From: Chondrosia reniformis
Lineage: Eukaryota > Porifera > Demospongiae > Chondrillida > Chondrillidae
Length of the DNA stretch: 64,000 nucleotides
Reading direction: 5' to 3'
Assembly (NCBI GenBank): GCA_947172415.1
Contig: OX359193.1
Location: 4,582,501-4,646,500 of the forward strand
The notes under the pieces were generated by a model, which was not told the DNA's origin, made no database searches, and was given only the letters and a program-made list of their open reading frames with translations. The position numbers and the translations under genes are program-made. Shown here in pieces: positions 1 through 64,000 of this stretch; positions within the stretch are counted from its first letter, which is position 1; each line of letters starts with the position of its first letter.

Positions 1-66
1 CACTACCTAATATATCAGAAATATAGATATATATAAAAGAGGTGGTCATGGTCAGAAGTGCTTTAA

Positions 67-517
67 CCCTTTACCGATCGCGTTACGATTTTTCACCATA
101 CCGTTTCCGGTCGTGAGCCACTTTAGTGGCTCAATGTTGAAAGTCACTTTATTTGAGATAAAACACTATCATTTTACTAGGAAAGGTTTATTAACACTTC
201 ATTTCTAAAGTTACAGTCGATTTTCATCTCAAATATTGACAAAATTTCGAGTTACATATTACCGTAAAGATGCCACCATTTTATTTGTCATGATATGGAA
301 ACGATTTTGTAAAAATATACGTATTACTACCGTATTTCTACGGCATACTAAATATTTGAAAGGCCTATATTCCCCTGAATATTGAGTTTGAAACTTTAAA
401 ATTTGACTTTATGATAAATATTTAATCGATAAGCCAAAAATGGACTGAAAAAACGATTTTTCATGTACACGACACAGAGGCTTTAGAGCCAGTGAGTGGT
501 TTGCAACCAGGAAAGGG
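67..517. mobile_element. piggyBac-type MITE (tail of earlier unit)
   Basis: A 451-bp non-coding element flanked by TTAA at 63-66 and 518-521, beginning CCCTTT and ending AAAGGG. TTAA target duplications with CCC/GGG tips are the hallmark of piggyBac. A perfect hairpin with 8-bp arms (GAGCCACT, AGTGGCTC) sits at 115-132. No transposase is inside, so it is a non-autonomous derivative. Confidence 0.7.
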
Positions 518-610
518 TTAAAAGCTGGAAGCTTTAGGTAATTGAATTAAGTGCATCGTGCAACACCCAGGATTTCAGTCCGTATGCCTCTTGGGACTGC
601 CAACCCTGCA

Positions 611-858
611 CTCGAACTACTTGGCTGCGTTGTTTGGCTTTAATATAAAATTCATAATCTCAATGTTTGAGGATGTCGGAACATTATAAATAATGATAGA
701 AAAACGTTAATTATAGCTTCCTGAACCCCGCCATTTGCAAAAACAATGTATTGACGTATAAATTAAGTGCTATAATTATAGTTGCATATGAACCCATAAT
801 ATATATATGTCTTTCGCTAACATGTAGCCATACACTGAAATCGGCAAATGCAGCCCCT
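611..858. repeat. Hairpin-ended dispersed repeat, 5'-shortened
   Basis: Matches the right-hand part of the fuller copy at 35936-36364. It begins with the shared CTCGAACTACTTGG motif and ends GCAGCCCCT, so it lacks the left hairpin and the first arm of the right hairpin. The tandem-unit junction falls exactly at its right edge. Probably a non-autonomous DNA element; family unknown. Confidence 0.55.
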
Positions 859-954
859 AATAATAATAATACTTGTATGAAATGTAAGTTAGTGTATTGC
901 AATAGTCTAATAGTCTTTCTAATGGTAGTTATAGTTACGTGCAATAAGATGTAG

Positions 955-1094
955 CAACAGCCTGCTTGGTGAGGGTGGTGGTACAGGCTGTGGTATCAAT
1001 GCTGTTGATGGAGCAGGGGCTTCTACTTTGGCTGCTTCCACTTTAGCCTTCTCTTTTTTCCTCATTCTTCTTTCATTCCGCAATATCTCCCTCT
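955..1094 (-). other. Candidate antisense exon, Lys/Glu- then Pro-rich
   Basis: Read on the minus strand, an AG acceptor at about 1095 opens a frame coding a charged helix (REILRNERRMRKKEKAKVEA) followed by a proline-rich stretch ending near 955. The composition is protein-like, unlike the flanks. No family recognised. Repeated at 12920-13059 and 24885-25024. Confidence 0.3.
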
Positions 1095-1363
1095 AAACAA
1101 TGTATATAATACAGACTTTGTATCATTATATACACTTACCACTTTTTCTTCATTTTTTGTTTCTCATTTATCTACATGAAAGAATAACGAAAAACATTAA
1201 TCAACAGGAATACAATGTCATATGCTGTACCTCCTCCATATGCCGTACCTCTTCCATATGCCGTACCTGGACTTCTTTCAGCTGAAACATTGATTACATA
1301 GAAGAACAGCTGAACATTCCACATTTTTATTATTATTAACATTGCAGTTACTTACATTTCGAT

Positions 1364-1533
1364 TATTCTGCCAGCACAGCAGTGCCACAACTATCATTAG
1401 TTGTGTGATGGCCTATGTACATAGTGGAGGTATTGATAGTAACTTGCACTGTACCATGTGCACTTTTACACATATAGCAAACAGTATATTTCATGCACTC
1501 ACTATTCTTGCCATCCATTCGCCTGTAAAAAAG
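1364..1533 (-). pseudogene. Candidate BED-type zinc-finger exon, antisense
   Basis: On the minus strand a TTTTTTACAG acceptor precedes a frame with CxxC (VCYMCK), then NTSTMYIGHH. That is the layout of a BED finger (C-x2-C, Asn-Thr-Ser, His), common at the N-terminus of hAT transposases. A TAA interrupts the frame just before a GTAAGT donor-like site, so it is probably debris of a hAT-like or BED-finger gene. Repeated at 13329-13498 and 25294-25463. Weak call based on one short motif. Confidence 0.3.
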
Positions 1534-1811
1534 GAGCACCAAAGCCCCTATTATCACCTCTGTGCAGTGTGGATGTATACCAAATAGATTGTAGATTTGG
1601 CGAATTACATACAGTCTAACTCACAAAGTAACCCGACACTAGGAATATGGCTGTCGTGTTCACTGCACTAAGCACCTCTACTCTCAATGCCATTTCTTTC
1701 GTTGGTAAATGTTGGTAAAAACCATGGAAACGATGGTAAGCAGTTGCGCGCGTTGTATGCGGTCATTATTGCTATGGAAATCGTTAATCGTTCCGAGCTC
1801 AAAGATCGGCA

Positions 1812-1979
1812 ATGAGTGTTCTCTTTACGAATCTGACGCTGTTCATGAATTCTCCTAGTCTGAAGCTTTCCTCGAGCTTTCAGGAATTCATCCTATTTAC
1901 ACTGTGTGCGATACTTAGCTGCCATACAGCGAAAAGAGTGCTTTTCAGCACTAAATCGGTGACGGGAGACGGCGCTGAG
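1812..1979 (+). other. Predicted first exon of the Helitron gene (unit 1)
   Basis: An ATG opens a 56-codon frame that ends exactly at a strong donor (GAG followed by GTAAGT). The first good acceptor in front of the 2A module (TATAG at 4402-4406) continues in phase 0 (Ser-Ile-Met). The encoded stretch is Ser/Leu-rich with a hydrophobic patch (EFILFTLCAILSC). If joined, the 2A product gains about 58 residues. No transcript evidence; the module could equally start at its own ATG at 4413. Confidence 0.4.
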
Positions 1980-2712
1980 GTAAGTAATTTATTTTCTCTA
2001 ATTGGTGTTAGTATGTATGAGCTGTATAAACAGTTGTTGGGCTGATATTCATATATAGCTAGCCGAATGAGTTGTCATATTTGTTCAACACTGTTGCAAT
2101 TAGCTATAAAATATGAAATACCATATATCGGTAAATGAATCCATGTGTTTAAAAGAATACGAATTGACTGTATTCGCAATCCTTTGACAAGTATTGATTT
2201 AACCACAATGGTTTACTGCTATATAGTTGACATCGTGAAATGATTCATTTTGATTGCCAAGAGAATCATTCGAGTAGTGACCCGGCAATAATTACGAAGA
2301 GCGACGATTATTCTAATGATACGAATGTAAATCTAACATGCAGAAAGGTTTGATAGTAGTATAATTTGGGCGTAATGCTATTTGATTGACAATGCCACCC
2401 AGTGTAGCAGGTGAACAAATGTATAGTCTGCATATATGCTACTATACGCACGACAGAGAGTCGAGTATGCCTAAGTTACAAGCTCCACGATCTAGGGTTA
2501 TATGTAGGTCCAAAAGTCTGTCCAGCTAAAAGGTTGTCTGCGAAGAAATGCTGGCACAAAAATTGTCCTAATGGGCCTAAGATTGCCAGAAGCTTCCATG
2601 TTTTGAGTTTACATTCGAAACATTTGAAGATGCACTAGAGGATCTTGTAACATAACGCAGACACTTTTACGTATACACACTATATGCATGTGTACAGGTC
2701 TTATCAATTATT

Positions 2713-2731
2713 GGGGCGCCACAGGCACCCC
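2713..2731. repeat. GC-rich hairpin
   Basis: GGGGCGCC and GGCACCCC form 8-bp arms with one mismatch around a 3-base loop, standing out in very AT-rich sequence. It resembles the inner hairpin at 37127-37143. Repeated at 14678-14696 and 26643-26661. Possibly an end of a small non-autonomous element. Confidence 0.5.
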
Positions 2732-2773
2732 TATATTATTATTTATATATATGTGTATATCTGGCAAAAAATA

Positions 2774-2848
2774 TAATGTAATATAATATAATGTAATAAA
2801 ATATAATGTAATAAAATATAATGTAATAAAATATAATGTAATGTAATG
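2774..2848. repeat. AT-rich short tandem repeat
   Basis: About five copies of a 14-15 bp unit (AAAATATAATGTAAT). Repeated at 14739-14813 and 26704-26778. Confidence 0.8.
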
Positions 2849-2881
2849 TTGTAATCGAGAAGTATGTAAGAAAATACAATT

Positions 2882-3770
2882 CCATATCTAAGTCTGAGTA
2901 AGGGGTGTGATCCTATAGCTAAGGCTGAGTAAGGAGTGTGATCCTATAGCTAAGGCTGAGTAAGGGGTGTGGTCCTATAGCTAAGGCTGATTAAGGGGTG
3001 TGGTCCTATAGCTAAGGCTGAGTAAGGGGTGTGGTCCTATAGCTAAGGCTGAGTAAGGAGTATGGTTCTATATAGCTAAGGCTAAGTAAGGGGTGTGGTG
3101 CTATAGCTAAGGCTTAGTAAGGGGTTTGATCCTATAGCTAAGGCTGAGTAAGAGGTGTGGTCCTATAGCTAAGGCTGAGTAAGGAGTATGGTTCTATATA
3201 GCTAAGGCTAAGAAAGGGGTGTGGTCCTATAGCTAAGGCTGAGTAAGGAGTATGGTTCTATAGTAAAGCTAAGTAAGGGGTGTGGTCCTATAACTAAGGC
3301 TTAGTAAGGTGCATGGGTGGTCTTATAGCTAAGGCTGAGTAAGGGGTGTGGTTCTATAACTAAGGCTGAGTAAGGGGTGTGGTCCTATAGCTAAGGCTGA
3401 GTAAGGAGTATGGTTCTATATAGCTAAGGCTAAGAAAGGGGTGTGGTCCTATAGGTAAGGCTGAGTAAGGGGTGTGGTCCGATAGCTAACGCTGAGTAAG
3501 GGGTTTGATCCTATAGCTAAGGCTGAGTAAGGGGTGTGGTCCTATAACTAAGGCTGAGTAAGGGGTGTGGTCCTATAGCTAAGGCTAAGTAAGGAGTATG
3601 GTTCTATATAGCTAAGGCTAAGTAAGGGGTGTGGTCCTATAGCTAAGGCTTAGTAAGGTGTGTGGTCTTATAGCTAAGGCTAAGTAAGGGGTGCAGTTGT
3701 AGAGCTAAGGTAGAGTGAGGGGTTTGGTGTCCTATAGGCAGGGTAAAGTGAGGGAGTTAGGGGGTGTGGT
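2882..3770. repeat. 31-bp minisatellite (unit 1)
   Basis: Roughly 27-29 imperfect units built on CTATAGCTAAGGCTGAGTAA plus GGGGTGTGGTC. The plus strand is G-rich with GGGG and GTGG runs. It lies inside the predicted 2.4-kb first intron. Variants (AGTATGGTT, TAGTAAGG) recur in an irregular order. Confidence 0.9.
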
Positions 3771-4412
3771 CATCACATAGTGAGTACCTTGTATCCATGG
3801 TAAAATTAATGCGCATAAATATGCATCACTGTACATTAATCCTTTTCACACTGCATATGAATTCGACTCCTCGATGCCTAATAGTGTAAAACAAATAGTA
3901 TGGAACGTAAAGCCTGATGATACTGTCATACGGTATCATAATTAAAAACTTCGAATATAAATGGTTCATACATCCATTCGGTTGCGCATTTATATGCATA
4001 ATGTCCCAACGGTTCGGAGCGACAGCAGAGAGTCAGTCTTTGGGGCAAGCATATGTATACAAGCCCAACAAGAAAGCATTCAAAGTAACGTTGCTATATA
4101 CAAACCAAAACTCGCTCAAGACGCAAAACGTCTACAGTGTATATAGCCTAAATGCACAATGAATCTACAATTATCTCGCTCATTTTATTATGCCAAGAAT
4201 ACACATGGAATTTCATAACATACAATCGTTATTATCTATATAATGCTTGCATAACAAAACACTCTATATATACATGATTATCTTGCAAGTTATTGTTGGC
4301 AAAATGTTTGTTGGTAAGTTGACATAAGCAACATTAATATACTGTACACAATTATAGTATGTCTACTTGGTCTTCACACATTGATTTCTTTCATGTCTGT
4401 GTATAGAGTATC

Positions 4413-5150
4413 ATGAAATTAATTGGAAAGTTCCTTCCAACTGAAGGTAAACTGACAATGTGTAGTCATCGCTCCAAAAGATGTAAACATTGTATGAAAC
4501 ATAACCCCGGTAAGTCATGCACATTGTACACTGTGGTACACTGTTTAGTCCTACAAAGGCCTGCAATTAAAAAAGCAATTGGTCTATTGGCTGTTGCTAC
4601 CTTTATATTCTTTGAAATATACACACTTCAAGCTCAACTAGTAGCTAACTGTAAAGACCAACCTAGTGCTTTTGTTCAAACATGCTATGGTACTGCTTTG
4701 CATAATCCAACACAATACTCTGTCGATGCAAATCAAGAAAACTTAAACCGTTTGGTTTGCCGTGAGTATGCATACATTAATAGACTAAAGACGACATATG
4801 TTCGCTACCGAAAACGATTGCATACCCTTTTTCTTTATATTTCAAAACGTCGCTTTCATCGACCTTCGTGTCTGGCTTTGCTTCTACTGTTACTCCTCTT
4901 AAGTGGAGATGTTGAAGTCAATCCAGGCCCTACCACCAGTAAAGAAAGGCAGGATAATAAAGAATTGGATGCAGGTTTAATTCAAGATACCTCCGAAGAA
5001 AAACAAAAGCGAGAAGACAGCTATAAACAGTTAATCTCCATAGGGTCTAGTGGTGAACAAAGTATGCAAAGTTATTGCATCTCAATTGGATCACCCTTGC
5101 CAATTAAAATTGAACAGCAGTACACAACGGACATTGACAAGCACCCATAG
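4413..5150 (+). CDS. Helitron N-terminal module with 2A peptide (unit 1)
   Basis: 245 residues. A Cys/His-rich start (CSHRSKRCKHCMKH) is followed by a likely membrane segment (residues ~55-70) and a Leu-rich run directly before GDVEVNPGP (residues 165-173, bases 4905-4931). The last motif fits the 2A consensus D-V/I-E-x-N-P-G-P, at which ribosomes skip the Gly-Pro bond; release would fall between residues 172 and 173. The hydrophobic run could act as a signal or anchor for the upstream product. The frame ends in TAG at 5148, and the RepHel frame continues in the same phase right after it, so this is the N-terminus of one gene rather than a separate one. An acceptor at 4406 suggests an upstream exon. 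The membrane role is inferred. Confidence 0.75.
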   Translation: MKLIGKFLPTEGKLTMCSHRSKRCKHCMKHNPGKSCTLYTVVHCLVLQRPAIKKAIGLLAVATFIFFEIYTLQAQLVANCKDQPSAFVQTCYGTALHNPTQYSVDANQENLNRLVCREYAYINRLKTTYVRYRKRLHTLFLYISKRRFHRPSCLALLLLLLLLSGDVEVNPGPTTSKERQDNKELDAGLIQDTSEEKQKREDSYKQLISIGSSGEQSMQSYCISIGSPLPIKIEQQYTTDIDKHP

Positions 5151-5216
5151 GCAAAGAAAAGATTACCAATTAATGAGACAGAAAAACGTGATCAGCAGTT
5201 AAGCAAAAAAAGGACT

Positions 5217-8200
5217 TTGTCTCGAGCAAGATTCACAGCTGAAAAAAGTGAGCAACAACAACAGAGACTTCTGAGATCACGTGTTAATCAGGTTAGAAGA
5301 CTGAAGGAGGAAGATGAGAAAGCAAGGCAAGCCCAATTGGAAATCTTAAAATTTAGTGCCAGGCAAAGACTTCAGAAGGAAGATGACAATGCAAGGCAAA
5401 CGCGTTTGGAAGTCTTAAAGTTTAATGCCAGCCACAGACTGAATAAGGAAAATGAGACAGCAAGGCAAGCACGGTTGCAAGTCTTAAAGTGTAATGCCAG
5501 CCAGAGACTGAAGAACGAAGATAAGACAGCAAGGCAAGCACGGTTGCAAGTCTTAAAGTGTAATGCCAGCCAGAGACTGAAGAACGAAGGTAAGACAGCG
5601 AGGCAAGCACGATTGCAAGTCTTAAAGTGTAATGCCAGCCAGAGACTGAAGCAGGAAGATGAGACAGCAAGGCAAGCACGATTAGAAGCCATTAGACGAA
5701 ATTACAGAAAAAAAGTGGACAAAGAGGATGAGGCAAGCCGTGACAAAAGACTTCAGACTAAAGCAATGAATGTTCGACAGTACAGTGCCAAACAAAGTCT
5801 TGCACAAAAGGAAAATGACCGCGAGAAGGCAAGGATGAGGATGCAAACTATTCGCGGGAAACAAGCTACTTTAGCTGCTATGCAAGAACCATCCAGAAGG
5901 AAAGATGAAAAATTACAATTAACTGATGACAATGAGGAAAGCACAAAGACAGATGGTGTGAAAATTCCTGACCCATCAATATCGGTGAATTCTGTGGACA
6001 CTAAGCAGTTGATCAAGGCAGACATCACCGAGAAGAAAAGAAAACATTCAGCACATCACAACAAACTACCTGAGACAAACAGAGCCAAGTTCAGAAAAGT
6101 GGCCTGTGAAGGCCCTTCTTGTGTATGTACATCGTGTCATAAACTGTGCTATCAAATGCACGGAAAATTCTCAAAAGATGGCAATGAGTTTGTTGATTTT
6201 ATTAAGTTGGAATCTCCAGTGGACGAAAAAACCTGGTTTTGCACCAGATGTATATCCTCTTTGAAGAAAAGGGACATTCCAGGTAATGCTTTGGATAATA
6301 ACATGCGAGTCTCTGAAGTCCCCAAGGAGTTGCAAGGACTCAACAGCTTAGAGGAACGCTTAATTTCACGTGTTACTCCTTTTATGAAGCTGGTAGTGCT
6401 ACCACGTGGACGCCAGAGGGCAATTAGGGGTCAGGTCATCAACTTCCCCACCCCCATGACCAACACGGTAGACCAACTGCCACGTCTAGCTGAGGATACT
6501 GATATTGTATACGTGCAGCGTCCCAGTGAGTCAGAATGTGTGCCAGAGAGAGCAACTTCAGCCACAAGGACATACTACTGCTGTCGTTATCGAAAAGTAA
6601 TGCTAGCTTTGAATTGGCTGAAGGAAAATAATCCCATCTTCCATGATGTTAAGGTGGTTGATCCATCTGAGAAACAGTTTTCAGAGGAAGGTGACGAATG
6701 TCAGGCAGACCATGTTGAGGAGTCGGGTGTTGTGAGGAGCAACACATTGATACCTGACATACCCGTGTCCAAACTCATTCAGGATGGAGCATTTCCTGTT
6801 CATCAGTTGGAAAGAATTTCCTCAGCACCTGTGAGTGTTTTCAATGAGCCTCAACTGGAGCTAATGGCATTCCCTACTTTGTATCCCAATGGAAGAAATG
6901 GTTTTGGAACACATAGGAATGCCAAACTCTCTCCCTGGGACTACTTTCAAACCCGTGTCATGAGTAGTGATGCTAGATGGGCACGGCATCCATCTTACCT
7001 CTTTTGGGCTTGTAATATTGTAGAAGCATACAAGCTGCAAAGTAGCATTTCTGTTGCTCTACGTCTGAGGAATCCAGGAACTCACAATATGAACACCAAT
7101 AAAGTGGAAGATAAACATGAACAAAGCAAGGAACATTATCTCACAGCAGGTGATCTGAAGGGATCATCGGCAAAAGAAAATCCAGATGTACGTGAAAACT
7201 GCTACAGTTTCATGAGGGATATTCGTGGTACTGCAGCCTACTGGCAGTCAGCAAAAATCCATCTGTTCACAATGTTGCGTTCCCTTGGACCTCCAACATT
7301 CTTCATCACATTCAGTGCAGATGACCATCACTGGAAAGATCTCATGGTGGTTTTAGCCAACTGCAGTGGACGGAACCTGACTGAGGAGCAGGTGGACCTA
7401 CTAACTGATGAAGAGAGGAGAGACTTTATGGCCAGTAATCCTGTGGTTACTGCTTGCCATTTTGCACATCGCTTCCAATGTCTGGTGAAAGAAGTCATTA
7501 AAGGTTCAGGAAAGCCAATTGGAGAAGTGATTGATTTCTTCTGGAGAATTGAGTTTCAGTTGCGAGGATCACCACATGTTCATTCCTTGTGGTGGATTAA
7601 AGATGCTCCAGACTTGGACACCAAGGCAGGTAGTCAATCAGCTCCTGAGTTCATTGATAGGTACATATCCGTTCAAGTCCCAGATGAGGGCTGTGGAAAG
7701 GATGAACTCAGATTAACCATCCTTCGGGTCCAGCAGCACAAGCATACTGCTACTTGCCAGAAGACCAGCAAAAGGAAGAAAGAGTGTCGTTTTGACTTCC
7801 CCAGACCTTTGTCGTGTGAAACACGCCTGAAGAACAATAACGATGTAGGAAACAAGTCACGCTTTTACCTTCTTAAGCGGAACAAAGGGGAAGAAAATAT
7901 CAATGCTTTCAACATTCATCTGCTCCTTGCATGGCAGGCCAATATGGACATACAGTTAATTGGATCAGTTTATGGTACTGCATCGTACATTTGTTCTTAC
8001 ATGTGCAAGGGAGAAAGTGAAGAAGTGAAGAAGGCCATCAGAGATGCTCTCAACACTCTACCTGCTAATGCTTCAATTCGCAAAAAACTATCCAAAGTAG
8101 GCAATACTATGCTGTCACATCGAGAGCTTAGTGCCCAAGAGGCTGCCTACAGACTTTGCAATTTGCCACTGAATGACTCGACTAGGAAAGTAGTGTTTGT

Positions 8201-10109
8201 TAACACCGTCCGACCTGAAAAACGAACACGACTTCTCAAGAGCCGATCTGAACTAATTGAACTGGGAGATCATGACACTGCCATCTTCAACCAGGTTTGT
8301 TTGATGTATGCTGCAAGGCCAAAGGGAGATGACTTTGAAGAAATGACTCTGGCTTACTTTTCTGTGTGGTATGATACTATACCAAGGGAAGACAGTCGTA
8401 AAAAAGATGACTATACAGGACCCGGACGGCGATCGCAACCTCGATACAAGTTGCAAGATAATATGGGTTGGATCAAGTTAAGGACCAAACAGGCATGTCT
8501 ACGTACTCCGGTGATGACGCCCTCAAGCCATGGTGATGACTACTACTATAGTCTCATGTTACTGTACATTCCATGGAGGCAAGAAAAGGCTGACTTGCTC
8601 CAAAACCATGAAACCGCCATGGCTGCTTTCATTGCTCGTGAAAGTGAACTTAAAGTCCTCAATGCTCAACATGAAGCATTTGCAGAGGAAGTACAGCGAG
8701 CAGTGCAACAGCTACAGGCTGTAAAGGATGCCGCATACATGGATCTTGTGGCTCCTAATGTGCAACACGGAGAAAGAGAAGATGCCAAGCATCCAACGGA
8801 GGAGGCTGATGGAGGACTGTACAATGGAGAAAATTTTATAGCACAAGAGAATATGGAAGACTTGGCAGATGTAGCACCTACATTGCTGGAGGATTTTGAT
8901 GCCAGTGGTGCCATCTCTCGATCTCGCCTCACCGAGAAAGCATTTAGGGAGCTGATTCTGAGCCTAAATGCAAAACAGAGAGAGGCATTCGAGATTGTTG
9001 TCAGGTATACGGCAGAACTACATAAATACCATATGGGAACAGTATCATCTCCTCCAGAATGCTTCCACCTGTTCATTACAGGTGGGGCTGGAACAGGAAA
9101 ATCACACTTGATCCATGCCATCAGGGAGCATATTGAAAGATCAGTGCAGGGAAGCAAGGATTTCCATGGATGCATGGTCATGGCACCTACAGGAGTGGCT
9201 GCTTTTAACATCAATGGACTCACTATTCATCGAGCACTGAGTATGCAAGTGGAACATGGAAGGTCAGCGCATCAATTGCATTTGAGTGCTTTGGCCCTCA
9301 ATGAACTTCGTCGACTTTGGAAAGGAGTTCACACTATCATTGTAGACGAAATCAGCATGGTTTCTTACGAGGTACTCGTAGCTGTTCATCAAAGGCTTTG
9401 CGAGATCTTTGCTACAGATGACATTTTTGGAGGAGTTAATGTTATTGCTGTTGAGGATTTGTACCAACTGTCCCCTGTAAATGGACATTATATATTCAGC
9501 AGTGCAAAGGTGCAATCAAGGAGGCTTGCATCCCATTTGTGGAAAGACTTCTTCAGTATGATTGAATTGGAAGATAACATACGACAGCACAATGATCAGT
9601 CTTTCTCATCACTGCTGAATAGAATTCGAATAGGGGACCACACTCAGGAAGACATTGCCATCTTAGCAACTCGCAAGACATCCAACAATCAAGTGGATCT
9701 TTCGTCATCACCATTTTGCAATGCACTTAGACTGTTCCCTCGGGTTTCTGACTGTGAACTCTATAATTACCAGGAGCTGCACAAATTGACTTCTGCAACA
9801 GCGCAGTTGTTTGAAGCATCACATGTGATTTTGGAGAGTCGCAGATGCACACATGGGGCAGTATCCTATGAGCATATACGAGAAGAACTCATTCCCAATG
9901 ATGACAAAGAGTGTGGTGGCTTACCAAGGCGTTTGAAACTGGCTGTTGGGTCGGAAATTATGTTGAGAAGAAACATAAAATGCGGAGATGGACTTGTGAA
10001 TGGTGCTCGAGGTATCATAGTAGGAGTTAAATGGCCAGGAAACGTAAAAATCAACCAAGCCCAGGTGCACTACCTGAGTATGTTCATGATCCTCGAGTTG
10101 GACAACTAA
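5217..10109 (+). pseudogene. Helitron RepHel protein, main part (unit 1)
   Basis: About 1630 residues. Order: six to seven 23-residue charged repeats (residues ~31-190); a Cys-rich region (CVCTSCHKLC ... WFCTRC) like the DUF6570-type part of Helitron proteins; the Helitron-like N domain; the HUH Rep motif RGSPHVH (His 787 and 789); the paired catalytic tyrosines Y924 and Y928 (YICSY); then a PIF1-family helicase with Walker A GGAGTGKS (1289-1296), Walker B VDEIS (Asp 1377) and an NxIxVxDLYQLSPV motif. Rep nicks and joins DNA for rolling-circle transposition; the helicase unwinds it. The frame is open from 5151, just after a TAG, and has no ATG before 5766, so it depended on the upstream 2A module for its start. 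The frame is lost before helicase motif VI by a shift between about 10031 and 10076. Confidence 0.9.
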
Positions 10110-10192
10110 ACAAAGTTCCAATTGAAAATGGACACCAGGAAGTGGTGCCAATTGAACCAATGTCAGTCAGGTTCTATGGATGACAGGGTACT

Positions 10193-10897
10193 GTGCTTCA
10201 GAGAACACAGTTACCTCTCATTCTTTGTTGGGCTGCTACTCTACACAAGGTTCAAGGTCTGTCATTAGATGCAGCTGTGCTGGACCTGGGAGAAAAAGTG
10301 TTCGAACCAGGGATGGCATATGTGGCCTTGAGTCGTGTTAGGACTCTAGATGGTGTGGCTCTATCAAGCTTTGAACCACAGAAGGTCAAGGCTAACAAAC
10401 GAGTGCATGCAGAAATGGCCAGGTTACGGAAGAGAAGTGGTTCACATGATACATCAGACAATGAGTCACAAACATCCCACCTCTTGGTGCACAGTAGTTC
10501 CTCTCTATCCAACAAACCCAATCAACCAATGAACAGTTCCGTTCCTGTCGTTGCTACTCCAGTACCCTCAGTGCAGAGGAATTCTTCTCCACCCATCCAA
10601 ACCAACTCGCCAACCAAATCTGCTCCAGGTACACACATGCCCTCGGTGCAGAATAATTCTTCTTTAATAATCCAACCCCAGCCCCCAATCATTTCTGTTC
10701 CCCATGTTGCTTCACCAGTACTGTCACTTCAAGAAGAGTTAGAAACTATGGTGAACTGTGAAAATCCGGCTACTGATTTGATCAGCAATTGGGCAAAGTG
10801 TCATGAGGGTGATATTACAGCTACTTTGATAGAAGTAAATCAGCCATCCCGTGCAATTCTCAGCATGTTAAAATCAGGCTCAACCCACTGTTCTTAG
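10193..10897 (+). pseudogene. Helitron helicase C-terminus, OTU lost (unit 1)
   Basis: Continues the helicase in the second frame: Helitron-typical VRFYG then a TGA (10181-10183), then [12 protein letters not shown], the motif VI region ([22 protein letters not shown]) and a Ser/Pro/Asn-rich linker of about 130 residues. The open frame is counted from a GTG at 10193, which is not a real start. At 10865 the reading runs over a deletion junction and ends after a short foreign tail ([10 protein letters not shown]) read backwards through the antisense pseudogene. The frame change near 10031-10076 and the TGA are in all three units. Confidence 0.85.
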
Positions 10898-11965
10898 ACA
10901 GTCACCAAGCATCCATAGTCATAGTCAATTTTGACATTGGCCTCAGAGCCTGCTGCAGCTATTGACCAGCTGGGGAAGTCAGTGCACAGTCCACGTGCAA
11001 CGTATTGCTCGCACACCTACAGTATACAAAAGCAGAATGAAGGCAGCATATATACGTGTACCTAATTCAAGAGAGTGACAAGAATATAACAATTTTACAT
11101 ACCTTTGGTGGCATGGTGTCTGGTGAAACCTTCTTTCCAAGAGCACGCAGGCGGCAACGATTGTATACCAGAATCCACCATCCCAAACGTGCATTAAATA
11201 CTTCTTCCCCAATGCCGCGCTGGGAGTAGAAGGTTTGGTCGAGTACTGAATGGACAGCTTCCACCTTGCTTGTGCCGCAAAGTGACTGGTAGTGCTCCAG
11301 ATGATGGCTGGTCGAGTGGTAGTTTACTGTGCCCACTTTCACATATGGCAGGTGATCTGGATTATCGAAAATGCATCCATTGCGGACATGGACAAGCTGC
11401 TGCTGAAACACACTCATCACCCTCCTTGTGACAAGGGGATATGCAACATCAGCGACTGTAAGGTTGTCCACCTCCATGCCAGCTGCTTCTGCTTGAGAGC
11501 GGGCACTGGTAATCCAACTCCTGGTGGGCCTTTAGCACTAAAACCATCCGTTCTGCAACACTCTCTGGCTCACCAAGCACTTGGCGGATGAATTTCACCC
11601 TCACAGTGTGCATAGGCAGTTTTTCAAGTCCAGCAGCTTCCCTAGCCTTCATCAACTGCTGCTGATCGCCCTCATGTTGCATGAAGATTGCATGGCTCCG
11701 GTCAACAAGGAACGTCTTATGACGGGGGTGCTCGGTATTCATTTCCCGCCCAATGCGTAGCATGAGATGCATAGCATCGAGCTTGACAGAAAAGGATGAC
11801 CGCCATAAGGCTGCCAACACTTGTGCCTGTGTTGCTCAAGGTGGAGTGAGGAGTGCCACTGCAGCATCCACAGTCCATGTACAAGGACCGGGCACCTCCA
11901 CTCCTGCTGACTGATGTCGGTCGACTACTTCATCCATGGCCTTCTTCACTCACTGCTGTGTCGGG
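10866..11965 (-). pseudogene. Antisense pseudogene, exon A and part of exon B (unit 1)
   Basis: Minus-strand remnant of the gene described at 38046-41276. Exon A (11103-11965) codes VKLDAMHLMLRIGREMNTEH and GTSKVEAVHSVLDQ, ends at a donor (CCAAAG, GTATGT), and exon B follows an 86-bp intron until the deletion junction. Exon A carries in-frame stops and at least one frame change, so it is not functional. Confidence 0.65.
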
Positions 11966-12031
11966 CACTACCTAATATATCAGAAATATAGATATATATA
12001 AAAGAGGTGGTCATGGTCAGAAGTGCTTTAA

Positions 12032-12482
12032 CCCTTTACCGATCGCGTTACGATTTTTCACCATACCGTTTCCGGTCGTGAGCCACTTTAGTGGCTCAAT
12101 GTTGAAAGTCACTTTATTTGAGATAAAACACTATCATTTTACTAGGAAAGGTTTATTAACACTTCATTTCTAAAGTTACAGTCGATTTTCATCTCAAATA
12201 TTGACAAAATTTCGAGTTACATATTACCGTAAAGATGCCACCATTTTATTTGTCATGATATGGAAACGATTTTGTAAAAATATACGTATTACTACCGTAT
12301 TTCTACGGCATACTAAATATTTGAAAGGCCTATATTCCCCTGAATATTGAGTTTGAAACTTTAAAATTTGACTTTATGATAAATATTTAATCGATAAGCC
12401 AAAAATGGACTGAAAAAACGATTTTTCATGTACACGACACAGAGGCTTTAGAGCCAGTGAGTGGTTTGCAACCAGGAAAGGG
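12032..12482. mobile_element. piggyBac-type MITE (unit 1 right end)
   Basis: Same 451-bp element with flanking TTAA as at 67-517; I see no base differences from that copy. Confidence 0.7.
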
Positions 12483-12575
12483 TTAAAAGCTGGAAGCTTT
12501 AGGTAATTGAATTAAGTGCATCGTGCAACACCCAGGATTTCAGTCCGTATGCCTCTTGGGACTGCCAACCCTGCA

Positions 12576-12823
12576 CTCGAACTACTTGGCTGCGTTGTTT
12601 GGCTTTAATATAAAATTCATAATCTCAATGTTTGAGGATGTCGGAACATTATAAATAATGATAGAAAAACGTTAATTATAGCTTCCTGAACCCCGCCATT
12701 TGCAAAAACAATGTATTGACGTATAAATTAAGTGCTATAATTATAGTTGCATATGAACCCATAATATATATATGTCTTTCGCTAACATGTAGCCATACAC
12801 TGAAATCGGCAAATGCAGCCCCT
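12576..12823. repeat. Hairpin-ended dispersed repeat (unit 1 end)
   Basis: Identical in appearance to 611-858; its right edge is the unit 1/unit 2 join. Confidence 0.55.
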
Positions 12824-13776
12824 AATAATAATAATACTTGTATGAAATGTAAGTTAGTGTATTGCAATAGTCTAATAGTCTTTCTAATGGTAGTTATAGT
12901 TACGTGCAATAAGATGTAGCAACAGCCTGCTTGGTGAGGGTGGTGGTACAGGCTGTGGTATCAATGCTGTTGATGGAGCAGGGGCTTCTACTTTGGCTGC
13001 TTCCACTTTAGCCTTCTCTTTTTTCCTCATTCTTCTTTCATTCCGCAATATCTCCCTCTAAACAATGTATATAATACAGACTTTGTATCATTATATACAC
13101 TTACCACTTTTTCTTCATTTTTTGTTTCTCATTTATCTACATGAAAGAATAACGAAAAACATTAATCAACAGGAATACAATGTCATATGCTGTACCTCCT
13201 CCATATGCCGTACCTCTTCCATATGCCGTACCTGGACTTCTTTCAGCTGAAACATTGATTACATAGAAGAACAGCTGAACATTCCACATTTTTATTATTA
13301 TTAACATTGCAGTTACTTACATTTCGATTATTCTGCCAGCACAGCAGTGCCACAACTATCATTAGTTGTGTGATGGCCTATGTACATAGTGGAGGTATTG
13401 ATAGTAACTTGCACTGTACCATGTGCACTTTTACACATATAGCAAACAGTATATTTCATGCACTCACTATTCTTGCCATCCATTCGCCTGTAAAAAAGGA
13501 GCACCAAAGCCCCTATTATCACCTCTGTGCAGTGTGGATGTATACCAAATAGATTGTAGATTTGGCGAATTACATACAGTCTAACTCACAAAGTAACCCG
13601 ACACTAGGAATATGGCTGTCGTGTTCACTGCACTAAGCACCTCTACTCTCAATGCCATTTCTTTCGTTGGTAAATGTTGGTAAAAACCATGGAAACGATG
13701 GTAAGCAGTTGCGCGCGTTGTATGCGGTCATTATTGCTATGGAAATCGTTAATCGTTCCGAGCTCAAAGATCGGCA

Positions 13777-13944
13777 ATGAGTGTTCTCTTTACGAATCTG
13801 ACGCTGTTCATGAATTCTCCTAGTCTGAAGCTTTCCTCGAGCTTTCAGGAATTCATCCTATTTACACTGTGTGCGATACTTAGCTGCCATACAGCGAAAA
13901 GAGTGCTTTTCAGCACTAAATCGGTGACGGGAGACGGCGCTGAG
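13777..13944 (+). other. Predicted first exon of the Helitron gene (unit 2)
   Basis: Same 56-codon exon and GTAAGT donor as in unit 1; the acceptor is at about 16371. Confidence 0.4.
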
Positions 13945-14846
13945 GTAAGTAATTTATTTTCTCTAATTGGTGTTAGTATGTATGAGCTGTATAAACAGTT
14001 GTTGGGCTGATATTCATATATAGCTAGCCGAATGAGTTGTCATATTTGTTCAACACTGTTGCAATTAGCTATAAAATATGAAATACCATATATCGGTAAA
14101 TGAATCCATGTGTTTAAAAGAATACGAATTGACTGTATTCGCAATCCTTTGACAAGTATTGATTTAACCACAATGGTTTACTGCTATATAGTTGACATCG
14201 TGAAATGATTCATTTTGATTGCCAAGAGAATCATTCGAGTAGTGACCCGGCAATAATTACGAAGAGCGACGATTATTCTAATGATACGAATGTAAATCTA
14301 ACATGCAGAAAGGTTTGATAGTAGTATAATTTGGGCGTAATGCTATTTGATTGACAATGCCACCCAGTGTAGCAGGTGAACAAATGTATAGTCTGCATAT
14401 ATGCTACTATACGCACGACAGAGAGTCGAGTATGCCTAAGTTACAAGCTCCACGATCTAGGGTTATATGTAGGTCCAAAAGTCTGTCCAGCTAAAAGGTT
14501 GTCTGCGAAGAAATGCTGGCACAAAAATTGTCCTAATGGGCCTAAGATTGCCAGAAGCTTCCATGTTTTGAGTTTACATTCGAAACATTTGAAGATGCAC
14601 TAGAGGATCTTGTAACATAACGCAGACACTTTTACGTATACACACTATATGCATGTGTACAGGTCTTATCAATTATTGGGGCGCCACAGGCACCCCTATA
14701 TTATTATTTATATATATGTGTATATCTGGCAAAAAATATAATGTAATATAATATAATGTAATAAAATATAATGTAATAAAATATAATGTAATAAAATATA
14801 ATGTAATGTAATGTTGTAATCGAGAAGTATGTAAGAAAATACAATT

Positions 14847-15735
14847 CCATATCTAAGTCTGAGTAAGGGGTGTGATCCTATAGCTAAGGCTGAGTAAGGA
14901 GTGTGATCCTATAGCTAAGGCTGAGTAAGGGGTGTGGTCCTATAGCTAAGGCTGATTAAGGGGTGTGGTCCTATAGCTAAGGCTGAGTAAGGGGTGTGGT
15001 CCTATAGCTAAGGCTGAGTAAGGAGTATGGTTCTATATAGCTAAGGCTAAGTAAGGGGTGTGGTGCTATAGCTAAGGCTTAGTAAGGGGTTTGATCCTAT
15101 AGCTAAGGCTGAGTAAGAGGTGTGGTCCTATAGCTAAGGCTGAGTAAGGAGTATGGTTCTATATAGCTAAGGCTAAGAAAGGGGTGTGGTCCTATAGCTA
15201 AGGCTGAGTAAGGAGTATGGTTCTATAGTAAAGCTAAGTAAGGGGTGTGGTCCTATAACTAAGGCTTAGTAAGGTGCATGGGTGGTCTTATAGCTAAGGC
15301 TGAGTAAGGGGTGTGGTTCTATAACTAAGGCTGAGTAAGGGGTGTGGTCCTATAGCTAAGGCTGAGTAAGGAGTATGGTTCTATATAGCTAAGGCTAAGA
15401 AAGGGGTGTGGTCCTATAGGTAAGGCTGAGTAAGGGGTGTGGTCCGATAGCTAACGCTGAGTAAGGGGTTTGATCCTATAGCTAAGGCTGAGTAAGGGGT
15501 GTGGTCCTATAACTAAGGCTGAGTAAGGGGTGTGGTCCTATAGCTAAGGCTAAGTAAGGAGTATGGTTCTATATAGCTAAGGCTAAGTAAGGGGTGTGGT
15601 CCTATAGCTAAGGCTTAGTAAGGTGTGTGGTCTTATAGCTAAGGCTAAGTAAGGGGTGCAGTTGTAGAGCTAAGGTAGAGTGAGGGGTTTGGTGTCCTAT
15701 AGGCAGGGTAAAGTGAGGGAGTTAGGGGGTGTGGT
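14847..15735. repeat. 31-bp minisatellite (unit 2)
   Basis: Copy of the array at 2882-3770 with the same order of variant repeats and no length change, which is unusual for a minisatellite and points to very recent duplication or an assembly copy. Confidence 0.9.
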
Positions 15736-16377
15736 CATCACATAGTGAGTACCTTGTATCCATGGTAAAATTAATGCGCATAAATATGCATCACTGTACA
15801 TTAATCCTTTTCACACTGCATATGAATTCGACTCCTCGATGCCTAATAGTGTAAAACAAATAGTATGGAACGTAAAGCCTGATGATACTGTCATACGGTA
15901 TCATAATTAAAAACTTCGAATATAAATGGTTCATACATCCATTCGGTTGCGCATTTATATGCATAATGTCCCAACGGTTCGGAGCGACAGCAGAGAGTCA
16001 GTCTTTGGGGCAAGCATATGTATACAAGCCCAACAAGAAAGCATTCAAAGTAACGTTGCTATATACAAACCAAAACTCGCTCAAGACGCAAAACGTCTAC
16101 AGTGTATATAGCCTAAATGCACAATGAATCTACAATTATCTCGCTCATTTTATTATGCCAAGAATACACATGGAATTTCATAACATACAATCGTTATTAT
16201 CTATATAATGCTTGCATAACAAAACACTCTATATATACATGATTATCTTGCAAGTTATTGTTGGCAAAATGTTTGTTGGTAAGTTGACATAAGCAACATT
16301 AATATACTGTACACAATTATAGTATGTCTACTTGGTCTTCACACATTGATTTCTTTCATGTCTGTGTATAGAGTATC

Positions 16378-17115
16378 ATGAAATTAATTGGAAAGTTCCT
16401 TCCAACTGAAGGTAAACTGACAATGTGTAGTCATCGCTCCAAAAGATGTAAACATTGTATGAAACATAACCCCGGTAAGTCATGCACATTGTACACTGTG
16501 GTACACTGTTTAGTCCTACAAAGGCCTGCAATTAAAAAAGCAATTGGTCTATTGGCTGTTGCTACCTTTATATTCTTTGAAATATACACACTTCAAGCTC
16601 AACTAGTAGCTAACTGTAAAGACCAACCTAGTGCTTTTGTTCAAACATGCTATGGTACTGCTTTGCATAATCCAACACAATACTCTGTCGATGCAAATCA
16701 AGAAAACTTAAACCGTTTGGTTTGCCGTGAGTATGCATACATTAATAGACTAAAGACGACATATGTTCGCTACCGAAAACGATTGCATACCCTTTTTCTT
16801 TATATTTCAAAACGTCGCTTTCATCGACCTTCGTGTCTGGCTTTGCTTCTACTGTTACTCCTCTTAAGTGGAGATGTTGAAGTCAATCCAGGCCCTACCA
16901 CCAGTAAAGAAAGGCAGGATAATAAAGAATTGGATGCAGGTTTAATTCAAGATACCTCCGAAGAAAAACAAAAGCGAGAAGACAGCTATAAACAGTTAAT
17001 CTCCATAGGGTCTAGTGGTGAACAAAGTATGCAAAGTTATTGCATCTCAATTGGATCACCCTTGCCAATTAAAATTGAACAGCAGTACACAACGGACATT
17101 GACAAGCACCCATAG
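16378..17115 (+). CDS. Helitron N-terminal module with 2A peptide (unit 2)
   Basis: Identical 245-residue product to unit 1; 2A motif at 16870-16896; same terminal TAG followed by the RepHel frame in phase. Confidence 0.75.
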   Translation: MKLIGKFLPTEGKLTMCSHRSKRCKHCMKHNPGKSCTLYTVVHCLVLQRPAIKKAIGLLAVATFIFFEIYTLQAQLVANCKDQPSAFVQTCYGTALHNPTQYSVDANQENLNRLVCREYAYINRLKTTYVRYRKRLHTLFLYISKRRFHRPSCLALLLLLLLLSGDVEVNPGPTTSKERQDNKELDAGLIQDTSEEKQKREDSYKQLISIGSSGEQSMQSYCISIGSPLPIKIEQQYTTDIDKHP

Positions 17116-17181
17116 GCAAAGAAAAGATTACCAATTAATGAGACAGAAAAACGTGATCAGCAGTTAAGCAAAAAAAGGACT

Positions 17182-20100
17182 TTGTCTCGAGCAAGATTCA
17201 CAGCTGAAAAAAGTGAGCAACAACAACAGAGACTTCTGAGATCACGTGTTAATCAGGTTAGAAGACTGAAGGAGGAAGATGAGAAAGCAAGGCAAGCCCA
17301 ATTGGAAATCTTAAAATTTAGTGCCAGGCAAAGACTTCAGAAGGAAGATGACAATGCAAGGCAAACGCGTTTGGAAGTCTTAAAGTTTAATGCCAGCCAC
17401 AGACTGAATAAGGAAAATGAGACAGCAAGGCAAGCACGGTTGCAAGTCTTAAAGTGTAATGCCAGCCAGAGACTGAAGAACGAAGATAAGACAGCAAGGC
17501 AAGCACGGTTGCAAGTCTTAAAGTGTAATGCCAGCCAGAGACTGAAGAACGAAGGTAAGACAGCGAGGCAAGCACGATTGCAAGTCTTAAAGTGTAATGC
17601 CAGCCAGAGACTGAAGCAGGAAGATGAGACAGCAAGGCAAGCACGATTAGAAGCCATTAGACGAAATTACAGAAAAAAAGTGGACAAAGAGGATGAGGCA
17701 AGCCGTGACAAAAGACTTCAGACTAAAGCAATGAATGTTCGACAGTACAGTGCCAAACAAAGTCTTGCACAAAAGGAAAATGACCGCGAGAAGGCAAGGA
17801 TGAGGATGCAAACTATTCGCGGGAAACAAGCTACTTTAGCTGCTATGCAAGAACCATCCAGAAGGAAAGATGAAAAATTACAATTAACTGATGACAATGA
17901 GGAAAGCACAAAGACAGATGGTGTGAAAATTCCTGACCCATCAATATCGGTGAATTCTGTGGACACTAAGCAGTTGATCAAGGCAGACATCACCGAGAAG
18001 AAAAGAAAACATTCAGCACATCACAACAAACTACCTGAGACAAACAGAGCCAAGTTCAGAAAAGTGGCCTGTGAAGGCCCTTCTTGTGTATGTACATCGT
18101 GTCATAAACTGTGCTATCAAATGCACGGAAAATTCTCAAAAGATGGCAATGAGTTTGTTGATTTTATTAAGTTGGAATCTCCAGTGGACGAAAAAACCTG
18201 GTTTTGCACCAGATGTATATCCTCTTTGAAGAAAAGGGACATTCCAGGTAATGCTTTGGATAATAACATGCGAGTCTCTGAAGTCCCCAAGGAGTTGCAA
18301 GGACTCAACAGCTTAGAGGAACGCTTAATTTCACGTGTTACTCCTTTTATGAAGCTGGTAGTGCTACCACGTGGACGCCAGAGGGCAATTAGGGGTCAGG
18401 TCATCAACTTCCCCACCCCCATGACCAACACGGTAGACCAACTGCCACGTCTAGCTGAGGATACTGATATTGTATACGTGCAGCGTCCCAGTGAGTCAGA
18501 ATGTGTGCCAGAGAGAGCAACTTCAGCCACAAGGACATACTACTGCTGTCGTTATCGAAAAGTAATGCTAGCTTTGAATTGGCTGAAGGAAAATAATCCC
18601 ATCTTCCATGATGTTAAGGTGGTTGATCCATCTGAGAAACAGTTTTCAGAGGAAGGTGACGAATGTCAGGCAGACCATGTTGAGGAGTCGGGTGTTGTGA
18701 GGAGCAACACATTGATACCTGACATACCCGTGTCCAAACTCATTCAGGATGGAGCATTTCCTGTTCATCAGTTGGAAAGAATTTCCTCAGCACCTGTGAG
18801 TGTTTTCAATGAGCCTCAACTGGAGCTAATGGCATTCCCTACTTTGTATCCCAATGGAAGAAATGGTTTTGGAACACATAGGAATGCCAAACTCTCTCCC
18901 TGGGACTACTTTCAAACCCGTGTCATGAGTAGTGATGCTAGATGGGCACGGCATCCATCTTACCTCTTTTGGGCTTGTAATATTGTAGAAGCATACAAGC
19001 TGCAAAGTAGCATTTCTGTTGCTCTACGTCTGAGGAATCCAGGAACTCACAATATGAACACCAATAAAGTGGAAGATAAACATGAACAAAGCAAGGAACA
19101 TTATCTCACAGCAGGTGATCTGAAGGGATCATCGGCAAAAGAAAATCCAGATGTACGTGAAAACTGCTACAGTTTCATGAGGGATATTCGTGGTACTGCA
19201 GCCTACTGGCAGTCAGCAAAAATCCATCTGTTCACAATGTTGCGTTCCCTTGGACCTCCAACATTCTTCATCACATTCAGTGCAGATGACCATCACTGGA
19301 AAGATCTCATGGTGGTTTTAGCCAACTGCAGTGGACGGAACCTGACTGAGGAGCAGGTGGACCTACTAACTGATGAAGAGAGGAGAGACTTTATGGCCAG
19401 TAATCCTGTGGTTACTGCTTGCCATTTTGCACATCGCTTCCAATGTCTGGTGAAAGAAGTCATTAAAGGTTCAGGAAAGCCAATTGGAGAAGTGATTGAT
19501 TTCTTCTGGAGAATTGAGTTTCAGTTGCGAGGATCACCACATGTTCATTCCTTGTGGTGGATTAAAGATGCTCCAGACTTGGACACCAAGGCAGGTAGTC
19601 AATCAGCTCCTGAGTTCATTGATAGGTACATATCCGTTCAAGTCCCAGATGAGGGCTGTGGAAAGGATGAACTCAGATTAACCATCCTTCGGGTCCAGCA
19701 GCACAAGCATACTGCTACTTGCCAGAAGACCAGCAAAAGGAAGAAAGAGTGTCGTTTTGACTTCCCCAGACCTTTGTCGTGTGAAACACGCCTGAAGAAC
19801 AATAACGATGTAGGAAACAAGTCACGCTTTTACCTTCTTAAGCGGAACAAAGGGGAAGAAAATATCAATGCTTTCAACATTCATCTGCTCCTTGCATGGC
19901 AGGCCAATATGGACATACAGTTAATTGGATCAGTTTATGGTACTGCATCGTACATTTGTTCTTACATGTGCAAGGGAGAAAGTGAAGAAGTGAAGAAGGC
20001 CATCAGAGATGCTCTCAACACTCTACCTGCTAATGCTTCAATTCGCAAAAAACTATCCAAAGTAGGCAATACTATGCTGTCACATCGAGAGCTTAGTGCC

Positions 20101-22074
20101 CAAGAGGCTGCCTACAGACTTTGCAATTTGCCACTGAATGACTCGACTAGGAAAGTAGTGTTTGTTAACACCGTCCGACCTGAAAAACGAACACGACTTC
20201 TCAAGAGCCGATCTGAACTAATTGAACTGGGAGATCATGACACTGCCATCTTCAACCAGGTTTGTTTGATGTATGCTGCAAGGCCAAAGGGAGATGACTT
20301 TGAAGAAATGACTCTGGCTTACTTTTCTGTGTGGTATGATACTATACCAAGGGAAGACAGTCGTAAAAAAGATGACTATACAGGACCCGGACGGCGATCG
20401 CAACCTCGATACAAGTTGCAAGATAATATGGGTTGGATCAAGTTAAGGACCAAACAGGCATGTCTACGTACTCCGGTGATGACGCCCTCAAGCCATGGTG
20501 ATGACTACTACTATAGTCTCATGTTACTGTACATTCCATGGAGGCAAGAAAAGGCTGACTTGCTCCAAAACCATGAAACCGCCATGGCTGCTTTCATTGC
20601 TCGTGAAAGTGAACTTAAAGTCCTCAATGCTCAACATGAAGCATTTGCAGAGGAAGTACAGCGAGCAGTGCAACAGCTACAGGCTGTAAAGGATGCCGCA
20701 TACATGGATCTTGTGGCTCCTAATGTGCAACACGGAGAAAGAGAAGATGCCAAGCATCCAACGGAGGAGGCTGATGGAGGACTGTACAATGGAGAAAATT
20801 TTATAGCACAAGAGAATATGGAAGACTTGGCAGATGTAGCACCTACATTGCTGGAGGATTTTGATGCCAGTGGTGCCATCTCTCGATCTCGCCTCACCGA
20901 GAAAGCATTTAGGGAGCTGATTCTGAGCCTAAATGCAAAACAGAGAGAGGCATTCGAGATTGTTGTCAGGTATACGGCAGAACTACATAAATACCATATG
21001 GGAACAGTATCATCTCCTCCAGAATGCTTCCACCTGTTCATTACAGGTGGGGCTGGAACAGGAAAATCACACTTGATCCATGCCATCAGGGAGCATATTG
21101 AAAGATCAGTGCAGGGAAGCAAGGATTTCCATGGATGCATGGTCATGGCACCTACAGGAGTGGCTGCTTTTAACATCAATGGACTCACTATTCATCGAGC
21201 ACTGAGTATGCAAGTGGAACATGGAAGGTCAGCGCATCAATTGCATTTGAGTGCTTTGGCCCTCAATGAACTTCGTCGACTTTGGAAAGGAGTTCACACT
21301 ATCATTGTAGACGAAATCAGCATGGTTTCTTACGAGGTACTCGTAGCTGTTCATCAAAGGCTTTGCGAGATCTTTGCTACAGATGACATTTTTGGAGGAG
21401 TTAATGTTATTGCTGTTGAGGATTTGTACCAACTGTCCCCTGTAAATGGACATTATATATTCAGCAGTGCAAAGGTGCAATCAAGGAGGCTTGCATCCCA
21501 TTTGTGGAAAGACTTCTTCAGTATGATTGAATTGGAAGATAACATACGACAGCACAATGATCAGTCTTTCTCATCACTGCTGAATAGAATTCGAATAGGG
21601 GACCACACTCAGGAAGACATTGCCATCTTAGCAACTCGCAAGACATCCAACAATCAAGTGGATCTTTCGTCATCACCATTTTGCAATGCACTTAGACTGT
21701 TCCCTCGGGTTTCTGACTGTGACCTCTATAATTACCAGGAGCTGCACAAATTGACTTCTGCAACAGCGCAGTTGTTTGAAGCATCACATGTGATTTTGGA
21801 GAGTCGCAGATGCACACATGGGGCAGTATCCTATGAGCATATACGAGAAGAACTCATTCCCAATGATGACAAAGAGTGTGGTGGCTTACCAAGGCGTTTG
21901 AAACTGGCTGTTGGGTCGGAAATTATGTTGAGAAGAAACATAAAATGCGGAGATGGACTTGTGAATGGTGCTCGAGGTATCATAGTAGGAGTTAAATGGC
22001 CAGGAAACGTAAAAATCAACCAAGCCCAGGTGCACTACCTGAGTATGTTCATGATCCTCGAGTTGGACAACTAA
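17182..22074 (+). pseudogene. Helitron RepHel protein, main part (unit 2)
   Basis: Same domains and same breaks as unit 1: HUH motif near 19537, tyrosines near 19951 and 19963, Walker A at 21046. The only amino-acid change I see from unit 1 is Glu to Asp near 21722. Confidence 0.9.
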
Positions 22075-22157
22075 ACAAAGTTCCAATTGAAAATGGACAC
22101 CAGGAAGTGGTGCCAATTGAACCAATGTCAGTCAGGTTCTATGGATGACAGGGTACT

Positions 22158-22862
22158 GTGCTTCAGAGAACACAGTTACCTCTCATTCTTTGTTGGGCTG
22201 CTACTCTACACAAGGTTCAAGGTCTGTCATTAGATGCAGCTGTGCTGGACCTGGGAGAAAAAGTGTTCGAACCAGGGATGGCATATGTGGCCTTGAGTCG
22301 TGTTAGGACTCTAGATGGTGTGGCTCTATCAAGCTTTGAACCACAGAAGGTCAAGGCTAACAAACGAGTGCATGCAGAAATGGCCAGGTTACGGAAGAGA
22401 AGTGGTTCACATGATACATCAGACAATGAGTCACAAACATCCCACCTCTTGGTGCACAGTAGTTCCTCTCTATCCAACAAACCCAATCAACCAATGAACA
22501 GTTCCGTTCCTGTCGTTGCTACTCCAGTACCCTCAGTGCAGAGGAATTCTTCTCCACCCATCCAAACCAACTCGCCAACCAAATCTGCTCCAGGTACACA
22601 CATGCCCTCGGTGCAGAATAATTCTTCTTTAATAATCCAACCCCAGCCCCCAATCATTTCTGTTCCCCATGTTGCTTCACCAGTACTGTCACTTCAAGAA
22701 GAGTTAGAAACTATGGTGAACTGTGAAAATCCGGCTACTGATTTGATCAGCAATTGGGCAAAGTGTCATGAGGGTGATATTACAGCTACTTTGATAGAAG
22801 TAAATCAGCCATCCCGTGCAATTCTCAGCATGTTAAAATCAGGCTCAACCCACTGTTCTTAG
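22158..22862 (+). pseudogene. Helitron helicase C-terminus, OTU lost (unit 2)
   Basis: Same as unit 1, including the TGA (22146-22148) and the deletion junction at 22830. Confidence 0.85.
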
Positions 22863-23930
22863 ACAGTCACCAAGCATCCATAGTCATAGTCAATTTTGAC
22901 ATTGGCCTCAGAGCCTGCTGCAGCTATTGACCAGCTGGGGAAGTCAGTGCACAGTCCACGTGCAACGTATTGCTCGCACACCTACAGTATACAAAAGCAG
23001 AATGAAGGCAGCATATATACGTGTACCTAATTCAAGAGAGTGACAAGAATATAACAATTTTACATACCTTTGGTGGCATGGTGTCTGGTGAAACCTTCTT
23101 TCCAAGAGCACGCAGGCGGCAACGATTGTATACCAGAATCCACCATCCCAAACGTGCATTAAATACTTCTTCCCCAATGCCGCGCTGGGAGTAGAAGGTT
23201 TGGTCGAGTACTGAATGGACAGCTTCCACCTTGCTTGTGCCGCAAAGTGACTGGTAGTGCTCCAGATGATGGCTGGTCGAGTGGTAGTTTACTGTGCCCA
23301 CTTTCACATATGGCAGGTGATCTGGATTATCGAAAATGCATCCATTGCGGACATGGACAAGCTGCTGCTGAAACACACTCATCACCCTCCTTGTGACAAG
23401 GGGATATGCAACATCAGCGACTGTAAGGTTGTCCACCTCCATGCCAGCTGCTTCTGCTTGAGAGCGGGCACTGGTAATCCAACTCCTGGTGGGCCTTTAG
23501 CACTAAAACCATCCGTTCTGCAACACTCTCTGGCTCACCAAGCACTTGGCGGATGAATTTCACCCTCACAGTGTGCATAGGCAGTTTTTCAAGTCCAGCA
23601 GCTTCCCTAGCCTTCATCAACTGCTGCTGATCGCCCTCATGTTGCATGAAGATTGCATGGCTCCGGTCAACAAGGAACGTCTTATGACGGGGGTGCTCGG
23701 TATTCATTTCCCGCCCAATGCGTAGCATGAGATGCATAGCATCGAGCTTGACAGAAAAGGATGACCGCCATAAGGCTGCCAACACTTGTGCCTGTGTTGC
23801 TCAAGGTGGAGTGAGGAGTGCCACTGCAGCATCCACAGTCCATGTACAAGGACCGGGCACCTCCACTCCTGCTGACTGATGTCGGTCGACTACTTCATCC
23901 ATGGCCTTCTTCACTCACTGCTGTGTCGGG
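22831..23930 (-). pseudogene. Antisense pseudogene, exon A and part of exon B (unit 2)
   Basis: Same truncated remnant as in unit 1, ending at the same deletion junction. Confidence 0.65.
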
Positions 23931-23996
23931 CACTACCTAATATATCAGAAATATAGATATATATAAAAGAGGTGGTCATGGTCAGAAGTGCTTTAA

Positions 23997-24447
23997 CCCT
24001 TTACCGATCGCGTTACGATTTTTCACCATACCGTTTCCGGTCGTGAGCCACTTTAGTGGCTCAATGTTGAAAGTCACTTTATTTGAGATAAAACACTATC
24101 ATTTTACTAGGAAAGGTTTATTAACACTTCATTTCTAAAGTTACAGTCGATTTTCATCTCAAATATTGACAAAATTTCGAGTTACATATTACCGTAAAGA
24201 TGCCACCATTTTATTTGTCATGATATGGAAACGATTTTGTAAAAATATACGTATTACTACCGTATTTCTACGGCATACTAAATATTTGAAAGGCCTATAT
24301 TCCCCTGAATATTGAGTTTGAAACTTTAAAATTTGACTTTATGATAAATATTTAATCGATAAGCCAAAAATGGACTGAAAAAACGATTTTTCATGTACAC
24401 GACACAGAGGCTTTAGAGCCAGTGAGTGGTTTGCAACCAGGAAAGGG
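23997..24447. mobile_element. piggyBac-type MITE (unit 2 right end)
   Basis: Same 451-bp element with flanking TTAA as at 67-517; I see no base differences from that copy. Confidence 0.7.
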
Positions 24448-24540
24448 TTAAAAGCTGGAAGCTTTAGGTAATTGAATTAAGTGCATCGTGCAACACCCAG
24501 GATTTCAGTCCGTATGCCTCTTGGGACTGCCAACCCTGCA

Positions 24541-24788
24541 CTCGAACTACTTGGCTGCGTTGTTTGGCTTTAATATAAAATTCATAATCTCAATGTTTGA
24601 GGATGTCGGAACATTATAAATAATGATAGAAAAACGTTAATTATAGCTTCCTGAACCCCGCCATTTGCAAAAACAATGTATTGACGTATAAATTAAGTGC
24701 TATAATTATAGTTGCATATGAACCCATAATATATATATGTCTTTCGCTAACATGTAGCCATACACTGAAATCGGCAAATGCAGCCCCT
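24541..24788. repeat. Hairpin-ended dispersed repeat (unit 2 end)
   Basis: Identical in appearance to 611-858; its right edge is the unit 2/unit 3 join. Confidence 0.55.
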
Positions 24789-25741
24789 AATAATAATAAT
24801 ACTTGTATGAAATGTAAGTTAGTGTATTGCAATAGTCTAATAGTCTTTCTAATGGTAGTTATAGTTACGTGCAATAAGATGTAGCAACAGCCTGCTTGGT
24901 GAGGGTGGTGGTACAGGCTGTGGTATCAATGCTGTTGATGGAGCAGGGGCTTCTACTTTGGCTGCTTCCACTTTAGCCTTCTCTTTTTTCCTCATTCTTC
25001 TTTCATTCCGCAATATCTCCCTCTAAACAATGTATATAATACAGACTTTGTATCATTATATACACTTACCACTTTTTCTTCATTTTTTGTTTCTCATTTA
25101 TCTACATGAAAGAATAACGAAAAACATTAATCAACAGGAATACAATGTCATATGCTGTACCTCCTCCATATGCCGTACCTCTTCCATATGCCGTACCTGG
25201 ACTTCTTTCAGCTGAAACATTGATTACATAGAAGAACAGCTGAACATTCCACATTTTTATTATTATTAACATTGCAGTTACTTACATTTCGATTATTCTG
25301 CCAGCACAGCAGTGCCACAACTATCATTAGTTGTGTGATGGCCTATGTACATAGTGGAGGTATTGATAGTAACTTGCACTGTACCATGTGCACTTTTACA
25401 CATATAGCAAACAGTATATTTCATGCACTCACTATTCTTGCCATCCATTCGCCTGTAAAAAAGGAGCACCAAAGCCCCTATTATCACCTCTGTGCAGTGT
25501 GGATGTATACCAAATAGATTGTAGATTTGGCGAATTACATACAGTCTAACTCACAAAGTAACCCGACACTAGGAATATGGCTGTCGTGTTCACTGCACTA
25601 AGCACCTCTACTCTCAATGCCATTTCTTTCGTTGGTAAATGTTGGTAAAAACCATGGAAACGATGGTAAGCAGTTGCGCGCGTTGTATGCGGTCATTATT
25701 GCTATGGAAATCGTTAATCGTTCCGAGCTCAAAGATCGGCA

Positions 25742-25909
25742 ATGAGTGTTCTCTTTACGAATCTGACGCTGTTCATGAATTCTCCTAGTCTGAAGCTTTC
25801 CTCGAGCTTTCAGGAATTCATCCTATTTACACTGTGTGCGATACTTAGCTGCCATACAGCGAAAAGAGTGCTTTTCAGCACTAAATCGGTGACGGGAGAC
25901 GGCGCTGAG
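25742..25909 (+). other. Predicted first exon of the Helitron gene (unit 3)
   Basis: Same 56-codon exon and GTAAGT donor as in unit 1; the acceptor is at about 28336. Confidence 0.4.
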
Positions 25910-26811
25910 GTAAGTAATTTATTTTCTCTAATTGGTGTTAGTATGTATGAGCTGTATAAACAGTTGTTGGGCTGATATTCATATATAGCTAGCCGAATGA
26001 GTTGTCATATTTGTTCAACACTGTTGCAATTAGCTATAAAATATGAAATACCATATATCGGTAAATGAATCCATGTGTTTAAAAGAATACGAATTGACTG
26101 TATTCGCAATCCTTTGACAAGTATTGATTTAACCACAATGGTTTACTGCTATATAGTTGACATCGTGAAATGATTCATTTTGATTGCCAAGAGAATCATT
26201 CGAGTAGTGACCCGGCAATAATTACGAAGAGCGACGATTATTCTAATGATACGAATGTAAATCTAACATGCAGAAAGGTTTGATAGTAGTATAATTTGGG
26301 CGTAATGCTATTTGATTGACAATGCCACCCAGTGTAGCAGGTGAACAAATGTATAGTCTGCATATATGCTACTATACGCACGACAGAGAGTCGAGTATGC
26401 CTAAGTTACAAGCTCCACGATCTAGGGTTATATGTAGGTCCAAAAGTCTGTCCAGCTAAAAGGTTGTCTGCGAAGAAATGCTGGCACAAAAATTGTCCTA
26501 ATGGGCCTAAGATTGCCAGAAGCTTCCATGTTTTGAGTTTACATTCGAAACATTTGAAGATGCACTAGAGGATCTTGTAACATAACGCAGACACTTTTAC
26601 GTATACACACTATATGCATGTGTACAGGTCTTATCAATTATTGGGGCGCCACAGGCACCCCTATATTATTATTTATATATATGTGTATATCTGGCAAAAA
26701 ATATAATGTAATATAATATAATGTAATAAAATATAATGTAATAAAATATAATGTAATAAAATATAATGTAATGTAATGTTGTAATCGAGAAGTATGTAAG
26801 AAAATACAATT

Positions 26812-27700
26812 CCATATCTAAGTCTGAGTAAGGGGTGTGATCCTATAGCTAAGGCTGAGTAAGGAGTGTGATCCTATAGCTAAGGCTGAGTAAGGGGTGT
26901 GGTCCTATAGCTAAGGCTGATTAAGGGGTGTGGTCCTATAGCTAAGGCTGAGTAAGGGGTGTGGTCCTATAGCTAAGGCTGAGTAAGGAGTATGGTTCTA
27001 TATAGCTAAGGCTAAGTAAGGGGTGTGGTGCTATAGCTAAGGCTTAGTAAGGGGTTTGATCCTATAGCTAAGGCTGAGTAAGAGGTGTGGTCCTATAGCT
27101 AAGGCTGAGTAAGGAGTATGGTTCTATATAGCTAAGGCTAAGAAAGGGGTGTGGTCCTATAGCTAAGGCTGAGTAAGGAGTATGGTTCTATAGTAAAGCT
27201 AAGTAAGGGGTGTGGTCCTATAACTAAGGCTTAGTAAGGTGCATGGGTGGTCTTATAGCTAAGGCTGAGTAAGGGGTGTGGTTCTATAACTAAGGCTGAG
27301 TAAGGGGTGTGGTCCTATAGCTAAGGCTGAGTAAGGAGTATGGTTCTATATAGCTAAGGCTAAGAAAGGGGTGTGGTCCTATAGGTAAGGCTGAGTAAGG
27401 GGTGTGGTCCGATAGCTAACGCTGAGTAAGGGGTTTGATCCTATAGCTAAGGCTGAGTAAGGGGTGTGGTCCTATAACTAAGGCTGAGTAAGGGGTGTGG
27501 TCCTATAGCTAAGGCTAAGTAAGGAGTATGGTTCTATATAGCTAAGGCTAAGTAAGGGGTGTGGTCCTATAGCTAAGGCTTAGTAAGGTGTGTGGTCTTA
27601 TAGCTAAGGCTAAGTAAGGGGTGCAGTTGTAGAGCTAAGGTAGAGTGAGGGGTTTGGTGTCCTATAGGCAGGGTAAAGTGAGGGAGTTAGGGGGTGTGGT
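26812..27700. repeat. 31-bp minisatellite (unit 3)
   Basis: Copy of the array at 2882-3770 with the same order of variants and the same length. Confidence 0.9.
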
Positions 27701-28342
27701 CATCACATAGTGAGTACCTTGTATCCATGGTAAAATTAATGCGCATAAATATGCATCACTGTACATTAATCCTTTTCACACTGCATATGAATTCGACTCC
27801 TCGATGCCTAATAGTGTAAAACAAATAGTATGGAACGTAAAGCCTGATGATACTGTCATACGGTATCATAATTAAAAACTTCGAATATAAATGGTTCATA
27901 CATCCATTCGGTTGCGCATTTATATGCATAATGTCCCAACGGTTCGGAGCGACAGCAGAGAGTCAGTCTTTGGGGCAAGCATATGTATACAAGCCCAACA
28001 AGAAAGCATTCAAAGTAACGTTGCTATATACAAACCAAAACTCGCTCAAGACGCAAAACGTCTACAGTGTATATAGCCTAAATGCACAATGAATCTACAA
28101 TTATCTCGCTCATTTTATTATGCCAAGAATACACATGGAATTTCATAACATACAATCGTTATTATCTATATAATGCTTGCATAACAAAACACTCTATATA
28201 TACATGATTATCTTGCAAGTTATTGTTGGCAAAATGTTTGTTGGTAAGTTGACATAAGCAACATTAATATACTGTACACAATTATAGTATGTCTACTTGG
28301 TCTTCACACATTGATTTCTTTCATGTCTGTGTATAGAGTATC

Positions 28343-29080
28343 ATGAAATTAATTGGAAAGTTCCTTCCAACTGAAGGTAAACTGACAATGTGTAGTCATC
28401 GCTCCAAAAGATGTAAACATTGTATGAAACATAACCCCGGTAAGTCATGCACATTGTACACTGTGGTACACTGTTTAGTCCTACAAAGGCCTGCAATTAA
28501 AAAAGCAATTGGTCTATTGGCTGTTGCTACCTTTATATTCTTTGAAATATACACACTTCAAGCTCAACTAGTAGCTAACTGTAAAGACCAACCTAGTGCT
28601 TTTGTTCAAACATGCTATGGTACTGCTTTGCATAATCCAACACAATACTCTGTCGATGCAAATCAAGAAAACTTAAACCGTTTGGTTTGCCGTGAGTATG
28701 CATACATTAATAGACTAAAGACGACATATGTTCGCTACCGAAAACGATTGCATACCCTTTTTCTTTATATTTCAAAACGTCGCTTTCATCGACCTTCGTG
28801 TCTGGCTTTGCTTCTACTGTTACTCCTCTTAAGTGGAGATGTTGAAGTCAATCCAGGCCCTACCACCAGTAAAGAAAGGCAGGATAATAAAGAATTGGAT
28901 GCAGGTTTAATTCAAGATACCTCCGAAGAAAAACAAAAGCGAGAAGACAGCTATAAACAGTTAATCTCCATAGGGTCTAGTGGTGAACAAAGTATGCAAA
29001 GTTATTGCATCTCAATTGGATCACCCTTGCCAATTAAAATTGAACAGCAGTACACAACGGACATTGACAAGCACCCATAG
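28343..29080 (+). CDS. Helitron N-terminal module with 2A peptide (unit 3)
   Basis: Identical 245-residue product to unit 1; 2A motif at 28835-28861; same terminal TAG followed by the RepHel frame in phase. Confidence 0.75.
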   Translation: MKLIGKFLPTEGKLTMCSHRSKRCKHCMKHNPGKSCTLYTVVHCLVLQRPAIKKAIGLLAVATFIFFEIYTLQAQLVANCKDQPSAFVQTCYGTALHNPTQYSVDANQENLNRLVCREYAYINRLKTTYVRYRKRLHTLFLYISKRRFHRPSCLALLLLLLLLSGDVEVNPGPTTSKERQDNKELDAGLIQDTSEEKQKREDSYKQLISIGSSGEQSMQSYCISIGSPLPIKIEQQYTTDIDKHP

Positions 29081-29146
29081 GCAAAGAAAAGATTACCAAT
29101 TAATGAGACAGAAAAACGTGATCAGCAGTTAAGCAAAAAAAGGACT

Positions 29147-32100
29147 TTGTCTCGAGCAAGATTCACAGCTGAAAAAAGTGAGCAACAACAACAGAGACTT
29201 CTGAGATCACGTGTTAATCAGGTTAGAAGACTGAAGGAGGAAGATGAGAAAGCAAGGCAAGCCCAATTGGAAATCTTAAAATTTAGTGCCAGGCAAAGAC
29301 TTCAGAAGGAAGATGACAATGCAAGGCAAACGCGTTTGGAAGTCTTAAAGTTTAATGCCAGCCACAGACTGAATAAGGAAAATGAGACAGCAAGGCAAGC
29401 ACGGTTGCAAGTCTTAAAGTGTAATGCCAGCCAGAGACTGAAGAACGAAGATAAGACAGCAAGGCAAGCACGGTTGCAAGTCTTAAAGTGTAATGCCAGC
29501 CAGAGACTGAAGAACGAAGGTAAGACAGCGAGGCAAGCACGATTGCAAGTCTTAAAGTGTAATGCCAGCCAGAGACTGAAGCAGGAAGATGAGACAGCAA
29601 GGCAAGCACGATTAGAAGCCATTAGACGAAATTACAGAAAAAAAGTGGACAAAGAGGATGAGGCAAGCCGTGACAAAAGACTTCAGACTAAAGCAATGAA
29701 TGTTCGACAGTACAGTGCCAAACAAAGTCTTGCACAAAAGGAAAATGACCGCGAGAAGGCAAGGATGAGGATGCAAACTATTCGCGGGAAACAAGCTACT
29801 TTAGCTGCTATGCAAGAACCATCCAGAAGGAAAGATGAAAAATTACAATTAACTGATGACAATGAGGAAAGCACAAAGACAGATGGTGTGAAAATTCCTG
29901 ACCCATCAATATCGGTGAATTCTGTGGACACTAAGCAGTTGATCAAGGCAGACATCACCGAGAAGAAAAGAAAACATTCAGCACATCACAACAAACTACC
30001 TGAGACAAACAGAGCCAAGTTCAGAAAAGTGGCCTGTGAAGGCCCTTCTTGTGTATGTACATCGTGTCATAAACTGTGCTATCAAATGCACGGAAAATTC
30101 TCAAAAGATGGCAATGAGTTTGTTGATTTTATTAAGTTGGAATCTCCAGTGGACGAAAAAACCTGGTTTTGCACCAGATGTATATCCTCTTTGAAGAAAA
30201 GGGACATTCCAGGTAATGCTTTGGATAATAACATGCGAGTCTCTGAAGTCCCCAAGGAGTTGCAAGGACTCAACAGCTTAGAGGAACGCTTAATTTCACG
30301 TGTTACTCCTTTTATGAAGCTGGTAGTGCTACCACGTGGACGCCAGAGGGCAATTAGGGGTCAGGTCATCAACTTCCCCACCCCCATGACCAACACGGTA
30401 GACCAACTGCCACGTCTAGCTGAGGATACTGATATTGTATACGTGCAGCGTCCCAGTGAGTCAGAATGTGTGCCAGAGAGAGCAACTTCAGCCACAAGGA
30501 CATACTACTGCTGTCGTTATCGAAAAGTAATGCTAGCTTTGAATTGGCTGAAGGAAAATAATCCCATCTTCCATGATGTTAAGGTGGTTGATCCATCTGA
30601 GAAACAGTTTTCAGAGGAAGGTGACGAATGTCAGGCAGACCATGTTGAGGAGTCGGGTGTTGTGAGGAGCAACACATTGATACCTGACATACCCGTGTCC
30701 AAACTCATTCAGGATGGAGCATTTCCTGTTCATCAGTTGGAAAGAATTTCCTCAGCACCTGTGAGTGTTTTCAATGAGCCTCAACTGGAGCTAATGGCAT
30801 TCCCTACTTTGTATCCCAATGGAAGAAATGGTTTTGGAACACATAGGAATGCCAAACTCTCTCCCTGGGACTACTTTCAAACCCGTGTCATGAGTAGTGA
30901 TGCTAGATGGGCACGGCATCCATCTTACCTCTTTTGGGCTTGTAATATTGTAGAAGCATACAAGCTGCAAAGTAGCATTTCTGTTGCTCTACGTCTGAGG
31001 AATCCAGGAACTCACAATATGAACACCAATAAAGTGGAAGATAAACATGAACAAAGCAAGGAACATTATCTCACAGCAGGTGATCTGAAGGGATCATCGG
31101 CAAAAGAAAATCCAGATGTACGTGAAAACTGCTACAGTTTCATGAGGGATATTCGTGGTACTGCAGCCTACTGGCAGTCAGCAAAAATCCATCTGTTCAC
31201 AATGTTGCGTTCCCTTGGACCTCCAACATTCTTCATCACATTCAGTGCAGATGACCATCACTGGAAAGATCTCATGGTGGTTTTAGCCAACTGCAGTGGA
31301 CGGAACCTGACTGAGGAGCAGGTGGACCTACTAACTGATGAAGAGAGGAGAGACTTTATGGCCAGTAATCCTGTGGTTACTGCTTGCCATTTTGCACATC
31401 GCTTCCAATGTCTGGTGAAAGAAGTCATTAAAGGTTCAGGAAAGCCAATTGGAGAAGTGATTGATTTCTTCTGGAGAATTGAGTTTCAGTTGCGAGGATC
31501 ACCACATGTTCATTCCTTGTGGTGGATTAAAGATGCTCCAGACTTGGACACCAAGGCAGGTAGTCAATCAGCTCCTGAGTTCATTGATAGGTACATATCC
31601 GTTCAAGTCCCAGATGAGGGCTGTGGAAAGGATGAACTCAGATTAACCATCCTTCGGGTCCAGCAGCACAAGCATACTGCTACTTGCCAGAAGACCAGCA
31701 AAAGGAAGAAAGAGTGTCGTTTTGACTTCCCCAGACCTTTGTCGTGTGAAACACGCCTGAAGAACAATAACGATGTAGGAAACAAGTCACGCTTTTACCT
31801 TCTTAAGCGGAACAAAGGGGAAGAAAATATCAATGCTTTCAACATTCATCTGCTCCTTGCATGGCAGGCCAATATGGACATACAGTTAATTGGATCAGTT
31901 TATGGTACTGCATCGTACATTTGTTCTTACATGTGCAAGGGAGAAAGTGAAGAAGTGAAGAAGGCCATCAGAGATGCTCTCAACACTCTACCTGCTAATG
32001 CTTCAATTCGCAAAAAACTATCCAAAGTAGGCAATACTATGCTGTCACATCGAGAGCTTAGTGCCCAAGAGGCTGCCTACAGACTTTGCAATTTGCCACT

Positions 32101-34039
32101 GAATGACTCGACTAGGAAAGTAGTGTTTGTTAACACCGTCCGACCTGAAAAACGAACACGACTTCTCAAGAGCCGATCTGAACTAATTGAACTGGGAGAT
32201 CATGACACTGCCATCTTCAACCAGGTTTGTTTGATGTATGCTGCAAGGCCAAAGGGAGATGACTTTGAAGAAATGACTCTGGCTTACTTTTCTGTGTGGT
32301 ATGATACTATACCAAGGGAAGACAGTCGTAAAAAAGATGACTATACAGGACCCGGACGGCGATCGCAACCTCGATACAAGTTGCAAGATAATATGGGTTG
32401 GATCAAGTTAAGGACCAAACAGGCATGTCTACGTACTCCGGTGATGACGCCCTCAAGCCATGGTGATGACTACTACTATAGTCTCATGTTACTGTACATT
32501 CCATGGAGGCAAGAAAAGGCTGACTTGCTCCAAAACCATGAAACCGCCATGGCTGCTTTCATTGCTCGTGAAAGTGAACTTAAAGTCCTCAATGCTCAAC
32601 ATGAAGCATTTGCAGAGGAAGTACAGCGAGCAGTGCAACAGCTACAGGCTGTAAAGGATGCCGCATACATGGATCTTGTGGCTCCTAATGTGCAACACGG
32701 AGAAAGAGAAGATGCCAAGCATCCAACGGAGGAGGCTGATGGAGGACTGTACAATGGAGAAAATTTTATAGCACAAGAGAATATGGAAGACTTGGCAGAT
32801 GTAGCACCTACATTGCTGGAGGATTTTGATGCCAGTGGTGCCATCTCTCGATCTCGCCTCACCGAGAAAGCATTTAGGGAGCTGATTCTGAGCCTAAATG
32901 CAAAACAGAGAGAGGCATTCGAGATTGTTGTCAGGTATACGGCAGAACTACATAAATACCATATGGGAACAGTATCATCTCCTCCAGAATGCTTCCACCT
33001 GTTCATTACAGGTGGGGCTGGAACAGGAAAATCACACTTGATCCATGCCATCAGGGAGCATATTGAAAGATCAGTGCAGGGAAGCAAGGATTTCCATGGA
33101 TGCATGGTCATGGCACCTACAGGAGTGGCTGCTTTTAACATCAATGGACTCACTATTCATCGAGCACTGAGTATGCAAGTGGAACATGGAAGGTCAGCGC
33201 ATCAATTGCATTTGAGTGCTTTGGCCCTCAATGAACTTCGTCGACTTTGGAAAGGAGTTCACACTATCATTGTAGACGAAATCAGCATGGTTTCTTACGA
33301 GGTACTCGTAGCTGTTCATCAAAGGCTTTGCGAGATCTTTGCTACAGATGACATTTTTGGAGGAGTTAATGTTATTGCTGTTGAGGATTTGTACCAACTG
33401 TCCCCTGTAAATGGACATTATATATTCAGCAGTGCAAAGGTGCAATCAAGGAGGCTTGCATCCCATTTGTGGAAAGACTTCTTCAGTATGATTGAATTGG
33501 AAGATAACATACGACAGCACAATGATCAGTCTTTCTCATCACTGCTGAATAGAATTCGAATAGGAGACCACACTCAGGAAGACATTGCCATCTTAGCAAC
33601 TCGCAAGACATCCAACAATCAAGTGGATCTTTCGTCATCACCATTTTGCAATGCACTTAGACTGTTCCCTCGGGTTTCTGACTGTGACCTCTATAATTAC
33701 CAGGAGCTGCACAAATTGACTTCTGCAACAGCGCAGTTGTTTGAAGCATCACATGTGATTTTGGAGAGTCGCAGATGCACACATGGGGCAGTATCCTATG
33801 AGCATATACGAGAAGAACTCATTCCCAATGATGATAAAGAGTGTGGTGGCTTACCAAGGCGTTTGAAACTGGCTGTTGGGTCGGAAATTATGTTGAGAAG
33901 AAACATAAAATGCGGAGATGGACTTGTGAATGGTGCTCGAGGTATCATAGTAGGAGTTAAATGGCCAGGAAACGTAAAAATCAACCAAGCCCAGGTGCAC
34001 TACCTGAGTATGTTCATGATCCTCGAGTTGGACAACTAA
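29147..34039 (+). pseudogene. Helitron RepHel protein, main part (unit 3)
   Basis: Protein identical to unit 2. Two silent differences are visible near the 3' end (about 33565 and 33834). Same upstream TAG and same loss of frame before motif VI. This unit keeps the longest downstream coding part. Confidence 0.9.
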
Positions 34040-34122
34040 ACAAAGTTCCAATTGAAAATGGACACCAGGAAGTGGTGCCAATTGAACCAATGTCAGTCAG
34101 GTTCTATGGATGACAGGGTACT

Positions 34123-35457
34123 GTGCTTCAGAGAACACAGTTACCTCTCATTCTTTGTTGGGCTGCTACTCTACACAAGGTTCAAGGTCTGTCATTAGAT
34201 GCAGCTGTGCTGGACCTGGGAGAAAAAGTGTTCGAACCAGGGATGGCATATGTGGCCTTGAGTCGTGTTAGGACTCTAGATGGTGTGGCTCTATCAAGCT
34301 TTGAACCACAGAAGGTCAAGGCTAACAAACGAGTGCATGCAGAAATGGCCAGGTTACGGAAGAGAAGTGGTTCACATGATACATCAGACAATGAGTCACA
34401 AACATCCCACCTCTTGGTGCACAGTAGTTCCTCTCTATCCAACAAACCCAATCAACCAATGAACAGTTCCGTTCCTGTCGTTGCTACTCCAGTACCCTCA
34501 GTGCAGAGGAATTCTTCTCCACCCATCCAAACCAACTCGCCAACCAAATCTGCTCCAGGTACACACATGCCCTCGGTGCAGAATAATTCTTCTTTAATAA
34601 TCCAACCCCAGCCCCCAATCATTTCTGTTCCCCATGTTGCTTCACCAGTACTGTCACTTCAAGAAGAGTTAGAAACTATGGTGAACTGTGAAAATCCGGC
34701 TACTGATTTGATCAGCAATTGGGCAAAGTGTCATGAGGGTGATATTACAGCTACTTTGATAGAAGTAAATCAGCCATCCCGTGCAATTCTCAGCAGCTTC
34801 CACAGTACAGATGTTGGCGTGAGGGAAAAACTTTTACCTGCCTTTACATTGTTTTATGTTCCAGTGTACACTACAGGAAGTGGAAACTGCATGTACAACA
34901 TGATTTCATTAACCCTTACTGGAACAGAGCAGTACATGTCTCACTTGAGGTTTCTGACTGCCTACAGCCTCATTACACATCGAGAACATATGTTTGAGGT
35001 CATTCAACCAACTGCAAGAATTCTACCCTTAAATGGACCAAGTGCAGCTTCAGTTTTTAAGGAAGCAGAAATTCAGTGGTTGGACCTCGTTCGCAGTTCA
35101 CTACAAGATCGATCCTGGGGGAATCAATTTCATTTACACGCCCTCTCTATTGCTTTGGAGAGGTCAATTTGCCTGTATGGAGTTATGCGTAACAGAACGG
35201 TTCAACATCAAGGCAGGCAGTTGCAACGCATTGATGTGACTACTTCAGCAGCTGAATTACAGAACCTCTTTGATGCTAAAGACAAGCGACTGAACAACAG
35301 CATTATTTACCATCCAAATGTGGAAAAATATTCCCCACTTTTAGGATTCTTTGATGCAAGCCACTTCACTGCTATTTTACCAGCAAATGCATCACGTAAC
35401 TCCAAAGAATTTTCTCCATTCACCACCTTTGCCTCCCTCTGGACTCCTGAGGAATGA
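34123..35457 (+). pseudogene. Helitron helicase C-terminus plus OTU protease domain (unit 3)
   Basis: 444 residues in the same frame as the tails in units 1 and 2, but intact across the deletion point. After helicase motif VI (residues ~17-60) and a Ser/Pro-rich linker comes an OTU-like cysteine protease domain: [11 protein letters not shown] with the presumed catalytic Cys 256, and ASHFTAI with the presumed catalytic His 414. OTU domains at this position are known in the Helentron/Helitron2 branch, where their role is unclear. The TGA upstream (34111-34113) still separates this part from the main RepHel frame, so it is not a free gene. Confidence 0.85.
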
Positions 35458-35935
35458 TATCTAGAGTGTGTGTTTCAATAACTATCTAACTATTTATGAC
35501 AATCTTTGGAAGTGACATACGTTAATGGTACATGCAAATATGGCTAGCTGCCAAAGCGTGATGTATATGGCAGTGGGCGGAAGACCTTTTATCATGACAT
35601 TGATATTGGCAAAAGAGAGAGACCCAGATTGTGTTAGACTAGCATTTTGAGCAGTCATATTTTTAAGAATCTCACTTAACTTTAATTGACATTTAACAAA
35701 ATAAACTTTTTGTTTAGTTTCTATTACAAGTAGCATAATGATGATCCAGTGATGACTATATATACATACATTAGTATTACAAGGTCAACAGAACAAGTAA
35801 TTTACAAAATTGTATGTAACAAATCTCCCTATTATAATATAATGAATAATTGAAACTATTTGTTTTGGATTACGTACACAAATATGAATTTATCATTTTA
35901 CCATTTTAATAATTAATAGACGATTGTACAACAAA
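35458..35935. other. Non-coding stretch after the OTU frame
   Basis: AT-rich. It should contain the 3' UTR of the Helitron gene, but no clear poly(A) signal or Helitron 3' terminus (hairpin plus CTRR) could be assigned with confidence. Confidence 0.4.
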
Positions 35936-36364
35936 CAAGTATTTCGAGTTTAAAAACTCGTGGGGCTGCCGCCCCCCGAATCAACTCGAACTACTTGGCC
36001 GTATCGTTGGCATTTAATATATATATTCGTAATACTAACGATTGAAGACGCTTAAGTGTCCTGAACACTATAAATAGCGACAGAAAAGCTTCGTTAACTA
36101 AAGCTTCCTGAACGCCGCCATTTGCAAAACGATGTATTGATGTATAAATTAAGTATTATAAAGTATTATAATAGTTGCGTATATATGAACCTGTATTAAA
36201 TATATATCGACGTATAAATAAAGTGTTATAACAGTTGCGTATGAACCTGTATTATATATATAGATATATATATATATATCTATATATATATCTTTCCGTA
36301 ACATGAAGCCGTACAACGTAATCGGCAAATGAAAACAATATAAGGGGCTGCCTGTGGCAGCCCC
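35936..36364. mobile_element. Hairpin-ended dispersed repeat, fullest copy
   Basis: Starts with inverted arms (CAAGTATTTCGAGTT at 35936 and AACTCGAACTACTTG at 35983, one mismatch) enclosing a GC hairpin (GGGGC/GCCCC, 35962-35975). It ends in a perfect 9-bp hairpin GGGGCTGCC-TGT-GGCAGCCCC (36344-36364). The interior matches 611-858 and 41887-42134. No coding capacity. Probably a non-autonomous element; class undetermined. Confidence 0.6.
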
Positions 36365-37105
36365 TAAAAAGAAGAGAAATTTCGGTATGAATTTAAATTT
36401 TACATAATAGATAGGTATACACATAGTTAATGCGTTGGTATAATTATTTATTTAATCGCTATATGTATAATTGTATAATTATATATGTGTTATTGTATAT
36501 TATTTGTGTGTTTATATATATTTGTGTTTATATAGTATATGTGTAATTATATTGTATATATTTGCACATGCATATGCATGTCTTTTACACATTTTCATGT
36601 GACTGATACATGCCTTTGTAAAGTATGTGTGTAGTAGCTGACACTCTCCTGCACAATTTAGCAGGATAATAGGTGTAAGAGCTAATACTTTTAACAGACT
36701 AAGTAAGAACTGTTCATGAATGTATTAGCATTCTACAAACGTAGACATAATGTCTTCATGTTTGTGCAACTTTTGCACACTATATTAGTGAGTACTTTAT
36801 ACTCACTTGGTCCAACTAACTGTGTTTGGTTACAGTACATTGATTCTAATTTTACAGTTTCCTTTAATGCAGGCACTTCCAATACATGCACTAAACATGT
36901 CACACTGGCTACCACAGCCATCTGTACATCCTCCATTACATCCAGGGCTGGTAACATGCTTACGGGCATCCACTTGACCCTCGAAAGCAAATACCTCCCT
37001 GTGGGATGCATTCATGCCTACCTCCGCGTGGTGCATCCTGGGATCACTCTAGCTATTAGGGTGCTGCTAAATGGCATGAGTAAAGGTGACATCTATGAAA
37101 TACGC
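36365..37105. other. AT-rich intergenic sequence
   Basis: Contains TA-rich runs (36420-36600). A plus-strand frame at 36716-37177 and Cys-rich minus-strand frames overlap it, but none shows a recognisable domain or splice context. I see nothing firm here. Confidence 0.4.
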
Positions 37106-37171
37106 CAAGTAGTTCGAGTTTGCATAGGGGCGCCAGGCGCCCCCACGACTTTTTTAAACTCGAACTACTTG
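37106..37171. repeat. Nested perfect palindrome
   Basis: Outer arms of 16 bp match perfectly (CAAGTAGTTCGAGTTT at 37106-37121, complement at 37156-37171). Inside is a perfect 8-bp GC hairpin (GGGGCGCC-A-GGCGCCCC, 37127-37143). It is the same motif as the left end of the repeat at 35936, here alone. Confidence 0.85.
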
Positions 37172-38045
37172 TTTTAATATTGAAAAACTGCCTAAAAATC
37201 TCAAGTTGCTAGTGAAAGTGAAAAACACAAACTGCAAAGAGTTAATCTATATCTCTCAACAAGATGACGGACACTCGGCTGACTTTCCTTTCCTTTGCGT
37301 TGGTCACGGAAAACAAAACATTTTTGAAACCGTGTTTACTAGAACAATGCCATGTAAAGTCTGTTCAAAGAGGTTTTCCGGACATTTAATGACAAACTAA
37401 TTTTTAACCCTTCATCTTGTACGCGACAATATATTGTTAATAAGGGCTATCTTGCACAATTACATAACTTTGGTTGATCTACGTATAGATGTTTATTGTA
37501 GGAAATTATACAACATAAGAAATTGCAACAAAATGGCTACCTTTTTTGACTAAAAGTGTTTGCCTAAATGCTTTGAATAGTAGCGAGAAGTGGTAATTTT
37601 TCGTACTCGTCTTTGCTGTTACATCATGTTTCATGCCAGAAATGGTAGCAGGGACCAATATACAAAGATATACAGGAGTTTCAGGAGAACACACATACAA
37701 AATTCTCTTTGGTTTGCCACCTACAGAATAATCATGTGGTGACTACATCCTGGTCACTGGTGAGGATTTCAGCTTCCTTGAAATACTTACAAATTGTTTC
37801 TACATTAGCCATTGACCGAGTCTTGGCCACCCACCTAATTGCCATCAGTAGGCAAAGAAAGAAAGAAAAAAAGAAAGACGGGTCTAATTTTACACCAACC
37901 CAAGCATTTATAAGTATAGTTCTGCAATATACTTATAAATGTACAGTACATATAGTAAGAACTGACAAATATAATGAAAAAATGAAGTATTTTTGGAAAG
38001 GGTCATCTTTTAAATTAACTATGTTGCTTCTTCATCCTCTTGGCT
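37172..38045. other. Region with no supported gene
   Basis: Short open frames on both strands (for example 37206-37400 plus, 37506-37700 minus) lack start context and known motifs. The minus-strand frame could be decayed coding sequence but I cannot name it. Confidence 0.35.
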
Positions 38046-38231
38046 TCATTTGCTCTCTGCCATGCCGCCTGAATCCTTCTCAAATGCCTCCAAAATCGCC
38101 CTATTGTCTGCATATGGACACAAGATCTGGTTGGAGTGTCTCAAAATACGATGGATCTGGCCATCCGGTGTTTTGTCACTGGCTGTGCGTAGCCGGTGAC
38201 AAACGGGGCAGCGACACTTCCCATAAAGAGC
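38046..38231 (-). other. Exon G: C-terminal Cys/His exon of the antisense pseudogene
   Basis: Acceptor TTACAG precedes 62 codons, phase 0, ending TGA. Cys pairs (KCRCPVC) and later His/Cys (HRILRH, LCPY) suggest a zinc-binding fold. The frame is intact. The preceding exon ends CTACAG followed by GCAAGT, which fits a GC-AG intron. Confidence 0.55.
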
Positions 38232-39178
38232 CTGTAATCATTAAAAGAATGTCAATTTTAAGACACTGCAGAGGAAAGTCTAGTATGCATACAATCAACC
38301 AGGTCAACGAACTAGAAAGTAATTACATACATGACAGGTCCTTATGGGACATATCACAGGAAGCAGGAAATGAATACTTGCCTGTAGTGGAGGGATGCCC
38401 AACTCCAGCATGTGAGCTGATGCTCTTTGTTGTCGTTCCTCCAGCTATGGTGGAATGGCCTTCTTGTTGCCTTCTGCCGATACACACGTGGCTCTTCAGT
38501 CTGTCGCTGAGCTCGTTTCTCTGCACGCTCTTCTGCCCTCACACAATCAGTCACTGGCTCAGGACCAAGGACATGACTGGTGGGGGAACAACTGGTGAAA
38601 CCAGGCGAGCTGCCTGCTCCAGTAGTGCAGTTGTTGAGGCTGGCTACTCAGCCAGAGAGCGGCTAAGGTCAGCAACCACCTCCAGTGAGTCCTCGTTGAC
38701 TGCACCAGTCAGGAGGACTTCGGACTGGCCTTTTGCTGCCTAAGCAGCTAATCCTTGGCCAGTGCAAATGAAACTGGCAGAAGGGCTGGAGGACTTGCAG
38801 ACGAGTGTCATGGTAGCTTCCTCTAGGCTTGGCAACGCTCCTTGTAGCGCTGCAGCAGGCTGTTCACAGTGACACCAATCTTGCTACTCTGGGGCATTGA
38901 GTGCCACAGCTCCTCCCAATGGCTAGCGTGCTGCTGTTAAAAGCAGGAGGAACACACGTGGGGCCTCCTCCCATTGTGCGGAGGCGTGACACATTGCAGC
39001 GATGTCCAGGTGAACTGTCTGGGATAGGAACGCTTCCCCAAGCAGGAACAGAGTTGTCGATGCAGCATCAGGAGTCATTGAATCTTGGGAAAAAAGAAGA
39101 GAACACAAATCACTACATCACGCAATTGTAAAAAGAAATATTAGTTGTGGTTGTCTACGAAAAATGAGGAAAACTCAC

Positions 39179-39535
39179 CAGCTATGGCCATCTCCTCATC
39201 ATCCTCATTGAAGACAGTGGTGACATTTGGCAATTCATTGGAGGCAGTGGTGACATTTGGCAATTCATTGGAGGCAGTGGTGACATTTGGCAATTCATTG
39301 GAGGCAGTGGTGACATTTGGCAATTCATTGTAGGCAGTGGTGACATTTGGCAATTCATTAGAGGCAGTGGTGACATTTGGCAATTCATTGGAGAAAGTGG
39401 TGACATTTGGCAATTCATTGTAGGCAGTGGTGACATTTGGCAATTCATTGGACACAGTGGTGACATTTGGCAATTCATTGGAGGCAGTGGTGACATTTGG
39501 CAATTCATTGGAAGCAGTGGTGACATTTGACAATT
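39179..39535 (-). repeat. Exon E: eleven 10-residue repeats (30 bp)
   Basis: A 357-bp exon, phase 1 at both ends, coding eleven copies of ELPNVTTASN-like repeats and ending EDDEEMAIAG. The repeats hold Asn-Val-Thr, a possible N-glycosylation site if exported. The frame is open throughout, although neighbouring exons are broken. Confidence 0.75.
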
Positions 39536-39659
39536 CTAAAGAGTGAAAAAAACAAGTCAGAAGTTACTTGCTGTATCTGTACCAGCATCACTCCAGTTGT
39601 CTATTATTATTATGATTTAATTGTGCCCTGTGAAACCTTCTGAAAAATAATAATTTCAC

Positions 39660-39725
39660 CTTCTATAGCCATAGCCATGTGTATGTCCTCTGCCACATTG
39701 GAGGTAGCACTGGCATTTGGCAACT
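39660..39725 (-). other. Exon D: single-repeat relative of exon E
   Basis: A 66-bp exon, phase 1 at both ends, coding ELPNASATSN then a tail ending MAMAIEG. It mirrors one repeat plus the tail of exon E, so E and D probably arose from one exon by duplication and later repeat expansion. Confidence 0.6.
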
Positions 39726-39839
39726 CTGGAGAGGACAAAAACATACAGCAGTAATGAGAAGAACCTGACTCGTTGGTTCAGATGATTGTTGTCTTGTCCT
39801 ATTTAATCAGACAGTACAATGTAACAAAACTCTACTCAC

Positions 39840-40008
39840 CATGTTCAGATGTAGACTTGATAAATGAAGGTGCTTCATCGACCAAATTGCCCGCATCAAG
39901 GCCAAGCTCCTCTAGTGCCTGAAGAGACACAAAATCAGATGTTGACTCGATAAATGAAGGTGCTTCATTGAACAAGTTGCCTGCATCAAGGCCAAGCTCC
40001 TGTAGTGC
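39840..40008 (-). other. Exon C: duplicated exon carrying its own splice acceptor
   Basis: Two 90-bp copies (GLDAGNLFNEAPSFI and GLDAGNLVDEAPSFI). The acceptor tract TTTTGTGTCTCTTCAG occurs before the first copy (40009-40024) and again, in frame and translated as DFVSLQ, before the second (39919-39934). Both acceptors are in the same phase. Confidence 0.7.
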
Positions 40009-41342
40009 CTGAAGAGACACAAAATAAATCATAACATCAAAACAAGAAAAAGTTCATTAAATAAACTATGCTATTTGGACAAAAAAAAGTATAAACCTCA
40101 GCAGATGTTGCCACCATTGACCTTTCCTCCAGAGGGTCGGGCACTACCTGATAGTCATCAGTATGCGCTGCTTCCATGTTAAAATCAGGCTCAACCCACT
40201 GTTCTTAGACAGTCACCAAGCATCCATAGTCATAGTCAATTTTGACATTGGCCTCAGAGCCTGCTGCAGCTATTGACCAGCTGGGGAAGTCAGTGCACAG
40301 TCCACGTGCAACGTATTGCTCGCACACCTACAGTATACAAAAGCAGAATGAAGGCAGCATATATAGGTGTACCTAATTCAAGAGAGTGACAAGAATATAA
40401 CAATTTTACATACCTTTGGTGGCATGGTGTCTGGTGAAACCTTCTTTCCAAGAGCACGCAGGCGGCAACGATTGTATACCAGAATCCACCATCCCAAACG
40501 TGCATTAAATACTTCTTCCCCAATGCCGCGCTGGGAGTAGAAGGTTTGGTCGAGTACTCAATGGACAGCTTCCACCTTGCTTGTGCCGCAAAGTGACTGG
40601 TAGTGCTCCAGATGATGGCTGGTCGAGTGGTAGTTTACTGTGCCCACTTTCACATATGGCAGGTGATCTGGATTATCGGAAATGCATCCATTGCGTACAT
40701 GGACAAGCTGCTGCTGAAACACACTCATCACCCTCCTTGTGACAAGGGGATATGCAACATCAGCGACTGTAAGGTTGTCCACCTCCATGCCAGCTGCTTC
40801 TGCTTGAGAGCGGGCACTGGTAATCCAACTCCTGGTGGGCCTTCAGCACTAAAACCATCCGTTCTGCAACACTCTCTGGCTCACCAAGCACTTGGCGGAT
40901 GAATTTCACCCTCACAGTGTGCATAGGCAGTTTTTCAAGTCTAGCAGCTTCCCTAGCCTTCATCAACTGCTGCTGATCGCCCTCATGTTGCATGAAGATT
41001 GCATGGCTCCGGTCAACAAGGAACGTCTTATGACGGGGGTGCTCAGTATTCATTTCCCGCCCAATGCGTAGCATGAGATGCATAGCATCGAGCTTGACAG
41101 AAAAGGATGACCGCCATAAGGCTGCCAACACTTGTGCCTGTGTTGCTCAAGGTGGAGTGAGGAGTGCCACTGCAGCATCCACAGTCCATGTACAAGGACC
41201 GGGCACCTCCACTCCTGCTGACTGATGTCGGTCGACTACTTCATCCATGGCCTTCTTCACTCACTGCTGTGTCGGGCACTACCTAATATATCAGAAATAT
41301 AGATATATATAAAAGAGGTGGTCATGGTCAGAAGTGCTTTAA

Positions 41343-41793
41343 CCCTTTACCGATCGCGTTACGATTTTTCACCGTACCGTTTCCGGTCGTGAGCCACTTT
41401 AGTGGCTCAATGTTGAAAGTCACTTTATTTGAGATAAAACACTATCATTTTACTAGGAAAGGTTTATTAACACTTCATTTCTAAAGTTACAGTCGATTTT
41501 CATCTCAAATATTGACAAAATTTTGAGTTACATATTACCGTAAAGATGCCACCATTTTATTTGTCATGATATGGGAACGATTTTGTAAAAATATACGTAT
41601 TACTACCGTATTTCTACGGCATACTAAATATTTGAAAGGCCTATATTCCCCTGAATATTGAGTTTGAAACTTTAAAATTTGACTTTATGATAAATATTTA
41701 ATCGATAAGCCAAAAATGGACTGAAAAAACGATTTTTCATGTACACGACACAGAGCCTATAGAGCCAGTGAGTGGTTTGCGACCAGGAAAGGG
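41343..41793. mobile_element. piggyBac-type MITE (unit 3 right end, diverged)
   Basis: Same element and same TTAA flanks, but with several substitutions relative to the other three copies. Since the insertion site is shared it was inherited by duplication, and the substitutions date this end of unit 3 as older than the other copies. Confidence 0.7.
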
Positions 41794-41886
41794 TTAAAAG
41801 CTGGAAGCTTATGGTAATTGAATTAAGTGCATAGTGCAACACCCAGGATTTCAGTCCGTATGCCTCTTGGGACTGCCAACCCTGCA

Positions 41887-42134
41887 CTCGAACTACTTGG
41901 CTGCGTTGTTTGGCTTTAATATAAAATTCATAATCTCAATGTTTGTGGATGTCGGAACATTATAAATAATGATAGAAAAGCGTTAATTAAAGCTTCCTGA
42001 ACCCCGCCATTTGCAAAAACAATGTATTGACGTATAAATTAAGTGCTATAATTATAGTTGCATATGAACCCATATTATATATATGTCTTTCGCTAACATG
42101 TAGCCATACACTGAAATCGGCAAATGCAGCCCCT
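41887..42134. repeat. Hairpin-ended dispersed repeat (array right edge)
   Basis: Diverged copy of 611-858. After its final GCAGCCCCT the sequence becomes unique, whereas in the other copies an (AAT)n tract and the Helitron region follow. This marks the right boundary of the array. Confidence 0.6.
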
Positions 42135-43772
42135 AAAACGTTTATAAATAACTGAAGTGATAATTAAACATTCTGATAATACCTTAACCTCATGGTATAG
42201 TGTTTGGAGGAGCCAAGTTAGGGAATATGACGTCCAAAAGATATATCAGTTGTGTGAACTTACATACCAATAGAATGTCCGAAATCTTTACCTAATGTTA
42301 GTTAACATTTGTGAAATATATATATACAGTGCAAGTTAATATATATATATATATGGCTACACATGCATTGCAAGTTACAAATTTAAAGAGATCCAAGTGA
42401 CCCATAGGATAATCAGTATTTTAAACAGTACAAGACTTTAGTCACACTGTTGCAGCTAGACTTTGAAATCCTCAACTACTGCATAGAGAGTAGTAGTTGA
42501 TACAGATCATCCAAATTAAGGTAGAACACATGGCCTACCAATTACCTTTTCACACCTTAGTATAGACTGAAGATGATGCATCTGCATGGCATATATCAAT
42601 AAAGGTTCCAGTCTTAAAGGGGTCTCAGCTAATAACCACAGCAGATTTGATTTGCCTTGTGAGGGAGCTAAGACTACCGATGGTTGGTTGCATGCATTCG
42701 CATAATCAACAGGGTTAGAAACCATTTTGTAACTTGTACACCAGGACATAAAAGGCCAAGGCTTTTATATATATACGTATGTCATATGATGTCCCTATAT
42801 ATGTATATGCTGAAGTTAACAAAGCCTTTCTATCGTTATTTAAGCTCTTAAGCGTCCTCAATTGTTAGGAGTATGATTTTATATATTAAAGGCCAACAAA
42901 GCGCCCATATAATTCGAGTACAGGAGGCGAAATACTTGTTCATCTAGACATGGACTTTATCCACAATAAAAAGCGTGTAGCGTCAATAAATCATTAAGAA
43001 AACATTTAAACATGGGGACATCCTTACCAGAGAACATACAGACCGACAAAGGCCAGGAAAGGAGTGTTTTTTTGGAAACTCTGTAGTAGCATGTGACAAG
43101 GATAACCATACAGAAGTGCCATATATTTTTAGTTTTTATTTATCTTGTATACCCTCTCTTTCTTTTTTGCTACTCTTAATTAAAAAATGTAGACAAAAAG
43201 CTTCCTCTAATCTACCGTCTCTGTTCTAATCGTTTTAAAAGAGAAGTGTATTTACCGGTTTGCTTTTGCACCGTTGCAATTAACGCTAACTATTCTGTGG
43301 TCAAACACCTTCCATATTTAGTAATTGGAATGTAAACATTGCTGTTCTTATCAGAGTACGCATATAGGGTGATTATATACTCTTATGTAGAGCAATTAAT
43401 GTGTAGGGAATCTGCAAGGGATAGCAGCGATTATTTCGTTTCCTTATACATTTGTATAGGAGCATGTGTACTTTGGCAAATGAATGAACTTTGAAATCTC
43501 CGATTTACGTTTTCTTGAGACACAAATTACCAATTGTAGACTTTGCCTTAGAATGTACCTCTAGAACTCAAACAGAACACACAGTCATATTCAAAGACTT
43601 TTAAAATGCTCCAAATGAGGAAATAGGTACACACGAGCCAAACCGTTTTTATAGTTAAGTTACATATATAAAGCATGGATACATACACCCATAATGGATA
43701 TGTACAAACATGGATGAATGTGTACATAAATATACAGTTGAATCTATCGAATACTCACTATACTGAATACCA
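42135..43772. other. Intergenic, no gene seen
   Basis: AT-rich sequence with TA runs near 42310-42350 and 42760-42800. Short frames only (for example 42516-42749 minus) with no motif. Confidence 0.5.
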
Positions 43773-44348
43773 ATGGAGATGAATGCCATAATTGGTACTA
43801 CAGCAGACAGCAACAGAATAGCAACTCAAATGAATTCTCTTTCTGATCTTGATGAAACATCAGTCACTCAGTCTGAGCAATTAGAAAAGAGGATAGGTAA
43901 AATTTTGACCTTGAAGGAAGATATTTTCAAGGATGTTAAGGCAAACATAACCAAAGAACAACAAAAACAGAAAAGCTATTATGATAAAACATAATGGGGA
44001 AAACTGATGTTACTTTGAGTTTGAATACAATATATACATGCATGCATGCCATGTTGATCATTGATACACTTATATGCATATACTGTCACATGCATGTAGG
44101 TAGGTAGTCAAGTTCTTTTGGAGAATGCTTATAAGCTAAAACGCAAGGGTCATAAAATGGAACACAGTTGGCTGGGTCCTTACACCATTATCAAAGCATT
44201 TGACAAGAACCTTTATGAATTAAAGAATCCCAGTACTGGAAAGGCTTTGGCAAAAAATACAATGGACAGCGTCTCAAGACTTTTGTACAACCAAAAGGGG
44301 ACACAAATGCTCCAAAAACAGACATTCTGTATGTTTGAACGCTTATAA
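43773..44348 (+). mobile_element. Gypsy-type LTR retrotransposon fossil, integrase C-terminal part
   Basis: Two stretches resemble the end of a Ty3/Gypsy pol: a helix ending QKSYYDK and the chromatin-side tail KGHKMEHSWLGPYTI ... LYELKNP. Only this small part is present; no LTRs, protease or reverse transcriptase are seen near it. It is broken and old. Confidence 0.65.
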
Positions 44349-44759
44349 GCAATGAAAAAGAAACCCACCTTTTATTGTAATCTCCTTTTATCATAATAAA
44401 TGCAGAGTCCAAACTTCAGAAGAAGAGACTAAATCAAGGAGACAGCCAGAAGATACAAAGTCAGTATTTGTATATCATGCATGACCATCACTTACCATGA
44501 TATAACTTCCTTTAATGTATATAGTCCTAATGCTGCTGAAATCTGTGAAACAGGTTTGGTAGGAGAAGCCATTACTACTGAATCAATTATTTATCAGTCA
44601 GAGTAATTAAAGTTAGTAATTATACTGATACAGAAATATAGCTGTTTGTACTTACATGTCTCTTAGTTAACATGCATAAATCAAATTGATGCTTCTATAT
44701 ATAGCAGTCCTACTTCTGGAGATTCTATTGAACGTATCTTACAATTTTTATTATTAAAC
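44349..44759. other. Intergenic, no gene seen
   Basis: AT-rich, no motif or repeat recognised. Confidence 0.4.
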
Positions 44760-44813
44760 TGGTTTCTACAGCAGAAATAAGAAAATCATAAATGATTGTT
44801 ATTATTGCTGTAA

Positions 44814-46541
44814 TCAGTCTTTCTTCATTTCCCTCCACCTTGCTCTGTCATCTGCTGCCCTTCTAAGAATTTCTAAGTCAATAGTGTTACGCAGGTTCAG
44901 GTTTCTGTGCTTGATGTCAGCTTTTAGGGTGTCTAGGAGGTTGGTTGTGTGACGGCCACGTCTGCCCTTGTACTTCTTGGCACCTTCAACTGCATATTGT
45001 AAGGCATTCTGAGCTGGAGCACTTCTGTCCATGCGAAGCACATGGCCTAGCATGTTCCATCTAGCCTCCGCCACAAACTCAGATAGCAGTCTGGTGTTGC
45101 ATCTCTTGTAGAGTGCCTCAATGGAGATGGTACTGTGTGGCCAATGGATGCCAAGGATGGAGCGTAGGTGACGTCTGTGGTAAGCATCAAGCTTGTTCAA
45201 GATGGTCTTCGGTGCTGCCCAGCTGCTACAGTTATACAGCGTGGTGGACACACACATAGCATTGTACACTTGAAGTCGCTTTTGCAGTGGAATTCGAGGC
45301 CCTCGCATCCACATCGACCAAAAAGAGCGGAATGACAAGTTACCCAGCACACAGCGGTGCATGATGTCTTTGGTGCTGCAGAGCAGGGATCCTAGTGACT
45401 TGCTGTTGCGCCATGTCTCGTTGCCTCGAGCGACTGTACCTTGATCGCTTACTTCTGCAGCCTCAGATAGGTAGATGTGTGTGAACTCTGTTTTGGATTC
45501 GTTAACGAGGAGGTTCCACTTTCTTAGTTGTGAACAGGCTGTTTGTAACAGAGAATCAAGGGGCTCACGCTCTACATCAGCAAAGTCTACATCGTCGGCG
45601 TATTCCCATTCTAGTGGCATGCCTTCTAAGGTGATTGGTGGGTCTGGTCGTCCAGCACTGCCTCGTACACACTTCAGTGCAGCTGCCAGATAGCAGGTGA
45701 ACAATACCGGTGACAAGCTATCACCTTGAGGGGAGCCTATTGTTGTTTCAAACCATGCAGACCAAGATGATTTCACACGAACTGTGAGCTTAGTTCCTGT
45801 CAGGAGGGTGCGAACCAGCCTTAAGTCATCAGAATCACAACCCGCTGATTTCAATACATCCAGGATCTTCTCTCTATTAATGGTGTCAAAGGCACGGGAC
45901 ATATCAATACCCATTTTGTGGAAGTCCCAGTGGCGGATCAACACAACTGAAATGCGCATCCTCTGTGCCCATATGATGTCTGCACAACTCCTCCCTTGTT
46001 TGAAGCCACTTTGGCTGGCTCCTGTGTATGCATCAACCTTGGGGCGAATGCGTTGCAGAGTGACGATAGAAACAATCTTACGCACACTGTTCAAGAGAAC
46101 AATGGGTCGTAGGCTGGTTAGTGGGCCCTGTGGTTTCCCTGGTTTAGGTAAAGCCACCAGAATACCCTTGCCCAGTGCTTCCAGAGGAATGTGCTGTTCA
46201 AAGATTCGATTAATTATCTCTGTAAAAGGCTCTGACAATATTCCAGCGGCATACTTCAACAGTTCATTGCTAACTCCATCAGGGCCGGGTGCACGTCCAT
46301 TTTGCAGCAGCTTCATAGCGCTTTCAACTTCAGATGCTGTAATTGGTTGATCAAGTGGCTGACCAGAGTCCACGAATGGGGCAAGTGAGTCCACAGTAGG
46401 GTCAGTGAACTGCTGTTCAAACCACTTACAGATGGTGTCTGCTTTTGCTTTGTCAGTCGCAATGAATTTGCCTTCTGGATCGTGGATACACAAAGGTGGT
46501 GATTTTGGTGTAGATTTCATTGCTTTTACTGCCCTGAACAT
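44814..46541 (-). CDS. LINE reverse transcriptase domain
   Basis: 575 residues. Motifs: GRAPGPDGVSNELLK, RPIVLLNSVRKI, SQSGFKQGRSC, GIDMSRAFDTI, GSPQGDSLSPVLF and the catalytic WEYADDVDFAD (about residues 312-320). The C-terminal part (YHRRHLRSILGIHW, RWNMLGHVLRM) is typical of LINE reverse transcriptases. No stop interrupts it. The true start is upstream in the endonuclease frame, so the Met at 46541 is only the first after the break. Confidence 0.88.
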   Translation of the reverse strand: MFRAVKAMKSTPKSPPLCIHDPEGKFIATDKAKADTICKWFEQQFTDPTVDSLAPFVDSGQPLDQPITASEVESAMKLLQNGRAPGPDGVSNELLKYAAGILSEPFTEIINRIFEQHIPLEALGKGILVALPKPGKPQGPLTSLRPIVLLNSVRKIVSIVTLQRIRPKVDAYTGASQSGFKQGRSCADIIWAQRMRISVVLIRHWDFHKMGIDMSRAFDTINREKILDVLKSAGCDSDDLRLVRTLLTGTKLTVRVKSSWSAWFETTIGSPQGDSLSPVLFTCYLAAALKCVRGSAGRPDPPITLEGMPLEWEYADDVDFADVEREPLDSLLQTACSQLRKWNLLVNESKTEFTHIYLSEAAEVSDQGTVARGNETWRNSKSLGSLLCSTKDIMHRCVLGNLSFRSFWSMWMRGPRIPLQKRLQVYNAMCVSTTLYNCSSWAAPKTILNKLDAYHRRHLRSILGIHWPHSTISIEALYKRCNTRLLSEFVAEARWNMLGHVLRMDRSAPAQNALQYAVEGAKKYKGRRGRHTTNLLDTLKADIKHRNLNLRNTIDLEILRRAADDRARWREMKKD

Positions 46542-46630
46542 CTTGCAGGAGTCATCAGTTGATGTAATCTCTGATGCCAGTGTGTCTGCTCTACAGCAAG
46601 CTAGATGTCAAAGTCTTTGGTTGATCTGCC

Positions 46631-47863
46631 TCAAGATGCGACGCCTTTCTCTCCACCAATTAGTTCTATCTTTGCTGTCACCCGTAGCTTCAATTTGAAG
46701 TTAACGTGCACTGCAACTTGGGTTGATAGTTTAGCCACCACTGGGTCTTGGGTGTATCGTCTGTGATGGGGGGTTGTCATTCCAATAGTCTCCGACGCTG
46801 CTTCTTTGACACACCTCAGTACACTTTCCAGTCTGGCATTAGGGTCATTTGAAGTGGGTAGACTACCAATCCGCTCGTTGAGAGATAGTAGATATGCAAG
46901 GCGTGTACCCTCGTCAGACACAAGCTTAGGGGTGTCGTATGCCATTTTAGAGGGTTGCTTCTTGGGTTGTTTGAACACCAGGCATCTACGGTCTAACCGT
47001 AGACGTGCCACCACTGGCTTATGATCAGAGCATGTTGTAGCTCCACCATATGCTCGGGCATCTTGTAGCCTTAGCTTAGCATTCTGTTTGCAGAGCACGA
47101 AGTCAATTTGGGTGTAGATAGCAATTGTCTTGGATGAGCCTGGTGGTGCATTCTGATCTTTGAGCCAGCCTGTCCATGTTGTCTTATGGCGACTTGCATA
47201 TTGAAATGCTGTGTTGCAGGCGAAAAACCCGTTCACTGCCATAAAGCTGACCAGAGCTTCACCATTATCATTGCGGGTCCCCATACCATGTGCTCCCATG
47301 CAGGAATCCAACCCTGCATCGATATCTGTTGTTGTACGCTTGCCCAACTTCGAATTGAAGTCGCCACAGACAAAGACAAGAAAACGGGCTGGGGCTTTGA
47401 TGGCAGAATTCAGTTCAGCATAGAATTGATCACTCACCGATGGATTCTCTCTGACTCGCAGAGACGTTGGTCCATAAGCATTCACAACTCGGTACTGGCA
47501 CAAGGTACCGTCTCTACAGGGAATGGCTAGGTATAAGACAGCTACGCGATCACTCACGTACCACCATCGGCGGACAAATGGCTTGAGTCGGGGGGCAATT
47601 ATGAAGCCAAGGCCTCTGTACTTGGCTGTCTGCTGTTGTATGAGTACCAATTTGTGTCCAGAAGCCAGCTCGACAACGTCATTCACGGCTACTTTCGTCT
47701 CTTGTAGGCATATTATGTCGAGATGATATTTAGCACAGTCCCTGCCCAGCTGTTGTCGTTTCTCAGTTGCAGTCAGCCCTCGAACATTCCACGTGGCTAG
47801 GGAAAGCGTGAAGTTACGCTTGTCTCGTTCAGTGCGAAGGTTGGGACGAAGAAAGGTAGACAT
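46631..47863 (-). CDS. LINE APE-type endonuclease domain
   Basis: 410 residues from an ATG. Motifs in order: TWNVRGL (24-30), LQETKV with catalytic Glu 55, VNAYGP (128-132), GDFN with Asp 168 and Asn 170, TTWTGW, IDFVLC (~253-258) and CSDHKPVV with the Asp 280/His 281 pair. This is the enzyme that nicks the target DNA for target-primed reverse transcription. The last ~15 residues are out of frame relative to the downstream reverse transcriptase part, marking a frame change near 46640. Confidence 0.85.
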   Translation of the reverse strand: MSTFLRPNLRTERDKRNFTLSLATWNVRGLTATEKRQQLGRDCAKYHLDIICLQETKVAVNDVVELASGHKLVLIQQQTAKYRGLGFIIAPRLKPFVRRWWYVSDRVAVLYLAIPCRDGTLCQYRVVNAYGPTSLRVRENPSVSDQFYAELNSAIKAPARFLVFVCGDFNSKLGKRTTTDIDAGLDSCMGAHGMGTRNDNGEALVSFMAVNGFFACNTAFQYASRHKTTWTGWLKDQNAPPGSSKTIAIYTQIDFVLCKQNAKLRLQDARAYGGATTCSDHKPVVARLRLDRRCLVFKQPKKQPSKMAYDTPKLVSDEGTRLAYLLSLNERIGSLPTSNDPNARLESVLRCVKEAASETIGMTTPHHRRYTQDPVVAKLSTQVAVHVNFKLKLRVTAKIELIGGEKGVAS

Positions 47864-48142
47864 TATAAAGGGCGCCAGTCACGGTTCGCCCGCCATATCT
47901 TACAATATAATAGTTTTATAAAACGCACCCTTCGAAATCACATTTCACTTAAAAGTCAATTTCCCAATCGATTTTCAGAAGATGCACCTGATGTGAGTTT
48001 CACCAACTCATGTACGGTCAGCAAATAGTTTAGGAGCCAAATAATTTTATGTATGTTCACGTAGAAGTCCGAATACAATATCATTACTGATGGCAAGGAG
48101 AATCAGTTTTGCCAATACAAATGCAGTCAAACTATTGCTTGG

Positions 48143-48478
48143 ATGGCCTGGAGAAAAGCAAATGGATATCCCCCTGTAGAATCGGTTGCAGTAGACACTG
48201 AATTCATTGTGATGACTCCAGATTTAGAAAGAGATTTCTTGACGTTTAGAAACAGAGAAATGCTATCTACAGGAGCTCTTGTAGAGGGTAATGCTCTTTC
48301 AGACTATTACTGGTCCATGATTACTACAAGTACTGGAGACCAAAGAAAGTACATCTGTGGCATCTCATGCTACTTATTTTCAGATATAAATTACAACAAA
48401 TTCATTCAATGGGTCATAATGCTCCTAGATATGACTGAAAATGAAAGATACAACTACCTAAGGTTAGAATATTGGTAA
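48143..48478 (+). CDS. Unrecognised open frame, 111 residues
   Basis: Codes a plausible globular stretch (ESVAVDTEFIVMTPDLERDF, TGDQRKYICGISCYLF). No family recognised and no clear acceptor or donor. It may be an exon of the same locus as 48855-49196, since both lie on the plus strand 400 bp apart. Confidence 0.35.
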   Translation: MAWRKANGYPPVESVAVDTEFIVMTPDLERDFLTFRNREMLSTGALVEGNALSDYYWSMITTSTGDQRKYICGISCYLFSDINYNKFIQWVIMLLDMTENERYNYLRLEYW

Positions 48479-48854
48479 ATATGCATGCAATGGCTCATTA
48501 TAACTACACATTATGACATTATGTTAATTTTTTGCATTATACCAGGGAACTGCAGACAATTTGCAAGTATGCATGACAGTAAAAACAAATAAGTAGTAAG
48601 AAGTAAAAGAAAATCCAGTGATTTCCTCCGTGAATGAAGGTACATATTGAGCAACCTATACCCTGCAATTGAATCCCATCATTTCTATGAGCATGTATGA
48701 TTACATGCAGAGCCTACCCCAGATGAGTTGGATAACAGTTTTTGTGAAATTGTAGCCATTGAAAAAGGTGAACTGTGTAATTATGCATTGAAGCTCATAT
48801 ATGTATATTATACTTTTCTACCTTGATTATATACTCCCTGCAGTTACACCCACG

Positions 48855-49196
48855 TTATTGCCAGCAAAACGAACTCCTATACGTAGCAACATGTCTACTA
48901 AGCCCAAAAGGAAAAGACAGGAGCCTATGGACAGCATAATTCCTTTAGAAGACATTATTATTAAAGGTGAATGGTTAACTGATGAACACATAAACTTTGC
49001 ACAGGGACTGTTACAGCAGCAGTTCCCAAATCAAGATGGCTTCTTCAATCCACTTTGTGGGCAGGTTCTAAGTTTTCCCATAACCAGGTCACCATTCCTA
49101 ACAATTCTGCATTGGGTACGATATCATTTCTTGAATCTTTTAGATGCCTGTATACATACAATCGATGAGGATAATAAAATGCCATTCCAGCTCTAG
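48855..49196 (+). pseudogene. Ulp1/SENP-like protease N-terminal fragment
   Basis: The stretch WLTDEHINFAQGLLQQQFPN followed by DGFFNPL resembles the region before the catalytic core in C48-type (Ulp1-like) protease proteins found in invertebrate transposon-derived genes. The His-Asp-Cys catalytic core is not seen; the frame drifts into unrelated residues after about 49080 and stops at 49196. The call rests on a remembered motif. Confidence 0.35.
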
Positions 49197-49283
49197 TAAC
49201 TTGGAATTCTTTAAATAATACACCACAGGGGGAATGAGGATGTTGTGGAAATACATTTCTTAACTAACACAATCGTTAATGAA

Positions 49284-49432
49284 GGGGCCCTAAAACTCTA
49301 AAGGTTCAGAGGGGCCCCAAATCTCTGGTTCAAGTTAACCAAAAAAGCAGCCATTTTCCCTGTAAATTAGGGCCAGAGACCCTTTTCTGCTAGTAAATTA
49401 GGCCCCCCAGGGCCTAATTCTTGAGGGGCCCC
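49284..49432. repeat. Short GGGGCCC-ended palindromic element
   Basis: Starts GGGGCCC and ends GGGGCCCC, with another GGGGCCCC at 49311 and a perfect 10-bp-arm hairpin (AATTAGGCCC/GGGCCTAATT) near 49396-49419. Non-coding, about 149 bp, much more GC-rich than its flanks. Possibly a MITE. Confidence 0.5.
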
Positions 49433-49880
49433 ATATTACTACTATGTTTTCGCAATATCACAAGATTCACTAAATGTTTACGGAGTGACATATGAGAGGT
49501 GTTGGTGACACACTAGAGAAACATCATAAACATCATCAGATTCCTATGCACATGTACCATGATATATGCTGGTTTCACAGTTAACTGACAAATTGAAAAT
49601 TTTTATTAATATAACACGTGGTTTGAATATAAATTTTCTATAGGTTTTCTATAGTCCTATGGCCTTTTATATACAGACTTTGTCCTCCGTTTAACAAACC
49701 AGAGGCCTAAATAAGAAATCCCTTAATTTAAAACGAGTTTTATAGCCTATACTTTATGATGATATGCCTATTTTGTTTCTAGATCCTTTCTTGGAGGCAT
49801 ATGAATTATTTAATTACATTATTTATATTATATTATTTAATTAATTATTTAGGTATTTAGATTACCTTAGTATATTGTAA
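49433..49880. other. AT-rich intergenic, no gene seen
   Basis: Contains a TTAATTA-rich run near 49805-49860. No coding or structural signal. Confidence 0.4.
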
Positions 49881-50335
49881 CTTGCACTGTATATATATCG
49901 TTGTGGGAATTGGAGGCTGTAGTTCCGAGATAACAAGAGGATGGGTAGTGTCCAGATCAACCCCCCGAGAGAGCAGGGTGCTTAGCCCTTCATGTGGCAT
50001 CCTATGGCTAAATCAGCCTTCCTGCCAGCATGGGCTAACCCCCTGTCTGGTAGTTTCACTGGGTTACGTTGCACTCTGAGAATGTAAATTTTCAACACAG
50101 GCTGTGGCCTAGGTGCACCAGTGGTGAAGAAAACCCTGGGTCAACCAGAATAGGTGATTCCATTGGTGACTCACAGGTAGATGTACCTGAATATAATAGC
50201 CCTTTTCGGTCCCCATGTCAGGCTAACCAAGCTCCTAGACCGAGGAAATGGCTAGAGCACTAATTGATTGCTATGAGCAATCTGAACCCCAAAGACTTGC
50301 TATCTGAAGCGTTTAGAGCGGGAATGGCTGAGCAA
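49881..50335. other. Unexplained GC-richer block
   Basis: About 455 bp with balanced base composition between AT-rich DNA and the truncated 3' end of the Naiad element. Short frames at 49882-50079 and 50069-50263 are not convincing. It could be a SINE or the 3' part of another retroelement. I found no tRNA-like A and B boxes that I would defend. Confidence 0.3.
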
Positions 50336-53300
50336 ATACCATATTCTGGAATACCTAATTAGTTGTGAAATAAAGACACCATAGGCTGGGGTATAAGGAA
50401 TATTGCTATCTAAATAGGGGAAATTTACTATATCAAAGCTAAAGTCCTCTCACTTATCATATACTTTAGTGATAATTAATTACTAGTAACGGTTATATCT
50501 AAGTCTAAAAAGGAGGATTTCCTATGGCTGGTATTTGTCTTTTTAAGAATAAATTCTTTGGGGTAAATGTCACAAATTGACAGTTCAAAATCCTTGTTGT
50601 TAATACATAAAAGGGCATCAATATACCTATAAGTATTGGAAAATTTATTAGCTAGGGTGATGTGATCCTTAAGTAGTCCTTTCATAAACTCATACTCATA
50701 GGCAAACAGAAAAAGACTAGCAACTACAGGGGCACAGTCAGTACCCATAGGGATACCTACACTTTGCTTAAATACAGAACTGTCTACACACACATAAATG
50801 TTGTCAATAAGGTAATTAAAGAGCTCTACTAAATGAACAGCTGTGACAGCTTTATTGGAGACACTGTTAAACCAAAAGGCTTTATCCTGACACACTTTGA
50901 TATACTGGGACTTCCTACAGGAATAGGCACTATGAATAAGGTTAGTCTGAGTGCCCAATTTAGAAATCTAGAAAGTGGTTTGGTAGTACATTTGTGAGAG
51001 GCAGCTATGAATCTGTAGTTGTAAGGGTTCTTATATAGCTTAGGCATCCAGTAAAAAAAGAGGGAAGGTTACACCAGTCTGCTTTAGGTTCTAAGTTCTC
51101 TAGTTTTAAGAAATCTATGTGTTTCCTACTTAACTGTTGGGGTCCTACTCTACATTTAGCATAAGTAGAGGTACTGCCTATTTCTTCATTACTGATTTGT
51201 CTACAGTAGGACTTACATAAAAAATATATTATTAGAGGCCTTATCGGCAGGAGCTATAACATACTTATCATGTAGGTCTGCTAGGAATTTAGTGCAAGTA
51301 AGGGTCTTTTTGTCTACTGAGAACTTAGTATATAATTTAGACAGCTTAGAGATCCTATCATTAATTTTTCTTAAGTACAGCATTTTCCCATTCACTAAAT
51401 ACAGAAGTAGATACATTTTCTCTATGGGCCCAGGCAATCTTAAATTTTCTAAGACCTTCCTTACACATTTTTAAAGCAGTTACCAAATTAAAGTTATTGG
51501 GTTCTCTAAATTTTGTTCCTTTCTTAAGACGTTTTCTAAGTTTTGGATTACTAACAATACGCAGGTCACCTGTTAAAACATGGCCTAGGGGCTTGTAAAT
51601 GAAGGGGGACTTGTGACACTCACATTGTTTTGGTTTTCTAAAAACATCTGACTTAGAGGCTTGTGAAAAGTTAAAGATTTGAGGTCCTATTGGTTGGGTA
51701 TACTTATATACTACCCATGGGGCTCTTTGTTTTGTATAAAAGGTAGGAGAGTTTTTAACGCTAAATTTACTTTAAGATACCTGAGAGGCCTATTTTTTCT
51801 ACACCTTTATTATGAAACACGATTTTAAGAAACCCTTCTGGACTTGTCGTTTTCGTTGGGCGTTTGGGTAGGCTGGCTGAAGCACGTGCTTTAATAATGT
51901 CTTTAATCATTAGCATAAGTGTTAGCAGAAAAGGTGTTTCTGGGGTATCAATGAGACACTGTACTGAGCATAACAAATAATGAAGGTGTCAAGCTGGTAA
52001 TGCAAAAGTATCTTGATTAAGTTTGGCTATAAACCTACGTTCTTGTAAAGTGGTAGTCGTTCTTTGAGCCATTCAGGGTCGAAGGTAGCATTTATAAAAC
52101 TGCCTGTCGATTTTAGATTGGAGCGTCGATGCCGTCTTTTATTAGACAAGTGATTAAAAAGGTTACATACGATGATTTCTTTTTTAGTTTGGAAATATTG
52201 CCAATGCCTTTAATAATAGAATAACAATTTCTTCTAACTGCGTCGAAGTTATATTTGGAAAGGGTCATCTTTCGACTTTGGGAACGTCTGAAGACGCAGT
52301 TTATTTGATTCTTCTTTCTGCCAAACGTTTTAACCCTGGGGGTCTTCTTTAGTGACTGATGCTGGTCTTCAAGGTGTCTTCATTTATAGGCATCTTTTAC
52401 CGCCATTTTTAATTACCTCATCAGTGATGTCGTCGATGACGTCATTTCCGGAGGAGGGAGAAGAGAAGGGAGTATTCATTAAATAGGGTTTCCAACTGCT
52501 TTTTAATACAATTCCTTGATCCAAGTTTATTCTCACCTGACATTAGTGGATCTTCAGGGCTTCCTTGATTCTTCTTCTGTACCAGTTCTCTTCCCTCTCC
52601 ACCACTCTGGCTTGGCTCCACTCAATCGGATGGCTAGTTATTATGGAGTGAACAGCTAAGCCATTGTTTACATCCCCCATCCTGACGGCACGTTTGTGCT
52701 CCGCCATCCTGACTGGCAGCTTTCTTTCTGTCTCTCCAGTGTACACTGCAGGGCAACTAGAACAGGGGATATGGTAAACGACACCTTTTATATCCATGGT
52801 AGGCTGTGGTTGTTTAGGCCTAGAGAGGATACTCCTCAGTGATCTCTGCTTTGTGAAGATGGTTTCAATGTTCATCTTCCGGTATGCTCTGGAGATCATT
52901 TCACTGAGGCCTTTCACATATGGAATCAAAAGGTTACGTCTACCATCTACCCTACTTCCCTGGCTCCGCTGTCTCTTCTTCATGTGCCTAGCAGCAACCT
53001 TTCTGGGGTATCTGTTGGCCTGGAGTACCCCTTTCAGGTACACTTTTTCCTTTTGGAGGACACTGGATCCAGCACCACAGATCTTTTCCGCTCTGTCCCT
53101 GAGGCAAAGGGCAATGCCAGCTTTCACCCTAGGATGTTGATGAGATGAGAAGTGAAGGTGTCTATCCGTATGGGTTGGTTTTCTGTACACGGATGTACTC
53201 AGACTTCCTTTGTTCTTCTTCACTAGCACGTCAAGAAAGTTATTATCGAGATACAGTGGCTTAAAACCTTTGGTACTAGTCCAATGGTTGTTCATTCTAC

Positions 53301-53680
53301 TCCTAAGCATTTGAGAGGTTTCTCCTACATACTGTACATCACATCGTTTACAAGTAATAAGATACACAACATTCCTACTCTGACATCCTAAAGGACCGCA
53401 AGGGCTACAGACTTGATAGGTCCTGCCAGTAACTGAACTCTTAAAAGTAGGGCCAGTAACTAGAGAGGGACATGTTTTACACCACTTATTGCTACACTTC
53501 CTAACTAGTGAGGGGCTAGCTTGCCCACCAGTAGGCATCCCTCTACCTACAGATGGGGGAGAGTTAGCTAACGTTTCATCACCAGGCACACTACCTTTAC
53601 CTAATGACGGGTAGCTTGTTAACCTTGGCGACTTCCCAGCTGGTATCCTATCTCTATAATTAGTACTTGTCATGATTGGA
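50336..53680 (-). mobile_element. Naiad-type Penelope-like element, interrupted
   Basis: Read on the minus strand: an N-terminal Cys motif (CSNKWCKTCP), a GIY-YIG nuclease start (NVVYLITCKRCDVQYVGETS), an insertion (52330-53265), then a reverse transcriptase with KYVIAPADKA (about 51.2-51.3 kb), GIPMGTDCAPVVASLFLF and YRYIDALLCINN (50.5-50.9 kb). A GIY-YIG domain placed before the reverse transcriptase, with such a Cys finger, defines the Naiad/Chlamys branch of Penelope-like elements. The usual YIDD box reads YIDA. The end is cut at about 50336, and several frame changes split it. Confidence 0.7.
52330..53265 (-). mobile_element. Classical Penelope fragment inserted in the Naiad element
   Basis: Codes the end of a Penelope reverse transcriptase (FLDVLVKKNKG, SVYRKPTHTDRHLHFSSH), the linker (LSEMISRAYRKMNI), and a C-terminal GIY-YIG domain (GVVYHIPCSSC, AVYTGETERKL, MAEHKRAV), with the stop at 52543 and a 3' UTR-like tail (ACCAGCATCAGTCACTAAAG) to about 52330. 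It sits in the Naiad nuclease region and reads in frame with it, giving a 376-residue chimera with two GIY-YIG domains of different origin (52543-53673). Confidence 0.65.
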
Positions 53681-53997
53681 AATGGGTCAAGGACTAGACA
53701 AGCCAGTCCACAAAGACTTAACCTATTACATGTAGCCAGGACTATTTAAAGGCAACAATGGCTCAATAGCCACCAGGGTACATGAGTGAATTTGCCAACT
53801 GCAGAACAGATGTACAGTGGCATATTACCCGCAGATATGATGACAAAATGGCTAGGAAGTCTACAGTGGTAAGCTGGAAACTATACAATTCAATGTATAT
53901 CTATACATAATATGTACTCGATATATACACATATCTATATATTATTGTGTTGTGTGTTGGTTATATATGTACCATGGAAATGGTGTAGATCCCACTT
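53681..53997. other. Possible upstream exon of the DUF6589-type gene
   Basis: A stretch coding HITRRYDDKMARKSTV (about 53817-53868) ends near a GTAAGC donor-like site and is followed after about 120 bp by the first clear DUF6589 exon. Weak evidence; otherwise no feature. Confidence 0.25.
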
Positions 53998-55349
53998 AGT
54001 ATCATTCCAAGGAATGAAGTACAAATGGACGAAATGACCAAGATTTTGGAAGCCCTAAGATGTTATGTTCCCTCAAAGAAAGTCTCTGGAGTTATCACAG
54101 TTGATGGTGGGGAAACCATCCAGCACAGGAGTGATTTCCTTTCACAAAATCTTCCTAGTGGGAGACCAGCAGACTTGTGCCAGAGTGAGAGGTGCTCAGG
54201 CAATCCGATGCAACAAAGAAACGTCATCAACTCGTTTGGAGGGATTCATTGAGCCTGTGAAGATTGACATTCCAAATTATCACTTCTGAAGGTGCCATGA
54301 GCATGCATGTACATATATTTATTGAAATTTTACATTGAATGCATGCATGTATAGCCACTGATTAATAACACATACCTGCAGGTGATATGGAATCGATTGA
54401 TTTCCCAGCAGTCATCTACTGACAAAGGGACCTTGTGGCAGATAAGGAATCTCATTAATCGTACTGCAGTGCCAAAGCTGAATGTCAGTGGGGCAAAGGA
54501 TTTCCTAAACTTTGTTTTACCAGGTACACTGTTGTTCCTGGCTGAGTCATCCTATCAACCTATCAGACCAATAAGGTAGAGGAACTATCAAAAAGAATTG
54601 TTGACTCTTTTTGCACCACAGACAGCATTGGAAAGTGCCCAAAGTCAACAGCAGGTTATGACTGTGTGCAGGCATACTCCAAAGAAGTCGTAACACTTGG
54701 ACTTATATGGCTTGGTTTCAATGAAGCCATCAAGGAGGGTGATGGAGATCATTTACTTACTTAATGGAAACTTCTTTTACTACTTTTTAAAGTGGATAAC
54801 CAATGGAACTACAGTTGTGAGGCTGTCAAGCATTTGCTGAATTACTGTACACGTCACAAGTAACTTATCTTTTTCCGCGGATCTGCCGTATAGGTAATCT
54901 GGAGATTCCTGTGTGGCGAAGTGCAGTCATCTGAGAAGCGTCTGTGGACATCTCACGAAGTGTCCGTGGAATCGCCAAGAAGGAGCTGTGCCATTTTGTG
55001 GATCTGAAGTATCCTGAACCGGAGAAGTCAGAACGCACTTTCTCACCTTGGGTCCAACATTACCCTAAAAACTGTTGATAGGGCTGGCAAGGCTGCTGGT
55101 ATAGTTAACCACATCTGCTCTGTTTTTGAAGAACAACTCCAGGAGTCACAAGAAAGTAACAGGCATGCAGGAGCAGCCTTTGTGAAGGATTTGGATGAGA
55201 TCATAACTTGTCTAGAAGTGGCAATGGTTTTTAATAATGCTTGTGGGAGGAAGCACAGAGCATTTACGTTTGCTGCTACACACCTAGAAACAGTAGATAT
55301 TCCTAAAACTGTAGTTTGGCTTACTGAACACATAAAGTACACACATTAG
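53998..55349 (+). pseudogene. DUF6589-type gene remnant 1
   Basis: Plus-strand pieces in the expected order: PRNEVQMDEMTKILEALRCY (after an AG acceptor at ~53988), LVGDQQTCARVRGAQ with RLEGFIEPV (54150-54265), a second exon (TDKGTLWQIRNLINRT, 54383-54522, acceptor CTGCAG, donor GTACAC), a third part (STAGYDCVQAYSKEV, EGDGDHLL, 54600-54850) and a C-terminal part (LKTVDRAGKAAGIVNHI, 55057-55349). GDQ-T-ARxRGAQ and KGTLxQLRNLINRT are signatures I associate with DUF6589, an uncharacterised domain often found in multi-copy, transposon-like genes. Frame changes and stops occur between the parts, so it is broken. Confidence 0.6.
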
Positions 55350-55477
55350 CTGGGTTAACTAAATAATTATTATTTATCATTATATACACAATCTAGTACG
55401 TATATATCAAATTTGTACCCTTTCAATATAGACCTGCATACACTGTACAAGAAACAGCTACAAATTCTGAATAGCTG

Positions 55478-57092
55478 CTACTTAGATTTTAAGGGTTTAT
55501 ATCCGATTGTGTTAAGCAAATTAATGTAAAATGGATCAACATGTCCATGTACAAATGTAATGTGATAATGACCTTGAACATACTTGCAAGCATGAGCTGC
55601 ATTGGTATGATGTCTGACAATTGTCACAACATTTGCACCCTGATTAAATGCTTTGCACATCTTCACCCAATATAAAATTTCTAAATAAAGTTCTTCTTCT
55701 GCATTGCACTGTTTCTGCATAAGCCTTCATATTCTTGCTGGTGTGAGCTTGCACCTTTCCATATAGCAAAAGAGCATCACTTCGCTGGTAATCTCTTCCA
55801 GCCCTTCCACTCTCCTGCACATATGAATCCAAATAATTTGGTGGCCCCCAGTGATAGACCCTTCTTATATCAGGACAGTCTATGCCCAACCCAAATGCAG
55901 TTGTTGCAATTACCAATCTCAGTTTGCTATTAACTGAGCAAAATGACTGAAGTACCTTTGTTTTCAGGTCAACAGTCATGCCTGTATGGTACATGTCAAC
56001 CACTCCGAACTCTTCCAAAAATGTAGGATATCCTTGTGGTTCAGTGAAATTTACAGACATAGCAGCTGTGACTTCTTGATACAAACTAGTGCAATCCAAG
56101 TACCTATGGCAGAATATAAGAGTTTTTGGAAAGGCCAACTAAATCTTCCAAAAATGTACTAAAATCCGGTTTGAGATTCACTGACTATCTGATGTTCTCC
56201 TTCTCTGGTGGGAGTGCAACTATAGAGGGATCTGGCATGGACAAACTCTCTGTAACTGCGAGTAGGGTATCTTTGGCTGCTGTAGCAGTTAAGGCAAGGA
56301 TTTTGAGTCCATCTGGTAAAGTGCTATGCAGCTCCCCCAACTGTGCAAAGCTGACTCTGAAGTCATAACCCCTAAAGATTAATTCATTATAATATATATA
56401 TAAAAATAATTACATGGTTATATTGCATGCAAAAATGTGTTTGCGATTTATATAGGATGGGAACCAACCAGGTTTTCACACAGTGAGCTTCATCCATCAC
56501 AAAGGCTACAAGATTCTTCTTGTATTTGAGAGATAGAAGCATGCTCGAAAAGTTGTGATTTCCTATGATTCTTTCTGGACTAATATACACTAGCTGACTT
56601 TGCCCATTTATTACCCTCTTGACAGCTTCTTCATCACTTTGTTCTGCAACAAAATCTGTACATATGCCCATTAATCTAAATTTGCCTTGTTGGTCCATCA
56701 TCCAGGTTGTCAAGGGACTTACACACAGCACAACTACCTCTGCAACTACCACATGTACCAATATATATATATATATATAATGTCAATGTAAATATCACTG
56801 CATCCTGTAGCTATATGCATGCCTATTCAATCAGCATGAGTTTGATTTAGTGTATATATAGTGCCATGCATCTATATGATTTAAGTCTGAAATTGGGCTT
56901 CATGCTATCTGGTTGGATGGCTAATATATTCAGTACCTAAAATGCAATCGAATACCATGGTAAGATCCCAAATATAAGCGATTTTCCGTATACAGTTGGA
57001 AGAGCAACAAAAGTGTCCTTGCCACTCAAAAATGTCAGTATTCCTTCTTCCTGTTTCTCTTTAAGCTTACTGATACCACAAACTTGTAGGGA
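55478..57092 (-). pseudogene. RecQ-like DNA helicase pseudogene 1
   Basis: Minus-strand exons give the helicase motifs in order: LKEKQEEGILTFLSGKDTF and PTVYGKSLIF (motif I, 56.95-57.09 kb); VSPLTTWMMDQ, VYISPERI and MDEAHCVKTW (Ib and II, 56.46-56.75 kb); GYDFRVSFAQLGELHS and LALTATAAKDT (III, ~56.12-56.37 kb); then LIFCHRYLDC, VIATTAFGLGIDCPDIRRVY and YVQESGRAGRDYQ (IV-VI, 55.74-56.14 kb). The usual Walker A Gly-Tyr-Gly-Lys reads Val-Tyr-Gly-Lys. A TGA and a frame change lie near 56.14-56.19 kb. Small exons and introns fit a host-type gene. Its 5' end is cut where the plus-strand Naiad copy begins. Motif VI is well kept. Confidence 0.75.
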
Positions 57093-57101
57093 TAGCTCCA
57101 A

Positions 57102-58010
57102 AACCCGTCATTAGGTAAAGGTAGGGTGCCTGGTGATGAAAAGTTAGCTAACTCTCCTCCATCTGTAGGTAGAGAGCTGCCTATTGGTGGGCAAGCTAGC
57201 CCCTCACTAGTTGGGAAGTGTAGCAATAAGCGGTGTAAAACATGTCCCTCTTTAGTTACTGGTCCTACTTTTAAGAGTTCAGTTACTGGCAGGACCTATC
57301 AAGTCCATAGCCCTTGTGGTCCCCTAGGAAGCAATGTATAGGTATCCCTATGGGTACTGACTGTGCCCCTGTAGTTGCTAATCTTTTTCTGTTTGCCTAT
57401 GAGTATGAGTTTATGAAAGGACTACTTAAGGATAACATCACCCTAGCTATTAAATTTTCCAATACTAATAGGTATATTGATGACCTTTTATGTATTAATA
57501 ACAAGGATTTTGAACTGTCAATTAGTGACATTTACCCCAAAGAACTTATTCTTAAAAAGACATATACCAGCCCTAGGAAATCCCACTTTTTAGACTTAGA
57601 TATTACCATTACTAGTAATCAATTTATCACTAAAGTATATGATAAGCGAGAGGACTTTAACTTTGATATAGTACATTGCCCCATTTAGATAGTATTATTC
57701 CTAATACCCCAGCCTATGGTGTCTTTATTTCACAACTAATTAGGTATTCCAGAATATGTAGTGACTTCTCCAGTTTTCAGGCTAAACGTTTGCTGTTATG
57801 GAGTAGGCTTATTAAGCAGGGTTACAAATACTTTAAGCTAAAATCAACCTTTAAAACCTTCCTATACTGGCGGCCTCTAGTTAGAATCAAGTATAAGCAA
57901 AAAGTAGCTAGTATGCTTAAGGACTGTCTTGTTTTACCCCATATTGTGTTACCCCACCTCCAAAGAAATGTTACTACTAGAAGACCTAAGGGTAGACTTA
58001 TGTAATATGT
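57102..58010 (+). mobile_element. Naiad-type Penelope-like element, second copy, internally deleted
   Basis: Plus-strand relative of 50336-53680, similar over LGKGRVPGDEKLANSPPSVG, the Cys finger (CSNKRCKTCP) and the reverse transcriptase (GIPMGTDCAPVVANLFLF, NRYIDDLLCINN, YPKELILKK). Here the YIDD box is intact. Near 57332 the sequence passes directly from the start of the nuclease region into the middle of the reverse transcriptase, so most of the GIY-YIG and the N-terminal reverse transcriptase part are missing. The C-terminal part (LYWRPLVRIKYKQKVASML) follows to about 58004. Confidence 0.7.
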
Positions 58011-58118
58011 CCTATTTGTGTCTATAGTTAAAAATTACTAATAGAAGAGGTAATTGGACCTACATTCCTTTCATAAAATTAAATTTCATCATGTGTCTTA
58101 GTTAACACCTTATTTAAC

Positions 58119-58145
58119 TTTTGGCGCCAAAATAGTGTATATAAG
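58119..58145 (+). promoter_or_regulatory. E2F-like palindrome followed by TATA box
   Basis: TTTTGGCGCCAAAA (58119-58132) contains the classical palindromic E2F site TTTGGCGCCAAA, and TATATAAG follows at 58138-58145. A transcription start would be expected near 58170-58175. What it would drive is unclear: the sequence after it (58160-58330) is purine-rich and has no long frame. It could be a chance match or part of a retroelement end. Confidence 0.35.
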
Positions 58146-58390
58146 GCCCCTAGATTTAGCATAGAGAGCCAAGGACTCACAGAAGATCAAGATAAAGAAA
58201 AGACAAAGACTCCCAGGATCACTGATGTAGGGTGGAATTCCCAGAAACGGCTGTCTGACCTAGTGGAGAAGAAGATAAAAGAAGGGAAAAGAAGGAAGAA
58301 AAGACTCCTGTATTCTCATCCAAAAGCTCACTTCAGGTTTAGTTCCCCTGTAGGCTCTTTTACAGAATAGGCATATAGCATGTAGGAAAA

Positions 58391-58960
58391 TGGTATCTTA
58401 TATTTTTCATGTGACTACATACATAATATGTATGTATCTAGGTGCAACTAACATATGTGCAATTATAAATGTATTGTCGTATATATATCAGTGTATCTTC
58501 GGCTGTAGTATCAAAGCTGTAACTGTCAGCTGGATGCTGCAGGCAGCAGCAGGTCGCATACTATACAGTGTTATAAGTGGGTACACTGTATGTGAGCTTG
58601 CAAGTACAACATTGACATATATACGAATACATGGAATTGGCACTGTATTAAAATATCAGACAGACTACCGATCATCCATACACCAAAGTTTGAATAACAG
58701 GCTTACAATACAGTAAGTTTCCCCTTTATTCTGCCTGAGTAACGGCATCCCAGGCTAGTAGTTGGTACGCTTTGTAGTGAACAGTGTCTTTCGTCCATGG
58801 CTGTACGTGATGTGAAACTTAGATTTTTTATGATGTCATTTTACCCGCCCCCAATGTCTTACTTCTGTTTTTTTAACAGTATTGCGCGCTTACTTTAAAT
58901 TGCTACTTCAGTGCAAGTTTGTGGCTTTTCTAAAGTTTTCCTGAACTCGAGGATCCAAGC
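58391..58960. other. Intergenic, no supported gene
   Basis: A 108-residue plus-strand frame at 58390-58716 has no recognisable motif. Otherwise AT-rich. Confidence 0.35.
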
Positions 58961-58987
58961 ACAAGTAAGTTCACTCCTGAATGAACA

Positions 58988-59623
58988 GTGTCAGCTATAT
59001 CTTCAGCTGCTTTTATCAAAGAAACCAAGCTCAAGAACCTAAATATATCTATCACATCATTTACCATAGAATGCTACAAGCACAGTGAGAGTTGGTACAA
59101 TACCTGCAATCATGCCAAAATGCTATCTAAAGGAGGTAGACCCAAAAAATACAAGCCTCCTCAATGCCAAGATGACCTAGTATCACCTTCACAATTGGTG
59201 TGCCATCTTAATGCCATAGCTCCATCATCACTTGCCGGTAGAAGCATTGATCCCTCAGTATGCAAGAGTACAACAAAAGGTGTTTGTATAGAGGATATTA
59301 TCTGCCCTGTTTGCAGATGTATTTTAGGCAGACCCATTCAAACAAAATGTGGGCATGTGGTTTGCATGGGGAGCTGCATTAGGTGGCTTCAAACTGGCAC
59401 AAAGACAATGCCCAGCTGTCCTGTGTGTCCAGATGTACTTTTGTCTGTTGATGACATAAAGCCTCCAATTCCATTCCTCACAAGTACCCTCAAGTTGATT
59501 CCAGTTCCTTGTAGCTGTTGCCACATGGACATCTACCTGGAAACTGTTAACACCCATAAGTGTCAGCAAACACCAGTATCAGTCCCTGCAAAGCCAAAAA
59601 CACTATCGGCTATTGTGAATTGA
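58988..59623 (+). pseudogene. RING exon similar to the RAG1 N-terminal RING
   Basis: About 211 residues, open from an AG acceptor near 58993; the first in-frame ATG is near 59120, so it is probably an internal exon. After a GRPKK basic patch comes CPVCRCIL (Cys at residue 106), QTKCGHVVC, CIRWLQ and SCPVC, a C3HC4 RING, then the spacing ...DDIKPPIPFLTSTLKLIPVPCSCC... NTHKC, which matches the layout of the RAG1 RING plus first zinc finger. Similar RAG1-like RING proteins without the RAG1 core are known in molluscs and cnidarians. DUF6589 exons follow downstream, and a Gypsy fragment lies between. Confidence 0.6.
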
Positions 59624-59625
59624 TG

Positions 59626-59798
59626 GGGATTCGCAAGCTCAACACCACTGCCTATCATCCCCAATGTAATGGGATGGTAGAGAGATTTAATCGGACTCTG
59701 AAGAGTATGCTTTGAGCACATGCCGCACAATTTGAAAACCAGTGGGATCAATTTCTTCCAGGTGTCCTATTTGCGTTTCGTAAAATGCCTCATAAGAG
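59626..59798 (+). mobile_element. Gypsy-type LTR retrotransposon fossil, integrase core part
   Basis: Resembles the end of the integrase catalytic core (KLNTTAYHPQCNGMVERFNR, then LPGVLFAFR). Only about 170 bp; no LTRs seen. It separates the RING exon from the DUF6589 exons. Broken and old. Confidence 0.65.
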
Positions 59799-60963
59799 CA
59801 CCTGAAGACCACCGTAGAGGTCTTGTCCCAATAATTGCTGATTGGCATGCTAAGGAGACTCTACTACAGGTGCGTATTTATTAATTGCTGTGTATATGCA
59901 CCAATGTATATATATATGCTTCAAACAGCATGTAGTATATATCAAGCTTGTAAAATCTGACATGCATGTCTTCACTGTAAATTGTACAGTGTATTTAGGG
60001 AAGCTGTACAGCAAGGGATCTAGTGCAGACAAATGCATACTCTTCCAATTGAGGAACTTGCTTGGTCGAACCCTGGTATCTAGAGGTTAAAGCTAATGTT
60101 TTTGTTGCTGAAGATCTAGCAGAAGTTGTTACCCAGGGCCATGTCCTTGCCGCTGATATGACTATTCAGAAAATCACCCTGCTGGAGGACCTGTTCTTGA
60201 CTGAAGGCGAACACATGACCTCATTGTGTCAACGCATTGTCGATACCTTTCTGACACCCATTTTCTTTGGAGTAGAAGAGCTGCCCGGTGATCATGTCGC
60301 ACTATATACAAGGGATCTCATGCTCATGGGCTTGCTTTGGTACAGTTTTAAGGATGTAATCAGTGAAGCAGATGGGCCAGCAGTGATGAGTTACTGGAAA
60401 GTTATGACTCTGATATTCAGGCTCACCAATTATAGAAAGTCAGAGTGCAAGGCATATCTTTGAACTTATATGCATGTTGCCACAACATGGCAGTTACTAT
60501 ATTGTTCTTCTGCACGTGTAGGTATGCATTTGAAGGCAATGATCTCAGCATGCAGCTCCACTATATGTTGTCAGACCGTTTGAAAAATCAGTTGATATGG
60601 GGCAGATTTGTCAACACAAAAGGACGAAAGGGTTGCAACATTCCATGTGATGTGTTCATGGAACACTTGAATTGCTGAGCAGCATGTACTTTTCATTCTA
60701 ATTTATATACATCTAGTTATATCCTATTCTGTAAATTAAAACATACATATCTACTTATGTACAGCCATCTCAAGGACTTTGTCCATGGACAATTAGCCAC
60801 CAAAGCAGAGACATCTCTTGATTGCCTCTCAAGGTGTATTGATTACTTGATGGAACTGCAACAGAATTTTGACAAAGGGCAGACAAAAGCCAAATTCCTT
60901 TCTGATCATCATGTAAAACCAAAGCAGGTTTCATCGATTCAAACTACTTCTTCACAAAGTTAA
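59799..60963 (+). pseudogene. DUF6589-type gene remnant 2, downstream of the RING exon
   Basis: Parts in order: RGLVPIIADWHAKETLLQ (59815-59869, ending at a GTGCGT donor); a long exon with VDTFLTPIFF, ALYTRDLMLMGLLWYSFKD and SYWKVMTLIFRLTNYRKSE (60080-60463); QLIWGRFVNTKGRKGCNIPCD with MEHLNC (60523-60678); and a 3' exon (60757-60963). The W-x-RFVNTxG-x-GxNIPCDxxMEHLN signature is the one I associate with the DUF6589 C-terminus. The N-terminal half seen in remnant 1 (GDQ-T-ARxRGAQ) is missing here, where the Gypsy fragment lies. Probably one RING-DUF6589 gene, now broken. Confidence 0.6.
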
Positions 60964-60998
60964 CAAGGATAAAATACTTGCATGGATAGACAGTACTA

Positions 60999-61500
60999 CT
61001 AAGCATATACTGCATAATCAATAAAGAACTTGTTTTTGTAAATTGAGTCATTGTATTTACCACACTTATATGCTTTAAAACACACATCACAATATGAACA
61101 CCAAGGGTTATTACTTTCAGCATTTTCTCCTTTTAAGAATTTCTTGTAAATGCTAAGTCTCCTACACTTTGTTAAGTTGCTCACATAGGACTTTATCTTG
61201 TCACTTCCATGACGATTGTATTTTGCAGGCTTTTGCTGCAGAGTTGTTCCTTCCAACTCGGCCAATCTCTTGTGCATAGTCCTCAATGTCAGTTGAGGGA
61301 CCCATATGAATAACTTAAGGTATGTCCAAGCAATAGTGGCAACTACAACTGTTAATGATGATGACTCCTTTTGGAAGGCCTCAATAATCTGTTCCTTCAT
61401 TGTTGTTGTGGATGCCCTTGTAGAGATTTTACAAAAATGATAACCAGGAAGTAATGGTGCTCCCCGAGGATAAGCAAAGGCTTCTCTTAGGAAGAGCTTG
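60999..61500 (-). pseudogene. RecQ-like DNA helicase remnant 2, C-terminal part
   Basis: Minus strand. ISTRASTTTMKEQIIEAFQK and LTVVVATIAW match motif V, and in a neighbouring frame GPSTDIEDYAQEIGRVGRNN matches motif VI, followed by LTKCRRLSIYKKFL and SSYCDVC-like Cys pairs (WCSYCDVC). At least two frame changes break it. It is more diverged from remnant 1 than expected for a recent copy. Its 5' side is cut by the Tc1-type element at 61547. Confidence 0.65.
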
Positions 61501-61680
61501 AGGTATGTATATATAGTACCACATCTACATATATAAAATGCAAGTACGGTAGGGCTGGAAAAAATCTTTACATTCCTGGGCGAACTTCGAAAAACTTCGC
61601 AAGCGCTTTGAAAATCTTCAGGAGCACTTCGAAAAACTTCGCAACTTCTCAAAGCTCGTAAATTTGGTAAAGCTTTGAAA

Positions 61681-62785
61681 CTTCAAATCAATATGCTTAT
61701 TACAAATTTCCTATATAAACACTTCGTTGAAGTTATTCGAAGTAATATAGTTCGAGGTGCGAAACTAAAGCTCATTTTAGTCGACGATCGTTGAATTAGT
61801 GAAAGGTTATTGCTATGCCTACTTGGAGACAGCTGGAAGGCTACAATCAACTCAGAATGAAGGTATATATACGTAAATAATCAGGGAGTACGGTAGTACT
61901 CCCTATGTAGGGATGACACGGGTTTTTTTGTTTTCCCCATACATCGGTATAGGAGCAAAATCCCGAAATAGGCCGAAAATCGACAAAACAAGGCTATGTA
62001 TAGCTAAATATACCTTATACATACTCTAAATAGACCTTAAAGGCAAGTGAATATGTCCCGCTGGCGAAATAATAAACTTTAAAAATTCCAATTTTCGTCT
62101 TCTTCTTCATCTTCTTCGCTCGCTATAACTAAAAAGGAAACAAGTTTTCGGACTACTTCTAAAGCGATAATACTCTAAATTTTCCGCGCTGTATTCTTTT
62201 GTAGAAGCGAGAGTGATTACTTTATTATTGAGCATGACGGTTTTCATGGCCCCAGAGTCAAGGCCTCAAGCAAGGGTGTTGTATGATTCATGCATAGCTA
62301 ATACTTCACTATGTAACATCCCTTTCTTGTTTCTGTGCTTTTTGTGCCATCCCTACATCTTCACGATTTTTGTAGAAATTTTTTATTGTTCTCTATATAT
62401 TTAGTATGTATGTGCGTATACGATAAATCTCAAGTTTGTGCTTCAACAATCGTATCTATTTTCCTGTAGAAGAGACATGTTATTATCTAATCTTTTGGAA
62501 AGAGGGAAATACCATATTAATCGTAATAGAATCTGACATTGTAGAGCCAGGATCAGATTGTAAAAGGTTAATGGGGAAAAGGGATACTAAACAGCCAACT
62601 AATTGACAAAGGTTAAATGATGGAAGTGACATGAAGAGAAAAAAGCTTCCTAAAGACAGGAAGTAAGTCACAGCCAGAAAAGATCAAGAACACCACTTAG
62701 AGAGAGGAATGGTCTCATGATGAGTACCCCTGAGAGAAATAGAAACAAATATCAAGAAGAGCAAAAAATATAAGTACACAAGAAA
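61681..62785. other. Interior of the Tc1-type element, no gene seen
   Basis: AT-rich sequence with short frames only (62213-62404 plus, 62483-62671 minus). No transposase core or cargo gene recognised. Confidence 0.4.
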
Positions 62786-62891
62786 GTGGCTTGGACAAGA
62801 CCACCAGTAAAGATCTTAAGTATGACAAAGCAGCCAAAGACTACTGAAAAGGTTCTTGTCAATGAGTCAAATGACAAAGAAATAGAAGAAG

Positions 62892-63009
62892 CTAATGACT
62901 CTGAGGTGACTACAGAAATAGAGGACAGACATCAAGAAATAGTCAAAGCTAATGACGCTGAAGTGACTACAGAAATAGAGGACAGACATCAAGAAATAGT
63001 GGAAGCTAA
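62892..63009 (+). repeat. Two copies of a 57-bp in-frame repeat
   Basis: Each copy codes ANDSEVTTEIEDRHQEIVK (the second with Ala for Ser). They lie in an open frame of 75 residues (62786-63013), Glu-rich and helix-like, with no known relative. Confidence 0.6.
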
Positions 63010-63209
63010 TTAGATCACTACAGAAATGGAAGATAGACATCAAGAAAGCGAGAAATAAAAAATATACAAGCTCCAAGTTTTAGCATTGATGTCCTCTGAT
63101 CGTCTGGTAATAGGCACTGCCTCGCCGAGTCGAACGTAGTTCCCTTTGACATTTGCAGAGAGCTGATTTTCCTATTTTCTAGATAGCATCTTCTATAATT
63201 CATTGATTG

Positions 63210-63515
63210 TCATTCATCATCTTCTTCCATTCTTGAATCAACCTTTTCCGTGATTTCTTTAGTTATTATAGATTTTCTTCCAGAGCCTTCCCTGCTGGAA
63301 ATCGAATTAGTTGCTTCATACTTTTTCAGGAAATCCCAAACACCTTGCCTAGTAACCAGCAGATTTTCATCGTGCAATAGCTTTGCTGGAGTTGTCACTT
63401 GAAAGCCTTCTCTCCACAGTGAAACGATTCTTTGACGTTTATAGGTACTATACTTGGACATCACACTTAGTCTTTTATTAAAATTCAATTCACTTATGGA
63501 TAAGGTATTATACAA
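63210..63515 (-). pseudogene. Tc1-type transposase, DNA-binding half
   Basis: 101 residues: YKRQRIVSLWREGF, LLVTRQGVWDFLKKYEAT, SISSREGSGRKSIITKEI and a final MEEDDE. This is the paired helix-turn-helix of Tc1-like transposases, with the GSGR linker (GRPR-like hook) between helices. It ends just before the expected start of the catalytic domain, so it cannot cut DNA by itself. Confidence 0.7.
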
Positions 63516-63704
63516 GCCATTAATTGTTAAGTATGCCTTTTGCGTAAGAATGTAGGCACATCGAACTTCGGAGGAAGCTTCGTAGCTTCACAACTTCGTA
63601 CCACTTCAAAATACTTCATAACAGCTTCAAAAAACTTCGCAAACACTTTGAAAAACTTTGCAAACTTCAAACTTCGTACATCAAGATTTTTTCCGGCCAT
63701 ACCG

Positions 63705-64000
63705 TGTGTATATAGTCTAAGAGATTAGTTATTCCATTTAGCAAGCAATGTATTCATATATAAGGCCAACCCCATTGCTGAAGTCTATATAGGCTATACC
63801 GTCTTCTTCTATAAACAAAAACTATCCTATACAATGGATTTTTAGCATGTGTTTCATAAAAGAAATAGGTATATACGTACCTGTATTTATACCATATATG
63901 CGCATACACTATATAATATCAAGCCCACACATTATACATTGCACATGCATGCTTATATAACTTTCTTTCTACAAAAGACCAGAGTCTTGATAAACCGAGT
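63705..64000. other. Right end of window, no gene seen
   Basis: AT-rich, with TATATA runs and no coding signal. Confidence 0.4.

Follow-up and report, generated by a model that had tools for sequence, protein, structure and literature searches.

A 2A sequence precedes the Rep/helicase protein (RepHel) in several Helitron families of the sponge Chondrosia reniformis, and it is most probably a built-in part of these elements that would free RepHel from a short and variable leader. The window, a stretch of 64,000 nucleotides (contig OX359193.1, positions 4,582,501 to 4,646,500), contains three units of one family (A; the names A to E were coined in this analysis). The leader ORF of the first unit, in which GDVEVNPGP follows a leucine run, shares its reading frame with the RepHel ORF (Table 1). 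An earlier note on this DNA had described the arrangement correctly, with the omission of the TAG codon that lies between the two parts. Its proposal that the 2A belongs to Helitrons is borne out by the position of the motif upstream of Rep at 69 of 126 genome places, its presence in divergent families, and four unbroken frames.

Table 1. Positions of features in the window, and of the unbroken 2A–RepHel frames elsewhere in the genome.
Feature	Position	Strand	Remarks
Leader ORF with 2A, unit 1	4407..5150	+	Stop-to-stop, 247 codons, ends in TAG
Leucine run LALLLLLLLLS before 2A	4872..4904	+	LLLLSG-like viral StopGo/2A upstream class
2A core GDVEVNPGP, unit 1	4905..4931	+	Motif at 14 genome places
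In-frame TAG between 2A and RepHel	5148..5150	+	In tandem copies only
RepHel ORF, unit 1	5151..10109	+	1652 codons; frame stops before last helicase motifs
Helitron_like_N (Rep) domain	6942..7589	+	Pfam E 2.8e-29; HUH motif HVH at 7575-7583
YICSYMCK, two-tyrosine Rep motif	7986..8009	+	
PIF1-like helicase domain	9066..9650	+	Pfam PIF1 E 2.2e-24
Helicase C-terminal part, unit 1	10184..10897	+	Different frame
2A core, unit 2	16870..16896	+	
RepHel ORF, unit 2	17116..22074	+	
2A core, unit 3	28835..28861	+	
RepHel ORF, unit 3	29081..34039	+	
Helicase C-terminus and OTU-like domain	34114..35457	+	Unit 3 only; OTU E 4.1e-7
Unbroken frame, L069	C1:5089806		2523 codons; 2A and Rep in one ORF, sequence read directly
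Unbroken frame, L070	C4:3326414		2510 codons; 2A and Rep in one ORF, sequence read directly
Unbroken frame, L071	C1:4486537		2312 codons; 2A and Rep in one ORF, sequence read directly
Unbroken frame, fourth locus	C5:3600949		2555 codons; inferred: leader and Rep matches both report frame 2555, distance a multiple of 3

The three units are arranged head to tail over positions 1–42136 of the window with a period of 11965, and the first base of the window is already inside the array. The units differ by 1–3 mismatches per aligned unit (12.3 or 10.9 kb aligned), and the array may be an assembly artefact. Unit 3 is 5381 bases longer than units 1 and 2 (34796–40174), and because other genome copies match part of this extra stretch, units 1 and 2 seem to have suffered internal deletions. 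A minisatellite-like repeat is located upstream of the leader ORF (2884–3754) and at the equivalent place in units 2 and 3. The homology of two family A copies, which have different flanks, starts at ATTAATTAAATTCGG, which gives an approximate position of the 5′ terminus. Helitrons are characterized by a 5′ TC, a 3′ CTRR, a 3′ hairpin, and insertion between A and T.

The searched genome has 117,379,552 bases (117.38 Mb) in 15 contigs. The exact 26-base motif is present at 14 places, three of them in the window, and its reversed control at none. The loose 2A pattern, GAYRTNGARNNNAAYCCNGGNCC, matches 126 places (91 + 35), as opposed to one for the reversed pattern. The Helitron_like_N profile gave 133 matches, which merge into 119 Rep loci, and 69 of these loci have a pattern 2A upstream. 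Viewed from the 2A, 69 of the 126 places have a same-strand Rep match 550–3386 bp downstream, whereas moving each 2A by 20–300 kb in 1000 runs gave a mean of 1.07 and a maximum of 7 of 126. Within 8 kb, the 2A is on the wrong side of Rep at 1 of the 126 places and on the opposite strand at 4. Of the 20 Rep matches whose open frame spans 1000 codons or more, 19 have a pattern 2A no more than 4 kb upstream. The earlier note had named recurrence in unbroken copies with conserved spacing as support for its idea; the recurrence was found, whereas the spacing is loose, with a median of 2188 bp and quartiles of 1978–2443 bp in the 69 pairs.

At four loci, the 2A and RepHel lie in a single unbroken frame of 2312–2555 codons. 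In the unbroken ORFs that were read, the 2A is positioned at codon 263–290 counted from the preceding stop. Two of these loci, L069 and L070, contain Rep, PIF1 helicase (E 5.5e-27 and 4.6e-21, respectively), and OTU, and the HUH motif (HVH or HYH) and the tyrosine motif were found in B1, B2, and C. Most copies of the 2A Helitrons are decayed, and the case for a common frame is based on the four loci. The distance between 2A and Rep corresponds to the same frame in 21 of the 69 pairs and to the other two frames in 26 and 22, which is the chance level, and a shared frame was therefore dropped as general evidence. Nine of the 19 long-frame Reps with a 2A are in frame with it, and three of the nine are the window copies with the TAG. 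In L069, a family B RepHel, STPR repeats directly follow the 2A (PF21107, E 2.4e-25, five stretches, codons 328–399 and beyond); the STPR score in the window is 20.2 bits, under the cut-off of 27.

The TAG separates the leader ORF from the RepHel ORF in all three window units. In the alignment of the exact-motif places, the TAG column contains a sense codon in 11 of 14, the other three being the window units. A text-pattern recheck recovered the sense codon in 8 of the 11, and the 3 unmatched places each have a neighbouring substitution. An intron ending at the TAG is an unneeded explanation, since relatives carry a sense codon in this column. The RepHel frame of the window copies is interrupted again near 10.1 kb. 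Because of the in-frame TAG and this break, the window copies are unable to yield by plain translation the leader protein and RepHel that the earlier note had predicted from one mRNA; after the 2A, they would produce only a 73-residue peptide starting with proline before reaching the TAG. The three copies are best seen as defective descendants. In the family A copy at C2:4156806 (L025), the frame is open for at least 507 codons past the 2A, and the Rep domain is in a different frame from the 2A (distance 2051). No fully unbroken family A element was found among the copies in this genome.

The Rep domains are 67% identical between A and B1 and 66% between C and E, whereas A or B1 share 25–28% with C or E, and lineage D shares 25–26% with the rest. 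The 2A is thus present in two Rep lineages that are about as distant from each other as each is from lineage D, which probably lacks it. The 2A core is DVEVNPGP in A, DVELNPGP in B, and DIESNPGP in C; one copy of E has DVEQNPGP and another has DMEQNPGP. The upstream sequences of six Rep loci without a pattern 2A (L072–L077) were read. L073 has a decayed 2A, GDVELNPGL, and in L074, which belongs to family B, the 2A region has been deleted; the upstream sequences of L076 and L077 contain no trace of a 2A. In the two copies of lineage D that were read (L072 and L075), roughly 4 kb of upstream sequence contains nothing resembling a 2A, and both copies are damaged, so that a genuine absence of the 2A from this lineage is likely but not certain. 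The earlier note had considered that related Helitrons without a 2A would speak against its idea; this does not apply to the 2A families and is seen in lineage D, in two of two copies.

In StopGo, the nascent chain is released at NPG and translation resumes from the proline (PMC12846837). A ribosome on the Helitron mRNA would first synthesize the leader, ending in the leucine run and NPG; the next peptide bond would be skipped, and RepHel starting with proline would be made as a separate protein. The cores of A, B, and C fit the consensus (D/G/C/N)(V/I)ExNPGP. The hexapeptides upstream of viral StopGo cores include a named LLLLSG-like class with (A/S/C)G before the D, and tested examples of motifs 1, 3, 4, and 6, of which motif 6 is L-rich, are described as active in vitro (PMC12846837). 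The hexapeptide LLLLSG of family A agrees in sequence with this active viral context, and B1 has LLLLAG, whereas B2 and C have GG before the D, outside the (A/S/C)G of the viral class. The Helitron 2A is probably active, and skipping is expected with most confidence in A and B1, whose hexapeptides fit the viral class.

The earlier note had taken the leucine run as a pointer to a signal sequence. By itself the run is no argument for one, because LLLLSG-like sequences are a known upstream context of active viral 2A (PMC12846837). The run does precede the 2A, and N-terminal 2A-like sequences of sea urchins are described as both skipping and targeting (PMC4981915). The leucine run and 2A could similarly double as a signal sequence, in the manner of sea urchin NLRs, so that unskipped RepHel would be secretory and skipped RepHel cytosolic or nuclear. 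We consider this improbable. In the unbroken ORFs, the run would be N-terminal only if translation began at a late ATG (the closest upstream ATGs in frame are 141–171 bp before the 2A in B1, B2, and family copy C1); otherwise it is internal. It is also hard to see what purpose secretion of the transposase would serve, and leucine runs commonly accompany 2A sequences with no known role in targeting (PMC12846837). The leader itself may be a putative small membrane or secreted protein.

The leucine run and 2A are constrained at the protein level, with dN/dS values, resting on 26–29 codons, of 0.20 (B1–B2) and 0.15 and 0.13 (C pairs); the Rep region of B1–B2 gives 0.13. This constraint argues against the 2A being a functionless fossil of a non-LTR retrotransposon that was captured and spread by Helitrons, as does its presence in two Rep lineages that are only 25–28% identical. 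DNA capture by Helitrons occurs (PMC4778049), and the same genome contains an APE-type element with a 2A, a PHD finger, and an APE-like endonuclease (L016). Judged from 150 scored among 1688 reverse transcriptase candidates, a reverse transcriptase lies no more than 6 kb downstream of the 2A at 14 or more of the 126 places, but none has both Rep and reverse transcriptase downstream, and 43 have neither. A functionless fossil is very improbable, and a functional 2A within the Helitrons remains the preferred reading. The motif is short and a stop separates the two parts in the window, but chance NPGP matches are ruled out by the reversed-pattern and shifted-position controls, and an unrelated host exon adjoining the elements is hardly credible given the unbroken frames and the 14 places at which the 2A block travels with the element.

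The leader is less constrained than the leucine run and 2A. In the B1–B2 and C pairs, its dN/dS is 0.52–0.54 in the later part and 0.68–0.75 in the early part, and the two parts give 1.33 and 0.44 in the close family B pair B2–L020. In the seven distinct copies of the window's family, the 245 codons from 4413 are stop-free with a pN/pS of 0.69, which rises to 1.16 over codons 61–147, suggesting at best weak constraint on this leader; the ATG at 4413 is missing from two of the seven. Between families, with synonymous sites near saturation, leader identity at positions −45 to −17 is 50–57% for B2 and C (pS 0.79–0.92, pN 0.25–0.28), 25–29% for B1 and C, 4–11% for A and B or C, and at most 7% for E and all others. 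Local alignments of positions −100 to −17 compared with shuffles gave z of 15.0–17.6 for B2 with family copies C1, C2, and C3, 4.0 for B1–C1, 3.1 for A–C1, and at most 0.6 for the other tested pairs. Families A and B thus have Reps that are 67% alike and unrelated leaders, and B2 and C have a leader in common and Reps that are far apart.

Because the 2A is retained where leaders change from family to family, its constant job would be to provide RepHel with a leader-free N-terminus from one promoter and one mRNA, with RepHel being co-made with a family-specific leader protein. A more tentative idea, possible but not favoured, is that the leader and 2A form an ancient exchangeable front end of animal Helitrons, in which leaders are swapped between families and serve as a second protein of transposition, made together with RepHel. 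The early leader DNA of B1 (L069) and B2 (L071) has a dS of 0.08, far below the 0.8–1.0 of the remainder, which suggests that their 5′ ends were recently exchanged. CGWG-rich repeats are present in the leaders of L069, L070, and L071, which belong to two Helitron lineages, and in other copies a second frame (PVAGV) is open across the DNA of these repeats as well.

Viruses and some retrotransposons are known to place a 2A ahead of a separate protein. Odon et al. are said to have reported 2A sequences in APE-type non-LTR retrotransposons in 2013. These resemble the sponge sequences in being carried by a transposon near the N-terminus of its main protein, but they precede PHD and endonuclease/reverse transcriptase domains rather than Rep, PIF1 helicase, and OTU. 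The likeness to the L-rich class of viral 2A/StopGo lies in the core D(V/I)ExNPGP and the L-rich hexapeptide ending in (A/S/C)G; there the setting is a viral polyprotein, and here a rolling-circle DNA transposon (PMC12846837). The 2A-like signals of sea urchin NLRs are also near the N-terminus and contain a hydrophobic stretch, but they belong to host immune genes, are positioned at the very N-terminus, and are described as targeting in experiments, whereas the present case is built from sequence (PMC4981915). Helraiser shares the HUH Rep with two tyrosines and the fused helicase, and its protein has an N-terminal NLS and a zinc-finger-like motif, with no 2A mentioned in the consulted part of the account (PMC4778049). 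The sponge Helitrons have the leader, the 2A, and OTU in addition.

Natural StopGo has been called largely confined to viral decoding (PMC12846837). If the Helitron 2A is active, rolling-circle DNA transposons would join viruses and retrotransposons as users of natural 2A recoding, and Helitrons could make two proteins from a single ORF. We offer the hypothesis that an accessory protein is made in a fixed ratio with the Helitron transposase. The origin of cellular 2A sequences also becomes testable, because non-LTR elements and two Helitron lineages of one genome carry them. A search of the open-licence PMC literature, a scope outside which Repbase reports and most subscription papers lie, found no report of a 2A in any Helitron among the papers listed. 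Among genome contigs, of which the window's own genome was the only animal one available, no relatives were found elsewhere. The viral contigs contained no relative for query P0002 and one 28% match in the helicase region for alignment A1, and the best 5 of 332 matches in phage records were solely to the helicase. The window additionally contains pieces of a non-LTR retrotransposon on the minus strand at 44814–47878, whose ORFs match endonuclease at E 4.1e-16 and reverse transcriptase at E 4.2e-22. An ORF at 52543–53745, likewise on the minus strand, matches GIY-YIG at E 1.9e-9.
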